A stretch of 64,000 bases of DNA. It comes from Larus michahellis (Eukaryota > Chordata > Aves > Charadriiformes > Laridae). Position numbers and translations under genes: made by a program. The stretch lies in contig NC_133903.1 in NCBI RefSeq assembly GCF_964199755.1, positions 58,286,739 through 58,350,738 on the forward strand, written 5' to 3'. Under the pieces are notes generated by a model that ran no database searches, was not told the origin of the DNA, and saw nothing but the letters and a program-made list of their open reading frames with translations. Positions within the stretch are counted from its first letter, which is position 1. Each line of letters begins with the position of its first letter. Below, piece after piece: positions 1 through 64,000 of this stretch.

Positions 1-415
1 GATTGTGTATGGCGTTGTACTGCCCTGTGTAACTTTGTCTTGCATTGTATTGCCCTGACGTTGTCTTGCTTGTTATTTGAGCTTGTCTGGGATTGTACTG
101 CGCGGTATTGTGAGTTTCTGAATGAGTTCTTGGGTTGTGTGTTCCATCGTAGCGTCCTGTATTGTTAGGCATTGCATTGCATTGCCCCATCGTTGTTTTG
201 ACGGTCACTTGAAACATTCTGTCGCAGGACTGCACGCTATCGTGGGTGTGTTGATCGGTCGTTCTTAATTTGGCTGCGTATTGCCTCGTGCTGCCCCGTG
301 GTGTGTTATGTCTTGCATTGTATTGGTCTATCATTGTTTCGACTGTTGTTTTAGACTGTCTGGGATTGTACTGCACTGTGTTGTGAATTATTGAATCGGT
401 TGTTCTTTGTTTGAC
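1..415. repeat. ~140-bp T/G-rich satellite, segment 1
   Basis: The plus strand is rich in T and G and poor in A. Phrases such as TTGTACTGCCCTGTATTG, CTGGGATTGTACTGCACTG and GGTTGTTCTTTATTTGAC recur about every 140-146 bp. Within a monomer the words TGTATTGCC and TGTACTGCCC recur at about 10-11 bp, so the monomer probably grew from a shorter repeat. This segment closely resembles 38095-38515. The short reading frames here are not conserved between monomers and are not coding. Confidence 0.85.
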
Positions 416-429
416 CGGCGTGGTGGTGC

Positions 430-1080
430 GGTGCCCTGCCCCCCGCCGTTTCCCACCCCGTCACCCCCCCAACCCCCCTTTCTCTCCTCCCCGCAGGCAA
501 CAGAGTCAACACTCCTTCTGGAGTGGGGACTGAGCTATTTTGTTCCCAGGCTGATCTGACTAGAAGTCAATTAGCTGCCTCTACAGATAGTGGGCAGGAA
601 GAGAGCCCTTGGAGCCTTCCTGCCCGGCAGCGGCCTGTTCGCCACCTCCTCCGCTTGAGCGGGGACGCTCACGTAAGTTTCTGCTCCTCGAGGTTGAGAG
701 ACGCCTTGCCGCAGCAGAATCTGGGTAAGTGACTAAGAGCATGCAGAGCTTTGCAATCTTAGCTGAGTGATAGAACGGGTCGATGGCGCAGATAGAATCC
801 TTTAGAGGGAAAGGGTTGCCCAAGGCCGGGGCAAGGATGGGATCCAGCCGCAGCTAGACTCCTCTCGGAGAAGGAGTTTAGAAAGCAAGGGGGTCTTTTC
901 CGAGCCTCGTGACTCAAGGGGAGGGTCTCCCTGACAGCTCGTCTGACCCCGGCCCCTAGGCAGTAAATAACCCGGGGTACGTGGCCGTGCAATCTGGTGA
1001 AGCGCTGTCACGTGCACTGCTACCTTTGTTGAATCCCTGTGTGTGTGTGTTTCTAAATGTTTCCTTCTCTCTTAGGAGTG
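430..1080 (+). repeat. Block A copy 1: exon-like spacer inside the satellite
   Basis: This non-satellite block recurs at 35250-35870, 38525-39150, 39740-40455 and, split by the pyrimidine array, at 41451-59650. It starts with a C/T tract of about 64 bp ending in CCGCAG (AG at 495-496). A possible exon of 228 nt (497-724) follows, ending in CTGG before GTAAGTGAC. After about 350 nt comes a second acceptor-like CTCTCTTAG (AG at 1074-1075). A CACGTG E-box lies at 1009-1014. Acceptors and the donor recur in most copies, which suggests a repeated spliced unit, but transcription is inferred only. No reading frame is clearly conserved across all copies. Confidence 0.75.
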
Positions 1081-2650
1081 AAGTGAATCGCTCTGCCCGT
1101 CACAACTGCATCTTGCCTTGTCTGTCGCCGTGTGGTGTTACGACTTGCGTTGTATGGCTCTGTTGTTGTCTTGACTGTCATCTGATCTATTCTGCCATTG
1201 TATGCCACTGTATTGTCACTTCCTTCATCAGCTGTTTTCTATTTGACGGTGTATTGCATTGTACTGCCATGTACGCTGTTACGCTGTCTCGCATTGTATC
1301 GTCCTGTCAGTGTCGGGTTTGTGACTTTAGACTTTGTGTTTAAAACTTTCACAGTCCACTGCAGTCCGACAATTGGCTGTTGTTTATTGAACTGTGTATT
1401 CGTTAAACAATTCCCCATCCTGTGCAGTCCTAGAAATGTTTGCTGATTATTTGAGCGGGTATTGGGTTGTGCTGACCCGTATAGTGCTATGTCTGGTGTT
1501 GGATTACCCTGTCATCGTTTGGATTGTCATTTCAGCCATCGTGTTAAAAAATTCTCAAGACCGTGCAGTTCTGCACTCGTTTTCTTTTTCTTTCACGGTG
1601 TATCATATTGTAGAGCCCGGTATACTGTTAGGTCTTGCATTGTATTGCTCTGGACCCGTCTTGATGGATATCTGATATGGTCTCTCATTGCAGTGCGCTG
1701 TCTCGTCGGTTTTGTAATGGGTTGTTCTCTGTTTGACTGCATATTGCATTCTGCGGCACCGTATAATGTTATGTCTTGGATTCTATTGCTCAGTCATTTT
1801 ATGGAGTGCCATCTGCGACCGGGATTGCAGCGCACTCGTCTGTGGGTTTTCGATCGGCGGTTCATTATTTGACTACCTCTTGCCTCGTCCTGCCCCGTGT
1901 TGTGTTTTGTCTTGCATTGTATTGCCCTGTAATCGCCCTGACGACCGTCTGGTCCGTTCCGGTATGTGCCGCTCGGTCTTGCGGTTTTTTTAAACGTTTG
2001 TTCTTGATTTGGCTGCGTATTGCCTTGCAGTGCCCTGTATGGCGTTCTGTCTTGCGTTGCATTGCCCCGTCGTTCTCTTCACTGTCATTGTAGACACTCT
2101 GGGATAGTAGCCATCTGTATCGTGGGGGTTTTACCGGGTGCTCTTTCTTTGACCACCGTGTATTGCCGTGCTACCGCCTTTGTGTTGGGTCTCGAATTGT
2201 ATTGCCGCGTCATTGTTTTGACTGCCATCTGATGCGTCTGAGCATTAGACCGTCCTCTGTTGTCTTACGTTGTGCGCTGTATTGCTCTGTCGGTATCTTG
2301 CCTGCTGTCTGACATCTGTTGGCGCTGGAACGCGCAGTATTGTGGGTCCCTTCGTGGGTTGTTTATTTGACTGACTATTGCACTGTACTGCGCTGTGTAA
2401 TGTTACGTCTCGGATTCTGTTGTCCTGTAACTGTCTCGACCGCCACGTGACGCCCTGTGGGATGGTACTGACGGGTATGTAGGGGTTTTGTCAGGTTGTT
2501 CTTTCTTTCATTCTGTTTTGCATTGTGCTGCCCTGTGTTGTGTTACGTTTGGCATTGTATTGCCATGTAATTGTCCTGAGTGCCACGTGATGTATATTCT
2601 GGCAGGGTGCTGCACTGAGCTGTCGGTTTTTTTTAAGGGGCGGTTGTTGA
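1081..2650. repeat. ~140-bp satellite, segment 2
   Basis: About eleven diverged monomers of the same family. The stretch 1120-2590 runs parallel to 36040-37740, and 2180-2560 is almost identical to 37370-37740. It is therefore one half of a higher-order repeat and not an independently scrambled satellite. Confidence 0.85.
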
Positions 2651-2651
2651 T

Positions 2652-2790
2652 GTGAGTGGCCCCTAGGCAGTAAATAACCCGGGGTACGTGGCTGTGCAGT
2701 CTGGTGAAGCGCTGTCACGTGCACTGCTACCTTTGTTTAATCCCTGTGTGTGTGTTTCTAAATGTTTCTCCCCTTCTCTCTTAGGAGTGA
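2652..2790 (+). repeat. Block A, 3' fragment
   Basis: The segment matches the end of block A, from CCCCTAGGCAGTAAATAACC through the CACGTG E-box to the acceptor-like CTCTCTTAG before GAGTGATG. The exon-like 5' half is missing and satellite abuts it directly, so this copy was truncated by deletion or unequal exchange. Confidence 0.8.
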
Positions 2791-4198
2791 TGTGAATCGC
2801 TCTGCCTGCCACAACTGCCCATTGCCTTGTACTATTCTTTATGGCATCACGTTTTGCATTGTATTGCCCTGTAATTGCCCTGACTGCCATCTGATCTGTT
2901 CCGGCATTGCACTGGTGCGTATTGTGCGTTGTTTAGTCGGTTGTTCTTTATTTGAAGGCGTGTTGCTGCATATTGCCCTGTCTAGTGCTCTATCTTGCAT
3001 TGTATTGACCCGTCATTCCGTTCACTGTCACTTTAGACGTTCTGGGATTGTAGCGATCTGTATTGTGCAGGTTTTATTGGTGGTTCTGTATTTGACCGTG
3101 TATTGCCTTGTTACCGCCTTGTATTCTTGCATCTTGCATTGTATTGCCGTGTTATTGTTCTGAGTGCCATCTGATACATTTTGGTGTTGTACCACCCTGT
3201 GTTGTTATGTCGTCCATTGCATAGCTCTGTCGTTTCCTCGACTGCTGTCTGACGTATTTTGGCATTGCAGCGCACTGCATTGCGGGATACTTAATTGGTT
3301 GTTTATTTGACTCTGTATTTCACGGTACGCCCCTCTCTTTTGTTACTTCTTGCATTGTTTTGCTCTGTCTTGAGTGCCATCTCATTTATTTTTTGTGTTG
3401 TCCTGCACTGTATTGTGGTTTGTTTGTTTTAATGGGTTGCTATTTATTTGACTGCGTATTCCATTCTACTCTGTTGTGTACTGTTGCATCTCGGATTGTG
3501 TTGCCCCATAACTGTCTCGACCGCCACCTGAGACCGTGTGGGATTGTACCGCACCGTATTGTGGGGTTTTGATAGGTTGTTTTTTATATTGTTCTGTATT
3601 GCCTTGTAGTGCCCTGTATTGTGTTACATTGTGCGTTGTGTTGCCATGAAATTGTCTTAACTGTCCTTTTAGACTCTCTGGGATTGTACGGCACTCAACT
3701 GAGGGTGTTTTTGATCGGTTGTTCTATCTTTGATGACGTATTGCCTTGTACTGCCCTGTATTTTCCTAAAGTCTTGCGTTGTATTGCCCTCTCACCGTGT
3801 CGCGAGCCATCTGATGTATTCTGGCATTGACAGGCACTGTATTGAGAGCTTCTTAGGCTGTTGTACTCTATTTGACCCTGTATTGCCTTGTACCGGCCTG
3901 TTCGGAGTTACGTCTTGAACTCTATTCCCCTGTGAGTGTCTTTACCGCCACCTGAGACTGTCTGGGATTGTACAGCACTGTATTTTGAGTTTTGTAATTA
4001 GTTTTTTATTTGATTGTGTATTTGCTTGTACTGCCCTGTATTCTGTTACGTATTGTATTTTATTGCTGTATCATTGTTTTCTTCATCTTTTGTGACATTC
4101 TGTCATAGTACTACACTGTATCATGAATTTTGCGATGGGTTGCTCCTTATTTGACTGTGTATTAGCCTTGTACTGCCCTGTATAATGTTACATCTTGC
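2790..4198. repeat. ~140-bp satellite, segment 3
   Basis: About ten more satellite monomers, more diverged from one another than those in segment 2. The motifs TGTATTGCC, CATCTGATCTATTCTGGCATTG and GGTTGTTCTTTATTTGAC mark each period. Confidence 0.83.
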
Positions 4199-4267
4199 AT
4201 GTGGTAAAGTGCCATCACGTGCACAGGTGCCCTTGTGGAATCACTGTGTTTATGTTTCTAAATGTGC
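4199..4267 (+). repeat. Block A, short 3' remnant
   Basis: About 70 bp match the E-box part of block A (CACGTG at 4216-4221) up to TTTCTAAATGT. The homology then stops and macrosatellite-unit sequence begins. This is the left junction between the satellite domain and the large-unit domain. Confidence 0.7.
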
Positions 4268-5470
4268 TCTGTTCTCTAACCATCTGTTTTCAGTGACTGG
4301 GACTTCTTCCCTCCATGGACGTGGGATTTAAGACCTCCAGCCGTCTGAAAGCTAAGTTGAGCGGCCAGAGCTGGGGAGGGCTTGGGAGGAGGGGAGAAGT
4401 TTGGGAGTTGCAGGGAGGCGTCTTAAAGTTAGAGAAGGGCAGAGGGCTGGAGCAGTCCCCTTTGGGCAGGTAAAGGGAGCGGGTTAGTCTTCAGCACGAT
4501 GCTAGCATGAGCCGGGCAGGGCGGTTCCAGCCTGTGTCCATCGTGTTGTTTGTGTGGTGTGTTTTCTGTCCTTCCTTGGGTCTTGATGTTCTCTTTCCAC
4601 TTGAGGAGCGTGGTCTGTACTTCAGGCACCATCCCTAGAGCCTTGAATGCCTGTACACGTTGGCATTGCCCCAGTCAGGTGCTGCTTTTCTTGCATCATA
4701 AGCTTAAAGCGCGGCTGGGTCTTTAGAAACTCAGAAGTTTCTGGACGGTCCTCATTTACAGTGTTGTTCCTGGCTGCGGGAGCAGCTCTGTTCTCTAGCC
4801 ATCCGTTTTCAGTGACTGGGACTTCTTCCATGCATCCTTAAGTTCTTAGGTCTTGAAGACCGGCTTCCTGCGCATACATCATCTCAGTCTGAGAGTCGCT
4901 TGTTGTCCCGGGCCATTACGTTGTCCTCATTTCCTGGTCTTTCCCTAGAGGCTTCTCATGTCACCGTCATGGGCCCACAGGTCTTCTTGCCTGACAATCA
5001 CTTACGTCGGAGTGTCATCCTTCTTGCTGAGAGTTTTCTCTGATCTGTGAGGTGCATTGTTTGTAGTGTTGTGTGTAGTGTTGGTCTGTGCTTGTGTGTG
5101 GTGGGCTTGGAGCTGCTCTGCCCGGTCGCGTAGAGTCAGGGGTAGGGGGAAGAGCAGCAAGAGTCTATGGGTAATACGTTGATCTAATGATACTGTTGAG
5201 GCAAAGGTGGTACAGTCAACTCCCATCAAGTAGCCATCAGCAGGTGGTGTGGGCAGCTCTTTTATTAGGGTTTTTTTTTTTTGGGATGAGCAGAGCTGTT
5301 CAGCAGTAGTGAAGCAGACTGCATCTCAAACCTGTTAAGGCTGCTTTGTGTGGGGTGTAATGTTTGTGGGTTTGTGTTTTTTGCTTTTTGTTTCTTTTTT
5401 TAATGGCAGGTTGTAGTGTTGCTCTGGATGGTAGTTGTAAATCAAAACAAGACTTTGTTGTGGGGTGGGC
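4268..5470. repeat. Partial macrosatellite unit (distal part), separated from the main array
   Basis: The sequence parallels the distal parts of the large units at 19500-20600, 23450-24500, 26860-27960 and 30540-31600. Shared marks are GCTAAGTTGAG, GGGCAGGGCGGTTCCAGCCTGTG, TTAAAGCG, GACTGGGACTTCTTCC, GTCTTGAAG and TCATCCTTCTTGCTGAGAG. A 44-bp segment at 4268-4311 is repeated at 4789-4832, so the start of the fragment carries a local duplication. No promoter or LTR is present in this fragment. The intervening CR1/ERV block separates it by 10 kb from unit A. Confidence 0.75.
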
Positions 5471-6170
5471 GGTGTGTGTCACACGGGGTTCCCCCTAAAA
5501 GTGGAGGGAGAGCATCTAGGAAGAAGATGCAGAGCTGGTGGTCGGGGAGAGGCTCAGGGGAGGGGGTGATGTGCTGTGGGGCTTTGGCAATGGGCTCCAG
5601 CTGGGGCTGAGGCAGCCCAGGTGGGACCCATGAGGTGAGCATGGGCTGGGCCAAGGGCTTAAAAAGAAAGGCTGCCCTGGGGATGGGTCTGCTTTGCCAA
5701 GGGCTTCTAACTTTTAAGGGGGCTGCCTGGGCACAGCTGCCTGCCAGCGCTGGCTGAGGAGTCAAATGAAGGGGGTTCTGACAGGCGGGTGCCTCCAGCC
5801 AGGAACGGACGGTCCCCGCAGCGAGGAAGGATCCCTCCCAGCCATCCCTGACAGAGCGCCCCACCAGCACAGAGCGCCGTGAGCTCGCTGCCTTCGTCGG
5901 CTGCGCGTGTGAGCTTCATGGGACAAGAGCGTCGAGGCACCCCCTGCCCGCTCCTAGGTGGGCAAGGGTCGTCAGGCTGCCCGCACCACCGAGGACAAAG
6001 GGGCAGAGAGAGAAGCCTGTGAGCAGCGAAGGTCTCCCACACATGCCAGGAGCTGCGGTGAGTCATGTGCCCTCTTGTGCATGTCCAGGCCTTTCCCTGC
6101 CGTGCCTCTTCTGATCTCTGCCTGCCGCCTTGCTTGTCCTGGCTTCTGGCTCCCCAAAGCTTTTTGCTCT
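5471..6170. other. Unassigned GC-richer DNA
   Basis: This is the least repetitive stretch of the window. It holds G-rich then balanced sequence with a few CpGs around 5800-6000. The longest open frame (minus strand, 5442-5870, 142 codons) is proline- and alanine-rich, shows no recognisable domain and ends in flanking repeat DNA. I do not call a gene. Confidence 0.4.
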
Positions 6171-7560
6171 TCTGCTTAATGCCAGCATGTTCTTTCTCCC
6201 CTTCTCCATTTCCTTTCTGTGCCTCTGCCTTCCCAGCTCCCCATCCGCTCTTATTTTATTCTTCCCCCACTGCCTTCTTCGCTATTGCTTGTGAAAATTG
6301 CATTTGTAGGTCTCCCTCTACCCAGCAACCTGTCTCTAATTCCAGTGACTCCCTCTGCTCCACCCCGCATCCCTCTTCCAGTGTCCTGTGGCTGTTGGTC
6401 CGACTCCAGCTCCTGCTATTTAAATGGCTGCCTACCTGTATGGCCAGTACCCCGTTCCTTTCCAAATCTTCTTTCTGTGTCTCCATTTACCCAGATTCCT
6501 GTCCGTGTTTTTTAATTCTTTTTGCCTGTGCTCTACTTTGTTACTTTTCCAATTTTGTTTCATTGTCTTTATTTATTCAGTTGTTTGAGCCTATTTTTTT
6601 TTTTGCTCCCTGTTTTCTTAATCTGTTTGTTTTTTAAATTTTCTATCAACTTTTATCCAGTTTGCCATTTTCACCTTTTAATTTTTCCTGTCTTTCTTTT
6701 ACCCCCTCGCTTTAAAAATTCTGTGTCTACTTTTATGAAGCTGCTAATACCAATTTTTTGTTTGTTCTGTATTGGTCTTTTACTCCTTTGCGTTTACACT
6801 TTTGTATTTATTTTGCTCTTGCTATGTTTTTAATTTTTTTCCTTTCTTTCTGTCATCAGTCTTGCTTTTAAAAGGTTCTTTTTGTCCATTTTTATCTGGT
6901 GCACTGGGTATATTTTTAATTTTTTTCTTATTTCTTTAATGCAGAGGCTTTTTAAAATTTTCTTTCTACATCTCCGTTGCAGTTTGCTGTCCGTGTTTCC
7001 TAATTATTTTGTTTTGTTTCCCCAATCCCCATCACTTCTTAAGTTTTGGGGTTTTTTTGTCTTGTTTGTTGTCTTTATGGCTTATCTTTTCATTGCATCA
7101 TTTCCTGTCTTTCCTTTCTGCTGTTGCATTTAAAATTGTCTTTCTACATCTGTCTTTGTTTGCCATCCCTATTTTGTAATATTCCTCTTTATTTACTCTA
7201 CTGGCTACCGCTTTTTCAGTGTTCTTGCTATGTATACTTTTGTTCTCTTTGCTGTCATTTTAAAATTATTTATTGTCTTTCCTTAACACTGTTGCTTTTT
7301 AATTTTTGTTTCTATGTCTCCAATTTAGTTTGCCATTGTTATTCTGTAATTCGCTTCCTTGCTCCTTTAATCACGGACGCTTTTAAGATTTTCTGTTTAC
7401 ACTTATCTCCTTTGCTGTCTTTCTTTTTAATTGTTTCTTGTCTTTCCTTCGTGCCCTCTGTTTTTTGATTTTCTTTCTAAGTGTTTTGAGTTCGCCATTT
7501 CTATTCTTTAATTTTTTTTTCTTATTTTCTTAATTCCTGTGACTTATAAAATTTTATGTC
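6171..7560. repeat. T-rich degenerate tandem repeat
   Basis: The plus strand is dominated by T and C. A phrase like TTTTAAAATTTTCTTTCTACATCTCC followed by GTTTGCCATT and TTTTTAATTTTT recurs at roughly 80-85 bp or double that (near 6462, 6635, 6713, 6790, 6870, 6955, 7130, 7303 and 7465). The copies are strongly diverged, so this looks like an old minisatellite. The hydrophobic frames here (140 codons at 7046-7468) reflect T-rich codons only. Confidence 0.55.
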
Positions 7561-7953
7561 TGAGCTCTTTCTCTCAGAAACCCGTCCTCAGCTGTGTTTG
7601 TGCCTCAGAGCCATGTTATCACCCTCTGTGCCATCTAGGATGCTTCCATTTGGTCCCCAGCCTCCTGAGGACATCTGCACTCCGTTCCACCGCCCCCCTC
7701 CACTTTCCTCCTCGTGTCCCTGTACCTTCTTCCGTCCCTATGGCCCATGCAGGACCCTTCTCATCATGTCACAACAGCTATGGATGCCTCTGAGGTTACC
7801 CTTAGCACATATTCAGCTTTGTCGCGGACTTCGCGCACCCCTCTCCTTCCCTCGGAAGACTTCCCAAGTCCATATATGTGACATAGTGTCACAGCCCAAA
7901 GTTTTGCTTAGCGTAAGTACCTAGACCTGTGGAGCCTTGGGCTACAATATAGA
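7561..7953. other. Unassigned DNA left of the CR1
   Basis: Moderately C/T-rich sequence with no repeat period that I can see. A 122-codon open frame (7556-7924, plus) shows no recognisable motif. Nothing can be assigned here. Confidence 0.35.
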
Positions 7954-8050
7954 GTCATAGAATTGCTGAGGTTGGAAGCGACCTTTAAGATCATCAAGTC
8001 CAACCATTAACCTACCCTGACCAAAACCACCTCTAAACCATGTCCCTAAG
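7954..8050 (-). mobile_element. CR1 LINE, 3' end (left part, split by the provirus)
   Basis: Read on the minus strand, this is the terminal CR1 3' UTR, ending in the short ATTCTATGA-type repeat (plus strand TCATAGAAT at 7955) beside the diagnostic GGTTGGAAGCGACC. It continues, after the provirus, at 13435. The last six bases, CCTAAG, are the target duplicated by the provirus. Confidence 0.92.
8045..8050. repeat. Target-site duplication of the provirus, left copy
   Basis: CCTAAG lies directly before the left LTR, and the same six bases follow the right LTR at 13435-13440. A 6-bp duplication is the size expected for alpha- and betaretrovirus integrase. Confidence 0.9.
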
Positions 8051-8408
8051 TGAGGAGAAATAACTGGACTCCAGACGATCCAATGTGAATCAACAGAAGC
8101 CGTTTATTAAGCACAGATCATCATCTTTTATACCCTGTGTTGTAGCCGTACATGCCACTCGCTTATTTCTGATTAGCTAGTTACACTGTCCACACGCTGT
8201 CCATGAAGTTCATTCACAGATCAGATTGGTTACAAGAATTCACATAGTAAATTGCTTAGTCATTAGCACAACATGTTTTCTACCTTCTCAGTTCCCATTT
8301 TTCCCATGTACTAATTCCATCTTCTACCACCTGTTTTGCTCTTAATCTAATCTCTCACAGTAGGGAGGCTGGCTCACATGACCATTTTCTCTCAGATACA
8401 TTCCTACA
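8051..8408 (-). repeat. 3' LTR of the provirus
   Basis: 358 bp with TG/CA termini. On the minus strand it holds a TATAAAAG box (8126-8133) and an AATAAA signal (8103-8108), so U3, R and U5 can be placed. The spacing between them is short, as in compact avian retroviral LTRs. Confidence 0.95.
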
Positions 8409-8866
8409 ATACCCCCTTTTTCTTCTTGAGCCGACCAGACCTTATGCATGGCATTTTCTATCATGTCAGTCACTTTGCAGAGAACACACGAGGCTACCAT
8501 AATCAATAATAATATAACCAACAATAGTATGAGCCCTTGCTTTAGTAAGTCTGATAACCATCCCGTTATACCCCATGAGTTTAACCAATCATCGAAACCA
8601 TTTTTGACCACGTTTAATTTGGACATGTTGTCCTTCAGATCCTGTCACTGCTTATGAATGGATGATGAGTGGTCGGAAAGGTTCATACGATACATACCTT
8701 CCAAATCTTCACATCCATGACCCTGAGCTAACAGCAAAAAATCAATAGCCCCTCGATTTTGCAATGTAGCATGCCGAATGCTATCAACATCAGTAAGCAA
8801 GCTAGATATGATTTCAGTTGTAAGGTTTATCTGTTTACTTGCCCAACGCCCTATCTTATTCAACAT
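8342..8866 (-). pseudogene. env: env transmembrane subunit, alpharetrovirus-like (3' copy)
   Basis: Two minus-strand frames (8645-8866 and 8342-8626) give the C-terminal half of an Env TM subunit. The first has the LQNR element, the GHGCED stretch with its cysteine, and MNLSDHS. The second has a Trp-rich membrane-proximal part, an anchor of about 22 hydrophobic residues (LILLLVILLLIMVASCVL) and a short tail that runs into the LTR. They sit in different frames, so at least one frameshift separates them. The LQNR-type TM is typical of alpha- and gammaretroviral Env. The surface subunit and fusion peptide are not visible here. Confidence 0.8.
8412..8427 (-). promoter_or_regulatory. Polypurine tract of the provirus
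   Basis: On the minus strand the run AAGAAGAAAAAGGGGG lies 3 bp from the LTR start, the expected place for the plus-strand DNA primer. A second similar run near 9058-9075 is not followed by an LTR. Confidence 0.85.
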
Positions 8867-9150
8867 ATTTAATGCCGTTGCTGTTCCTAGCGAGGGAAGA
8901 ATACTTAGCCCTATTCTTTGTCCGAGATTCGAAAATGTTATATGGTCATCACAGGATGGAGTGAAGGTATGAACTGTTCTCTTGGCTCTGTGTTACTGTG
9001 TGCTCTGCTCACTGTGTCTCTGACCGTACGCAGGCCTCTGCTTGTAGATCTCCATATCTCCCCCTTTTTTGTTTAATACCAGACCATTTATTAACAAGGT
9101 CGCCATGACTTGTGCTTCTACTCGTTGTGACGCTCCTAGCAGGTTATATA
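8867..9150 (-). other. Provirus spacer between the two env types
   Basis: No convincing frame is visible. A purine run (minus strand, about 9058-9075, AAACAAAAAAGGGGGAG) resembles a polypurine tract. It may mark the former 3' end of the betaretrovirus-like part before recombination, but no LTR follows it. Confidence 0.35.
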
Positions 9151-9796
9151 CTAAACACAATTAAAAACAGAATCAAAAAGAACCCTGCTAAGGCAATAAA
9201 TACCCAGATTCCTAAATTTAGCCCAGAAAGCCAGTTTCTTTGGATTTACCCACGAGAAATCCTTTTGTAATATTTCAAATACATTGCAGTTCATTAAGTC
9301 TTGAATCTTTAGTATTTGAGCTTTTAGCTGATCATGTAAAGGACGAATATTTTGTTGCAACAACATGTCAAAAGCACCTTGGAGATGGTGTTTAACCATT
9401 TCTCAGCCATGTAGCAACATATTCCAGGGGAGAGAGGTAACACAAAGTCTGCGAGGGTTGTACTCCCAATCACAATACAGAGAAAGACATGTTTTTAATG
9501 CATTTTGCCAGTTCCCTATCCATATTACTGCTGTTTTATACCTTACTCGCGTTAAATTTACACAATAAGACTGATTATATTCTCGTATACTTGCATTTTG
9601 AGCCAAAGCAAACATACGGATGAGAAGTACAAATCATTACAGAATTGTCTTGCTCACAACTTCTATTTGTTGCAGTATTATCTGTGGTTAGCATGCACCC
9701 CAATTTAAGGTGCTTATAATACACCTTCGGTTGTTCAGGCCATTCAACAGTTCTTACAAAATGTCGCTCTACTGCTGTGGATAACAAAGAAGACAT
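9120..9796 (-). pseudogene. env: env, betaretrovirus-like remnant
   Basis: Three overlapping minus-strand pieces (9575-9796, 9403-9615, 9151-9399) read through cysteine-bearing segments, a stretch of LLQQNIRPLHDQ type and a C-terminal membrane anchor. The anchor is only continuous in a shifted frame near 9150-9225, where about 20 hydrophobic residues precede a stop. The layout resembles the SU end and TM of betaretrovirus-type Env, unlike the LQNR-type TM that follows it. Several frameshifts and stops are present. The betaretroviral assignment is by general appearance and should be searched. Confidence 0.5.
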
Positions 9797-9814
9797 GTTT
9801 AGAAAATTTAAAAC

Positions 9815-10480
9815 ATGAGTTTCTTTATACAGTCACTCTTGAGGTGTCATACCTATGGGATTCCCCCTTTTTTGTTTAGCAAGCATGGTTTTTTAAGTAT
9901 GATGCATATGCTCCACAATTGCTTGCCCAGTCAGGGAATGAGGAATACTGGTGACACGTTTAATACCCCATATCTGTATAAAAAAAAAAAAAAAAGACCT
10001 GTACTGTAGCGGACACATAAGCTGGTTCATTATCAGTTTTTATAGTTTTCAGTACTCCCATGACTGCAATGCATTGCAACCAATGTCAAATAACATCACA
10101 AGCCTTCTCTCCTGTATGAGCAGTAGCTACAATAAAGTGAGAAAACAAATCAACTGAAACATGTCCAAATTCCATAATGCGTATAACATCAGATTGCCGA
10201 AGTTCATCAGGTGTAAACGGGTTAACACCCGCAAATGATAACAGAGGACCCAGTTGCTGACAATTGGCAAAAATACCCACTCTAATGCAAATGCAGTCAG
10301 GCTCTTTGCGAGTGCATCATCCCACTGTCCTATCAGGGCATAAAGTTGAAATTCTTGTAGGAAGGTGTTCAGTGCGTCTTGCAGCAGTAGTAGACTATAT
10401 CTTATCTTGCAACATGCTGTAATGTCTTCTGAGCTGTTGGGGTTAATGAACATAAAACTTATGGGTGGGGCAGACACAGT
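9815..10480 (-). pseudogene. pol: pol, integrase catalytic core
   Basis: Minus-strand pieces show the integrase core in order. A zinc-finger remnant ends in a CQQLG-like stretch, followed by SDVIRIMEFGHVSVDLFSHFI with the first catalytic Asp, IKTDNEPAYVS with the second Asp, and SLTGQAIVEHMHHT with the catalytic Glu. A KKxGG-type stretch follows. All three D,D,E residues remain, but a TGA stop lies between the first and second Asp, a T-run has probably expanded in the core (plus-strand A-run 9980-9995), a TAA follows the Glu motif, and the N-terminal part is frameshifted. The family looks betaretrovirus-like. Reverse transcriptase and RNase H upstream are absent. Confidence 0.82.
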
Positions 10481-10560
10481 GCTTCAGGGCATCCCCTGTA
10501 TCTTCAAAGTACGCTCATGTCTCTTTCCCCCTCTCTGATGCGAGACAGCCCCCCTATATC

Positions 10561-10721
10561 CTGCACTGGACTGAGTGGAGAAGTACAGGCTAGAGTCACT
10601 GCATGCACGGCCAGTGCACGCAGCAAGTCCCACCACACTCTCCTGCACTGGATTGAGTAGAAAAGTACAGGCTAGAGTCGCTGCATGCATGGCCAGCGTA
10701 TGCGGCGAGTCTCACCAAACT
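10561..10721. repeat. 82-bp tandem duplication inside the provirus
   Basis: Two copies begin with CTGCACTGGA at 10561 and 10643 and share CAGGCTAGAGTC and GCATGCA. They differ at several bases, so the duplication is not very recent. It lies between the integrase and the upstream env fragment, close to the presumed recombination junction. Confidence 0.85.
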
Positions 10722-10736
10722 CATGATCCAGCTTTG

Positions 10737-11380
10737 CTAACAGCAGCTGTCTGATACGTGACTACATTGTTGTAATCCCTTCTTGTTATCTTCTTCTGTG
10801 AAGGTCAGGTTCTCATGGATACACACATAGTTTTTAGAACAACATATTCTACAACTCGTACAAGGGTACGATGCAAAGCGGCATCTACAACTGATCATAT
10901 AATGCTTATTAAACACGGCAAACAGCATACTAAACATAACAGACAAATTTCTTCCACACAGGCCATGAGTATAATTTGCTTCAACCAACCGCACCCCCAC
11001 GTCCATCCAGCAAAGAGATTTCACCCAGTGGCCTCCACAAGTTGCTGGTTCGGTCGGTGCAGTTCCTGCAACTGGGCATGGATGGATTTGGAGTGGTCAC
11101 TTAGATTCATACAATACAGTCCTTTGAAATCTTGACAACCATGTCTGTGAGCTGAAAACAAAAAATCAGTAGCAGTTCTGTTTTGCAGCGTCGCATATCG
11201 AATACTATCTACATCTAGCAATAACTCAGAAATAGCTGTACTAGTGGCATTGTTAAACTTATCCTTGGCAGCAAGAGAGTCCTTGTTAGCAAGAATCCTC
11301 GGCAGCAAGAGAGTCCTTGTTAGCAAGATTGCATGCAGACTCCCTGTTCTTGCTGGTACTGTGCTTTGATCTTCTTCCAC
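10737..11380 (-). pseudogene. env: env transmembrane subunit, alpharetrovirus-like (second copy, upstream of integrase)
   Basis: The minus-strand frame 11021-11380 holds the same LQNR element, a HGCQDF stretch and MNLSDHS as the 3' env copy, with clear sequence divergence from it. The next frame, 10737-11024, continues with a hydrophobic anchor region that reads best in a shifted frame, and a Cys-rich tail. Env upstream of pol is not the normal retroviral order. It must come from recombination between proviruses or a nested insertion that lost its LTRs. Confidence 0.75.
11263..11330. repeat. 34-bp direct duplication in the env fragment
   Basis: GGCAGCAAGAGAGTCC and TTGTTAGCAAGA occur twice, with starts at 11263 and 11297. 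The duplication falls in the env reading frame near its upstream end. Confidence 0.85.
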
Positions 11381-11399
11381 AACAGGCCAAGATTCTCAA

Positions 11400-12367
11400 G
11401 CAGCTAGATAAGGTGTCTTTGAGTCCATTACAGGCTTATGTCATCCAAATGTTTTTCTTGCCAGCACCTGAGACTGAATAACAATTGGTGTGATATATGT
11501 GTTTTCCAGCACCCAGGTGTGCGTCCCTTGAGTGTATTTACAATCCTCCTCACCGATCTTCCGTTGCTTTCCCATATTCCCCCCCCTTTCTCAAGAGACC
11601 ACTTCTGCTGGGTTCATTTTAGTCTCGCAGGGTATAACACAGAGCAATCTACTAAGGCATGCAATAACATAGACACATATAGGAAAAAACCAAGAACATA
11701 TCTCTATGGTACTGCTTTGAATCAGGTGTCCTATTTCTCTTTTTCTGATGCTTTCTCGTAATGCGTATGGCATACATTTGTGCTAACGTGGCACATTTCC
11801 CATCTAATTGTTCCTGTTTGGTTTCTTTTTTTTTTCCCCCCTCTTTTTTTCTTTTTTCTTTTTTTTTTTTCGTTCCATCACTTACGACTGACATAAAAGT
11901 CTGCCTTTGCAACAAGAGCTCAGTTTCTCATTTTCCTACGGAGCATCCTATAGATTTTGGCTCAACTCCTTTTCCCAATCAACCATGATCTTATAGACAA
12001 ACAACAAACAACCAGCTACACTCCCTGCACGGACGAGCCGTTCCCGAGACCGTAAACCTGTCGGCTGGTGAAAACTCCCCCAATATTTCAGGACTTCCAT
12101 CGGTTCTACAGCCCATCCTGGTGTATCTACCTGGGGCGCGCTCACCTTACGTCTAAACATTGTGTATATACAAACTTCTTCACTTGACGGAGTGTCAGCC
12201 CTAGTTGCATATGAGAACAGTACCACACCGGGCAGAACACCTGCTCAAGTGGAGTCACCTAACGACACTGCACACAACAAAAAACAAACAGTAGCACACA
12301 TGCTGATCAGCAGGTATAAGCTGGCGCCCACACACACTTACACAGCAGACATACAAAAACAGCACTT
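11400..12367 (-). other. Provirus region of uncertain content
   Basis: The region holds short minus-strand frames (11591-11773, 11652-11915, 11948-12226) with no motif that I can name, and a pyrimidine run at about 11825-11875. By position it could be env surface-subunit and leader remnants belonging to the env fragment just downstream. That is inference only. Confidence 0.4.
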
Positions 12368-12874
12368 CTATCTCAGGGAGGCGACTGGGAAGGGGAGGGG
12401 GCGAGGCGAGCCATGGCAGGAGCAAACAGCTCCGGCTCTGTCCTTCTCTGCTGACATTCTGCCTCCTCCATCGGCCTCAGGTGGAGCAGAGGGGATCAGC
12501 AGGGGATTGTCCCAGACCTTCGGACCTGGCCTGTTCGATCCCCCTCCTGTGGGTTGTAATGCTGCAAAAGCCCCAGCTGCTGTGGCTCGCTCTGCCTTCA
12601 TAGCTTGTAAGGTTGATAACACCAACCACCATGTTGTCGCTAACGGTGATGCCTCTTTGTCTCCTTTACTTATCACTTCCCACAGTTTTTTCCCAACAGC
12701 CTCCCATATTTATGGTTTAAAAGCTGTCTGGGGCTCTGGTGCGAATCCGTTCTCTCTGCACCAGGTTAACAACCTTCGGAGCATACGCTCATCGTATTTC
12801 ACCCCTCTCTTAGAGAGGATATGCAGGAGAAGTCTTAATATAGCCCCTTCTTCTTTTGTTACTTGTTGCCCCAT
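12368..12874 (-). pseudogene. gag: gag, matrix domain fragment
   Basis: The most likely start is the ATG whose codon ends the minus-strand count at 12874. It begins MGQQ, which gives the N-terminal Gly needed for myristoylation. The first 54 codons form a helical matrix-like segment with RGVKYDE and an LLTWC stretch. An in-frame TAA (near 12707) interrupts it, then the same frame continues with WEAVGKKLWEVI and a proline-rich tail (PSAPPEADG). PSAP is a late-domain type motif. The pattern fits the matrix of betaretrovirus-like class II elements. Capsid and nucleocapsid are missing. Confidence 0.65.
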
Positions 12875-13055
12875 CTCCTGCCCCGGCCGCTCACCTCTCT
12901 CTGGGTGTCCGTGGCCACATCGTCTGTTTCCTCTATTCCGGATTGCCACCCAATCCGCCCGGTCTCAGTCCAGCTGAGCCGTCCTCCAGCCGGTGGATCT
13001 CCTTCTGGGTCTTCCGCCCCTCGCATTCCGTTGCTCAAGCCAAGCGCCGATCGGT

Positions 13056-13073
13056 ATCACGTCGGGGTCACCA
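13056..13073 (-). promoter_or_regulatory. Primer binding site, tRNA-Trp type
   Basis: Two bases inside the 5' LTR the minus strand reads TGGTGACCCCGACGTGAT. This is the 18-nt complement of the tRNA-Trp 3' end used by avian leukosis/sarcoma viruses. The match appears complete. Confidence 0.93.
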
Positions 13074-13075
13074 TC

Positions 13076-13434
13076 TGAGGAGAAATAACTGGACTCCAGA
13101 CGATCCAACGTGAGTCAACAGAAGCCGTTTATTAAGCACAGATCATCATCTTTTATACCCTGTGTTGTAGCCGTACATGCCACTCGCTTATTTCTGATTA
13201 GCTAGTTACATTGTCCACATGCTGTCCATGCAGTTCATTCACACATCAGATTGGTTACAAGAATTCGCATAGTAAATTGCTTAGTCATTAGCACAACATG
13301 TTTTCTACCTTCTCAGTTCCCGTTTTTCCCCATGTACTAATTCCATCTTCTACCACCTGTTTTGCCCTTAATCTAATCTCTCACAGTAGGGAGGCTGGCT
13401 CACATGGCCATTTTCTCTCAGATACATTCCTACA
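13076..13434 (-). repeat. 5' LTR of the provirus
   Basis: 359 bp, nearly the same as the 3' LTR. The TATA box is at 13150-13157 and the AATAAA signal at 13128-13133, both on the minus strand. Differences from the 3' LTR include several transitions and a one-base C-run indel. Confidence 0.95.
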
Positions 13435-13440
13435 CCTAAG
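13435..13440. repeat. Target-site duplication of the provirus, right copy
   Basis: CCTAAG follows the right LTR and equals 8045-8050. Without one copy, the CR1 sequence reads through without a gap. Confidence 0.9.
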
Positions 13441-14240
13441 TACCACATCTACCCTTTTTTTTAAACACCTCCAGGGATGGTGAATCCACCACCTCCCTGG
13501 CCAGCCTATTCCAATGTTTAATAACCCTTTTAGTGAAAAAATATTTCCTAATATGCAATCTAAACCTCCCCTGACATAACTTGAACCCATTTCCTCTCAT
13601 CCTATCACTTGTCACCAGGGAGAAGAGGTCAGCCCCCATCTCTCTACAACCTCCTTTCAGGTAGTTGTAGAGGGTGATAAGGTCTCCCCTCAACCTCCTC
13701 TTCTCCAGGCTAAACAACCCCAGCTCCCTCAGTCGTTCCTCATAAGATTTGTCCTCCGGCCCCTCACCAGCTTTGTAGCCCTTCTCTGGACACGCCCCAA
13801 CACCTCACTGTCCTTCTTTTAGTGAGGGGCCCAAAACTGAAGGCAGTACTCGAGGTGGGGCCTCACCAGTGCCGACTAAATGGGGACGATCACTTCCCTA
13901 GTCTGGCTCACCACACTATTCCTGATACAGGCTAGGATGCTGTTGGCCTTCTTGGCCACCTGGGCACGCTGCTGGCTCATATTCAGCTGGCTGTCCACCA
14001 ACACCCCCAGGTCCTTTTCTGCCGGGCAGCTTTCAAGCCACTCGGCCACAATCCTGTAGCGCTGCATGGGGTTGTTGTGACCAAAGTGCAGGACCCGGCC
14101 CTTGGCCTTGTTGAACATCATACCACTGGCCTTAGCCCATCGGTCCAGCCTGTCCAGATCCCTCTGCAGAGCCAACCTACCCTCAAGCAGATCAACACAC
14201 CCGCCTAGTTTAGTGTGTATGTAATCTAGCAGCATGTCAG
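13435..14240 (-). mobile_element. CR1 LINE, right part with pol C-terminus remnant
   Basis: Continues the CR1 begun at 7954. Minus-strand frames 13876-14235 and 13436-13717 read the end of the CR1 reverse transcriptase: [37 protein letters not shown] and [15 protein letters not shown], then [30 protein letters not shown] and SLEVFKKK. A frameshift lies between them. The copy is 5' truncated near 14240, as is usual for CR1, and is dead. Confidence 0.92.
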
Positions 14241-14753
14241 ACTTTGGCTGAGCTCCTCCCTAGTCCAAGAAGGGTGCATAGTAGTTGTGTTTGAATTTGA
14301 TATATTGGAACTTAACTAACACAATGAAGTTGTATAAGTAATATTGATGAAGAGCATATGCTTAACGTTACAAATTTGAGTGACCGTTACGATCAAAGGA
14401 AAGGGAACTCTAATTCTCGGAAACGAAGAAAGGGACCTTACTCTCCTGAGTCAGCAGAAGGCTGAGATACAGCTGTGAGATGGGACAGAGAGATCAGAAA
14501 ACCGAGTGAGAAGGTCAAAGCACTTGCATCAAAACTCCAGTCATCGAAGAGGACATGTAAGGGCTGAACAATTCAATCGGAGAAGAGACACGCGCTTGTC
14601 ACGTGAACACGGGCAGGAATAGCTTATGTCATAGATGGTGAGGCTTCATAAAGCACAGGAAAAGCATCGAGGGGGTCCCTCAGCTCGAGCCGTATTAAAG
14701 CAAGTCTGTGACAGAATTTGTTGCCGAACTGTTCTTTACAGTCGGAGGCTAAG
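14241..14753. other. Unassigned DNA
   Basis: A/T-balanced sequence unlike the neighbouring satellites. It has no long frame and no repeat period that I can see. It could be an old LTR remnant, but nothing shows this directly. Confidence 0.35.
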
Positions 14754-14806
14754 ACTGGATCCAGCCGCACCTAGACTCCTCCCTGAGAAGGAGTTTAGGA
14801 AGCAAG
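14754..14806 (+). repeat. Block A fragment, isolated
   Basis: GGATCCAGCCGCACCTAGACTCC followed by GAGAAGGAGTTTAG and GAAGCAAG matches the intron part of block A (compare 840-890 and 40215-40265). It lies far from the satellite domains, so block A sequence has also been scattered, or this is a relic of an older array edge. Confidence 0.7.
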
Positions 14807-15796
14807 GCCTTCCAGTCTGAATGTCACTGCTCGGCAGGAGGGTCTTCTCGGCTGTTCTTCAACACCCAATGCTGTTCTTCTGTCCTCTCCTCCTTATAGC
14901 CGTGCAGCTATTAGTTCCCTGGCCTCCAAGGCAACGTTTACTCAGTCTGGATCCCCTCCAGATTTAATCATCACGTTCCCTGTCGCTTTTCTGTCTCTCT
15001 GGTTCCGTCGGGACTTTTCTTCTCCCAGTCACGATGCCCCTCAGGAGTTTCCCGGCAACTGGCATGCATCTCATAGCATTTTCGGTGGGTCCATCTTTGA
15101 GATGTAGTGCACTCATTTGTTTCTCTGTGCTACCTAGGATTCCCGTATTTCGTCTCCAGCCACCCGGGAACATGCGTACTCCCCTCAGACGATCATCCAA
15201 GTTCCTCCTAGTCCTCCCCTCAGCCTTCTTTTGTCTATCAGCACCCCTCGATGCCCCTTTTTTCACCCTCACCAAGCCTCCCGAGACCTTTCTGGAACTC
15301 CACAGCTCCTCATAGCATTTTATCTCCCTTTCCGTCTCTCTTGTTCTATCAGAGCCTCCCGTGTTTATTTGCTACGTGGCGCCCCGTCATCTTTCTTTCC
15401 ACCATCGAGGGCATCTCCACGGAGTTCCGCTTCCACTCCTTCATCTGTAGTTTGTCCATACCCCTTCCTGAGGCTCCTAAAGCCTTGCCGCATGTCCGAG
15501 CCTTTTTTTCCTACCCTACCCCCTCAGAACGCCTGCGCTTTTTAAAGCCTTGTCTTCCGAGTCCTTTCTTATACCCCACAGCACTTCAGCTCCCTTTTGA
15601 TTTTGTTCTTTTTGTGCTCTCCAGAGCACCCTTAACAACTTCTTTGATGTTTAGGATGCCTTTATTCTGTCCCCTGACGTCATCTGTACTTGGTCAAAAT
15701 TCCCTTCGGAGTTCTGTCTTGTTATCTGTGAGGCTTATTCGGTCTCTCGGGTGGGGACTCGTCCGCTACCATCGCCGAGCTCTCGTAAGACATCCC
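14807..15796. other. Unassigned C/T-rich DNA before unit A
   Basis: Contains diverged recurring phrases such as CTCATAGCATTTT and GGAACTCC at irregular spacing, possibly a very old repeat. A 187-codon frame (15251-15814) follows from its C/T richness and is not supported as a gene. Confidence 0.35.
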
Positions 15797-15921
15797 TGTC
15801 CTGGTTTGAGGTAAAACAGAATCAATTTTCTGATTTGTAATTTTACTTTTTAGCTGGGCCTCTTCTAACTGACTGAAGTCTGAAATTGACAGAATATTGT
15901 TCAGCAACTGTTTACTCTCAG

Positions 15922-16424
15922 AGTGATAAGTCCTGATTGGGCTCCCCGGTTCAAGAGGGACAGGGAACTGCTGGAAAGGGTGCAGCAGAGAGCTACAAAG
16001 ATGATTAGGGGACTGGAACACCTCTCTTATGAGGAAAGGCTGAGGGATTTGGGTCTCTTCAGTCTGGAAAAAAGACGTCTGAGGGGTGACCTTATCAACA
16101 CTTATAAATACTTAAAGGATGGGTGTCAGGAGGATGGGGCCAGGCTCTTTTCAGTGGTGCCCGGGGACAGGACAAGAGGCAATGGGCACAAACTTGAACA
16201 TAGGAAGTTCCACCTAAACATGAGGAGGAACTTCTTTACCCTGAGGGTGGCAGAGCACTGGAACAGGCTGCCTAGAGAGGTGGTGGAGTCTCCAACTCTG
16301 GAGATATTCAAAACCCACCTGGACGTGTTCCTGTGTAACCTGCTCTAGGTGACCCTGCTCTGGCATGGGGGTTGGACTAGATGATCTCCAGAGGTCCCTT
16401 CCAACTCTATGATTCTATGATTAT
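15922..16424 (+). mobile_element. CR1 LINE, 3' end, inserted in LTR A
   Basis: The open frame 15923-16348 (141 codons) is a CR1 pol C-terminus: [50 protein letters not shown] and [16 protein letters not shown] 3' UTR follows, ending GATGATCTCCAGAGGTCCC and TCTATGATTCTATGATT. It is 5' truncated. LTRs B, C and D lack it, so it entered unit A only, after the array formed or in a diverged founder. Confidence 0.94.
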
Positions 16425-16623
16425 ACCAAGGAATGGTATGCACAAAAGCTCTTGCTTAGACTTATTGCTGTAACAACCAAGGTCAGCTAACTCTGGTGCT
16501 TGCCCCATTAGAGGGTCGGAAGCAGAGAAGCGTAGAGGGGTCACACGTGCAGGGAGAAGCAGATGGGACAGGTGACCCAAAACTGACCAACAGAGTATTC
16601 CATCCTATCTGCATCACACTCAG

Positions 16624-16631
16624 TATAAAAG
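16624..16631 (+). promoter_or_regulatory. TATA box of LTR A
   Basis: TATAAAAG inside the conserved CTCAGTATAAAAG context. The corresponding boxes in units B, C and D are at 21140, 25081 and 28511. Confidence 0.75.
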
Positions 16632-17046
16632 TTGAGGGATCAAAGGGGCAAGAGGGTTCTGGGTCGCTTTTTCTTTAATGGCCGACATCTGAAGAGGACA
16701 CTGTTTGTCCGCCTTTGATCCCGATCCGAGCACTCCTGACTCTAGTTCTGGAATTCAGCTCCTGTCTGTCACTGACTCCAGTCTGCGACTTACCCTGTGT
16801 CTGCTGGTGACGTGATCGTCATCCTGGGAGCTGGATATGGTTTTATATATATACAATACTTTTTTCTTTAATGAAAATAATATTAAATAAGAGAATAGTA
16901 AATAATAACCGAACAATAAAAACTGAAGTAGTTTAGTTCTTTTTCTAAACTCATAAGTCTCCTAATTCTTCCTCTCCTTTCTGAGGAGGGGGGGGGGGAA
17001 GGGCCATCTGTTGTTCTGATTGGCCAATCTGGACAAAATCGTGACA

Positions 17047-20000
17047 ATCCCTTAAGCACTAGAACCTCATTTTAGCTCTGGAGCGCACTTTGCACCCCTT
17101 TTTTCCCCTTCAGAACCTTTCCCAAGTTTGCAACGGTTAACGCCATCAGTCTTCCTATTCTTTCTTGCTTTTGGTGCGCCTGAAGTCGGTCCCCTGAGGA
17201 CAATCGTACTTTGCTCGATGCCCTGTTGATCTCATCGCATCCCAAGATATATTTAGTTTCTCTGGCTCCTTCAGGACCTCTCTAATCTATGCAATAACGC
17301 ATCTTTTTCTGTGAGAACCTTTTCCAAAGTCATCTATGTGGTCTAGAGCCTTGTGTTTGGTTTCTGTGGTATAATGTTTTTCTACTTTGTATTGGGTTTC
17401 CTAAAGATGTCCACCATAGTCTCAGGTCTCCTCTTAGCCTTCATCTACTTCAATCCATATGTCCACTATGATGATTTTTGCTGCCTTTTACAATTTGTTT
17501 TTCTTCTAGCTACTTAGATGTTAATTAGGGCGTTTTATGCAGGTTCAGGAAATACGTGACTTGTATTTCCATGCTTTTTTGTTGCTTTCTGTATGTTGGG
17601 ACTCAAGTAGCGCTGTTGAGTAAAAAGTCAAAGAGAGATTATCAACATGACTTGAAATTGCCAGTAATTTACAGTAAATACCTTATTTCACAGAGGAAAG
17701 TGTTTTTGAGAAAGTTTTCTTACAGAATCTGATTCTGTTACTCACTCCCATCCAAGAAGGGCTTGCTAGCAGAAGTTCAGTAGTGCACACAGTCTCGCTA
17801 GAAATAAGGAATGACCCCACAGTAATATATTGGTTTTGGGTTTGTATTTTTTTTCTTGAAGGACACTTAAGTATGTAAGTTTTAATAAAAATGTTATCAT
17901 TTCATTGAATAAGCTACTTTGCTATAGATATTAGTCTGACATTTATTTTTTTTCTATCTACATTCTGTAAAAAAATAATTTAATTGCTTACCTGGACATA
18001 TCATTGATGTAATAGATGTAGCTGCAGAGGACAAGCAGATAATGTTTTTTCTAGCAAGGGTTACTCTTCAGTACTTTGTAGTTCATAAACTTAAAGCAAA
18101 TAACAACACCTACTGCACCTTCAGCTGCTTTTATGCTTCTGGGGGTTGGCCCCACCCTTTACCCAGGGGATTGTGGGAAAGATGGTGGGCGGGGCCTCAG
18201 GGCCACAGGCGGGGCCCGGGGTATATGAGCCACAGCTTCAGGTCAGGAGCTCATTCTGGTGCTGGGCTTTTCCACAGTTAGAGCTCTGATGTTTCTTAAG
18301 CGTTGTTTTAGAGCTTGTGCAGCTGTTTGGGAAGGCTTGTTTTAGTGTTTAAACTAGTATAGGTAAGACATCAGAGGTAAGATTTTTCAATGTAAGGGTG
18401 GTTGCCATAGAAAGTGGAGATGTATGTTTGTTTTTTTTTTTTTTCCCCATATATTTAGTTTTATAGGGAGCATTTAGTTTGTTTAAATGGTTTAATAGTA
18501 TGTGTTCTTTTTTTGTTTATGGCAGGTGGTGTGTTTTATTGTAATTTCTGACTTCATTGAAGATAAAACTTTGTGCTCTTTTCTAATTTTGATGTACACT
18601 ATGTTAGTTGGTGTTTTTGTTAGTCTCAATCAGATGTGTTATGAGATACTGGAGCAGGATTTAGCGTGACTGTCTTGTATGTATCCATATATTGAGTTTA
18701 TCTGCTTTGAGAAAGCAACCGGGTCATAACAGCAGGGACGGCTCACTGTTTTCTTCCAGACCATGTAGGGTATCACAGTGGCCCTGAAGCTTTTGCAGTT
18801 TGCAGGCGGTTACCGGTAGGTTCTGTAACAGTTTTCCTGGGTTTCCAGGTCTGTAGCAGAGCCCAGAGTCTCTGTGAAGGCAGAAGACAGGAGGTGTCTG
18901 CCAAACACAGGGTAGGGCTCAGAAGAGCAGGTCCTGAGGAGCAGTTGGAAAATAAGGGGCAGGAGTTGTGGGGGAGCAGTAAGCCTCCTTCCCTGATGGT
19001 TCAGGAGAAGGGGGGGAGTTTCTAAAGTTTTGGCATTAGGGGATGGCTAGGAAAGGGAGGCGGGTTCATACATTTTTCTTGGACAAGTTTTGTCATTGGG
19101 TTTGGTTGTTGATGGTGTCTGGTCTGCTATAGGCTCTCGCATTTGAGGTGAGCTGGATAGTATCGAGGAGGAGCACAGGACTGGTGGTTTGGCAGAAGTG
19201 AAGTACAAATGTTGTGTTTCTTGGTCTCTTAGGTGCCGTGAATAACTGTCGCTGCAGCATCCGACTCTGGAATCAGTGCGGAGGAGGCAATCAGACTGCA
19301 CCAGCGTTCAGGAGGCTCGAGGGGTTTTGTGGAGGAGGTCGTCGTCTCGTCTCAGGATGCTTATTGCTGGTGTTGTAGCTGCTTTTGGGATTATTTTTTT
19401 CTTTTCCTTTTGCAGAGGAAGAGGAGTAAGCCGGTGACCGCAAGAACGTATCGGATGGTTGTGTTTTGTGGACTACGTCAAGGATGGAATCAGATGGTAG
19501 CCCTCCAAAAGCTAAGTTGAGAGACCAGCACCGGAAAGGGGCGGAGGCTGACAATTGTGTAATGGGGTCTTTGACGTTAGCGTAGCGGGGAGGGCTGTCC
19601 CGGGGCACAGTCTCCTTTGGGCAGGTAAACGATGTACCTTACTGTCCAGTATTATATTAACGCATCCTGGGCAGGGCAGTTCCAGCTTGTGTGTGTTGCC
19701 ATGTCGATTGTGTTGTCTGTGTTTTGCATTCTAGACCTTTTCTTGGGTCTCGAGATCATCTTTAAGCTCCAGGAGCATGGAATGTGCATCGGGTACCATC
19801 ATTATGGTGTCAAACGCCTGCACCCATGGGCATAGCACCAACCGTCTGCCTCTCTTGTTGCATTAGAATCTTAAAGCGTGCATCGGTCTTGCGTCTTGGA
19901 ACTTTCTGGATGGTCCACTTTAGCAACTGGGGCTTCTTCCCTGTGTCGTTATGTTCTTCTTAGGTCTTGAAGCTAGGCTTCCTGCATGTCCATCTTGTCA

Positions 20001-20794
20001 GGCTCGACAGTCCCTTCTCAGGAACTGTGAAGTTCTACACTTCGTTTCAGGGGCTTCTGTGGAGCCTCTTCACATCGTCACCATCACAGTGCCACAGGTC
20101 GTCTTGCCCGATGGTGACTTTGGTCCCGGTGTCATCCTTCTTGCTGAGAGTTTTCTCTCATCCTTGAGGCGCGTCATTCATAGTGTTCTGTGTAGCGTCA
20201 GTCTGTGTGTGTTTGGCTCGGGGCTGCCCTGCCCGGGCGTGTAGTGTACAGGGTAGGCAGAATCACGATGAGAGTCTGTAGTGAATATGAGGATCTGCCT
20301 AGACCCAGGCAAAGGTTGCTCAGTCGTCTCTAATCGATTAGCTCTCGAGAAGCTGCGTGGACGGGTGTTTCATTAGCAGGCGCTGGCATAAGCAGAGCCA
20401 AGTCGGAGAGGGTGTTTGCGGCTAGTGAAGGGGACAGTATCTCAAAGATGTTCAGGCTGCTTTGTGTGGAGTGTAATGTTTGCGGGCTTCTCTCTTTTGG
20501 ATGACAGGCTGTAGTTGGACTTATGTGAACAGGGTTCCTAAGTAGAAAGGAGACCTTTGGAATAAAGCTACTGCTCTGCATCAGGGTAATGTTTGATGTT
20601 GGTGTGTTGTTTTTTTTTTTTTTTCAGATGCGGAGAGATGAGATGGACAGGGATACGCAGGGGAGCCGACGGGAGCGCAGGACAAAGGTAGCTTAGGCTG
20701 AGGTATTAAAGGGAAGATGTGACCGGCGGCTCCACGAATACATTTGGCCACTTTTTTTCATGTGAATGTGAGGTTACGTAGCCATGCGTGGAAG
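17047..20794. repeat. Macrosatellite unit A, part after the LTR
   Basis: The most diverged full unit. The part 17047-17700 has no match in units B-D and may be an insertion, or lost from them. From about 17720 it parallels unit B. It holds promoter A, exon-like segments with acceptors at 19232 (CTCTTAG before GTGCCGTGAATAACTG) and 19415 (CCTTTTGCAG before AGGAAGAGG), and the distal part 19500-20790. No frame is conserved across all units; see the separate observation on the RKRRKLVT-type frame. Confidence 0.72.
18187..18257 (+). promoter_or_regulatory. Core promoter of unit A
   Basis: Two GC boxes (GGGCGGGGCC at 18187, AGGCGGGGCC at 18207), a degenerate TATA (GTATATGAG at 18221) and an initiator (TCATTCT at 18251-18257) 31 bp downstream. 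The arrangement recurs in units B-D. Confidence 0.55.
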
Positions 20795-21539
20795 TGCTGG
20801 ACTGAGGTTCAACAGAACCGGTGTTGTTTTCAGTCACTTTGCTTTGCAGGTAAGTCTCTTCCAATGAACTGAACTCTCTGAAAATAATAACGTATTTTTC
20901 AGGTAGTATCTGCCTTCAGAGCGCCAAGACCTTATATTTACACTTAATGCCAAGGGATGCCGTGCAGAGAGGCTCTTGCTTATACTTATTCCTATAACAG
21001 CACAGTGCAGCTAACTTTTATATATGCCCCGTCGGAAGCAGAAAAGTGTAGAGGGATCGCACCCACGGTGAAGAGAAGACGGGACCGGTGACCCGAACCT
21101 GACCGATGGGGTATTGCATTCCATCATCATCACGCTCTGTATAAAAGCAGCGGGATCGAAGGGGTCGGTACCTGTTGTCTGGCCTTTGAGGATTCCTCTG
21201 TCTGTTCATTGTCCTTTGACCCCGATCTGTGCATTTATGCAACCGGGTCTGGAATCCGGTTCCAGTCTGTCACCGAGTGCTGTCCCGGACTTTCCCCGTG
21301 CCTGCCAGTGAAGCAGTGGTCATCCTGGGAGTTACGTATCGGGTTGTGTATGTCCTGTATGCATTTAATTATTTTCTTGTTACTGTTGTCTTTTCTTGGT
21401 ATTATTTTGCTGTTAAGATTTCATTACAGTTCAGTTTATCTTTCAGTCCCTAAGTCTCGCTCTCTTCTCTCCTGCATCAGGAGAGAAGTTAAAAGGGAGC
21501 ACGTGTCACTTGTTTTACTGCGCGGCCTAAGGCACAACA
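20795..21539 (+). mobile_element. LTR B
   Basis: About 745 bp, colinear with LTRs A, C and D. TATAAAAG lies at 21140-21147. It starts near TGCTGGACTGAGG and ends near GGCACAACA. No retroviral genes follow it. Confidence 0.75.
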
Positions 21540-24500
21540 GCAAGGACAGACAGGGCACGGGAGCAGACTCGGCCGAGGAGAGCGGCGGCCCCAAGCCTTG
21601 GTTCTTTCTCAGCCACTGCATTACAGACAGCGTACAAGCTCCTGCTTGCGCTCTGTCTGCCGGTCCGATCCAGAACACAGTTCTGGCAGAAGTCAGGTTA
21701 TATGTGTTGTCTTGCTAGAAATGCTGTATGACTCGTTGTGGGGTTTCTTTTACGAGGAAACTAAAGGACATTGAGTCTTGATTTAAAAATATTGTTATTA
21801 TGCTTAATGATCTTCTTACCTATTTAGGTCAGGATGACGTCTTTCTCTTTATGTCTATGCCCTGCAAAAGATTAATTAAGTTTACTTACCTACTGGGCCC
21901 CATTGCTGACACAATTGATGTAGTTGTAATAAAAGAGGACGTATTGTCATTTCCTCTAAGGGTCGCTTTCTCTGTTTTGGTGTTTCGCATGCTGTACTTC
22001 TCAGGCCTGTGAGGAAAGGAGCAGCTGCTCCTCTGGCACGCTCTATGCCTTGTTGCCCCAGCCCCTTTCCCAGATGCTGGTGGGAAGGGCGGTGGGCAGG
22101 GCCCGGGGTATATAACCCAGAGCCTCTGCTGGGGCAGCTCATTCTGCTGCCAGGCATCTCCAGGGTCAGAGCTCTGCTGGTCCTTCAGTCGATTGCAGCT
22201 TTGGAGCTGGCTCAGTTCCTTGGGCGGAGATGTTAGCCCATTTAGAGAATAGCAGGTAGGAAGCTGGAGGTGGTAAGACCTTGAGGACCAGGTGAGGTCT
22301 GGCAGCATGTATAGTAGACAGCAGCCTCATGTGCTGGTTCTCTTCCTTGGGGTTTTTCAGGTCAGTCACGTTGTAATGAGCATTCGGGGGCGGTGAGATG
22401 GTTTAAGGGTACAGTTTTCTCTTTTTCCAGGCACGGCGTATTTTCCTGGAATCCCTGAGTGTATTGAAGATGGAACTTTATTGTTTGTTTGTTTTTCCCC
22501 ACTAGCTTTGCCGTATCCCAGGTAAGGTGCCAATAGAATTTGTCTCAATCGGGCAGGTGATGAGATTACTTTGCAGGGCCTGGGTGAGCATCTTGTCTGC
22601 AGCCGTAGATGGAGTTTTCACACTTCTCAGGAAAGCAGCAGGGACGTAAGGCATAACATATTGCAGGATGCGGGGTGCCTCGTCGCCTTCCCCCAGAGTG
22701 CGCAGGGTACCGCCGTGTCCCTGGAGCCTTTGTGGCTTGCGGCAGGCCCCTGTTGTAGGTCGGGTCAGGGCTTCGCTGACTCTGTGGGTCTGTAGTAGAG
22801 CCCGGAGTCCGTGGGAAGACAGAAGATAGGAGGTGGTGGCGGAACGCAGGGAGAGGCTGGGAAGAGTGGCTCCCGAGAAGCGTCCGACGCTGGGTGTTCA
22901 GGCTGGCAAATAAAGGGTAGGAGCTGTGGGGAAGAAGTGGGGCTCCTTCCCTGATGGGTCAGGGAGAAGAGAGGGGCTTGGCACTGGGGGAGGGCTAGAA
23001 AAGGGAGCTGGGTTCACGAGTCCTTCTGGGACAGGTATTGCAGTTGGGTTTGTGTGTTGCCGGAGCCTGGTGTGTTCTAGGCTCTCGCATTTGAGGTGAG
23101 CCGGATAGTATCGAGGAGGAGCACGGGACTGGTGGTTTGGCAGAAGCGCAGTGCTAATGTTGCATTTCTTGGTCTCTTAGGTGCTGTGAATAACTGTTGC
23201 CGCAGCGTCAGACTCTGGAATTGGCACGGAGCGGTCGAGCAGAATGTCTTGGCGTTCATGAGGCTGAGGATGTTGTGGAAGAGGTTGGTATCTCCTCTCA
23301 GGATGCTTATTGCTGGTGCTGTGGCTGATTTTGGGGTAATGTTTTTTCCTTTTCTTTTGCAGAGGAAGAGGAGGAAGCTGGTGACCACAGGAACGTATTG
23401 GATGGCTGTTTTCTGTGGACTACCTCAAGGATGGATTCGGGCCCCTGGCCCTCCGAAAGCTAAGTTGAGAGACTGGCGCCCGAGAGGGGACAAGGTTGAG
23501 AACTGCAAAAAGGTGTCTTTGAAGTTGGCATAGGGGAGAGGTTTGTCCTGGAGCGCAGTCTCCTTTAGGCACGTAAGGGATGTGGCTTACTGTTTGGCAT
23601 TCCCGGGCAGGGCGGTTCCAGCCTGTGTGTGTTGTCCTGTCTTTCGTGTGGCCTGTGTTCTGTGTCTTAGACCCTTCTCGGGTCTCAAGGTCATCTTTAA
23701 GCTCCAGGAGCACGGCATGGTGCCTCAGGCGCCATCCCTAGGGTCTGGAACACCCGCACCCATGGGCACAGCACCATTCGGCTGCCGCTCTTCTTCCGTT
23801 AGAAGCTTAAAGTATGCATTGTTCTTGCGGCTCGGAAGCTTCTGGACGGCCTGCTTCTGCGACTGGGACTTCTTCCCTATGTCATTATGTTCTTAGGTCT
23901 TGAAGCCAGGCTTCCTGCGCATACATCTTATTGGTCTCGACAGTCCCTTGTTATCACAGACGATGTTCTAAACTTCGTTTCAGGGGCTTCCGTAGAGCCT
24001 CTTCACATCACCACCACAGTCTCTAGGTCTCCTTCCCCAACGGTGACTTCAGTCCCAGTGTCATCCTTCTTGCTGAGAGTTTTCTCTCATCCTTGAGGCG
24101 CATTGTTTTTAGCGTTCTGTGTAGTGTTGGGCTGTGTTTGTGTGTGTGTGTCTGGCTTGGAGCCCCCCTGCCTGGGTGTGTAGAGTCCAGGGCAGGCAGA
24201 ATAGTGATGAGAGTCTATAGTTAATATGTGGATCTGTCGAGACTGAGGCAAAGGTTGCATAGTCATCAGGAATTGATTTGCTCTCAGTAGGTTGGGTGGA
24301 TGGGTGTTTCATTAGTGGGTGTTGGCATAAGCAGAGCTACATCAGAGAGGCTGTTCACGGATAGCGAAGGAGATAATATCTCAAAGATGTTCAGGCTGCT
24401 TTGTGTGGGGTGTAATGTTTGTGGGCTGCTTTTTTTTTTTTTGATGGCAGGCTGTAGTTGGATCTAATTGAACAGTATTCCGAAGTAGAAACAAGACCTT

Positions 24501-24734
24501 TGGAATTAAGCTCTGCATCAGGGTAATGTTTTTGATTTTTTTTTTTCTTCTCTCTTTAGATGCAGAGAGATGAGATGTGCAGGGTGATGCAGGGGAGCCA
24601 AGAGGAGCGCTGTACAGAGGTGGCTCGGCAAGTGGTATTAGAGAGAAGATGTGACTGGCGCCTCTATGAAGATAGTTGGGTACTCTTTTTTTTTTTTTCA
24701 TGTGAATGTGAGGTTGCATAGCTATGTGTGAATG
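21540..24734. repeat. Macrosatellite unit B, part after the LTR
   Basis: The most complete unit (about 3.94 kb with its LTR). Order: GC-rich segment with GAGAGCGGCGGCCCC, promoter B, first exon-like segment with donor candidates near 22250-22275, acceptor-like TTTTTCAG (22360), acceptor CTCTTAG (23180), acceptor CTTTTGCAG (23362) and the distal part. A frame at 23096-23533 (145 codons) spans the last two acceptors; it contains LRMLIAGAVADFGVMFF and RKRRKLVTTGTYW. Its relatives in other units are partly open. It matches no family I recognise. Confidence 0.75.
22091..22145 (+). promoter_or_regulatory. Core promoter of unit B
   Basis: A TATATAA box at 22109-22115 and an initiator TCATTCT at 22139-22145, 32 bp apart. 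The GC box reads GGGCAGGGCC, one base off. This is the best-formed TATA with unit D. Confidence 0.6.
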
Positions 24735-25490
24735 TGCTGGTCTGAGGTACAACAGAGCCAGTTTTCCTTTCAGTAATTTTACTTTTCAGGTAAATCTCTT
24801 CTAACTGAACTCTCTGAAGATAATGATGTATTTTTCAGGTAGTATCAGCTTCCAAAGTGCTAAGACATTATATTTACACTTAATGCCCAGGGATGCTATG
24901 CGGAGAGGTTCTTGCTTATACCTATTGCTGTAACAACCTCTGTTAGGTAACTGTGCACACCATGTTGGAGGGTCGGAAGTGCAAGAGCGTAGAGGGGTTG
25001 CACCCATGGTGAAGAGCAGGCAGGACCGGTGACGCGAATCCGACTGACGGGGTATTCCATCCCATCCTCATCGTGCTCAGTATAAAAGCTAGAGGGATCG
25101 AAGGGGTTGGTACCTTTCCTTCAACGCCCGGCGTCCGAGGACTTCTCTGTCCGTTTGTCATCCTTTCATCCCGATTCATGTGTTTGCGCCACCAGACCCG
25201 GACTCCAGTTTCCATCCGTTGCTGACTCCAGTATCAGACTTTCCCTGTGCCTGCCAGTGAAGCGATGGTCACCCTGGGAGCTTGATACCGTGTTGTGTAT
25301 ATGTTGTATATATTTCCTTGTTTTCTTGTTACTGTTGTCTTTTGTTGGTATTATTTTTCTGTTAATATTTCATTACAGCTTAGCTCCTTTTTCAATCGAT
25401 AAATGCCTCTCATTCTTTCCTCCCTCGAGAGAGAAGTTAAAAGGGAGCATCTGTTGCTTGTTTTAATGCCCAACCTAAACTGCAACAGCA
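24735..25490 (+). mobile_element. LTR C
   Basis: About 756 bp, colinear with LTRs B and D, with TATAAAAG at 25081-25088 and CATTACAGCTTAGCTCC near the 3' part. Confidence 0.75.
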
Positions 25491-28157
25491 ACGACGGTTA
25501 GGGTACCGGAGTGGACTCAGCCGAGGAGAGCGGCGGCCCAAAGCATCAGTTCTTTCTCAGCCGCTGTATTACAGGCAGCGTACAAGCCTCTGCTTGCAAT
25601 CTGACTGTCGGTCCTATCCAGAATACAGTTCTGGCAGAAGTTGGGTAATATGCGTGGTCTCGTTAGAAGTGCTGTATGACCCATTGTGGGGTTTCTTTTA
25701 CGAGGAATCTAAAGCATGTTGAGTCTTGATAAAAAATATTGTTATTGCGCTTAATGATCTACTTTCCTGTGTAGGTTAGCATGACATGTATCTCTATCTA
25801 CGCCCTGCAAAAGTTTAAGTTTACTTCTCTAGCCGGTCCCATTGCTGACACAAGTGATGTAGCTGTAGTAAAAGAGCATGTATTGCCATTTCCTGTAAGG
25901 GCTGCTTTCTCCTTTTTGGTGTTTTGCATGCTGTAATCGTCAAGCACGTGAGAAAAGGAGCAGCCGCTCCTCTGGCAGACTTTATCGCTTCTGGCGGTGG
26001 GCCTGACCCCTTTCCTCAGTGATGGTGGGAAGGGGGGTGGGCGGGGCCCAGGGTACAGGAACCAGGGCCTCTGCTGGGGAAGCTCATTCTGCCGCCGGGC
26101 TTCTCCAGGGTCAGAGCTATGCCGGTCCTTCCGTCGATTGCAGCTTTGGAGGCGGCTCAGCTCCTGGGGCGGAGATGTTATCCCATTTAGAGAATCGGAG
26201 GTATGAAGTTGGAGATGGTAAGACTTTCAGGACCAGGTGAGGTTTAGTATTGTGTATAGTAGAGAGTGGTGTTGTATGCTGCTTCTCTTCCTTGTAGGTT
26301 TTCAGGTCAGTCACGTTGTAATGAGTGTTCAGAGGCGGTGGGATGGTTTAACAGTATGGCTTTCTTTATTCCAGATGCGGTGTATTTTCCTGGAATCCCT
26401 GACTGTATTGAAGACTGAACTTTATTTGGTTTCTCTTTTTCACTGGTTTTGCTGTATCCCAGGTAAGATGCCAATGGAATTTGTCTCAATCGGGCAGATG
26501 ATGAGATCACTTTGCAGGGACTGGGTGAGCATCTTGTCTGCGGCCGTAGATGGAGTTTTCGGATTTCTCAGGAAAGGAAGAGGGACGTAAGGTATAATGT
26601 CTTTCAGGGTGTGGGACGGCTCGTCGCCTTTCCCCACAGCGTGCAGGGTACGGCATTCAGGAGGGTGACGGTGTTGTGGAGGAGGCATCTCCTGTCAGGC
26701 TGCGTATGGCTGGTGCTGTGGCTGCTTTTGGGATTATTTTTTTCTCTTCCTTTTGCAGAAGAAGAGGAGGAAGCTGGTGACCACAGGAGTGCATCGGGTG
26801 GCTGGTTTTTGTGGACTGCATCAAGGATGGATTTGGATGCCACCCGGGCCTCCAAAAGTTAAGTAGATAGTCAGGCGCCAGAGAGGGGCCGAGGTGGACA
26901 ATTGCAAAATGGGGTCTTTGATGTTAGCGTAGTGGCGAGGGCTGTCCCGGGGCACAGTCTCCTTTGGGAGGGTAAAGCATGTGGCTTACTGGTCAGTGTG
27001 ACGCTAGCACGTCCCGGGCAGGGCAGTTTCAGCCTGTGTGTGTTGTCGTGTCGTTTGTGTGGTCTGTGTTCTGCATCTTAGCCCTTTCTCGGGTCTCGAG
27101 GTCATCTTTAAGCTCAACGAGCATGGCGCGAGGACTCGGGCATCGTCCTTAGGGTCTCGAATGCTCGGATCCGTCGGCATAGCACCGTTCGGCTGCTGCT
27201 CTTCTTGCGTTAGAAGCTTTAGGCGTGCATCGGCCTTGTGTCTTGGAAGCTTCCGGATGGCCCCCTTCCGCGACTGGGACTTCTTCCCTGCATCGTTACG
27301 TTCTTAGGTCTTGAAGCCAGGCTTCCTGCGCATACATCTTGTCGGGCTCGACAATCCCTTCTCATCAGGGACTGTGAAGTTCTACGCTTTGTTTCAGGGG
27401 GTTCCGTAGAGCCTCTTCACGTCATCACCACCACAGTCCCGCAGGCCTTCTTGCCCGACGGTGACTTTGGTCCCGGTGTCATTCTTCTTGCTGAGAGTTT
27501 TCTCTCGTCTTTTGAGGCGTGTCTTTCATGGTGTTCTTAACAGTGTTGGTCGATGACTGTGTGTGTGTTTGGCTTGGGGCGGCCCTGCCCAGGTGCGTAG
27601 TGTCCATGGTAGGCAGAATCAGGATGAGACTCTAGTGAATATGAGGATCTGTCTAGACCCAGGCAAAGTTTGCGTAGTCGTCTCGAATCGATTAGCTCTC
27701 GGGAGGCTGTGTGGCTGGGTGTTTCATTAGTGGGCGCTGGCATAAGCGGAGCTAATTTGGAGAGGGTGTTCACAGTTAGCGAAGGAGACAGTATCTCAAA
27801 GACAGTAAGGCTGCTTTCTGTGGGGTGTAATTGTTGCGGGCTTACTTTTTTTTTGGATGGCACTTGGACTTAGGTGTACTTAGTTGGACTTAGGTGAACA
27901 GGGTTCCTAAGTAGAAACAAGACCTTTGGAATTAAAGCTACTGCTCTGCGTCAGGGTAATGTTTGATATTATTGGTGGTTTTTTTCAGATGCAGAGAGAT
28001 GAGATGGACAGGGCGATGCAGGGGAGCCGACCCGACAGGAGTGTGGTACAAAGGTGGCTTGGCACGAGGTAATAAAGGGAAGATGTGACCCGTGGCTCCA
28101 TAAATACATTTGGCCACTTCTTCTTTTTTAATGCGCATATGAGATTACGTAGCCATG
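25491..28157. repeat. Macrosatellite unit C, part after the LTR
   Basis: Colinear with unit B, but a deletion of roughly 0.55 kb at about 26653 removes the segment that holds the CTCTTAG acceptor. The next acceptor (TTTTGCAG, ending 26758) and the RKRRKLVT-type frame remain. The promoter TATA is also lost. This unit is probably a weaker transcription unit or none. Confidence 0.73.
26039..26090 (+). promoter_or_regulatory. Core promoter of unit C, TATA lost
   Basis: The GC box GGGCGGGGCC (26039-26048) and initiator TCATTCT (26084-26090) are kept, but the TATA position reads GTACAGGA. Confidence 0.45.
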
Positions 28158-28921
28158 TGTCGGTCTGAGGTACAAGAGAACCAGTGTTGTTTTCAGTCAC
28201 TTTACTTTTCAGGTTAGTCTCTCCCAACGAACTGAACTCTATGAAGATAATGGCGTATTTTTCAGGTAGTATCTGCCTTCAGAGAGCCAAGACCTTGTAT
28301 TTACACTTAATGCGAAGGGATGCCGTGCGGAGAGGCTCTTGCTTATACTTATTGCTGTAACAGTGCAGCTCAGCTCACTTTTATATATTCCCCGTTGGAG
28401 GGTCGGAAGCAGAAAAGCATAGAGGGGTCGCAGCCACAGTGAAGAGTAGATGGGACCGGTGACCCGAATCTGGCTGATGGGGTATTGCATCCCATCATTA
28501 TCACGCTCAGTATAAAAGCGGAGGGATCGAAGGGGTCGGTACCTTTCCTTCAGTGGCTGGCGTCCGAGGACTCCTCTGTCTGACAGGGTTTGATCCCAAT
28601 CCGTGCATTTATGCAACCAGATCCAGAATCCGGTTCCAATCCATTGCCGTGTCCAGTCTCGGACTTTGCCCATGCCTGCTGGTGAAGCGATGGTCATCCT
28701 GGGAGCCTGATACCAGCTTGTGTGTATATTTTATCTATTTTATTTTTTCCTGTTATTGTTGTCTCTCCTCGGTATAACTTTTCTGTTTATATTTCATTAT
28801 GAAAGAGTTCAGTTTCTCTTTCAGTTCCTAAGTCTCCCTCACGTTCTTTCCTTCCTCAGGAGAGAAGGTAAAAGAGAGCATCTGTCACTTGGTTTAATGC
28901 CCAGCCTGAGCTGCGACAGCA
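28158..28921 (+). mobile_element. LTR D
   Basis: About 764 bp, colinear with LTRs B and C, with TATAAAAG at 28511-28518. Confidence 0.75.
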
Positions 28922-31770
28922 ACGATGGTTAGGGCACCGGAGCAGATTCGGCCAAGGAGAACTGCAGCCTAGAGCATTGGTTCTTTCTCACCCGCTGTAT
29001 TACAGGCGGCGCACAAGCCTCTGCTTGCACTCTGTCCGTCAGTCCTGTTCAGAACGTGGTTCTGGCAGAAGTCGGGTAATATGCGGAGTCTTGCTAGAAG
29101 TGACGTGTGACCCCGCTAACATTGTGGGTTTTCTTTTACAAGGAATCGGAAGACATGGTGTTTTCTTTTAAAAACATGTTTATCTGGCTTAATGATCTAC
29201 TTGCCTACGGAGGTTAGGCAGACGTCTTTCTCTTCCTTTCTATGTCCTGAAAAAGTTTGTTTAAGTTTACGTACCTACCGGGCCCCGTTTCTGACACAAT
29301 CGACGTAGTGGTAATAAAAGAGCACGTGTTGTCACTTCCTTTAAGGGTCGCTTTCTCTGTTTTGGTGTTTTGCATGCTGTAATTTTCAGGCCTGTGAGAA
29401 AAGGCCGCTCCTCTGGCAGGCTCTATGCCTTGTGGAGGTCAGCCTGGCCCCTTTCCCAGGTGCTGGTGGGAAGGGTGCTGGGCGGGGCCTGGGGTATATA
29501 ACCCACAGCTTCTGCTGGGGCAGCTTATTCTGCTGCCGGGTTTCTCCAGGGTCACAGCTCTGCTGGTCCTTCCGTCGCTCCCATCTTTGGAGGCGGCTCA
29601 GCTGCTGGGGCAGAGATGTTATCCCATTTAGAGAATCGCAGATAAGAAGTTGGAGGTGGTATTACCTGAAGGACCAGGTGAGGTTTGGTAGCATGTATAG
29701 TAGAGAGGGGTGTTGTATGCTGCTTCTCTTCCTTGTGTTTTTTCAGGTCAGTCCTGTTGTAATGAGTGTTTCAGGGGCAGCGAGATGGTTTAAGGGTATA
29801 GTTTTCTCTTTTCCAGGCACGGCGTATTTTCCTGGAATCCCTGAGTGTATTGAAGATGGACCTTTCTTGGGGAGGTTTTTTTTTTTCCACTGGCTTTGCG
29901 GTATCCCAGGTAAGACAGCAATAGAATTTTTCTAAATTGGGTAGATGAGATTACTACGCAGGGACCAGGTGAGCATCTTGTCTGCAGTCGTAGATGGAGT
30001 TCTCACATTTCACAGGAAAGCAGCAGGGCCGTAAGGTATAACCTCTTTCAGGCTGTGGGGCGCCTGTTCACTTTCCCCCACAGTACACAGGGTACTGCCA
30101 TGTCCCTGGAGCCTTTGCGGCTTGCAGCAGGCCCCTGGTGTAGGTCGGGTCAGGGCTTTTCTGACTCTTTGGGTCTGCAGCAGAGCCCGGAGTCCGTGGG
30201 AAGACAAAAGATAGGAGTTGATGGTGTGGCGGTTTGGCAGAAGCGAAGTGGTAATGTTGTGTTTCTTGGTCTCTTAGGTGCTGTGAATAACTATCACTGC
30301 AGCCTCGGACTCCGGAATAGGCGCGGAGCGGGCAAGCAGAATGCCACGGCGTTCGTGAGGCAGAGCGTGTCGTGGAAGAGGTTGGCATCTCCTCTCAGGA
30401 TGCTTATTGCTGGTGCTGTGGCTGCCTCTGGGATTATTTTTTCTTGTCCTTTTGCAGAGGAAGAGGAGGAACCTGGTGACTGCGGAAATGTATCGGGTGG
30501 CTGGTTTTTGCGGACCGCATCGAAGAAGGATTCAGATGCCTGGCCCTCCAAAAGCTAAGTTGACAGTCAGGTGCCGGAGAGGGGCCGAGGTGGACAATTG
30601 AAAAATGGGGTCTTTGATGTTAGCGTAGTGGCGAGGGCTGTCCCGGGGCACAGTCGGGGCACATATTTGGGAAGGAAAAGGATGTTGCTTGCTGTTCAGT
30701 GTGACGCTAGCGTGTCCCGGGCAGGGCAGTTCTAGCCTGTGCATGTTGTCATGTCGTTCATGTGGTCTGTGTTGTGTATCTTAGCCCTTTCTTGGGTCTC
30801 GCGGTCATCTTTGAGCTCTAGGAGAATGATGTGGGGCCCCAGGCATCATCCTTAGGGTCTCAAACCCTCGGGCCTGTGGGCGTAGCACCATTCGGCTGCC
30901 GCTCTTCTTGCGTTAGGATCTTAAAGCGTGCATCGGTCTCGTCTCGGACGTTTCCAGACGGCCCACTTCCACGACTGGGACTCCTTCCCTGCGTCGTTAC
31001 GTTCTTAGGTCTTGAAGGCAGGCTTCCTGCACGTCCATCTTAGCGGGCTCAACAGTCCATTCTTACTACGTACCATCACGTTCTACAGTTTGTTTCAGGG
31101 GGTTCCGTAGAGCGTCTTCATGTTGACATCATCATCACAATCCCACAGATTTTCTTGCACGACGGTGACTTTGGTCCCCATATCATCTTTCTTGCTGAGA
31201 TTTTTCTCTCATCTTTGAGGCGCGTCGTTCGTAGCGTTCTGTGTAGTGTCTGTCTGTATCTGTGAGTGTTTGGCTCGGGGCTGCCCTGCCTGAGTGCGTA
31301 GCGTCCAGGGTGGGCGGAGTCATGTGGAGAGTATGTAGTACATGAATCTATGTAGATCGGGGCAAAGGTGTTAGAGTTATCTCAGGGTAGCCATCGGGAG
31401 GCTGTGTAGATACCTCTTCTGTTTTGTTTGGAAAGAGCAGAGGCATGTTGGAAAGGCAATACAGCAGTAGTGAAGAAGAGTTCATGTGGAAGAGGGTATG
31501 GCTGGTTTTGGTGTGGATTTTTTTTGTCATTTTCTTTGTGTACGGTTGTATTTGGACCTTAAATGGTATTTGTAAAAAGGTGCAAGACTTTTTGTTGTTA
31601 TGACTCTATTGCTCTGCCTCAGGGTGATTTCTCTAATGTCATTCTTACAGAAGCAACAGGACAAGCTTGGCAGGGCAGCGTAGAAGAGGAGAGCAATGTA
31701 AGAAGGTGAGTCAGCGCATGGTATTAGAGAGAAGATGTGGCTTTGAGTACTGTATGTATTGGTTCTTTTC
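28922..31770. repeat. Macrosatellite unit D, part after the LTR
   Basis: Colinear with B, with a deletion of about 0.3 kb near 30215. The acceptors at 30277 and 30457 are kept. The frame 30055-30558 (167 codons) overlaps the B frame, sharing VWQKRSGNVVFLGLLGAVNN and MLIAGAVAASGIIF, then diverges in frame at a T-run. The distal part continues to about 31770. Confidence 0.73.
29479..29530 (+). promoter_or_regulatory. Core promoter of unit D
   Basis: GC box GGGCGGGGCC (29479-29488), TATATAA (29494-29500) and an initiator-like TTATTCT (29524-29530), 32 bp from the TATA. Confidence 0.6.
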
Positions 31771-32720
31771 AATTTGAAGTCTTGAAGCAATGAATGACAT
31801 GGGATGTGGGGATGGGGATGAGTCAGTCAAGGTCAGCAGCGGCGGGTGGGCTGAAGTATCACATCTTCCTCAGAGGGAGCAACTCTCAAGTTTTAAGCAA
31901 CCCATGTTGGTTGGGTTTTACAGGCAGTTTGCAAGCCTTCAGGTTGCACGCCTCGGGAGGATGGGCGGGCAAGGTGAGGGAGCGGGAGATGGGAATTTGT
32001 AGGGTTTCGAGCGGTATCTCAGCGTGTGTTTCTTTGGTTGGTGTGACACGCAGGGTCAGAGGGGTGATGCTGCACGCCCACTGAGTAGTCCCAGCAAGTG
32101 AGGCGGTTGTGGACATGTTGGTGTCTAATAGCCCAGTACTACACTGCAGCTCAGTGTAGTGTTTGTCTTTGGTTTTGCAGGCGCCACAGGCATCCGGAGC
32201 CGGACGAGTGTTGGAGGTGAGCTGGGTAGTAGAGAGGTAGTGCATGGGGGTGGTGGTTTCCCGTAAGCTCAACAGTAATATTGTGTGTCTTAGGTGTTTT
32301 AGGTGCCAGAACCAGACAGTGCCACAAAGTCCGAATCCGGAATCCATGAGGAGCAGGTGAGCAGAAGGGTACGGCGCATATGATGCGGGGGATATTGCAG
32401 TACAACTTAGTGTTGACGGATGCGATGGTGCCTGATGGCACCATTTTGCGCAAATTGGGGTTCCATTGTTTGTTTTTGCAGATGATGAAGAGGAAACCCA
32501 GTGACTCCAGGATGAATCGATTTGATATATGGTAACTCTTTTTTTTTTTTTTTTTTTTGTTCAGCAGGGCTCCAGAGTCCTGGCCCTCAGCGAAGTTGAG
32601 GTACCAGCAGCGGAGCTTCCTTGGGGAGGGGAGGGGACGGGACAGGGTTGGAAATAGCAGCAAGGCATTTAAAAGTTAGCGTAGTGCCCCAGGCTTTCCA
32701 GGAGCGGTGCCCTTTGAGCA
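31771..32720. repeat. Macrosatellite remnant E, right edge of the array
   Basis: Lacks the LTR and promoter but keeps diverged exon-like parts: GTGAGCTGGGTAGTAGAGAGG, an acceptor TCTTAG near 32293, an acceptor TTTTTGCAG ending 32481, and the CTAAGTTGAG-like GCGAAGTTGAGG near 32590. Satellite begins at about 32725. Confidence 0.6.
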
Positions 32721-35245
32721 CGTAAGCGGAGCCGTAATTGTCCTGACCGTATGTGACACTATCTCGCATTGCACTGCCTTGTATTGTGTTTAGCCTGGAA
32801 TTGTATTGCTCTGTAGTGTTCTCGTCTGCAGTCTCAGACGGTCTAGCATGGTAACGCCTGTATTCCTTTGTCTTGCACTGTATTGCTCGGTCATCGTTTT
32901 GACAGCCGTCTGAGACTGTCATGTTGTACCGTTTGCCATGTTGTTACTTTGATGGATTGTTCTGCATCTGACTGTATTGCGTTGCCGGGCTCTGTGTTGG
33001 TTTTGAGTTGCGTTGCTCTGTAACTGTCTTGACTGCTGTCTGAGACTGTCTTGCATTGTATGCTTATGTATCTTTTGTTTTGTGTTGTATTGTGTATTTG
33101 AAATAGTATTGCATTGCCTGGCTCTGTATCGGTCTTGCATTGTAGCGCCCCGTACTTGTCTTGACCGGCACGTCAGACTGCGTTGCATCGTATAGTTCTG
33201 TATTTTGCATGGCTTTCCATCAGTCTGTACTTTAAATTGTGTCACTTTGGCTGCCTGTATCTCGGTTTCGTGTCGTATCGCTTAGTCATTGTCTTGACTG
33301 CCATCTGAGATGATCAGGCACGGTAGCCTTCCATATTTTGTTTTGAATCGCACGGTTGTGTATTTGAACCTCTATTGCGTCGCCTGGCCGTGTTTTGGTT
33401 TTGCAGCCTACGGCTTTGTCGTTGTCTTGACAGCTGTCCAATATATTCTGTCGTCATTCTGCATGGTACTAAGGATTTTTTTTATTCTCTTGTTCTTCCT
33501 TTGACCGCGTATTGCATTGTTCTGCCCTGTATCACGGTACGTCTCAAATCATTTCGGTCTGTCACTGTTTTGACTGTCATGTGAGACACTCTGGCATTGT
33601 ATCCTTAAGTATTTGGTTTTGTATTTGAAGGCTGGGTATTTGAAATTGTATTGCATTGTTTGGTGCTATTTCAGTTTTGCATCACATCACTCTGTATTTT
33701 CCTTAACCGCCATCTGAAACCATCTCGCATGGTATTGTTCCGTATGTTGTTTCTTTAACGGATTGTTTTGTACGTGACCATATATTGTGTTGTCGGGCAG
33801 GGCGTTGTTTTTGCATTATATCGCTCTGTAATTTCCCCGATGGCTGTCTTGGATGGTTTTGCAGGGTACCGCCCCATATCGTGTTTGGTCTTGTGTTGTA
33901 TTGCCCTGTAATAGTCTCGACTGCCATCTCGGGCCATCTGCCATTGTAATCTCTGTATTGCAGGTTTTTTGATTCATCGTTCTTAAGTTACCCTATGTAT
34001 CTATCGTATTGCCCTGTATTGTGTTACGTCTTGCATGGTATTGCTCTGCATATATCTTGACTGCCATGTGAGACCGTGGAGTTGTACTGTTCGATATGTT
34101 GTTTCTGGAACGGATTGTTTTGTATCTGACCACGTATTGCATTGCCGGGCAACGTGTTGTTTTTGCATTACGTCGCTCAGTAATTTCCTCAACTGCCATT
34201 TGAGATGGTCTTGCGTCGTACGCTTAAGAATTCGGTTCTGTGTTATATTCTTGTATATTTGAAATAGTATTGCTCCACCTGGCTCAGTATCGGTTTTGCA
34301 TCGTGTTGCCCCGTCACGCTCTTGACTGCTATGTGATCTATTCTGGCATTGTACCACACCGCATTGCGTGTTTTTTTTTTTTAATCGGTTCTTCTTTGAC
34401 TGTGTAATGCCTTGTACCGCCCTCTATTGTGTTATGTCTTGCATTATATTGCCCCGTCATAGCCTTGACTGCCTTCTGATCTGTTTGGGCCTCGTACCAC
34501 ATTGTATTGCGGGTTTTTAATTGGTTGTCCTTCATTTGGCTTTATAATGCCTTGTACAGCCCTGTGTTGTGTAACATCTCGCATTATATTGCCCCATTTT
34601 AGTCTCAACTGCATTCTGATGTACTCTGGCATCGCACCACACTGTATTGTGTGTTTTTTAATCAGTTCTTCTTAATTTGACTGTGTAATGCCTTGTACTG
34701 CCCTGTATTGTGTTACTTCTCGCATTATTGTGTGCTGTCATTGTCTTGACTGCCTTCTGATCTTTTCTGGTATTACAGTTGAAGGTATGCTGGGTTTTTT
34801 AATCGGTTGTTCTTCATTTGGCTGCATGGTGCCTTGTTACCACCTGGTATGGTGCTGCATCTTGCATCGTATTGCCCTGTCATTGTCTCGATGGTCATTT
34901 TACACATTCTGTCCTAGGACCGCGCTGTATTGTGAATTCTTTCATGGGTTGTTGTTTCTTTGACTGTATTGCCTGGTAGGGCCCCATATCGCGTTACGTC
35001 TTGCCTTGTATTGCTCTGTCGTTGTGGCGACTGACATCTGATATATTCTACCATTGTATGGCACTGTACCGTCAATTCTTTCATTGTCTGTTCTGCATTT
35101 GATTGTATGTCACCTTGTACTGCCCTGTGTAAGGTTCGATCTTGCATTGTATCGCCCTGTCATTGTCTTGCCAGTTATTTTAGACTGTCTGGCACTGTAT
35201 TGTGCAATTTTTAACCGGTTGTTCTGTATTTGACCGCTGTTGCGA
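32721..35245. repeat. ~140-bp satellite, segment 4 (includes a variant subfamily)
   Basis: Satellite monomers. From 32730 to about 34330 many carry a variant half with GTATTTGAAATAGTATTGC and CTGGCTCTGTATCGGTTTTGC, seen little elsewhere. From 34330 on, the standard form returns. This marks a subfamily block next to the macrosatellite edge. Confidence 0.83.
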
Positions 35246-35870
35246 TGTCATCCCCCTTTTTCGCCCAGGCTGCTGCTTAAGCTAAAACGACCAGCAGGAG
35301 TCGCTATGAGTGGCATTTGAACTTTTGGTGAGGGCTGGCAACAGAGTCAAAACACTGTAAGTCAGTTAGCTTACTGTATAACTAGCGGACAGACCAAGAG
35401 CCCTTTGAGCTTTCTTGCAAGGCAGCAGCCTGTTCGCCATGATTTCCTGGGGACACTCACTTAAGGTTCTGCTCTTCGAGGCTGAGACATGCCTTGCCGC
35501 AACAGATTCTGGGTAAGTGACTAGCATGCCAGACTTAGCAATCTTAGCTGAGCGATATAAAGGGTTTGATCACGCAGATATGATCCTTTAAGAGGTAAAC
35601 CGTTGCCCAAGTCCGGGGCAAAGATCGGATCCAGCCGCAGCTAGACTTCTCTCGGAGAAGGAGTTTAGAAAGCAAGGGGGTCCTTTCCGAGCCTCGTGAC
35701 TCAACGGGGAGGGTCTCCCTGATGGCTCGTCTGACCCTGGCCCGTAGGCAGTAAATAATCTGGGGTATGTGGCGATGGAATCTGGCAAAGTGCCATCACA
35801 TGCGCTGCTACCTTTGTTGAATCACTGCTGTTAACGTTTGTAAATGTTTCTCTACCTCTCTCTCAGGAGT
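35246..35870 (+). repeat. Block A copy 2
   Basis: Short pyrimidine tract (about 19 bp) ending CGCCCAG (AG 35267-35268), a possible exon 35269-35512 (244 nt), donor GTAAGTGAC at 35513, second acceptor CTCTCTCAG (AG 35865-35866). The E-box is mutated (CACATG). Confidence 0.75.
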
Positions 35871-38520
35871 GAATTTTATCACTGCGGCCGCCACAACTGC
35901 ATATTGCCGGTGTTACGTGTTGCATTGTATTGCCCTGTCGTCTTGACGGTCATGTTAGAGAATCTGTCCTAGGACTGGACTGTATTGTGATGTCTTTCAT
36001 GGATTGTTATGTGGCTGTGTATTGCCTCGTACTACCCCGTGTGGTGTTACGTCTTCCATTGTATCGCTCTGTTGTTGTCTTGACTGTCATCTGATCTATT
36101 CTGCCATTGTACGCCACCATATTGTCACTTCCTTCATCAGCTGTTTTTTATTTGACTGTGTATTGCATTGTACTGCCATGTACCCTGTTACGTCTTGCAT
36201 TGTATTGTCCTGTCACTGTCGTGTTTGATTTTAGACGTTGCGTTAAAAACTTCAGTCCACTGCAGTCCTACAAGTGGCTGTTTTTTATTTGACTGTGTAT
36301 TCATTAAAAAGTTCACAACCCCGTGCAGTCCTATAACTGTTTGCTGTTTATTTGACCAGGTATTGGGTTGTACTGATGCGTACAATGTTATGTCTTGCGT
36401 TGCATCGCCCTGTCATTGTTTCGTTTGTGATTTTAGACGTTGCGTTAAAAAATTCGCAATACAGTGCCGTGCTATAATTTGCTGGTCTTTGACTGCATAT
36501 TGCCTGGTTTTGCCCACTATACTGTTATGTCTTGCATTCTATTGACATGTTGTAGTCTGGATTGTCATTTTACAGATTGTGTTAAAAGATTCACAATGCG
36601 GTGCAGTCCTATAATTGGTTGTTGTTTATATGGCCGCATATTGGATTGTACTGTCTGGTGTGGTGCTACGTCTCGCATTGTATAGCCCTGTCACTGTATT
36701 TATTGTCAGTTTAGAGATTGTGTTAAAAAAATTCTCAGTACCGTGCAGTCCTACAATCAGTTGCTTTTATTTCATTGTGTATCAGATTGTACCGCCCGGT
36801 ATATTGTTAGGTCTTGCATTGTATTGCTCTGGAACCATCTTGATTGATATCTGAAATATTCTGTCATCGTAATGAACTGTACTGTCAGTTTCATAATCGG
36901 TTGTTCTCTATGTGATTGCCTATTGCATTATACTGCCCCCTATAATGTTAAGTCTTGGATTCTATCGCTCAGTTTTATCAACCGCCATCTGCGACCGGGA
37001 TTGCAGCGCACTCGTCTGTGGGTTTTCGATCGGCGGTTCATTATTTGACTACATCTTGTGTCGTCTTGCCCGGTATCGTGTGTTGTCTTCAATTGTATTG
37101 CCCTGTAATCGCCCTGACTATCTGATCCGTTCTGGTATGTACTGCTCCATATTCCGTGTTTTTTTTTCTAAAAGTTTGTTCCTGGTTTGGCTGTGTATTG
37201 CCTTGTAGTGCCCTGTATCATGCTGCATCTTGCATTGCGTTGCCCCGTCGTTCTCTTCACTGTCATTGTAGACGCTCTTGGACAGTAGCCATCTGTATCG
37301 TGGGGGTTTTACCGGGTGCTCTTTCTTTGACCATGTATTGCCGTGTTACCGCCTTTGTGTTGGGTCTCGAATTGTATTGCCGCGTCATTGTTTTGACTGC
37401 CATCTGATGCGTCTGAGCATTAGACCGTCCTCTGTTGTCTTACGTTGTGCGCTGTATTGCTCTGTCGGTATCTTGCCTGCTGTCTGACATCTGTTGGCGC
37501 TGGAACGCGCAGTATTGTGGGTCCCTTCGTGGGTTGTTTATTTGACTGACTATTGCACTGTACTGCGCTGTGTAATGTTACGTCTCGGATTCTGTTGTCC
37601 TGTAACTGTCTCGACCGCCACGTGACGCCCTGTGGGATGGTACTGACGGGTATGTAGGGGTTTTGTCAGGTTGTTCTTTCTTTCATTCTGTTTTGCATTG
37701 TGCTGCCCTGTGTTGTGTTACGTTTGGCATTGTATTGCCATGGAATTGTCCTGAGTCATATATTCTGGCATGGTACTGCACTGTGTTGTGGGATTTTTTT
37801 AAGTGGTGGTGGTTTACATGCCTGTGTTTTTTCCTTGTACTGCCCCATATCGTGTTTCGTCTTGCATTGTATTGCCCTGTCATTGTTTCAACAGTCATCT
37901 TATATGTTCTGTCAGAGGACTGCACTGTATTGTGACTTCTCTAATAGGTTGTTGTTTCTTTGACCGTGCAGTGTCTTGTAGTGCCTTGTATCGTGTTATG
38001 CCTTGCGTCGTATTGCTCTGTTGTTGTCTCAACTGACATCTGATAGATACTCTGCCATTGTATGGCACTGTACCGTGAATTCTTTCATTGTTGGTTCTTT
38101 ATTTGTGTATGGCGCTGTACTGCCCTGGATAACTTTGTCTTGCGTTGTATTGCCCTGACGATGTTGTCTTGCTTGTTATTTTAGCTTGTCTGGGATTGTA
38201 CTGCACTGTATTGTGAGTTTCTGAATGAGTTCTTGGGTTGTGTGTTCCATCGTAGCGTCCTGTACTGCGTTATGCATGGCATTGCCCCATCATTGTTTTG
38301 ACGGTCACTTTAAACATTCTGTCATAGGACTGCACTGTATTGTGGGTGTGTTGATCGGTTGTTCTTAATTTGGCTGTGTATTGCCTTGCGCTGCTGTGTG
38401 TTGTGTTATGTCTTGCATTGTATTGGTCTATCGTTGTTTTGCCTGTTGTTTTAGACTGTCTGGGATTGTACTGCACTGTATTGTGAATTATTGAATTGGT
38501 TGTTCTTTGACTGTTGTAGC
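35871..38520. repeat. ~140-bp satellite, segment 5
   Basis: About nineteen monomers. 36040-37740 parallels 1120-2590. 38095-38515 parallels 1-415. Together with block A copies 2 and 3 it forms a higher-order unit of about 3.3 kb. Confidence 0.85.
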
Positions 38521-38524
38521 GGTG

Positions 38525-39150
38525 TGGTCCCCTCCCCCTCTCCCCCCGTCTCCCCTCCTCACAGGCGACAGAGTCAACGTGCCATCTGGAGTGGGGACCT
38601 AGATATTTTTTTCCTAGGCTGATATGACTAAAAGTCAATTAGCTGCCTCTACAGATAGTGGGCAGGAAGAGAGCCCTTGGAGCCTTCCTGCCCGGCAGCG
38701 GCCTGTTCGCCACCTCCTCCGCTTGAGCGGGGACGCTCACGTAAGTTTCTGCTCCTCGAGGTTGAGAGACGCCTTGCCGCAGCAGAATCTGGGTAAGTGA
38801 GTAAGAGCATGCAGAGCTTTGCAATCTTAGCTGAGTGATAGAACGGGTCGATGGCGCAGATAGAATCCTTTAGAGGGAAAGGGTTGCCCAAGGCCGGGGC
38901 AAGGATGGGATCCAGCCGCAGCTAGACTCCTCTCGGAGAAGGAGTTTAGAAAGCAAGGGGGTCCTTTCCGAGCCTCGTGACTCAAGGGGAGGGTCTCCCT
39001 GACAGCTCGTCTGACCCCGGCCCCTAGGCAGTAAATAACCCGGGGTACGTGGCCGTGCAATCTGGTGAAGCGCTGTCACGTGCACTGCTACCTTTGTTGA
39101 ATCACTGTGTTTATGTTACTATATGTTACACTACTTCTCTCTTAGGAGTG
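38525..39150 (+). repeat. Block A copy 3, nearly identical to copy 1
   Basis: Tract of about 36 bp ending CACAG (AG 38563-38564), exon-like 38565-38792 (228 nt), donor GTAAGTGAG, E-box CACGTG near 39077, second acceptor CTCTCTTAG (AG 39144-39145). From about 38635 to 39105 it differs from copy 1 at only a few positions. Confidence 0.8.
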
Positions 39151-39735
39151 AAGTTAGTCGCTTTGACAGCCAGAACTGCGTATTTCCTCGTCCGTCCCTC
39201 TGTTGTGTCACGTTTTGCGTTGTATTGCCCCGTCACTGTTTTGATTGCCATTTGATCCATTCTGTCGTAGCGCACCGTATTGTGAATTTTTTAACTGCCT
39301 GTTATTAATTTGACTTTGAATTGCCTTTTACTGGCCTGTATAATGTAATGTATTGCTTTGTCTTGCTCTGTCGTTGTCTCGATCAACATCTGAGACTGTC
39401 TGGCTTTTTAGTGCACCGTATTCTGGGTACCGTAACTGGCTGTTGTTTGAGTGCACTATGGATTGTATTGCCCTGTAGACTGTAATGTCTTGCATTGTAT
39501 TGCGCTGTCACTGTCTTGATTGTCATTTTAGAGATTGCGTTAAAAAAATCACCATACAGTGTAGTCCTGTAATGGGCTGTTTATTTGACTGTGAATTAAC
39601 AGTATATGGAGCGGTACAAGGTATGTCCTGTGCTGCATTGCTGTGTCATTGCCTTGACTGTCGTTTAAGATACTGTGTTAAAAAATACACAATGTAGTGC
39701 AGTCCTGTAATGGGCTGTCCTTTATTTGACTGCTG
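39151..39735. repeat. ~140-bp satellite, segment 6
   Basis: Four monomers between block A copies 3 and 4. Two carry a GCGTTAAAAAA variant also seen at 36240-36740. Confidence 0.82.
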
Positions 39736-40455
39736 TGGTGTTGTCATCTCCTGTTTCCTGTGACACCACCCCCCGCCCCCGACTCCCTTGTTTTCCCCTG
39801 GGCTGTGGCTCAAGCCGTAACCATCAGTGGGAGTTCTTATGAGCGACACATACTTTGGGGGATGGCTGGCAACAGAGTCAATACGCAGTCTGGAGTGGGG
39901 ACCTAGATATCTTTTTTCCCAGGCTGCTATGGCTAAAAATCAATTATCTGCCTCTATAAATCGTGGACAGCCAAAGAGCCTTTTGCGCTTTCCCACACAG
40001 AAGCAGCCTGTTCGCCAGCATCTCCCCTTGAGCGGGGAAGCTCACTTAAGGTTCTAGTCTTCGAGGTTGAGAGGTGCCTTGCTGCAACAGAGTCTCGGTA
40101 AGTGACTAATAGCACGCTAAACCTTGTAGTCTTAGCTCAGTGGTATAAAGGGTTGATGGCGCAGATAGAATCCTTTAGAGGGAAACCATTGCCCAAGTCC
40201 GGGGCTAGGAGTCGGATCCAGCCGCACCTAGACTCCTCTCTGAGAAAGAGCTTAGAAAGCAAGGGGGTCCTTTCCGAGCCCCGTGACTCAACGGGAGGGC
40301 CTCCCTGTCAGCTTCTCTGACCCTGGCCCCTAGGCAGTAAATAATCCGGGGTACGTGGCCATGGAATCTGGTGAAGCGCTGTCACGTGCACTGCTACCTT
40401 TGTTGAATCCCTGTGTGTGTGTGTTTCTAAATGTTTCTCGACTTCTCTCTCAGGA
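39736..40455 (+). repeat. Block A copy 4
   Basis: The first acceptor AG is replaced (CCCCTGGG near 39800), but a downstream CTTTTTTCCCAG (about 39910-39922) could serve. Donor GTAAGTGAC at 40098, E-box CACGTG near 40383, second acceptor CTCTCTCAG (AG 40452-40453). A TAGCTCAGTGG stretch near 40131 resembles a tRNA A-box by chance. Confidence 0.75.
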
Positions 40456-41450
40456 GTGAAGTTAATCGCTCTGCCCGCAACAACTGCATATTGCCTTGTC
40501 TGTCCCCATATGGTGTCGCGTCTTGCCTTGTATTGCCCCGTCATCATCTTGATTGCCATCTGATCCATTGTGTCAAGTAGTGCACTGCATTGTGAATTTT
40601 TTAACTGTCTGTTCTTTATTTGGCTACATATTGCCTTGCGCTGGACTGTATTGTGTCACATACTGCACTGTATTGCCCTGTAATTGTCTTGACTGCCATC
40701 TGAGACTTTTTGAGATTGTACGGCAGCGTAGTGTGGGTTTTCTGACTGGCTGTTCTTTATTTGACTGGGTATTGCCTTGGACTGCCCTGCACGGTGTTCC
40801 GTTTTGCATTGACATTGTCTTGACTGACACGTGGGATTTGCCATTGTACCGCAGTGTGTTTTGGGTATTGTAATTTACTGGTCTTTATTTGACTGTGTAT
40901 TGCCTTGTACTGACCTGTATAATGTTATGTCTTGCACTGTATTGCCCTGTCCTTGTCTTGACTGACATCTGAGACTGTCTGGCATTGTAGTGTACCGTAT
41001 TGTGGGTCTTGTAATTGGCTGTCGCTTACTTGTCTGCGTATTGGGTTGTACTGCCCTGTATACCGTAACGTGTGGCATTGTATCGCCCTGTCATTGTCGT
41101 AACGGTCGCTTTGTAGATCGTCATAAGACTGCACTCTGTTGTGAATTTTTTTATCAGTTGTTCTTTGTTTAGCTGCATATTGCCTTGTACTGCCCAGTAT
41201 TGTGCTAGCCTTCCGTTGTGTCGCTCTGTCACTGTCTTGAATGACATCTGATGTTTTCTAACATTTGATGGCAATGTATTTTCAATTTTTCCATTGGCTG
41301 TTCTTTATTTGAGTGTGTAGTGCCGTGCACCTCTCTGTATAATGTTATTTCTTTGCACTGTATTGCCCTGTCGTTGTCCTGATTTACTTTAGAGTGTCTG
41401 GGATTGTATTGTACTGAATTGTGAGTTTCTTAATTTTTGTTTCTAAATTG
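40456..41450. repeat. ~140-bp satellite, segment 7
   Basis: About seven monomers leading into the block A copy that holds the pyrimidine array. Confidence 0.83.
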
Positions 41451-41470
41451 GAGCGCTGTGGTGGTGTGAT
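41451..41470 (+). repeat. Block A copy 5, left edge
   Basis: GCGCTGTGGTGGTGTGAT is the same lead-in seen before the short pyrimidine tracts at 415-432, 38515-38528 and 39738-39750. It shows that the array starts inside a block A copy. Confidence 0.65.
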
Positions 41471-41716
41471 CCCTCCTTTTTTTTTTCTCTCCCCACCCCC
41501 CAGCCCCCTTTTTTTTTTCCTCTCCTTCCCTGCCGCTGCCCCCTTTTTTTTTTTCCCCTCTCTTCCCTGCCGCTGCCCTCCGTGTTTTTCTCCTCTGCCC
41601 TTCTGCCCCCCTCTTATTTTCCTTTTTCTTCCCACAGCTGCCCCCTTTTTTCTCTTCTGCCCTTCTACCCCTGCCAGACGCCCCCTTTTTTTCTCTTCTG
41701 CCCTTCTACCCCCGCC

Positions 41717-41975
41717 GGCCGCCCCCCTTTTATTTTCCCCTCTTCTGCCCCACGGCCGCCCCCCTTTTATTTTCCCCTCTTCTGCCCCACGGCCGCCCCC
41801 CTTTTATTTTCCCCTCTTCTGCCCCACGGCCGCCCCCCTTTTATTTTCCCCTCTTCTGCCCCACGGCCGCCCCCCTTTTATTTTCCCCTCTTTTGCCCCA
41901 CGGCCGCCCCCCTTTTATTTTCCCCTCTTCTGCCCCACGGCCGCCCCCCTTTTATTTTCCCCTCTTCTGCCCCCC
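41717..41975 (+). repeat. Sub-array of 37-bp units, 7 copies
   Basis: GGCCGCCCCCCTTTTATTTT then CCCCTCTTCTGCCCCAC, repeated with starts at 41717, 41754, 41791 and so on. Confidence 0.9.
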
Positions 41976-42099
41976 TTTTTTACTTCTCTTCCCACAGCTG
42001 CCCCCTTTTTTCCTCTTCCGCCCCCCTTTTTTACTTCTCTTCCCACAGCTGCCCCCTTTTTTCCTCTTCCGCCCCCCTTTTTTACTTCTCTTCCCACAG

Positions 42100-42960
42100 C
42101 TGCCCCCTTTTTTTCTCTTCTGCCCCGTGTCGCCCCCTTTTTTTCTCTTCTGCCCCGTGTCGCCCCCTTTTTTTCTCTTCTGCCCCGTGTCGCCCCCTTT
42201 TTTTCCTCTTCTGCCCCGTGTCGCCCCCTTTTTTACTTCTCTTCCCACAGGTGCCCCCTTTTTTCCTCTTCTGCCCCGTGTCGCCCCCTTTTTACTTCTC
42301 TTCCCACAGCTGCCCCCTTTTTTTCCTCTTCTGCCCCGTGTCGCCCCCTTTTTTTCCTCTTCTGCCCCGTGTCGCCCCCTTTTTTTCCTCTTCTGCCCCG
42401 TGTCGCCCCCTTTTTTTCCTCTTCTGCCCCGTGTCGCCCCCTTTTTTTCCTCTTCTGCCCCGTGTCGCCCCCTTTTTTTCCTCTTCTGCCCCGTGTCGCC
42501 CCCTTTTTTTCTCTTCTGCCCCGTGTCGCCCCCTTTTTTTCCTCTTCTGCCCCGTGTCGCCCCCTTTTTTACTTCTCTTCCCACAGGTGCCCCCTTTTTT
42601 CCTCTTCTGCCCCGTGTCGCCCCCTTTTTTACTTCTCTTCCCACAGCTGCCCCCTTTTTTTCCTCTTCTGCCCCGTGTCGCCCCCTTTTTTTCCTCTTCT
42701 GCCCCGTGTCGCCCCCTTTTTTTCCTCTTCTGCCCCGTGTCGCCCCCTTTTTTTCCTCTTCTGCCCCGTGTCGCCCCCTTTTTTTCCTCTTCTGCCCCGT
42801 GTCGCCCCCTTTTTTTCCTCTTCTGCCCCGTGTCGCCCCCTTTTTTCCTTCCCTTCCCACAGCTGCCCCCTTTTTTTCTCTTCCCACAGCTGCCCCCTTT
42901 TTTCCTCTTCTGCCCCGTGTCGCCCCCTTTTTTCCTTCTCTTCCCACAGCTGCCCCCTTT
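42100..42960 (+). repeat. Sub-array of ~31-bp GTGTCG units mixed with CCCACAG units
   Basis: GCCCCCTTTTTTTCCTC then TTCTGCCCCGTGTC, about two dozen copies. Units with TTCTCTTCCCACAGCTGC are inserted at intervals, which gives a two-type higher-order pattern. Confidence 0.88.
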
Positions 42961-42961
42961 T

Positions 42962-44222
42962 TTTCCTCTCCCGCCCCGTGTCGCCCCCTTTTTTCCTCCT
43001 CTCCCGCCCCGTGTCGCCCCCTTTTTTCCTCCTCTCCCGCCCCGTGTCGCCCCCTTTTTTCCTCCTCTCCCGCCCCGTGTCGCCCCCTTTTTTCCTCCTC
43101 TCCCGCCCCGTGTCGCCCCCTTTTTTCCTCCTCTCCCGCCCCGTGTCGCCCCCTTTTTTCCTCCTCTCCCGCCCCGTGTCGCCCCCTTTTTTCCTCCTCT
43201 CCCGCCCCGTGTCGCCCCCTTTTTTCCTCCTCTCCCGCCCCGTGTCGCCCCCTTTTTTCCTCCTCTCCCGCCCCGTGTCGCCCCCTTTTTTCCTCCTCTC
43301 CCGCCCCGTGTCGCCCCCTTTTTTCCTCCTCTCCCGCCCCGTGTCGCCCCCTTTTTTCCTCCTCTCCCGCCCCGTGTCGCCCCCTTTTTTCCTCCTCTCC
43401 CGCCCCGTGTCGCCCCCTTTTTTCCTCCTCTCCCGCCCCGTGTCGCCCCCTTTTTTCCTCCTCTCCCGCCCCGTGTCGCCCCCTTTTTTCCTCCTCTCCC
43501 GCCCCGTGTCGCCCCCTTTTTTCCTCCTCTCCCGCCCCGTGTCGCCCCCTTTTTTCCTCCTCTCCCGCCCCGTGTCGCCCCCTTTTTTCCTCCTCTCCCG
43601 CCCCGTGTCGCCCCCTTTTTTCCTCCTCTCCCGCCCCGTGTCGCCCCCTTTTTTCCTCCTCTCCCGCCCCGTGTCGCCCCCTTTTTTCCTCCTCTCCCGC
43701 CCCGTGTCGCCCCCTTTTTTCCTCCTCTCCCGCCCCGTGTCGCCCCCTTTTTTCCTCCTCTCCCGCCCCGTGTCGCCCCCTTTTTTCCTCCTCTCCCGCC
43801 CCGTGTCGCCCCCTTTTTTCCTCCTCTCCCGCCCCGTGTCGCCCCCTTTTTTCCTCCTCTCCCGCCCCGTGTCGCCCCCTTTTTTCCTCCTCTCCCGCCC
43901 CGTGTCGCCCCCTTTTTTCCTCCTCTCCCGCCCCGTGTCGCCCCCTTTTTTCCTCCTCTCCCGCCCCGTGTCGCCCCCTTTTTTCCTCCTCTCCTGCCCC
44001 GTGTCGCCCCCTTTTTTCCTCCTCTCCCGCCCCGTGTCGCCCCCTTTTTTCCTCCTCTCCCGCCCCGTGTCGCCCCCTTTTTTCCTCCTCTCCCGCCCCG
44101 TGTCGCCCCCTTTTTTCCTCCTCTCCCGCCCCGTGTCGCCCCCTTTTTTCCTCCTCTCCCGCCCCGTGTCGCCCCCTTTTTTCCTCCTCTCCCGCCCCGT
44201 GTCGCCCCCTTTTTCTCCTTCT
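42962..44222 (+). repeat. Highly uniform sub-array of 33-bp units, 38 copies
   Basis: CCCGCCCCGTGTCGCCCCC then TTTTTTCCTCCTCT. The phrase starts at 42970 and for the last time at 44191, exactly 37 periods of 33. Only isolated changes are visible (one CTGCCCC near 43995). A multiple of three keeps every frame constant, which produces an 11-residue pseudo-protein repeat. Confidence 0.95.
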
Positions 44223-44285
44223 TTTTGCCTCCCTTCTCCCTTTTTTTCTTATCTTACCCCGCTGCCCCCTTTTTCTTGTCTTCCC

Positions 44286-44520
44286 ACTGCCGCCCCCCTT
44301 TTTTCCTCTTACCCCCACTGCCGCCCCCCTTTTTTCCTCTTACCCCCACTGCCGCCCCCCTTTTTTCCTCTTACCCCCACTGCCGCCCCCCTTTTTTCCT
44401 CTTACCCCCACTGCCGCCCCCCTTTTTTCCTCTTACCCCCACTGCCGCCCCCCTTTTTTCCTCTTACCCCCACTGCCGCCCCCCTTTTTTCCTCTTACCC
44501 CCACTGCCGCCCCCCTTTTG
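44286..44520 (+). repeat. Sub-array of 31-bp units, 8 copies
   Basis: ACTGCCGCCCCCCTTTTTT then CCTCTTACCCCC, starts at 44286 and every 31 bp to 44503. Confidence 0.92.
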
Positions 44521-45719
44521 TTTCTTCTTCCTTCCCACAGCCGCCCCCCTTTTGTTTCTTCTTCCTTCCCACAGCAGCCCCCTTTTTTCTCTTCCCTTTC
44601 CATAGCCGCCCGTCTTTTTTTTCCTCCTCTTCCTCCCCAACCCCCTTTTTCTACTCTTCCCACAGCCGCCCGTCTCTTTTTCTACTCTTCCCACAGCCGC
44701 CCGTCTCTTTTTCTACTCTTCCCACAGCCGCCCCTTTCACCCCCTTTTTTCCTCTTCCTTCCAAGCCCCCTCTTTTTTCTTCTCTCCCCACAGCCGCCCC
44801 TTTCACCCCCTTTTTTCTTTTCTTGCCCCTCTGCCCCCCTTTTTTCTTCTCTCCCCACAGCCGCCCCCCTTTTTTCCTCTTCCGCTCCTCTGCCCCCCCT
44901 TTTTTCTTCTCTCCCCACAGCCGCCCCCCTTTTTTCCTCTTCCGCTCCTCTGCCCCCCCTTTTTTCTTCTCTTCCCACCGCCGCCCCCCTTTTTTCCTCT
45001 TCCGCTCCTCTGCCCCCCCTTTTTTCCTCTCCTCTTCTGCACAGCCGCCCCCTTTTCCTCTCCTCTTCTGCACAGCCGCCCCCTTTTCCTCTCTTACCCC
45101 CTCTACCCCACACTATTTTCCTCTTCCACCTTTCTGTCCCCCATTTGTTTCTTCTTCCTTCCCACAGCCCCCCCTCTTTTCTACTATTCCTACAGCTGCC
45201 TGTCATTTTTTTCCTCCTCTTCCTCCCCAGCCCCCTTTTTTCTACTCTTCCCACTGCTGCCCCCTTCTTTTCCCATTCCGCCCCTTTTCCCCTCCCTTTT
45301 TTCCGTCTTCCGCCCCTTCCCCCGTTCTTTCCTCTTCCACCCCTTTTTCCCCCCTTTTTTCTTCTTTTTCCACAGCCACTCCCTTTTTTCCTCTTCCGCC
45401 ACTGCCCCATTTTTTTTTCCTCTTCCGCCCCTGCCCCATTTTTTTTTCCTCTTCCGCCCCCCTGACCCGTTTTTTCCCTTTCCACCCCCATGCCCCTCTC
45501 TTTCTTTCTTTTCTCACAGCCACCCCCTTTTTTTCCTCTCTCCCCACAGCGGCCCCCTTTTTTCCTCTTCCGCCCCTTCCCCCCCCTTTTTTCCTCATCC
45601 GCCCCTCTGTCACCCATTTGTTTCTTCTACTCTTCCCACAGCCCCCCCCTTTTTCTACTCTTTTCTCACAGCTGCCCATTGTTTTTTTTTGTTCCTCTTC
45701 CTCCTCAGCCCCCTCTTTT

Positions 45720-45985
45720 TCTTCTCTTCCGCCCCCTTTGCCGCCCCTTTTTTCTTCTCTTCCGCCCCCTTTGCCGCCCCTTTTTTCTTCTCTTCCGCCC
45801 CCTTTGCCGCCCCTTTTTTCTTCTCTTCCGCCCCCTTTGCCGCCCCTTTTTTTTCCTCTTCCGCCCCCTTTGCCGCCCCTTTTTTTTCCTCTTCCGCCCC
45901 CTTTGCCGCCCCTTTTTTTTCCTCTTCCGCCCCCTTTGCCGCCCCTTTTTTTCCTCTTCCGCCCCCTTTGCTGCCCCTTTTTTTT
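45720..45985 (+). repeat. Sub-array of 33-bp units, about 8 copies
   Basis: CTCTTCCGCCCCCTTTGCCG then CCCCTTTTTT. The first copies have TTCTTCTC and later ones TTTTCCTC, so a variant took over midway. Confidence 0.88.
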
Positions 45986-46069
45986 CCTCTACTCTTCCCA
46001 CAGCCCCTCCTTTTTCTACTCTTCTCACAGCTGCCCATCGTTTTTTTTTCCTCTCTCCCCACAGCCGCC

Positions 46070-46435
46070 CGCTTTTCTCCTCTCCCGCCCCTTTTCCCCC
46101 CTTTTTTTCTCCTCTCCCGCCCCTTTTCCCCCCTTTTTTTTCTCCTCTCCCGCCCCCTTCCCCCCCTTTTTTCCTCCTCTCCCGCCCCCTTCCCCCCCTT
46201 TTTTCCTCCTCTCCCGCCCCCTTTCCCCCCCTTTTTTCTCCTCTCCCGCCCCCTTTCCCCCCCTTTTTTCTCCTCTCCCGCCCCCTTTCCCCCCCTTTTT
46301 TCTCCTCTCCCGCCCCCTTTCCCCCCCTTTTTTCCTCCTCTCCCGCCCCCTTTCCCCCCCTTTTTTTCCTCCTCTCCCGCCCCCTTCCCCCCCTTCTTTT
46401 CCTCCTCTCCCGCCCCTTTTCCCCCCCCTTTTTTT
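46070..46435 (+). repeat. Sub-array of ~33-bp units, about 11 copies
   Basis: CTCCTCTCCCGCCCCCTTTC then CCCCCCTTTTTT with small length changes in the C and T runs. Confidence 0.85.
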
Positions 46436-46532
46436 CCTCTTCCTTCCCAGCCCCTTTTTCTTCTCTTACCCCCTCTACTCCACTTTATTTTCTTCTTCCG
46501 CCCTTCTGTCCCCCTGTTGTTTCTTCTTCCTT

Positions 46533-46810
46533 CCCTCAGCCGCCCCCTTTTTTCCCTCCCCTTCCCTCAGCCGCCCCCTTTTTTCCCTCCCCTTCCCTCA
46601 GCCGCCCCCTTTTTTCCCTCCCCTTCCCTCAGCCGCCCCCTTTTTTCCCTCCCCTTCCCTCAGCCGCCCCCTTTTTTCCCTCCCCTTCCCTCAGCCGCCC
46701 CCTTTTTTCCCTCCCCTTCCCTCAGCCGCCCCCTTTTTTCCCTCCCCTTCCCTCAGCCGCCCCCTTTTTTCCCTCCCCTTCCCTCAGCCGCCCCCTTTTT
46801 TCCCTACTTT
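46533..46810 (+). repeat. Sub-array of 31-bp units, 9 copies
   Basis: CCTCAGCCGCCCCCTTTTTT then CCCTCCCCTTC, starts near 46536 and every 31 bp to about 46784. It is almost invariant. Confidence 0.92.
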
Positions 46811-48129
46811 TTTTTCTTCTCTCCTGCCCTTCTGTTCCCCTTTTCTTTCTCTTCCCCTGCGCCCCGTTCCCCTACTTTTTTCTTTTCTTCCCGTCCAGTT
46901 CTGTTTTCTTCTTCTCTTCTGAACGGCCGCCCCTATTTTTCCCTCTTCCTTCCCAGCCCCGTTTTTTTCTCTTATGCCCTCTACCCCCCTTTTTGTTTCT
47001 TCCTCATTCCCACAGCCCCCCCATTTTTTCTCTCCCCTTCCTACAGCCGCCTCCCTCTTTTCTACTCTTCCCACCGCCGCCCGTCATTTTTTTTCCTTCT
47101 CTTCCTCAGCCCCCTTTTTTCCTCCTCTTCTGCCCCGTTTCCCCCGCTTTTTTTCTTCCCTCCCCAAGGCTGCCCCCTTTCTTAACTCTTCCACCCCTGT
47201 GCCCGCCTTTTTTTTTCTTCTCTCCCCACAGCCACCCCCTTTTTTCCTCTTCTGCCCCTTCCCCCTTTTTTTTTCTACTCTTCCCACGGCCGCCCTGTTT
47301 TTTTTTTCTACTCTTCCTCCCTAGTCCCCTTCTTTCCCTCTACCGGCCCTTTCCCCCCCTTTTTCTTCTCACTCTAAGGCCGCCCCTTTTTTTCTTCCTT
47401 GCCGCCCCCCTGCCCGCTTTTATCTTCCTTTCCCCACATCCGCCCCCTTTTTTTTCTTCCCTTCCCCACAGCTGCCCCCTTTTTTTCCTCTTCTGCCCCT
47501 TCCCCCCTTCTTTGTTCTCTCCACCCTCTGTCCCCCTTTTTTTTTCTCTTCCCTTCCCCATGGCCGCACCCCTGCTCCCCTTTCTTTTCTCCACATTCGC
47601 CCCTATTTTTTTCCTCTCTTCCGAACGGCCCCCCCTATTTTTTTCCCCTTCTTTCCCAGCCCCCTTTTTTCTTCTCTTCTCTTTGCTGCCCCCCTTTTTT
47701 CTCTTACTCCCTCTACCCCACTTTATTTTCCTCTTCCGCTTCTCTGTCCCCCTTTTTCTTCTTCCTTCCCAGCCACTCCCTTTTTTCTCTTCTTCCTCAC
47801 GGCTGCGCCCCTTTTTTACTCTTACCCCCTCTAGCCTACTTTTTTCCTCTTCTGCCCTTCTGCCCCCCTTTTTTTTCCTCTTCCCTTCCCCAAAGCTGCC
47901 CCCCTTTTTTTCCCCTTCCCCAAAGCTGCCCCCCTTTTTTTTCCTCTTTCCCCGGCAACCCCCTTTTTTCCTTATTTTCACCCCCGTGCCCCCTTTTTTA
48001 TTCTTCCCATCCAGCTTCTGTTTTTTTCTTTTCTTCCCGTCCAGCCCCCTCTTTTTTCTTTTATTCCCCCACCACCCCCTTTCTTCTTCTCTTCCTCACA
48101 GCCGCCCCCTTTTTTCTTCCCTTCCCCAC

Positions 48130-48605
48130 AGCTGACCCCGTTTCCCCTCCCTTTTATCCCTCTTCCGCCCCGTTTCCCCTCCCTTTTATCCCTCTTCCGC
48201 CCCGTTTCCCCTCCCTTTTATCCCTCTTCCGCCCCGTTTCCCCTCCCTTTTATCCCTCTTCCGCCCCGTTTCCCCTCCCTTTTATCCCTCTTCCGCCCCG
48301 TTTCCCCTCCCTTTTATCCCTCTTCCGCCCCGTTTCCCCTCCCTTTTATCCCTCTTCCGCCCCGTTTCCCCTCCCTTTTATCCCTCTTCCGCCCCGTTTC
48401 CCCTCCCTTTTATCCCTCTTCCGCCCCGTTTCCCCTCCCTTTTATCCCTCTTCCGCCCCGTTTCCCCTCCCTTTTATCCCTCTTCCGCCCCGTTTCCCCT
48501 CCCTTTTATCCCTCTTCCGCCCCGTTTCCCCTCCCTTTTATCCCTCTTCCGCCCCGTTTCCCCTCCCTTTTATCCCTCTTCCGCCCCGTTTCCCCTCCCT
48601 TTTTT
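48130..48605 (+). repeat. Sub-array of 32-bp units, 15 copies
   Basis: CCGCCCCGTTTCCCCTCCC then TTTTATCCCTCTT, starts at 48165 and every 32 bp to 48581, with one partial leading copy. Confidence 0.93.
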
Positions 48606-49879
48606 CTTATGTCCCCAAGGCTGCCCCCTTTTTTACCTCTTCTGCCCCCCTGGCCCCCTCTTTCTTCCTTTCCCCACAGCCGCCCCCCTTTTTTTTCCTC
48701 TTCTGCCCCTTTCCCCCCCTTTTTTTTCTTCTCTTCCCACAGCCGCCTGTTATTTTTTTCCTCCTCTTCTGCCCCTTTTCAGCCCTCTTTTTTTCTTCGC
48801 TTCCGCCCCTTTCCCCCCCTTTTTTCCCTATTCGGCCCCTTTTCAGCCCCCTTTCCTTCTCTCCCCAAGGCCGCCCCCTTTTTTTTCCTCTTCTACCCCC
48901 CTGCCCCTTTTTTCTTCCTTTCTGCCCCCCTTTTTCTTCCTTTCCCCACATCCACCCCCTCTTTTTCTTCTCTCCCCACAGCTGCCCCCTTTTTTCCTCT
49001 TCTGCCCCTTTTCCCCCCTTTTTTGTCCTCTCTGTCCCCCCTTTTTTCCTCTCCGCCCCCTCTCCCCCTTTTTTCTCTTCCCCTGCCGCCCCCCTTTTTT
49101 CCTTCTTTTTGCCCCCTGCTCCCCTTCTTCTTTTCTTCCCATCCAGCCCCCTTTTTTCTTTTCTTACCCTGCTGCCCCCTTTTCTTCTCTTCCGAACGGC
49201 CCCCCCTATTTTTTCCCCTTCCTTCTCAGCCCCCTTTTTTCTTCTCTTGTCATTACTGCCCCCCTTTTTTTCTCTTACCTCCTCTACCCCACTTTATTTT
49301 CCTCTTCTGCCCCTCTGTCCCCCTTTTTCTTTCTTCTTCCTTCCCAGCCGCCCCCTTTTTTCTTTTCTCTTCCTCACGGCCGTGCCCCTTTTTTTCCTCT
49401 TACCCCCTCTAGCCCACTTTTTTCCTCTTCTGCCCTTCTGTCTTCCTTTTTTTTCTCTGCCTGCCCCAAAGCCGCCCCCCTTTTTTTCTCTTCCCCCGCT
49501 GCCCCCTCTTTTCCTTGTTTTTGCCTCCCTGCTCCCCTCTTTTTCTTTTCTTCCTGTCCAGCCCCCTCTTTTTTTCTTTTCTTCCCTTCCCCACAGCCGA
49601 CCCCCTTTTACTTTTCTTCCCTTCCCCACAGCCGACCCCCTTTTACTTTTCTTCCCATCCAGCCCCCTTTTTTCTTCCCTTCCTCACAGCTGCCCCTATA
49701 TTTTTCCTTTTCCTTCGCAGCCCCTTTTCTTCTCTTCCCACTGCCCCCCTTTTTTCCTCTTCTGCCCTTCTGTCCCCCTTTTGTTTTTTCCTCTTTCCCA
49801 CAGCCCCCCCGTTTTTCCTCCTCCCTCCCCACAGCCGCCCCCTTTTTTCTACTCTTCCTACAGCTGCCTGTCATTTTTT

Positions 49880-50262
49880 CCTCCTCTCCCGCCCCTTTTC
49901 CCCCCTTTTTTTCGTCCTCTCCCGCCCCTTTTCCCCCCTTTTTTTCGTCCTCTCCCGCCCCTTTTCCCCCCTTTTTTTCGTCCTCTCCCGCCCCTTTTCC
50001 CCCCTTTTTTTCGTCCTCTCCCGCCCCTTTTCCCCCCTTTTTTTCGTCCTCTCCCGCCCCTTTTCCCCCCTTTTTTTCGTCCTCTCCCGCCCCTTTTCCC
50101 CCCTTTTTTTCGTCCTCTCCCGCCCCTTTTCCCCCCTTTTTTTGTCCTCTCCCGCCCCTTTTCTCCCCTTTTTTTCGTCTTCTCCCGCCCCTTTTCTCCC
50201 CTTTTTTTCGTCTTCTCCCGCCCCTTTTCTCCCCTTTTTTTCGTCCTCTCCCGCCCCTTTTT
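49880..50262 (+). repeat. Sub-array of 33-bp units, about 11-12 copies
   Basis: CTCTCCCGCCCCTTTTCCCC then CCTTTTTTTCGTC. The last copies change to TTCTCCCC and CGTCTT. Confidence 0.9.
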
Positions 50263-51289
50263 ACTTGTCTTCCAAACGGCCGCCCCCCTTATTTTCTCTT
50301 CCGCCCTTTTGTCCCCCTTTTGTTTCTCTCCCCTTCCCCTCAGCCGCCCCCTTATTTTCTTCTTTTGTCCCTCTGCCCCCCTTTTTTTCCTACTCTTTCT
50401 TCCCAGCCTTCTTTCCCTCTTCCGCCCCTTCCCCCCGCCTTTTTCTTCTCTCCCCAAGGTCGCCCCCTTTTTTTCCCTCTGCCGCCCCCTGCCCCTTTTT
50501 TCTTCCTTTCCGTCCCGCTGCCCCCCTGTTTCTTCCTGTCCCCACAGCCACCCCTTTTTTTTTCTTCTCTCCCCACAGCCCCCACCTTTTTTCTATTCTT
50601 CCCATAGCAGCCCATCGTATTTTTTTTCCTCCTCTTCCGCCCCTCTTCGCCCCCTTTTTTCTACTCTTCCCACAGCCGCCCGTTGTTTTTTTCCTCCTCT
50701 TCCTCCCCAGCCCCCCGTTGTTTTTTTCCGCCCCTTCCCCCCCATTTTCCCTCTTCCGCCCCTTCCCCCCCTTTTTTCTCTCCCTAAGGCCACCCCCTTT
50801 TTTCCCCTCTTCTGCCCCCCTTTTTCTTCCTGTCCCCACAGCTGCCCCCTTTTTTTTCTTCTCTCCCCACAGCCGCCCCCTTTTTTCCTCTTCTACCCTT
50901 TTCCCCCGTTTTTGTCCTCTCCGCCCTCTGTCCCTCTTTCTTATCCTCTTCCGTCCCTTCCCCCCCTTTTTTCTCCTCTTCCCACAGCTGCCCGTTATTT
51001 TTTTTCCTCCTCTTCTGCCCCCAGCCCCCTTTTTTCTTCTCTTCCGCCCCTTTCCTTCCCGTTTTTCTTCTCTCCCCAGGGCCAACCCCTTTTTCTCCTC
51101 TTCCACCTCGCTGCCCCCCTTTTTTTCATCTCTCCCCACAGCCGACCCCTTTTTCCTCTTCCGCCCCTTTTCCCCTCTTTTTTTCTCTGTCCCTCTGCCC
51201 CCCTTTTTTTTCTTTCCACCGCCCCCCTTTTTTCCTTCTTTTTGCCCCCCTGCTCCCCTTTTTTTTTCTTTTCTACCCATCCAGCCCCC

Positions 51290-51425
51290 TTTTTTCTCCT
51301 CTTCCTCACGGCCGCCCCCTTTTTTCTCCTCTTCCTCACGGCCGCCCCCTTTTTTCTCCTCTTCCTCACGGCCGCCCCCTTTTTTCTCCTCTTCCTCACG
51401 GCCGCCCCCTTTTTTCTCCTCTTTC
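51290..51425 (+). repeat. Sub-array of 30-bp units, about 5 copies
   Basis: CCTCACGGCCGCCCCCTTTT then TTCTCCTCTT, identical in each copy. Confidence 0.88.
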
Positions 51426-51974
51426 TTCTCAGCCCCTTTTTTCTTCTCTTCCCACTGCTGCCCCCCTTATTTCTCTTACCCCCTCTACCCCCCTATTTTT
51501 TCCTCTTCTGCCCTTCTGTCCCCCTTGTGTTTCTTCTTCCTTCCCAGATGCCCCCTTTTTTTTTCTTTACTCTTCCTACAGCCGCCCATCTTTTTTCTAC
51601 TCTTCCTACAGCCGCCCGTGTTTTTTTTTCCTCCTCTTCCTCCCCAACCCAGTTTTCTCTTCCTTTCCCCACAGCCGCCCATCTTTTTTCTACTCTTCCC
51701 ACAGCCGCCCGTCTTTTTGTCTCCTCTTCCTCCACAACCCACTCTTTTTTTCTCTTCCCTTCCCCACAGCTGCCCGTCTCTTCTTTCCTCCTCTTCCTCC
51801 CCAACCCCCCTTTTTTCCTCTTTCGCCCCTCTGCCCCCCTTTTTTCCTCTTTCGCCCCTCTGCCCCCCTTTTTTCTTCTCTCCCCACAGCCGCCCCCTTT
51901 TTTCCTATTCTGCCCCTTTGCCCCCCTTTTTTTCCTCTTCTGCCCGTTCCCCCCCTCTTTTCTTCTCTCCCCAA

Positions 51975-52190
51975 GGCCGCCCCCTTTTTTTTCCTTGCCG
52001 CCCCCCTGCCCCCCTTTTTTTCCTTGCCGCCCCCCTGCCCCCCTTTTTTTCCTTGCCGCCCCCCTGCCCCCCTTTTTTTTCCTTGCCGCCCCCCTGCCCC
52101 CCTTTTTTTTCCTTGCCGCCCCCCTGCCCCCCTTTTTTTTCCTTGCCGCCCCCCTGCCCCCCTTTTTTTTCCTTGCCGCCCCCTTTTTCC
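51975..52190 (+). repeat. Sub-array of ~29-30 bp units, 7 copies
   Basis: CCTTGCCGCCCCCCTGCCCC then CCTTTTTTTT. Copies differ only in the T-run length (7 or 8). Confidence 0.88.
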
Positions 52191-54889
52191 CTCTTCCGCC
52201 CATCTGCCCCCCTTTTTTCCCTCTTCCGCCCCTTTCCCCCCTCTTTTTTCTACTCTTCCTTCAGCCCCCCTTTTTTCTACTCTTCCTTCAGCCCCCCTTT
52301 TTTCTACTCTTCCCACAGCTGCCCGTTGTTTTTTTCCTTCTCTTATTCCCCAGCCCCCTTTTTTTCTCTTCCCACTGCTGCCCCTCCTTTTTCCTCCGCC
52401 GCCCCTTCCCCCCCTCCTTTTTCCTCCGCCGCCCCTTCCCCCCCTCCTTTTTCCTCCGCCGCCCCCGTTCTTGCTTCCCCTCCCCCTCCTGTCTTTTTCT
52501 CTTCCGCCCCTCCCCCTCCTTTCCTTCTTCTCGCCCCCCTGCTCCCCTTTCTCTTTCTTCCTGTCCAGCCCCCCCTTTTTTCTTCCCTTCCCCACAGCTG
52601 ACCCTGTTTTTTCCCCTTCTGCCCCTTCCCCCCCCGTTTTTTCCCCTTCTGCCTCTTTTTTCTCTTCCCCCGCTGCCTCCTTCTTTCCTTCTTTTTGCCC
52701 CCTGCTCCCCTTTTTTTTCTGTTCTTACTGCGCCGACCCCTTTTTTTGCTTCCCTTCCCCACAGCCGACCCCTTTTTTTGCTTCCGCCCCTCTCCCTTCT
52801 TTCCTTCTTTTCACCCCCCTGCTCCCCTTTTATTTTTCTTCCCGTCCAGCCCTCTCTTTTTTCTTCCCTTCCCAACAGTCGACCCCTTTTTTCCTCTTCC
52901 GCCCCTTTCTCCCCTCCCTTTTCTTCTCTTCCTCACAGCCGCCCCCTTTTTTCTTCTCTTCCTCACAGCTGCCCCTATATTATTCCTCTTTCTTCCCAGC
53001 CCCCTTTTTCTTCTCTTCCCACTGCCACCCCCCTTTTTTTCTCTTACCCCCTCTACCCCCCTGTTTTTCCTCTTCCGCCCTTCTGTCCCCCTTTTGTTTC
53101 TTCCTCCTTCCCACAGCCCCCCCATTTTATCTCTTCCCTTCCCACAGCCCCCCCCTTTTTTCTACTCTTCCCATAGCCACCCCCTTTTTTTCTACTCTGC
53201 CTCCCCAGTCCCCTTTTTTCCCTCTTCCGCCCCTTTTCCCCCCGCCTCCCTTTTTATTCTCTCCCCAAGGCCGCCCCCCGCCTCCCTTTTTATTCTCTCT
53301 GCTCTCTGTCCCCCTCTTTTCCTTCTTCCCGTCCCGGCCCCTCTTTTTCTTTTCTTCCCGTCCCCACAGCCGACCCCTTTTCCCCGCTGTTTTTTTCCTC
53401 TTCCACCCCTTCCCCACCTTTTTTCTTCCCACCGCTGCCCCCTTTATTCCTTCTTTTTGCCCCCCTGCTCCCCTTTTACTTTTCTTCCCATCCAGCCCCC
53501 TTTTCTTCTCTTCCTCACAGCCACCCCTATATTTTTCCTCTTCCTTCGCAGCCCCCTTTTCCTTCTATTCCCACTGCCGCCCCCCTTTTTTCCTCTTCTG
53601 CCCTTCTGTCCCCCTTTTGTTTCTTCCTCATTCCCACAGCCCCCCAGTTTTTTCTCTCCCCTCCCCACAGCCGCCCCCCTGTTTTCTCTTCCGCCTCTTT
53701 CCCCTCCTTTTTTCCTCTTCCGCCCCTGCCCCTTTTTTCTTCCTTTCCGCCCCCCCGCCCCCATTTTTCTTCCTTTCCCCACATCTGCCCCCTTTTTTTT
53801 CTTCTCTCCCCATAGCCACCACCTTTTTTCCTCTCCTGCCCCTTTTCTCCCCTTTTTTATTCTCTTCCCACCACCCCCCCTTTTTTTCTCTTCCCCTGCC
53901 GCTCCCCTTCTTTGCTTCTTTTTACCACCCTACTCCCCTTTTTCTTCTTTTCCCCCGCCACCCACTTTTCTTCTTCTCGTCCCCATGGCTGCCCCCTTTT
54001 CTTCTCCTTGTCCTCACGGCTGCCCCTATTTTTTTCCTCTTTCTTCCCAGCCCCTTTTTACTTGTCTTCCAAACGGCCGCCCCCCTTTTTCTCTTCCGCC
54101 CGTTTGTCCCCCTCTTGTTTCTCTCCCCTTCCCACAGCCCCCCCCCCGGTGTTTCTCTCCCCTTCCCACAGCCCCCCCCCGGTGTTTCTCTCCCCTTCCC
54201 ACAGCCCCCCCCCGGTGTTCCTCTCCCCTTCCCACAGCCCCCCCCCCCCGGTGTTTTTTTTTCTCTTCCTGTTCAGCCCACTTTTTTCTTCTTCCGCCCC
54301 TTTCCCCGCCCTTTTTTCTTCTTTCCCCAAGGCCGCCCACTTTTTTCTTCCCTTCCCTTTCCCCCAGCCGCCCCCTTTTTTCCTCTTCTGCCCCTTCCCC
54401 CCATTTTTCGTGTTTTGCCCCTCTGCCCCCTTTTTTTCTACTCTTCCCACAGCCGCATGTTGTTTTTTTCTCCTTCCTCCCCAGCCTTCTTTCCCTCTTC
54501 CGCCCTTCCCCCCCCTTTTTCTTCTCTCCCCAAGGCCGCCCCCTTTTTTCCTCTTCTACCCCTCTGCCCCTTTTTTCTTCCTTTCCCCACAGCCACCCCC
54601 TTTTTTTCTTCTCTCCCCACAGCCACCCCCCTTTTTTCCTCTTCTACAGTTTCCCTCCCTTTTTTCCTCTTTCGCCCCTCTGCCCCCCTGTTTTTTCTTC
54701 TCTTCCCACAGCCGCCCCCTTTTTTCTTCTCTTCCGCCTCTCTGCCCCCCTCTTCTCTTCTCTTCCCCACAGCCGCCCCCTTTTCTTTCTTCTCTAGCCC
54801 CGCCAGCCCCCTTTTTTCCTTCTTTCCCCCCCTTTGCTCCCATTTTTCTTTTCCTCATCCTCCCCGACCCCCTTTTTCTTCTTCTCTTT

Positions 54890-55175
54890 CCCTGCCAGCC
54901 CCTTTTTTGCTTCTTCCCGCCCCCCTCCTCCCCTTTTTTGCTTCTTCCCGCCCCCCTCCTCCCCTTTTTTGCTTCTTCCCGCCCCCCTCCTCCCCTTTTT
55001 TGCTTCTTCCCGCCCCCCTCCTCCCCTTTTTTGCTTCTTCCCGCCCCCCTCCTCCCCTTTTTTGCTTCTTCCCGCCCCCCTCCTCCCCTTTTTTGCTTCT
55101 TCCCGCCCCCCTCCTCCCCTTTTTTGCTTCTTCCCGCCCCCCTCCTCCCCTTTTTTGCTTCTTCCCGCCCCTCTC
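54890..55175 (+). repeat. Sub-array of 31-bp units, about 9 copies
   Basis: GCTTCTTCCCGCCCCCCTCC then TCCCCTTTTTT. Confidence 0.9.
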
Positions 55176-55419
55176 CCTCCTTTCTTTTTCTCTTCTGCCC
55201 TCCTGCTCCCCTTTTTTTTTCTTCCCGTCCAGCCGACCCCGTTTTTTCCTTTTCTGCCCCTTTTCCCTTTTCCCCCCCGTTTTTTTCCCCCACCGCCGCC
55301 CCTTTTTTCTCTTCCCCCGCCGCCCCCCTTCTTTCCTTCTTTTTGTCCCCCACTCCCCTTTTATTCTGTTTTTACCGCGCCGACCCCTTTTTTCACTTCC
55401 CTTTCCCACAGCCGACCCC

Positions 55420-55560
55420 TTTTTTTCTCTTCCGCCCCTTCCCCCCCCGTCTTTTTCTCTTCCGCCCCTTCCCCCCCCGTCTTTTTCTCTTCCGCCCCTT
55501 CCCCCCCCGTCTTTTTCTCTTCCGCCCCTTCCCCCCCCGTCTTTTTCTCTTCTGCCCCTC
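55420..55560 (+). repeat. Sub-array of 30-bp units, 4-5 copies
   Basis: CTTTTTCTCTTCCGCCCCTT then CCCCCCCCGT. Confidence 0.87.
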
Positions 55561-58500
55561 TACCTTCTTTCCTTCTTTTCGCCCCCCTGCTCCCCTTTTT
55601 TTTTCTTCCTGTCCAGCCCCTCTTTTTTCTTTTCTTCCCCCACCACTCCCTTTTCTTCTTCCCTTCCCCACAGTCGACCCCTTTTTTCCTCTTCCGCCCC
55701 TTTCTCCCCTCCCTTTTCTTCTCTTCCTCACAGCTGCCCCTATATTTTTCCTCTTCCTTCCCAGCCCCCTTTTTCTTCTCTTCCCACTGCCGCCCCCCTT
55801 TTTTCTCTTACCCCCTCTACCCCCCTTTTTTTCCTCTTCCGCCCTTCTGTCCCCCTTTTGTTTCTTCCTCCTTCCCACAGCCCCCCCTTTTTTCTACTCT
55901 GCCTCCCCAGTCCCCTTTTTTCCCTCTTCCGCCCCTTTTCCCCCCCTGCCTTTTTCTTCCCTCCTCAAGGCCGCCCCCTGCCTCCCTTTTTCTTCCCTTC
56001 CCCACGGCCACCCCCTTTTTTTATTCTCTCCCCACAGCCGCCCCCTTTTTATTCTCTCCCCACAGCCGCCCCCTTTTTATTCTCTCCCCACAGCCGCCCC
56101 CTTTTTTCCTCTTCCGCCCCTGCCCCTTTTTTCTTCCTTTCTGCCCCCCCGTCCCCCTTTTTCTTCTCTCCCCATAGCCACCACCTTTTTTCCTCTCCTG
56201 CCCCTTTTCTCCCCTTTTTTTTCCTCTCCGCCCCCTCCCCTTTTTTATTCTCTTCCCACCACCCCCCCTTTTTTTCTCTTCCCCTGCCGCTCCCCTTCTT
56301 TGCTTCTTTTTACCACCCTATTCCCCTTTTCCTTTCTTCCCCCGCCACCCACTTTTCTTCTTCTCGTCCCCACGGCTGCCCCCTTTTCTTCTTCTTGTCC
56401 TCACGGCTGCCCCTATTTTTTTCCTCTTTCTTCCCAGCCCCTTTTTACTTGTCTTCCAAACGGCCGCCCCCCTTTATTTTCTCTTCCGCCCTTTTGTCCC
56501 TCTTTTGTTTCTTCCTCCTTCCCACAGACCCCCGGTTTTTCTCTCCCCTTCCCACAGCCCCCCCTTTTTTCTACTCTTCCCATAGCTGCCCGTTGTTTTT
56601 TTTCCTCTTCCTGTCCAGCCCACTTTTTTCTTCTCTTCCCACAGCTGCACCCTTTTTTCCTCTTCCGCCCCTTTCCCCCCCGCCCTTTTTTCCTCTTCCG
56701 CCCCTTTCCCCCCCGCCCTTTTTTCTTCTTCCGCCCCTTTCCCCCCCGCCCTTTTTTATTCTTTCCCCAAGGCCGCCCCCTTTTTTTACCTCTTCTGCCC
56801 CTCAGCCGCCCCCTTTTTTTACCTCTTCTGCCCCTCAGCCGCCCCCTTTTTTTACCTCTTCTGCCCCTCAGCCGCCCCCTTTTTTCCTCTTCTGCTGCTT
56901 TCCCCCTTTTTTTCTACTCTTCCCACAGCTGCACGTCGTTTTTTTCCTCCTCTTCCTCCCCAGCCTTCTTTCCCTCTTCTGCCCTTTCCCCCCTCTTTTT
57001 CTTCTCTCCCCAAGGCCGCCCCCTTTTTTTCCTCTTCTACCCCTCTGCCCCTTTTTTCTTCCTTTCAGCCACCCCCTTTTTTTCTTCTCTCCCCACAGCC
57101 GCCCCCTTTTTTCCTCTTCTGCCCCTCTGCCCCCCTTTTTTCCTCTTCTGCCCCTCTGCCCCCCTTTTTTCCTCTTCTGCCCCTCTGCCCCCCTTTTTTC
57201 TCTTCTCTTCCTCACGGCTGTGCCCCTTTTTTTCCTCTTCTGCCCTTCTGTCCCCCTTGTGTTTCTTCTTCCTTCCCAGATGCCCCCTTCTTTTTTTTCT
57301 CTACTCTTCCTACAGCTGCCCATCTTTTTTCTACTCTTCCCACAGCCGCCCATCTTTTTTTCCTCCTCTTCCTCCCCAACCCACTTTTTTTTCTTCCTTT
57401 CCCCACAGCCGCCCGTCTTTTTTTTCCTCCTCTTCCTCCCCAACCCCCTTTTTCTACTCTTCCCACAGCCGCCCGTCTTTTTGTCTCCTCTTCCTCCACA
57501 ACCCACTCTTTTTCTCTTCCCTTCCCCACAGCCACCCGTCTTTTTTTTCCTCCTCTTCCTCCACAACCCCCTTTCTTCTTCTGTTCTGCTCCTTTCCCCC
57601 CCTTTTTTCCTCTTCCGCCCCTCTGCCCCCCTTTTTCTTCCTTTCCCCACAGCCGCCCCCTTTTTTTTCTTCTCTCCCCACAGCTACCCCCTTTTTTCCT
57701 CTTCTGCCCCTTTCCCCCTTTTTTCCCTCTTCTGCCCCTCTGCCCCCTTTTTTTTCTACTCTTCCTACAGCCCCCCTTTTTTCTACTCTCCCACAGCTGC
57801 CCTTTGTTTTTTTCCTTCTCTTACTCCCCAGCCCCCTTTTTCTTCTCTTCCTACTGCTGCCCCCTCTTTTTCCTCCTCCGCCCCTTTTCCCCCCACCCTT
57901 TTTTCCTCCTCCGCCCCTCTTCCCCCCCTACCCTTTTTTCCTCTTCTGCCCCTTTCACCCCCTGTTTTTCTTCTCTCCCCACAGCTGCTTCCTCATTTTT
58001 TTACTCTTTTGCTCCTCTGCCCTCCTTTTTTCTTCTCTTCCCACAGCAGCCCCTTTTTTCTTACCCCCGCTGCCCGTCTTTTTTTTCCTCCTCTTCTTCC
58101 CCAGCCCCCCTTTTTTCATCTTCCCACTGCCGCCCACTTTTTTATCCTCTCCACCCCTCTGCCCCCCTTTTTTCTCTTCCCTTCCCTATAGCTGCCCCCT
58201 TTTTTCTTCTCTTCCCACTGCCACCCCCTTTTGTCTTCTTAACCTCTCTGCCCCGCTTTTATTTTCCTGTTCAGCCTGTCTGCCCCCCTTTTTTCCTCTT
58301 TTGCCCTTCTGCCCCCCTTTTTTTCTTCTCTTCCCCCGCCAGCTGCCCCCCTTTTTTCTTCTCTTCCCCCGTCAGCTGCCCCCCTTTTTTCCTCTTTCCC
58401 CCCTGCTCCTTTTTCTTGTCTTCCCGCCGTCCAGCCCCCCTTCTTTTTTCTTGTCTTCCCGCCGTCCAGCCCCCCTTCTTTTTTCTTCTTTTCTTCCCAC

Positions 58501-59437
58501 ACAGTCCGCTTTGTTCCTCTTCCCCCTTCTGCCCCCCTTCTTGTCTTCCCTCCTCTCTGCCCCTCTGTGTTTTCATCCTTCCCCCCATTCCCCTTTTTTC
58601 TTGTCTTCCCCCCCGCTGCTTCCTTTTTTTCTTTTCCTCCCCAGCCTCCCTTTTTCTTCTTCTCTTTCCCGTCCCATCCACTTTTTTCCTCTTCCCTCCT
58701 CCTGCTCCCCTTTTTATTGTCTTCCCTGCTCTATGCCCCCTTTTTTCTCCTCCCCCTCTTCCCCTGTTTTTTCCTTCTCTTCCCCCCGCCGCCCCTTCTT
58801 TTTCTTCTCTTCCGCCTCTCTGCCCCCTTTTTTTCTTCTCTTCCCCACAGCCACCCCCTTTTCGTTCTTCTCTAGCCCCGCCAGCCCCCTTTTTTCCTGC
58901 TTTCCCCCCCTTTGCTCCCGTTTTTCTTCTTTTCCTCGTCCTCCCCAACCCCCCTTTTTCTTCTTCTCTTTCCCCGCCAGCCCCCTTTTTGCTTCTTTCC
59001 CTCCCCTGCTCCCCTTTTTCTTCTTTTTGCCCCCCTGCTCCCCTTTTTCTTTTCTTCCTGCCCAGCCCCTTTTTTCTTCTCCTCTCCCACTGCCCCCTTT
59101 TTTTTTTCTTCTCTGCCCACTGCCGCCCCCTTGGTTTTTTTCTCTTATTCCCTCTGCCCCTCTTTTTTTTTCTTATTCACTTTGCCCCCTTTTTTTTCCT
59201 TCCGCCCCTCTGCCCCGTTTTTTTCCTCTTTCACCTCTCTTCTCCCCATTTTTTCTCTTCTCTTCTCCACAGCCGCCCCCTTTTATTTTTTCTTCTCTTC
59301 CGCTGTCCCCTTTTTTTTTCCTCTCTTCCACGGCCTGCCCCCTTTTTTTCTCTTCTTCCCCCCGTCCCCCTCCTCCCCCCGCCACCCTGTTTCTCTTTTT
59401 TCTCTCCCTTTTGCTTTTACTTCTCTCTTTCTTCCCC

Positions 59438-59651
59438 AGGTTGCTGTTTGAGCTATAACCATCAGTGGAAGCTGTTATGAGTGGTAGTTCTACTTTGGGG
59501 GATGGCTCGCAATACAGGCCCGAGTGTGTCTCCAGTGGGGACCTACATATTTTCTTCCAATGCTAATGTGACTATAAGTTAATTAGCTTACTCTATCAAT
59601 AATGGCCAGCCCAAGAGCCCTTTTCCGCTCCCCTGCATGGCAGTGGCCTGT
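59438..59651 (+). repeat. Block A copy 5, right part, truncated
   Basis: The exon-like part resumes directly after CTTCCCCAG (AG 59438-59439): GTTGCTGTTTGAGC, GATGGCTCGCAATAC, AGTGGGGACCTA and AATTAGCTTACTC. It breaks off at GCAGTGGCCTGT and joins satellite. The GTAAGTGAC donor and the second acceptor are missing from this copy. Confidence 0.78.
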
Positions 59652-62600
59652 ATTGCTGTGTCATTCTCTTCACTGGCATTTTAGACATTCTGGGATTGTC
59701 CTCATATGTATTTGGGGAATTTTATCGGTTGCTCTTCTTGAGCATGCATTGCGTCGTTACCGCCTTGTGCTGTGTTGTCTTGCATTGCATTGCCCTGTTG
59801 TCGTTCTGACTGCTATCTGATATATTTTGTCATTGCAGCGCCCTGTATTGTGTTACATTTTGTCTTGTACTGCTCTGTCATCCTCCTGGCTGCTGTCCTG
59901 CATATATTGGCATTGTCCTGCACTGTATTACGGGTTATTTAATGGGTTGTTTATTTTTGACTGAGTATTGTACTGTACCACCCTGTATTGTGTTATGTCT
60001 CACATTGTATTGCCCTGTCATAATCTGGACTGTCATCTCATTTATTTTTGTGTTGTCCCGCCACGGCGTTGTGGGTTTTTTTTATCGGTTGGTATTTATT
60101 TGATTGCATACAGCATTAAATGGCACTGTGTAATGTCGTGTCTTCAATTCTGCCACCCTGTAACTGTCTCGATTGCCACCCGAGGTTGTTTGGAATCGTA
60201 CCGTTCTTTATTGTGGGGTTTCGATCGCTCGGTCCTTACTTTATTCTGTATTGCATTGTACCTCCCTGTATACTGTCACGTCTTGCATTTTATTACCCTG
60301 TCATTGTCTGCACTGTCATTTGAGACTCTCTGGGATTTTACGGCACCGCATTGTGGGTGGATTTGATCCGTTGCTCTATATTTAACTTTTTATTGCTTTG
60401 TCCCGCCCTTTATTTTCTGATATGTTGGATTGTATTTCCCTGTGACTGTCCCGAGAGCCATCCGATACATTGTAGCATCGACAGGCACCATATCGCGAGC
60501 TTCTTAATCAGTTGTACTTTGTGTGCCCGCGTACCGGCTTGGACTGGCCTGTATGGTGTTCTGTCTCAAATGTTACTCCTCTGTAACTGCCTTTCCTGCC
60601 ACCTGAGAATGTGTTTGATTGTACTGCGCTGTATTGTGGTTTTTCTTTAATTAGTGCTGTATTGCATTGTGTATTCCCTTCTACTGTTCAGTATTGTGTT
60701 ACGTATTCCTTTGTATAAGCGTGTCACGGTTTTGACTGTCTTTTGTGACATTCTGTCATAGTACTGCACTGTAATGTCAGTTTTTTGTTTGGTCATTCCT
60801 TATTTGATTGCATATTGGCCTTGAACTGCCCCGTATAATGTTATGTCTTGCATTGCGTTGCTCCGTCATTGTCTTAACTGTCACTGTAGACATCGTGTCC
60901 TAGGACTGGAATGTATTGTGGGTATTTTAACAGGCTGTTAGTTATTTGACTGTGTTACGGTGTTATGCCTGCTATTATGTCTAGCTTTGTATTGCCTGCT
61001 CATTGTCTGTCACTTCAGACTGTCTGGGATTATATTGAACTGTATTGTTAATTTTTTCATCGGCTGTTTTGTATGTGACTTGGTATTACCCTGTACTGCC
61101 CTGTATACTGTTAGGTGTTGCATTGTATTGCCCCGTCAGCGTCTCGATTGTCATTTTAGAGATTGTGTCATAGCATTGCGCTGTATTGCGGTTATTTTAA
61201 TCGGCCATTCTTGATTTGACTGCATATTGACTTGTCCTGCCTGCTATACCGTTACGTCTTGCACTGTATTGCTATGGTATTGTTTTTACTGTCATCTTAG
61301 ACATTGTGTCATAGGACTGCACCATATTGTGAATTTTTTCATCGGCTGTTTTTTTTTTTAAACGACCGCGTATTGCTGTGTACTGCTCCTGTATAGCCTT
61401 ACGTCTTGCATTGTATCGCACTGTCATCGCGTGGACTGTCAATTCAGACCATCTACGATTAACAAAATTCACAATGTAGTGCAGTACGTTGACTGTTAGT
61501 TATTTGACTGCGTATTGCCTTGTAGCGCCCTGTATACCGTGATATCTTGCATTCTGTCATTTTGTCATTGTCTTGACTGACATTTTAGACATGGTGTCAT
61601 AGCGCTGCATTCTATTGTGGGTATCGGCTGTTACTCATTTGGCCACATATTGCCTCGTGCTGCCCTGTATTGTGGTACGTATGGCATCGTGTTGCTCTGT
61701 GATTGTCTTGACTGTCTATTTAGACAATCCGTCATAGGACTGCACCATATTGTTAGTATTTTATGTGCTTGGTTTTTTGACCGCGTATTGCCTTGTACCA
61801 CTGTATAGCGCGATATCTGTATTGCAGTGCCTCATCATTGTATCGATTGTCATTTTAGACATTGTGTCATAGGACTGTGTTGCATTGTTGGTATTTTAAT
61901 GGGTTGCTTTTCATTAAGCTGCGTATTGCCTTGTACTGCCCTGTGTCATGTCATGTCTTGTATCATATGGCCCTATCATTGTATCGATTGTCATTTCAGA
62001 CCATCTGCAACTGTAGTGCTCTATACAGTTAAATTTTGAATCGGCTGTTATTTATTTGACTGTTTATTGCCTTATGTTGCTCTGTATAATGCGATGTCTT
62101 GCATTGTAGTATTGTCCTGTCATTGTGTCGATTTGTCATTTTAGATGTTGTGTCATAGGACTCAATTGTATTGTGGGTATTGTAATTGACTGTTATTTAT
62201 TTGAACGTGTCTTGTCTTGTACTTCCCTGTATTGTGTTATGAGTTGTCTTTCCTTGCTCTGTCCTTGTTTTGACGGTCATTCTTGACGTTTTGTCATAGG
62301 ACTGAAATGTATTGCGAATTTTTTAGCGTTTTTTTTTATTTGACCGGGTATTGCCTTGCAGCGCCCCGTATACTGTCACGTCTTGCATTGTAATTCTTTG
62401 TCATTGTCTTGGCTTATTTCAGACCGCCTGGGATTGTACTTCACAGTCTTGTCAATTTTCGAATCAGCTATTCTTTATTTGACCACGCATTGGCTTGTAC
62501 CGCCCTGTATGCTGTAATGTCTTCTGTTGTATCGCCCTGTCATTTTCTTGACCGTCATTTCCGAGTTCCCGGGATCGTACCGGAGCGTATTGTCAATTTT

Positions 62601-63735
62601 TGAGTCCCATGTTATTTATTTGTCTGCATATCGCTTTGCGCCGCCCGGTATACCGTAATGCCTTGCATTGTATTGTCCTGTCATTGTCTCGATTGTAACT
62701 TTAGAGATCGTGTCATAGCGCTGCACTGTATTGTGTGTTTTAATTGTCTGTTCTTTGGCCGCATATTGCCTTGTGCCGCTCAATATACCGTTACATCTTG
62801 CATCGTATCGCCTTGTCACTGTCTAGATTTGTTATTTTAGACAATGTATCATAGGACTGCACTGTATTGTTACTATTTTATGTGGTGGCTGTTTTTTTGA
62901 CCGTGTATTGCGCTGTACCGCTCCGTACAATGTGACGTCTTGCGTCGTATCACCATGTCATGGTCTCAATCATCCTTTTAGACCTCATCTCATAGCGCTA
63001 CAGTGTTGTGTATTTGTTAGCGTGCCATTCTTTATTTGATTGCATGTTGGCTTTTACTGCCCCATGTACTGTTACGTCTCGCATCGTATCGCCCTGTCAT
63101 TTTCCTGACTGTCACTTCAGAGCGTCTGGGATCGTACAGTAATGTACTGTTAATATTGCAAACAATTGTTCTTTGTTTGCCCCAGTGATGGCTTTTACTA
63201 CCTTGTATACTGGTAGGCCTTGCATTGTATCACAGTGTCACGGTCTTGACTGTAATTTTAAATATTGTGTCATTGTCCTGCACTGTTTTGTGGGCATTTT
63301 AATCGGCTCTAATTTATTTCGCTGCCTATCGCCTCGTCCTGCCCTGTATTGTGGTACGTCTTACATTGTATTGCCCTGTGATTGTATCGGTTGTTATTTT
63401 AGGCACTCTGTCATAGGACTGCACCGTATCATGGCTATTTTACTTGGTTGTTGTTTATTTGGCCATGTATTGCCTTGTACTGCCCCGTATCATGTTACAC
63501 CTAGCATTGTATTGCTCTGCCGTTGTCTCGACGGACATCTGATGTCTTCTGCCAGCATACGTCCCGGAGTCGTCAAATCTTTCATCGGCCACTCTTTATT
63601 GGACCGTGTGTAGCAGCGTACCGTCATGTACAGTGTTACGTCTTGCGTCGCATTGCTCTGCCTTTGTCTTGCTTGTCAGCGGAACCTGTCTGTGAATGTA
63701 CTGCACCATATTGGGAATTTGTTAGTCGATTGTTA
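59652..63735. repeat. ~140-bp satellite, segment 8 (longest)
   Basis: About 29 monomers with no block A interruption. Spacing is 138-146 bp, for example TTTATTTGACTG-type marks near 62057, 62203, 62342, 62480 and 62622. Many monomers here carry CATTTTAGACATTGTGTCATAGGACTGCA. Confidence 0.87.
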
Positions 63736-64000
63736 GTTATTTGACACTGTTGGGATGTGATGTCCCCTTGTCCCTAATACTTCTGACATTGAGGTCGTAT
63801 GTGGAGTTGAGTCCTGCCTTACCAAAGGCACGCAGAGCCAAATGAAAGAATAAAAAAGCCCCAGCCAGTGTATTCCCCCCCGCCCTGGCCCTGGCTGGGG
63901 GTTTTTTTCTTCCCCCGGTCCCGGCCCCTCCGCCAGGTGACAGTCGTCGCCAAAGTTTGGGCGGAGGTAGGGCTCCGGGCGGGGTTTTGTCAGGCAGGGA
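63736..64000. other. Exit from the satellite into GC-rich DNA
   Basis: ACACTGTTGGGATGTGATGTCCCC resembles the lead-in of block A, but what follows differs. Two inverted repeats are visible: TGCCTT/AAGGCA (63815-63830, 4-base loop) and CCCCAGCCAG/CTGGCTGGGG (63859-63868 and 63891-63900). AATAAA lies at 63849-63854. The last 100 bp contain GC-box-like GGGCGGAG and GGGCGGGG. This could be the edge of a CpG island or gene. The window ends too soon to tell. Confidence 0.4.

Follow-up and report, generated by a model that had tools for sequence, protein, structure and literature searches.

Satellites that arose from tandem repeats within Ogre LTR-retrotransposons have been described in Lathyrus sativus (PMC7004042), and in Drosophila virilis the foldback transposon Tetris is a source of satellite building blocks (PMC4079207). 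With regard to chromosome ends, PO41 is a transcribed subtelomeric tandem repeat of chicken and quail with a 41-bp unit (PMC4301066), and the subtelomeric TERRA promoters of human are CpG islands in repeat tracts (PMC6600276).

Here, we analysed a window of 64,000 nucleotides from Larus michahellis, which ends 9,661 bases short of the end of its contig (C12) and in which an LTR carries a long C/T-rich array. The array is a new variant among transposon-derived satellites. Its position is that of the seed within the LTR, and its units stand head to tail over kilobases as in satellites and minisatellites. As for Ogre, a short repeat-prone stretch at one site of an LTR element is linked to long arrays in favoured chromosome regions. 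In Ogre, tandem repeats of the 3' untranslated region form the seed, whereas a C/T tract within the LTR, plain in appearance, would have this role in the animal element studied here; furthermore, Ogre expansion is found mainly in primary constrictions, in contrast to the present arrays at chromosome ends (PMC7004042). Tetris likewise shows a transposon as satellite source but is a DNA transposon (PMC4079207). Compared by description, PO41 is also avian, subtelomeric and short-unit; it differs in its 41-bp unit, and an LTR origin is not stated for it in the abstract of PMC4301066. The human TERRA promoter repeats, again compared by description, are comparable in place to the distal ~380-bp repeat reported below (PMC6600276). 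No subtelomeric satellite from an LTR tract was found for birds in the literature searched, which was mostly non-subscription and judged from listings, and no such array is described in the consulted parts of PMC9974502, PMC6792250 and PMC11745021.

The array and its LTR

The following features, all on the + strand, were annotated in the window (basis in brackets).

421..1104, +: LTR copy 1, short tract, without ~65 nt behind the tract (alignment, junction sequence)
35238..35895, +: LTR copy 2, short tract (alignment, junction sequence)
38515..39174, +: LTR copy 3, short tract, without ~65 nt behind the tract (alignment, junction sequence)
39729..39733, +: left target-site duplication of copy 4, ACTGC (junction sequence)
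39734..40482, +: LTR copy 4, full, short tract, TG...CA (alignment, junction sequence)
40483..40487, +: right target-site duplication of copy 4, ACTGC (junction sequence)
40488..41456, +: degenerate ~140-bp satellite ahead of the array (TRF)
41457..41470, +: 5' end of the array-bearing LTR copy, TGTGGTGGTGTGAT (alignment with three solo and four window LTRs)
41471..59439, +: C/T-rich tandem array replacing the short tract of the LTR (composition, TRF, limits)
42102..44219, +: homogeneous sub-array with two types of unit, 33 nt x66.5 at 93% match (TRF)
48136..48603, +: homogeneous sub-array, 32-nt unit x14.6, 100% match (TRF)
59440..59643, +: continuation of the array-bearing LTR copy for ~200 nt behind the array (alignment, junction sequence)
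59644..63817, +: degenerate ~140-bp satellite behind the array, toward the telomere, limits approximate (TRF)
63818..64000, +: first part of a ~380-bp tandem repeat on the telomere side, continuing past the window (match to C12:58350556-58351057)

Full kilobases within the array have a pyrimidine share of 0.866-0.913, those wholly outside of it 0.464-0.705. Overlapping TRF calls run along the array, with periods that are mostly ~22-65 nt or multiples thereof; a unit of 30 nt would imply ~600 units (17,970 / 30). Open frames of up to 2,055 aa run through the array, which we take as a composition effect. Rfam at gathering thresholds gave no match over the window, nor did Pfam for three ORFs of the 12-16 kb region.

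The lead-in GCTGTGGTGGTGTGAT is located at 41455 directly ahead of the array, and its sole other match with at most 3 mismatches (39732) precedes a short tract. The follow-on begins at 59440 with GCTGCTGTTTGAGC-like sequence, and AGTGGGGACCTA is found at 59534 as well as at 38590 and 39894, there behind short tracts. Single flank motifs are weak, i.e., their counts are reached in 3 to 6 of 100 shuffles, but the aligned 3' flank is strong (59456-59629 vs. copy 4, E 7.6e-25). Motifs and aligned flank confirm the preliminary description in that lead-in and follow-on of its "block A" bracket both the array and the short tracts. The alignments also agree with its placement of the array at one defined position of this block, where the other copies are short, and, together with the common starts, with its reading of the array as one expanded tract: the 5' start seen at 41457 recurs at C1L, C4R, C4L, C12L, C78, C79 and C9.

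The "intronic-type" reading of the preliminary description is not supported, as block A, for which target-site duplications were found, is an LTR and not an intron. Copies of it are embedded in the ~140-bp satellite, to which the array-bearing copy gives way after 59440..59643. Copies 2 and 4 show TG...CA termini, the 5' end of copy 1 is decayed, and copy 3 ends in CAGA. ACTGC follows all four full copies, whose tracts measure about 15-65 nt. Outside the window, the first solo copies all (3/3) have TG...CA termini and perfect 5-bp duplications. A larger set comprised 23 copies at full length, 19 of them scorable, with 12 perfect duplications, 2 with 4 of 5 matching positions and 5 lower; with 5' ends that were less well defined, the counts were 11 perfect and 2 with 4 of 5. 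From the 5-bp duplication we presume the LTR to be ERVL-like, the sequences examined being LTR stretches with flanks.

A short C/T tract of about 12-46 nt (median 25.5-27 nt in two scripts) is found at the same LTR site in 40/40 dispersed copies, which are the best 40 of 1,475 first-look candidates, such that low-ranked expanded copies would escape this sample. It consists of loose C and T runs with no visible ~30-nt repeat. The 40 copies are located on C38 (29) and on C1, C2, C3, C9, C15, C19 and C41 (together 11) and have 33 distinct 8-nt left flanks, i.e., the insertions are not all independent.

Distribution over likely chromosome ends

Paired 5'/3' flanks mark 35 arrays genome-wide, in place of the one expanded copy that had been proposed, with lengths of 4.6-38.8 kb (median 13.9 kb). 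Searched individually, the follow-on yields 37 copies at a minimum of 94% identity and the lead-in 40 at a minimum of 93%. Of the follow-on copies, 30 could be assigned a position (7 further ones are not part of this set), and 29 of these are at most 22 kb from the contig end toward which they are directed, the single exception residing on C3 at 11.87 Mb. The copies are near-identical and end-oriented, as is characteristic of a subtelomeric cassette shared between ends. In 36/37 cassettes, array and telomere are separated by a CpG-bearing tandem repeat of ~380 bp, and TTAGGG arrays follow beyond the array at 4 of the 6 ends fetched, the other two ending in N. The C/T strand of the array runs in TTAGGG direction. 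For 16 further contig starts, no CCCTAA repeats were found within the first 300 bases (one is N only); either the assembly does not reach the telomere there or something else is the case.

Among the matches listed (100 of 133 exact unit matches, from C1, C2 and the initial 11.9 Mb of C3), every one falls within an array flanked by block A, such that the refuting case named in the preliminary description, the same units without block A beside them, is absent from this sample. Intermediate tracts between 65 nt and 4.6 kb were absent from the arrays and LTR copies examined and thus the path of growth is unseen. At ends that reach copy 4, the telomere-nearest LTR copy holds the array, while copy 4, located 1.7 kb from it, is unexpanded at all of the other ends reaching it (4/4, this being the whole sample).

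Array comparison and proposed origin

We compared the arrays of six ends. Five of them are largely collinear and differ by copy-number changes, with C12L as outlier. Below, we list for each partner of C12R the collinear unique 24-mers, the substitution identity of array/distal flank, and that of the proximal flank where available; array identities were taken only between anchors and hence lean high.

C4R: 8908/8928; 99.62/99.58%; 98.74%
C1L: 3806/3924; 98.90/98.91%; 97.14%
C4L: 1653/2022; 97.95/98.26%; 98.07%
C2L: 1472/1763; 97.52/97.85%

Proximal flanks are slightly more divergent than the arrays. Plain gapped BLAST gives 92.34% for C12R vs. C4R and, with an 80% filter, no block in 13/15 array pairs. 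C12L shares with C12R only 106/323 unique 24-mers in one chain and 454 alignable columns (95.4%), differs by two letters at its 3' junction, and may represent a separate second expansion.

We consider it likely that the LTR tract expanded in one copy and was then carried to other ends within a subtelomeric cassette. The ACTGC behind each of the four full window copies suggests that a single LTR insertion was amplified along with the ~140-bp satellite. The U3 tract of one LTR would have expanded, giving the arrays a single origin, and the cassette could have spread from end to end by ectopic recombination or break-induced replication. Growth by local tandem duplication, through slippage or unequal exchange, would still be going on, as suggested by the near-perfect sub-arrays found at each of the six ends. 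This requires no host function, and we regard the array as subtelomeric satellite DNA that is neutral or weakly selfish.

As causes of growth, two DNA structures were tried and rejected. For a quadruplex of the G-rich strand, C-run motifs do not exceed mononucleotide shuffles in 5/6 arrays (e.g., C12R 56 vs. 59.9, C1L 39 vs. 71.8) and are slightly above them in C2L (36 vs. 31.8). Mirror repeats as in H-DNA number 0 in five arrays and 15 vs. 0.7 in C2L, which holds a TTCTC run.

A function at chromosome ends, i.e., as heterochromatin seed, replication barrier or unit of telomere transcription (TERRA), is unlikely in our view. It would fit with the presence of the array at dozens of contig ends, pointing outward in 29 of 30 placeable cases, with the interposed CpG-bearing repeat and with a CpG observed/expected ratio of 0.71-0.97 within the arrays. 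However, spread along with the cassette accounts for this presence without selection, lengths vary 8-fold, the adjoining satellite has a similar CpG ratio (0.67-0.81), and, C2L excepted, neither the C-run excess of quadruplexes nor mirror repeats are seen in 5/6 arrays. With slightly more weight, yet still only tentatively, one may picture the LTR tract as by now the standard pyrimidine-strand satellite of chromosome ends, locked into a cassette with the CpG-bearing repeat and kept by recombination between ends, possibly to their benefit.

Independent expansion at many ends, due to a tract that is unstable near telomeres, appears less plausible still. Homogeneous near-perfect sub-arrays (7, 6, 6, 6, 12 and 8 at the six ends) are mostly peculiar to their own end, as would be expected. 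The first unit type of 42102..44219 occurs 36 times as an exact copy here, 10 times at C4R and 0 times at four other ends, the second 17 here, 73 at C1L, 32 at C4R and 0 at three ends, and the unit of 48136..48603 has 14 here, 7 at C4R and 0 at four other ends. The mostly unalignable C12L array points the same way. Against this, the arrays at C12R, C4R, C1L, C4L and C2L are largely collinear and diverge about as much as their distal flanks. The ~45 nt leading up to the 3' junction are nearly alike at 8 of the 9 ends read (not at C12L), and the tract of the neighbouring copy 4 is short at the four other ends.

It is very improbable that the array belongs to a splice acceptor of a non-coding gene in the subtelomere whose polypyrimidine tract has overgrown, and we dropped this reading given the LTR identity and the lack of AG conservation. 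In its favour, the array holds 84 CCCACAG (1.4 in dinucleotide shuffles) and 115 Y10-N-CAG (41 in shuffles), and GGTAAGT is kept in 7/7 full LTRs aligned. But repetition of units by itself multiplies any motif they contain, and at C4L the count of plain CAG stays at the level expected (108 vs. 108.3). In the 40 dispersed copies, the tract is followed by AG in 12 (13 when one misplaced edge is corrected by eye), CGG in 19 and other sequence in 9, such that the CAG may have arisen from CCCGG by CpG decay; the C12L array itself ends in CCCCGG and not in CCCCAG. GTRAG donors number 0 within nine arrays (the six and three more), and branch-point-like YTRAY is below the mean in 6/6 arrays (C12R 5 vs. 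11.5 expected). The "splice acceptor" CAG of the preliminary description does not hold up against these counts.

An assembler inflating the repeat is scarcely credible: array lengths do vary, and five contigs have the 5' flank only, three of which (C67, C71, C85) start less than 2.6 kb from it, as though a break had occurred inside the array. However, no N is present in the nine arrays of which all or most was read, the 5' start is shared in 8/8 cases, 3' ends are near-identical in 8/9, and the units are non-identical.

The birth of satellites is a long-standing question, and arrays usually erase their own seed. For this LTR tract, the putative seed, its unexpanded sisters a few kilobases off, the common junctions and ~35 arrays of graded divergence are all readable, such that events of growth and loss at chromosome ends become countable per unit of substitution. 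Another question is what confined growth to the LTR copy nearest the telomere. The case also illustrates a route by which the weak spot of a mobile element can reach many chromosome ends without new movement of the element.

Arrays at chromosome ends

A search of the species' own genome (1.405 Gb, 616 contigs) places the window at C12:58286739-58350738, leaving 9,661 bases between it and the end of a contig of 58,360,399 bases (C numbers denote contigs of the assembly, L and R their left and right ends; the window array is C12R). The window is thus a chromosome end, with the following features:

7950-8035: presumably the 3' end of a CR1-like element, bordered on either side by the subtelomeric satellite domain
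18848-31407: tandem duplication, unit about 3.9 kb, copies 77-81% identical
41471-59439: C/T array, its C/T strand being the one that reads TTAGGG towards the chromosome end
63818-64000: start of a GC-rich tandem repeat of ~380 bp between array and telomere (C12:58350556-58352987)

The array itself is confirmed, since its full kilobases are 87-91% pyrimidine compared to 46-71% for kilobases wholly outside. It consists of overlapping TRF arrays with periods mostly of about 22-65 nt or multiples thereof. Its lead-in and follow-on (the 5' and 3' flanks, belonging to the repeat block A) are the sequences given in the preliminary description, while the claim made there that only one block A copy carries such an array does not hold. 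Genome searches, for which the best 40 candidates each were scored such that counts are lower bounds, yielded at least 37 copies of the 3' flank (≥94% identity) and at least 40 of the 5' flank (≥93%). Pairing by contig results in at least 35 arrays with 4,580-38,784 bases between flank matches (median 13,931), besides 5' flanks alone on five contigs and 3' flanks alone on two. Small contigs with flank copies may represent second haplotypes. The longest array is on C21, where three 1-kb samples are all array sequence. Nine arrays were read (C12R, C1L, C4R, C4L, C12L, C78, C79 and C9 whole, C2L over its last 10.3 kb), and none of the sequence read contains N bases. The 5' start is identical in 8/8 arrays, and the 3' end is CCCCAG followed by GTTGCTG in 8/9, C12L showing CCCCGG followed by GTTTCTG.

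At all six ends inspected (C12R, C1L, C2L, C4R, C4L, C12L), the order is C/T array, 140-bp satellite, ~380-bp repeat, and then TTAGGG arrays (C12R, C4R, C4L, C12L) or N (C1L, C2L); the C12L TTAGGG array degrades into G-rich repeats at its very end. Proximal of the array, the 140-bp satellite with block A is found in all five ends whose stretch reaches there. The ~380-bp repeat, in which one AATAAA and a hairpin were noticed by eye, occurs at 36 places on 31 contigs (36/36 candidates scored) and in every cassette, i.e., the shared subtelomeric unit, except that of C35, whose contig stops before it. Among the 30 placeable follow-on copies (of the 37 above), 29 lie at most 22 kb from the contig end they point to. 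The exception, on C3 at 11.87 Mb, is part of a complete cassette within the contig (C3:11846145-11873113; a 21-kb array with its 5' and 3' flanks and the 380-bp repeat, then a run of N), which may reflect a scaffold misjoin or an old chromosome fusion.

Block A and its C/T tract

Block A was identified as an LTR. On C38, three distant copies with 78-79% identity start with TGTGGYRGTGTG and end in GACA, have a short C/T tract, and are bordered by perfect 5-bp duplications (ATGAG, CCAGG, AACTG); by the 5-bp duplication rule, the class is putatively ERVL-like. The four full copies in the window can be aligned with these solo LTRs throughout their length. The C/T tract, about 12-14 nt inside the LTR 5' end, is therefore a feature of the LTR.

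Searching with the post-tract LTR stretch gave 1,475 candidates, of which the best 40 were scored and then examined by two scripts; 11 lie on other contigs and 29 on the single contig C38 (26.9 Mb), which suggests a repeat-rich chromosome, e.g., W, the latter being a guess. Tracts among these 40 span 15-46 nt (median 27) in the first script, which misplaced the 5' end in a few copies, and 12-46 nt (median 25.5) in the second, where three copies had their inner edge called too early. For duplications, 23 copies were fetched at full length, 4 of them without a 3' end recognisable to the scripts; 11/19 duplications are perfect in the first script, while the second finds 12 perfect, 2 with 4/5 and 5 lower. 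The 40 copies show 33 distinct left flanks, i.e., some duplicate a single insertion. In the window, ACTGC follows each of the four full copies and stands on both sides of copy 4, and the 140-bp satellite often has TTTGACTGC at this place. From these sequences we infer that a single LTR probably inserted into the satellite and was later amplified with it.

A stretch resembling the LTR 5' end also directly precedes the 380-bp repeats at C4L 28043, C12L 29622 and C2L 14603 (telomere-oriented positions). At C4L it reads TTTGACAC, then TGTTGTGATGTGATGTCCCC, as if a second LTR had been broken at its own tract.

The splice-acceptor site suggested by the preliminary description was not borne out; a conserved site is rejected, as AG follows the tract in just 12/40 LTR copies (CGG 19/40, other 9/40). 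Acceptor-like strings are in excess within the array (CCCACAG 84 vs. 1.4 expected, Y10-N-CAG 115 vs. 41), which is explained by unit repetition. Branch-like strings are fewer than in shuffles, and the array contains no GTRAG donor; two GTRAG matches in stretches read later belong to flanks.

Probable shared origin and continuing growth

Wherever visible, expansion is confined to the telomere-nearest LTR copy. Copy 4, 1.7 kb from the array, has a short tract at 4/4 other ends for which the retrieved sequence extends that far, as does copy 2 at C4L, the sole other end reaching that copy. The comparison with C12R is summarized below; array identities were computed between exact anchors and thus lean high.

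Comparison of array ends with C12R (unique shared 24-mers in collinear chain; substitution identity of array / distal flank, %; proximal-flank identity, %)
C4R: 8908/8928; 99.62/99.58; 98.74
C1L: 3806/3924; 98.90/98.91; 97.14
C4L: 1653/2022; 97.95/98.26; 98.07
C2L: 1472/1763; 97.52/97.85

Plain gapped BLAST gives 92.34% for the C12R-C4R arrays and no block above the 80% filter for 13/15 array pairs. Collinear order together with distal-flank-like identity indicates that the array probably moved along with the cassette in most cases, and most of the compared arrays would accordingly share a common origin. C12L is an outlier (106/323 24-mers in chain, 454 alignable columns at 95.4%, distal flank 93.6%). 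Its array is much more diverged from the others than those are among themselves, its 3' junction differs as well, and this array may go back to an earlier split or to a second expansion.

Homogeneous sub-arrays (93% match, at least 4 copies) number 7 in C12R, 6 each in C1L, C4R and C4L, 12 in C12L and 8 in C2L, with periods of 22-66 nt in 43/45 and of 5 and 11 in the remaining two. The majority are unshared; several are common to C12R and C4R, including a 31-nt unit also frequent at C1L. Exact unit counts differ between these otherwise near-identical arrays (C12R/C4R 36/10, 17/32, 14/7, 8/2). This pattern fits arrays that are still growing by local tandem duplication and loss, for which slippage or unequal exchange would be the molecular step. 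Except at C2L, the counts of quadruplex motifs and mirror repeats do not support DNA structure as the cause; the C2L array holds a TTCTC x77 run (7677-8070) and a 407-nt pure pyrimidine stretch, unlike other arrays.

Function and precedents

Nothing in this analysis demonstrates a function of the array. Where the array lies, how it is oriented and the ~380-bp repeat on its telomere side make it part of a candidate telomere-transcript unit, although co-spread with the cassette accounts for the presence of the array by itself.

Transposon-derived satellites are already known: in Lathyrus, tandem repeats inside LTR elements gave rise to satellites (PMC7004042), and in Drosophila, Tetris is the source of one (PMC4079207). 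The gull arrays differ from these in that their seed is simply a C/T tract within an LTR, that they occupy a single fixed site at numerous chromosome ends, and in how much of their history remains readable.
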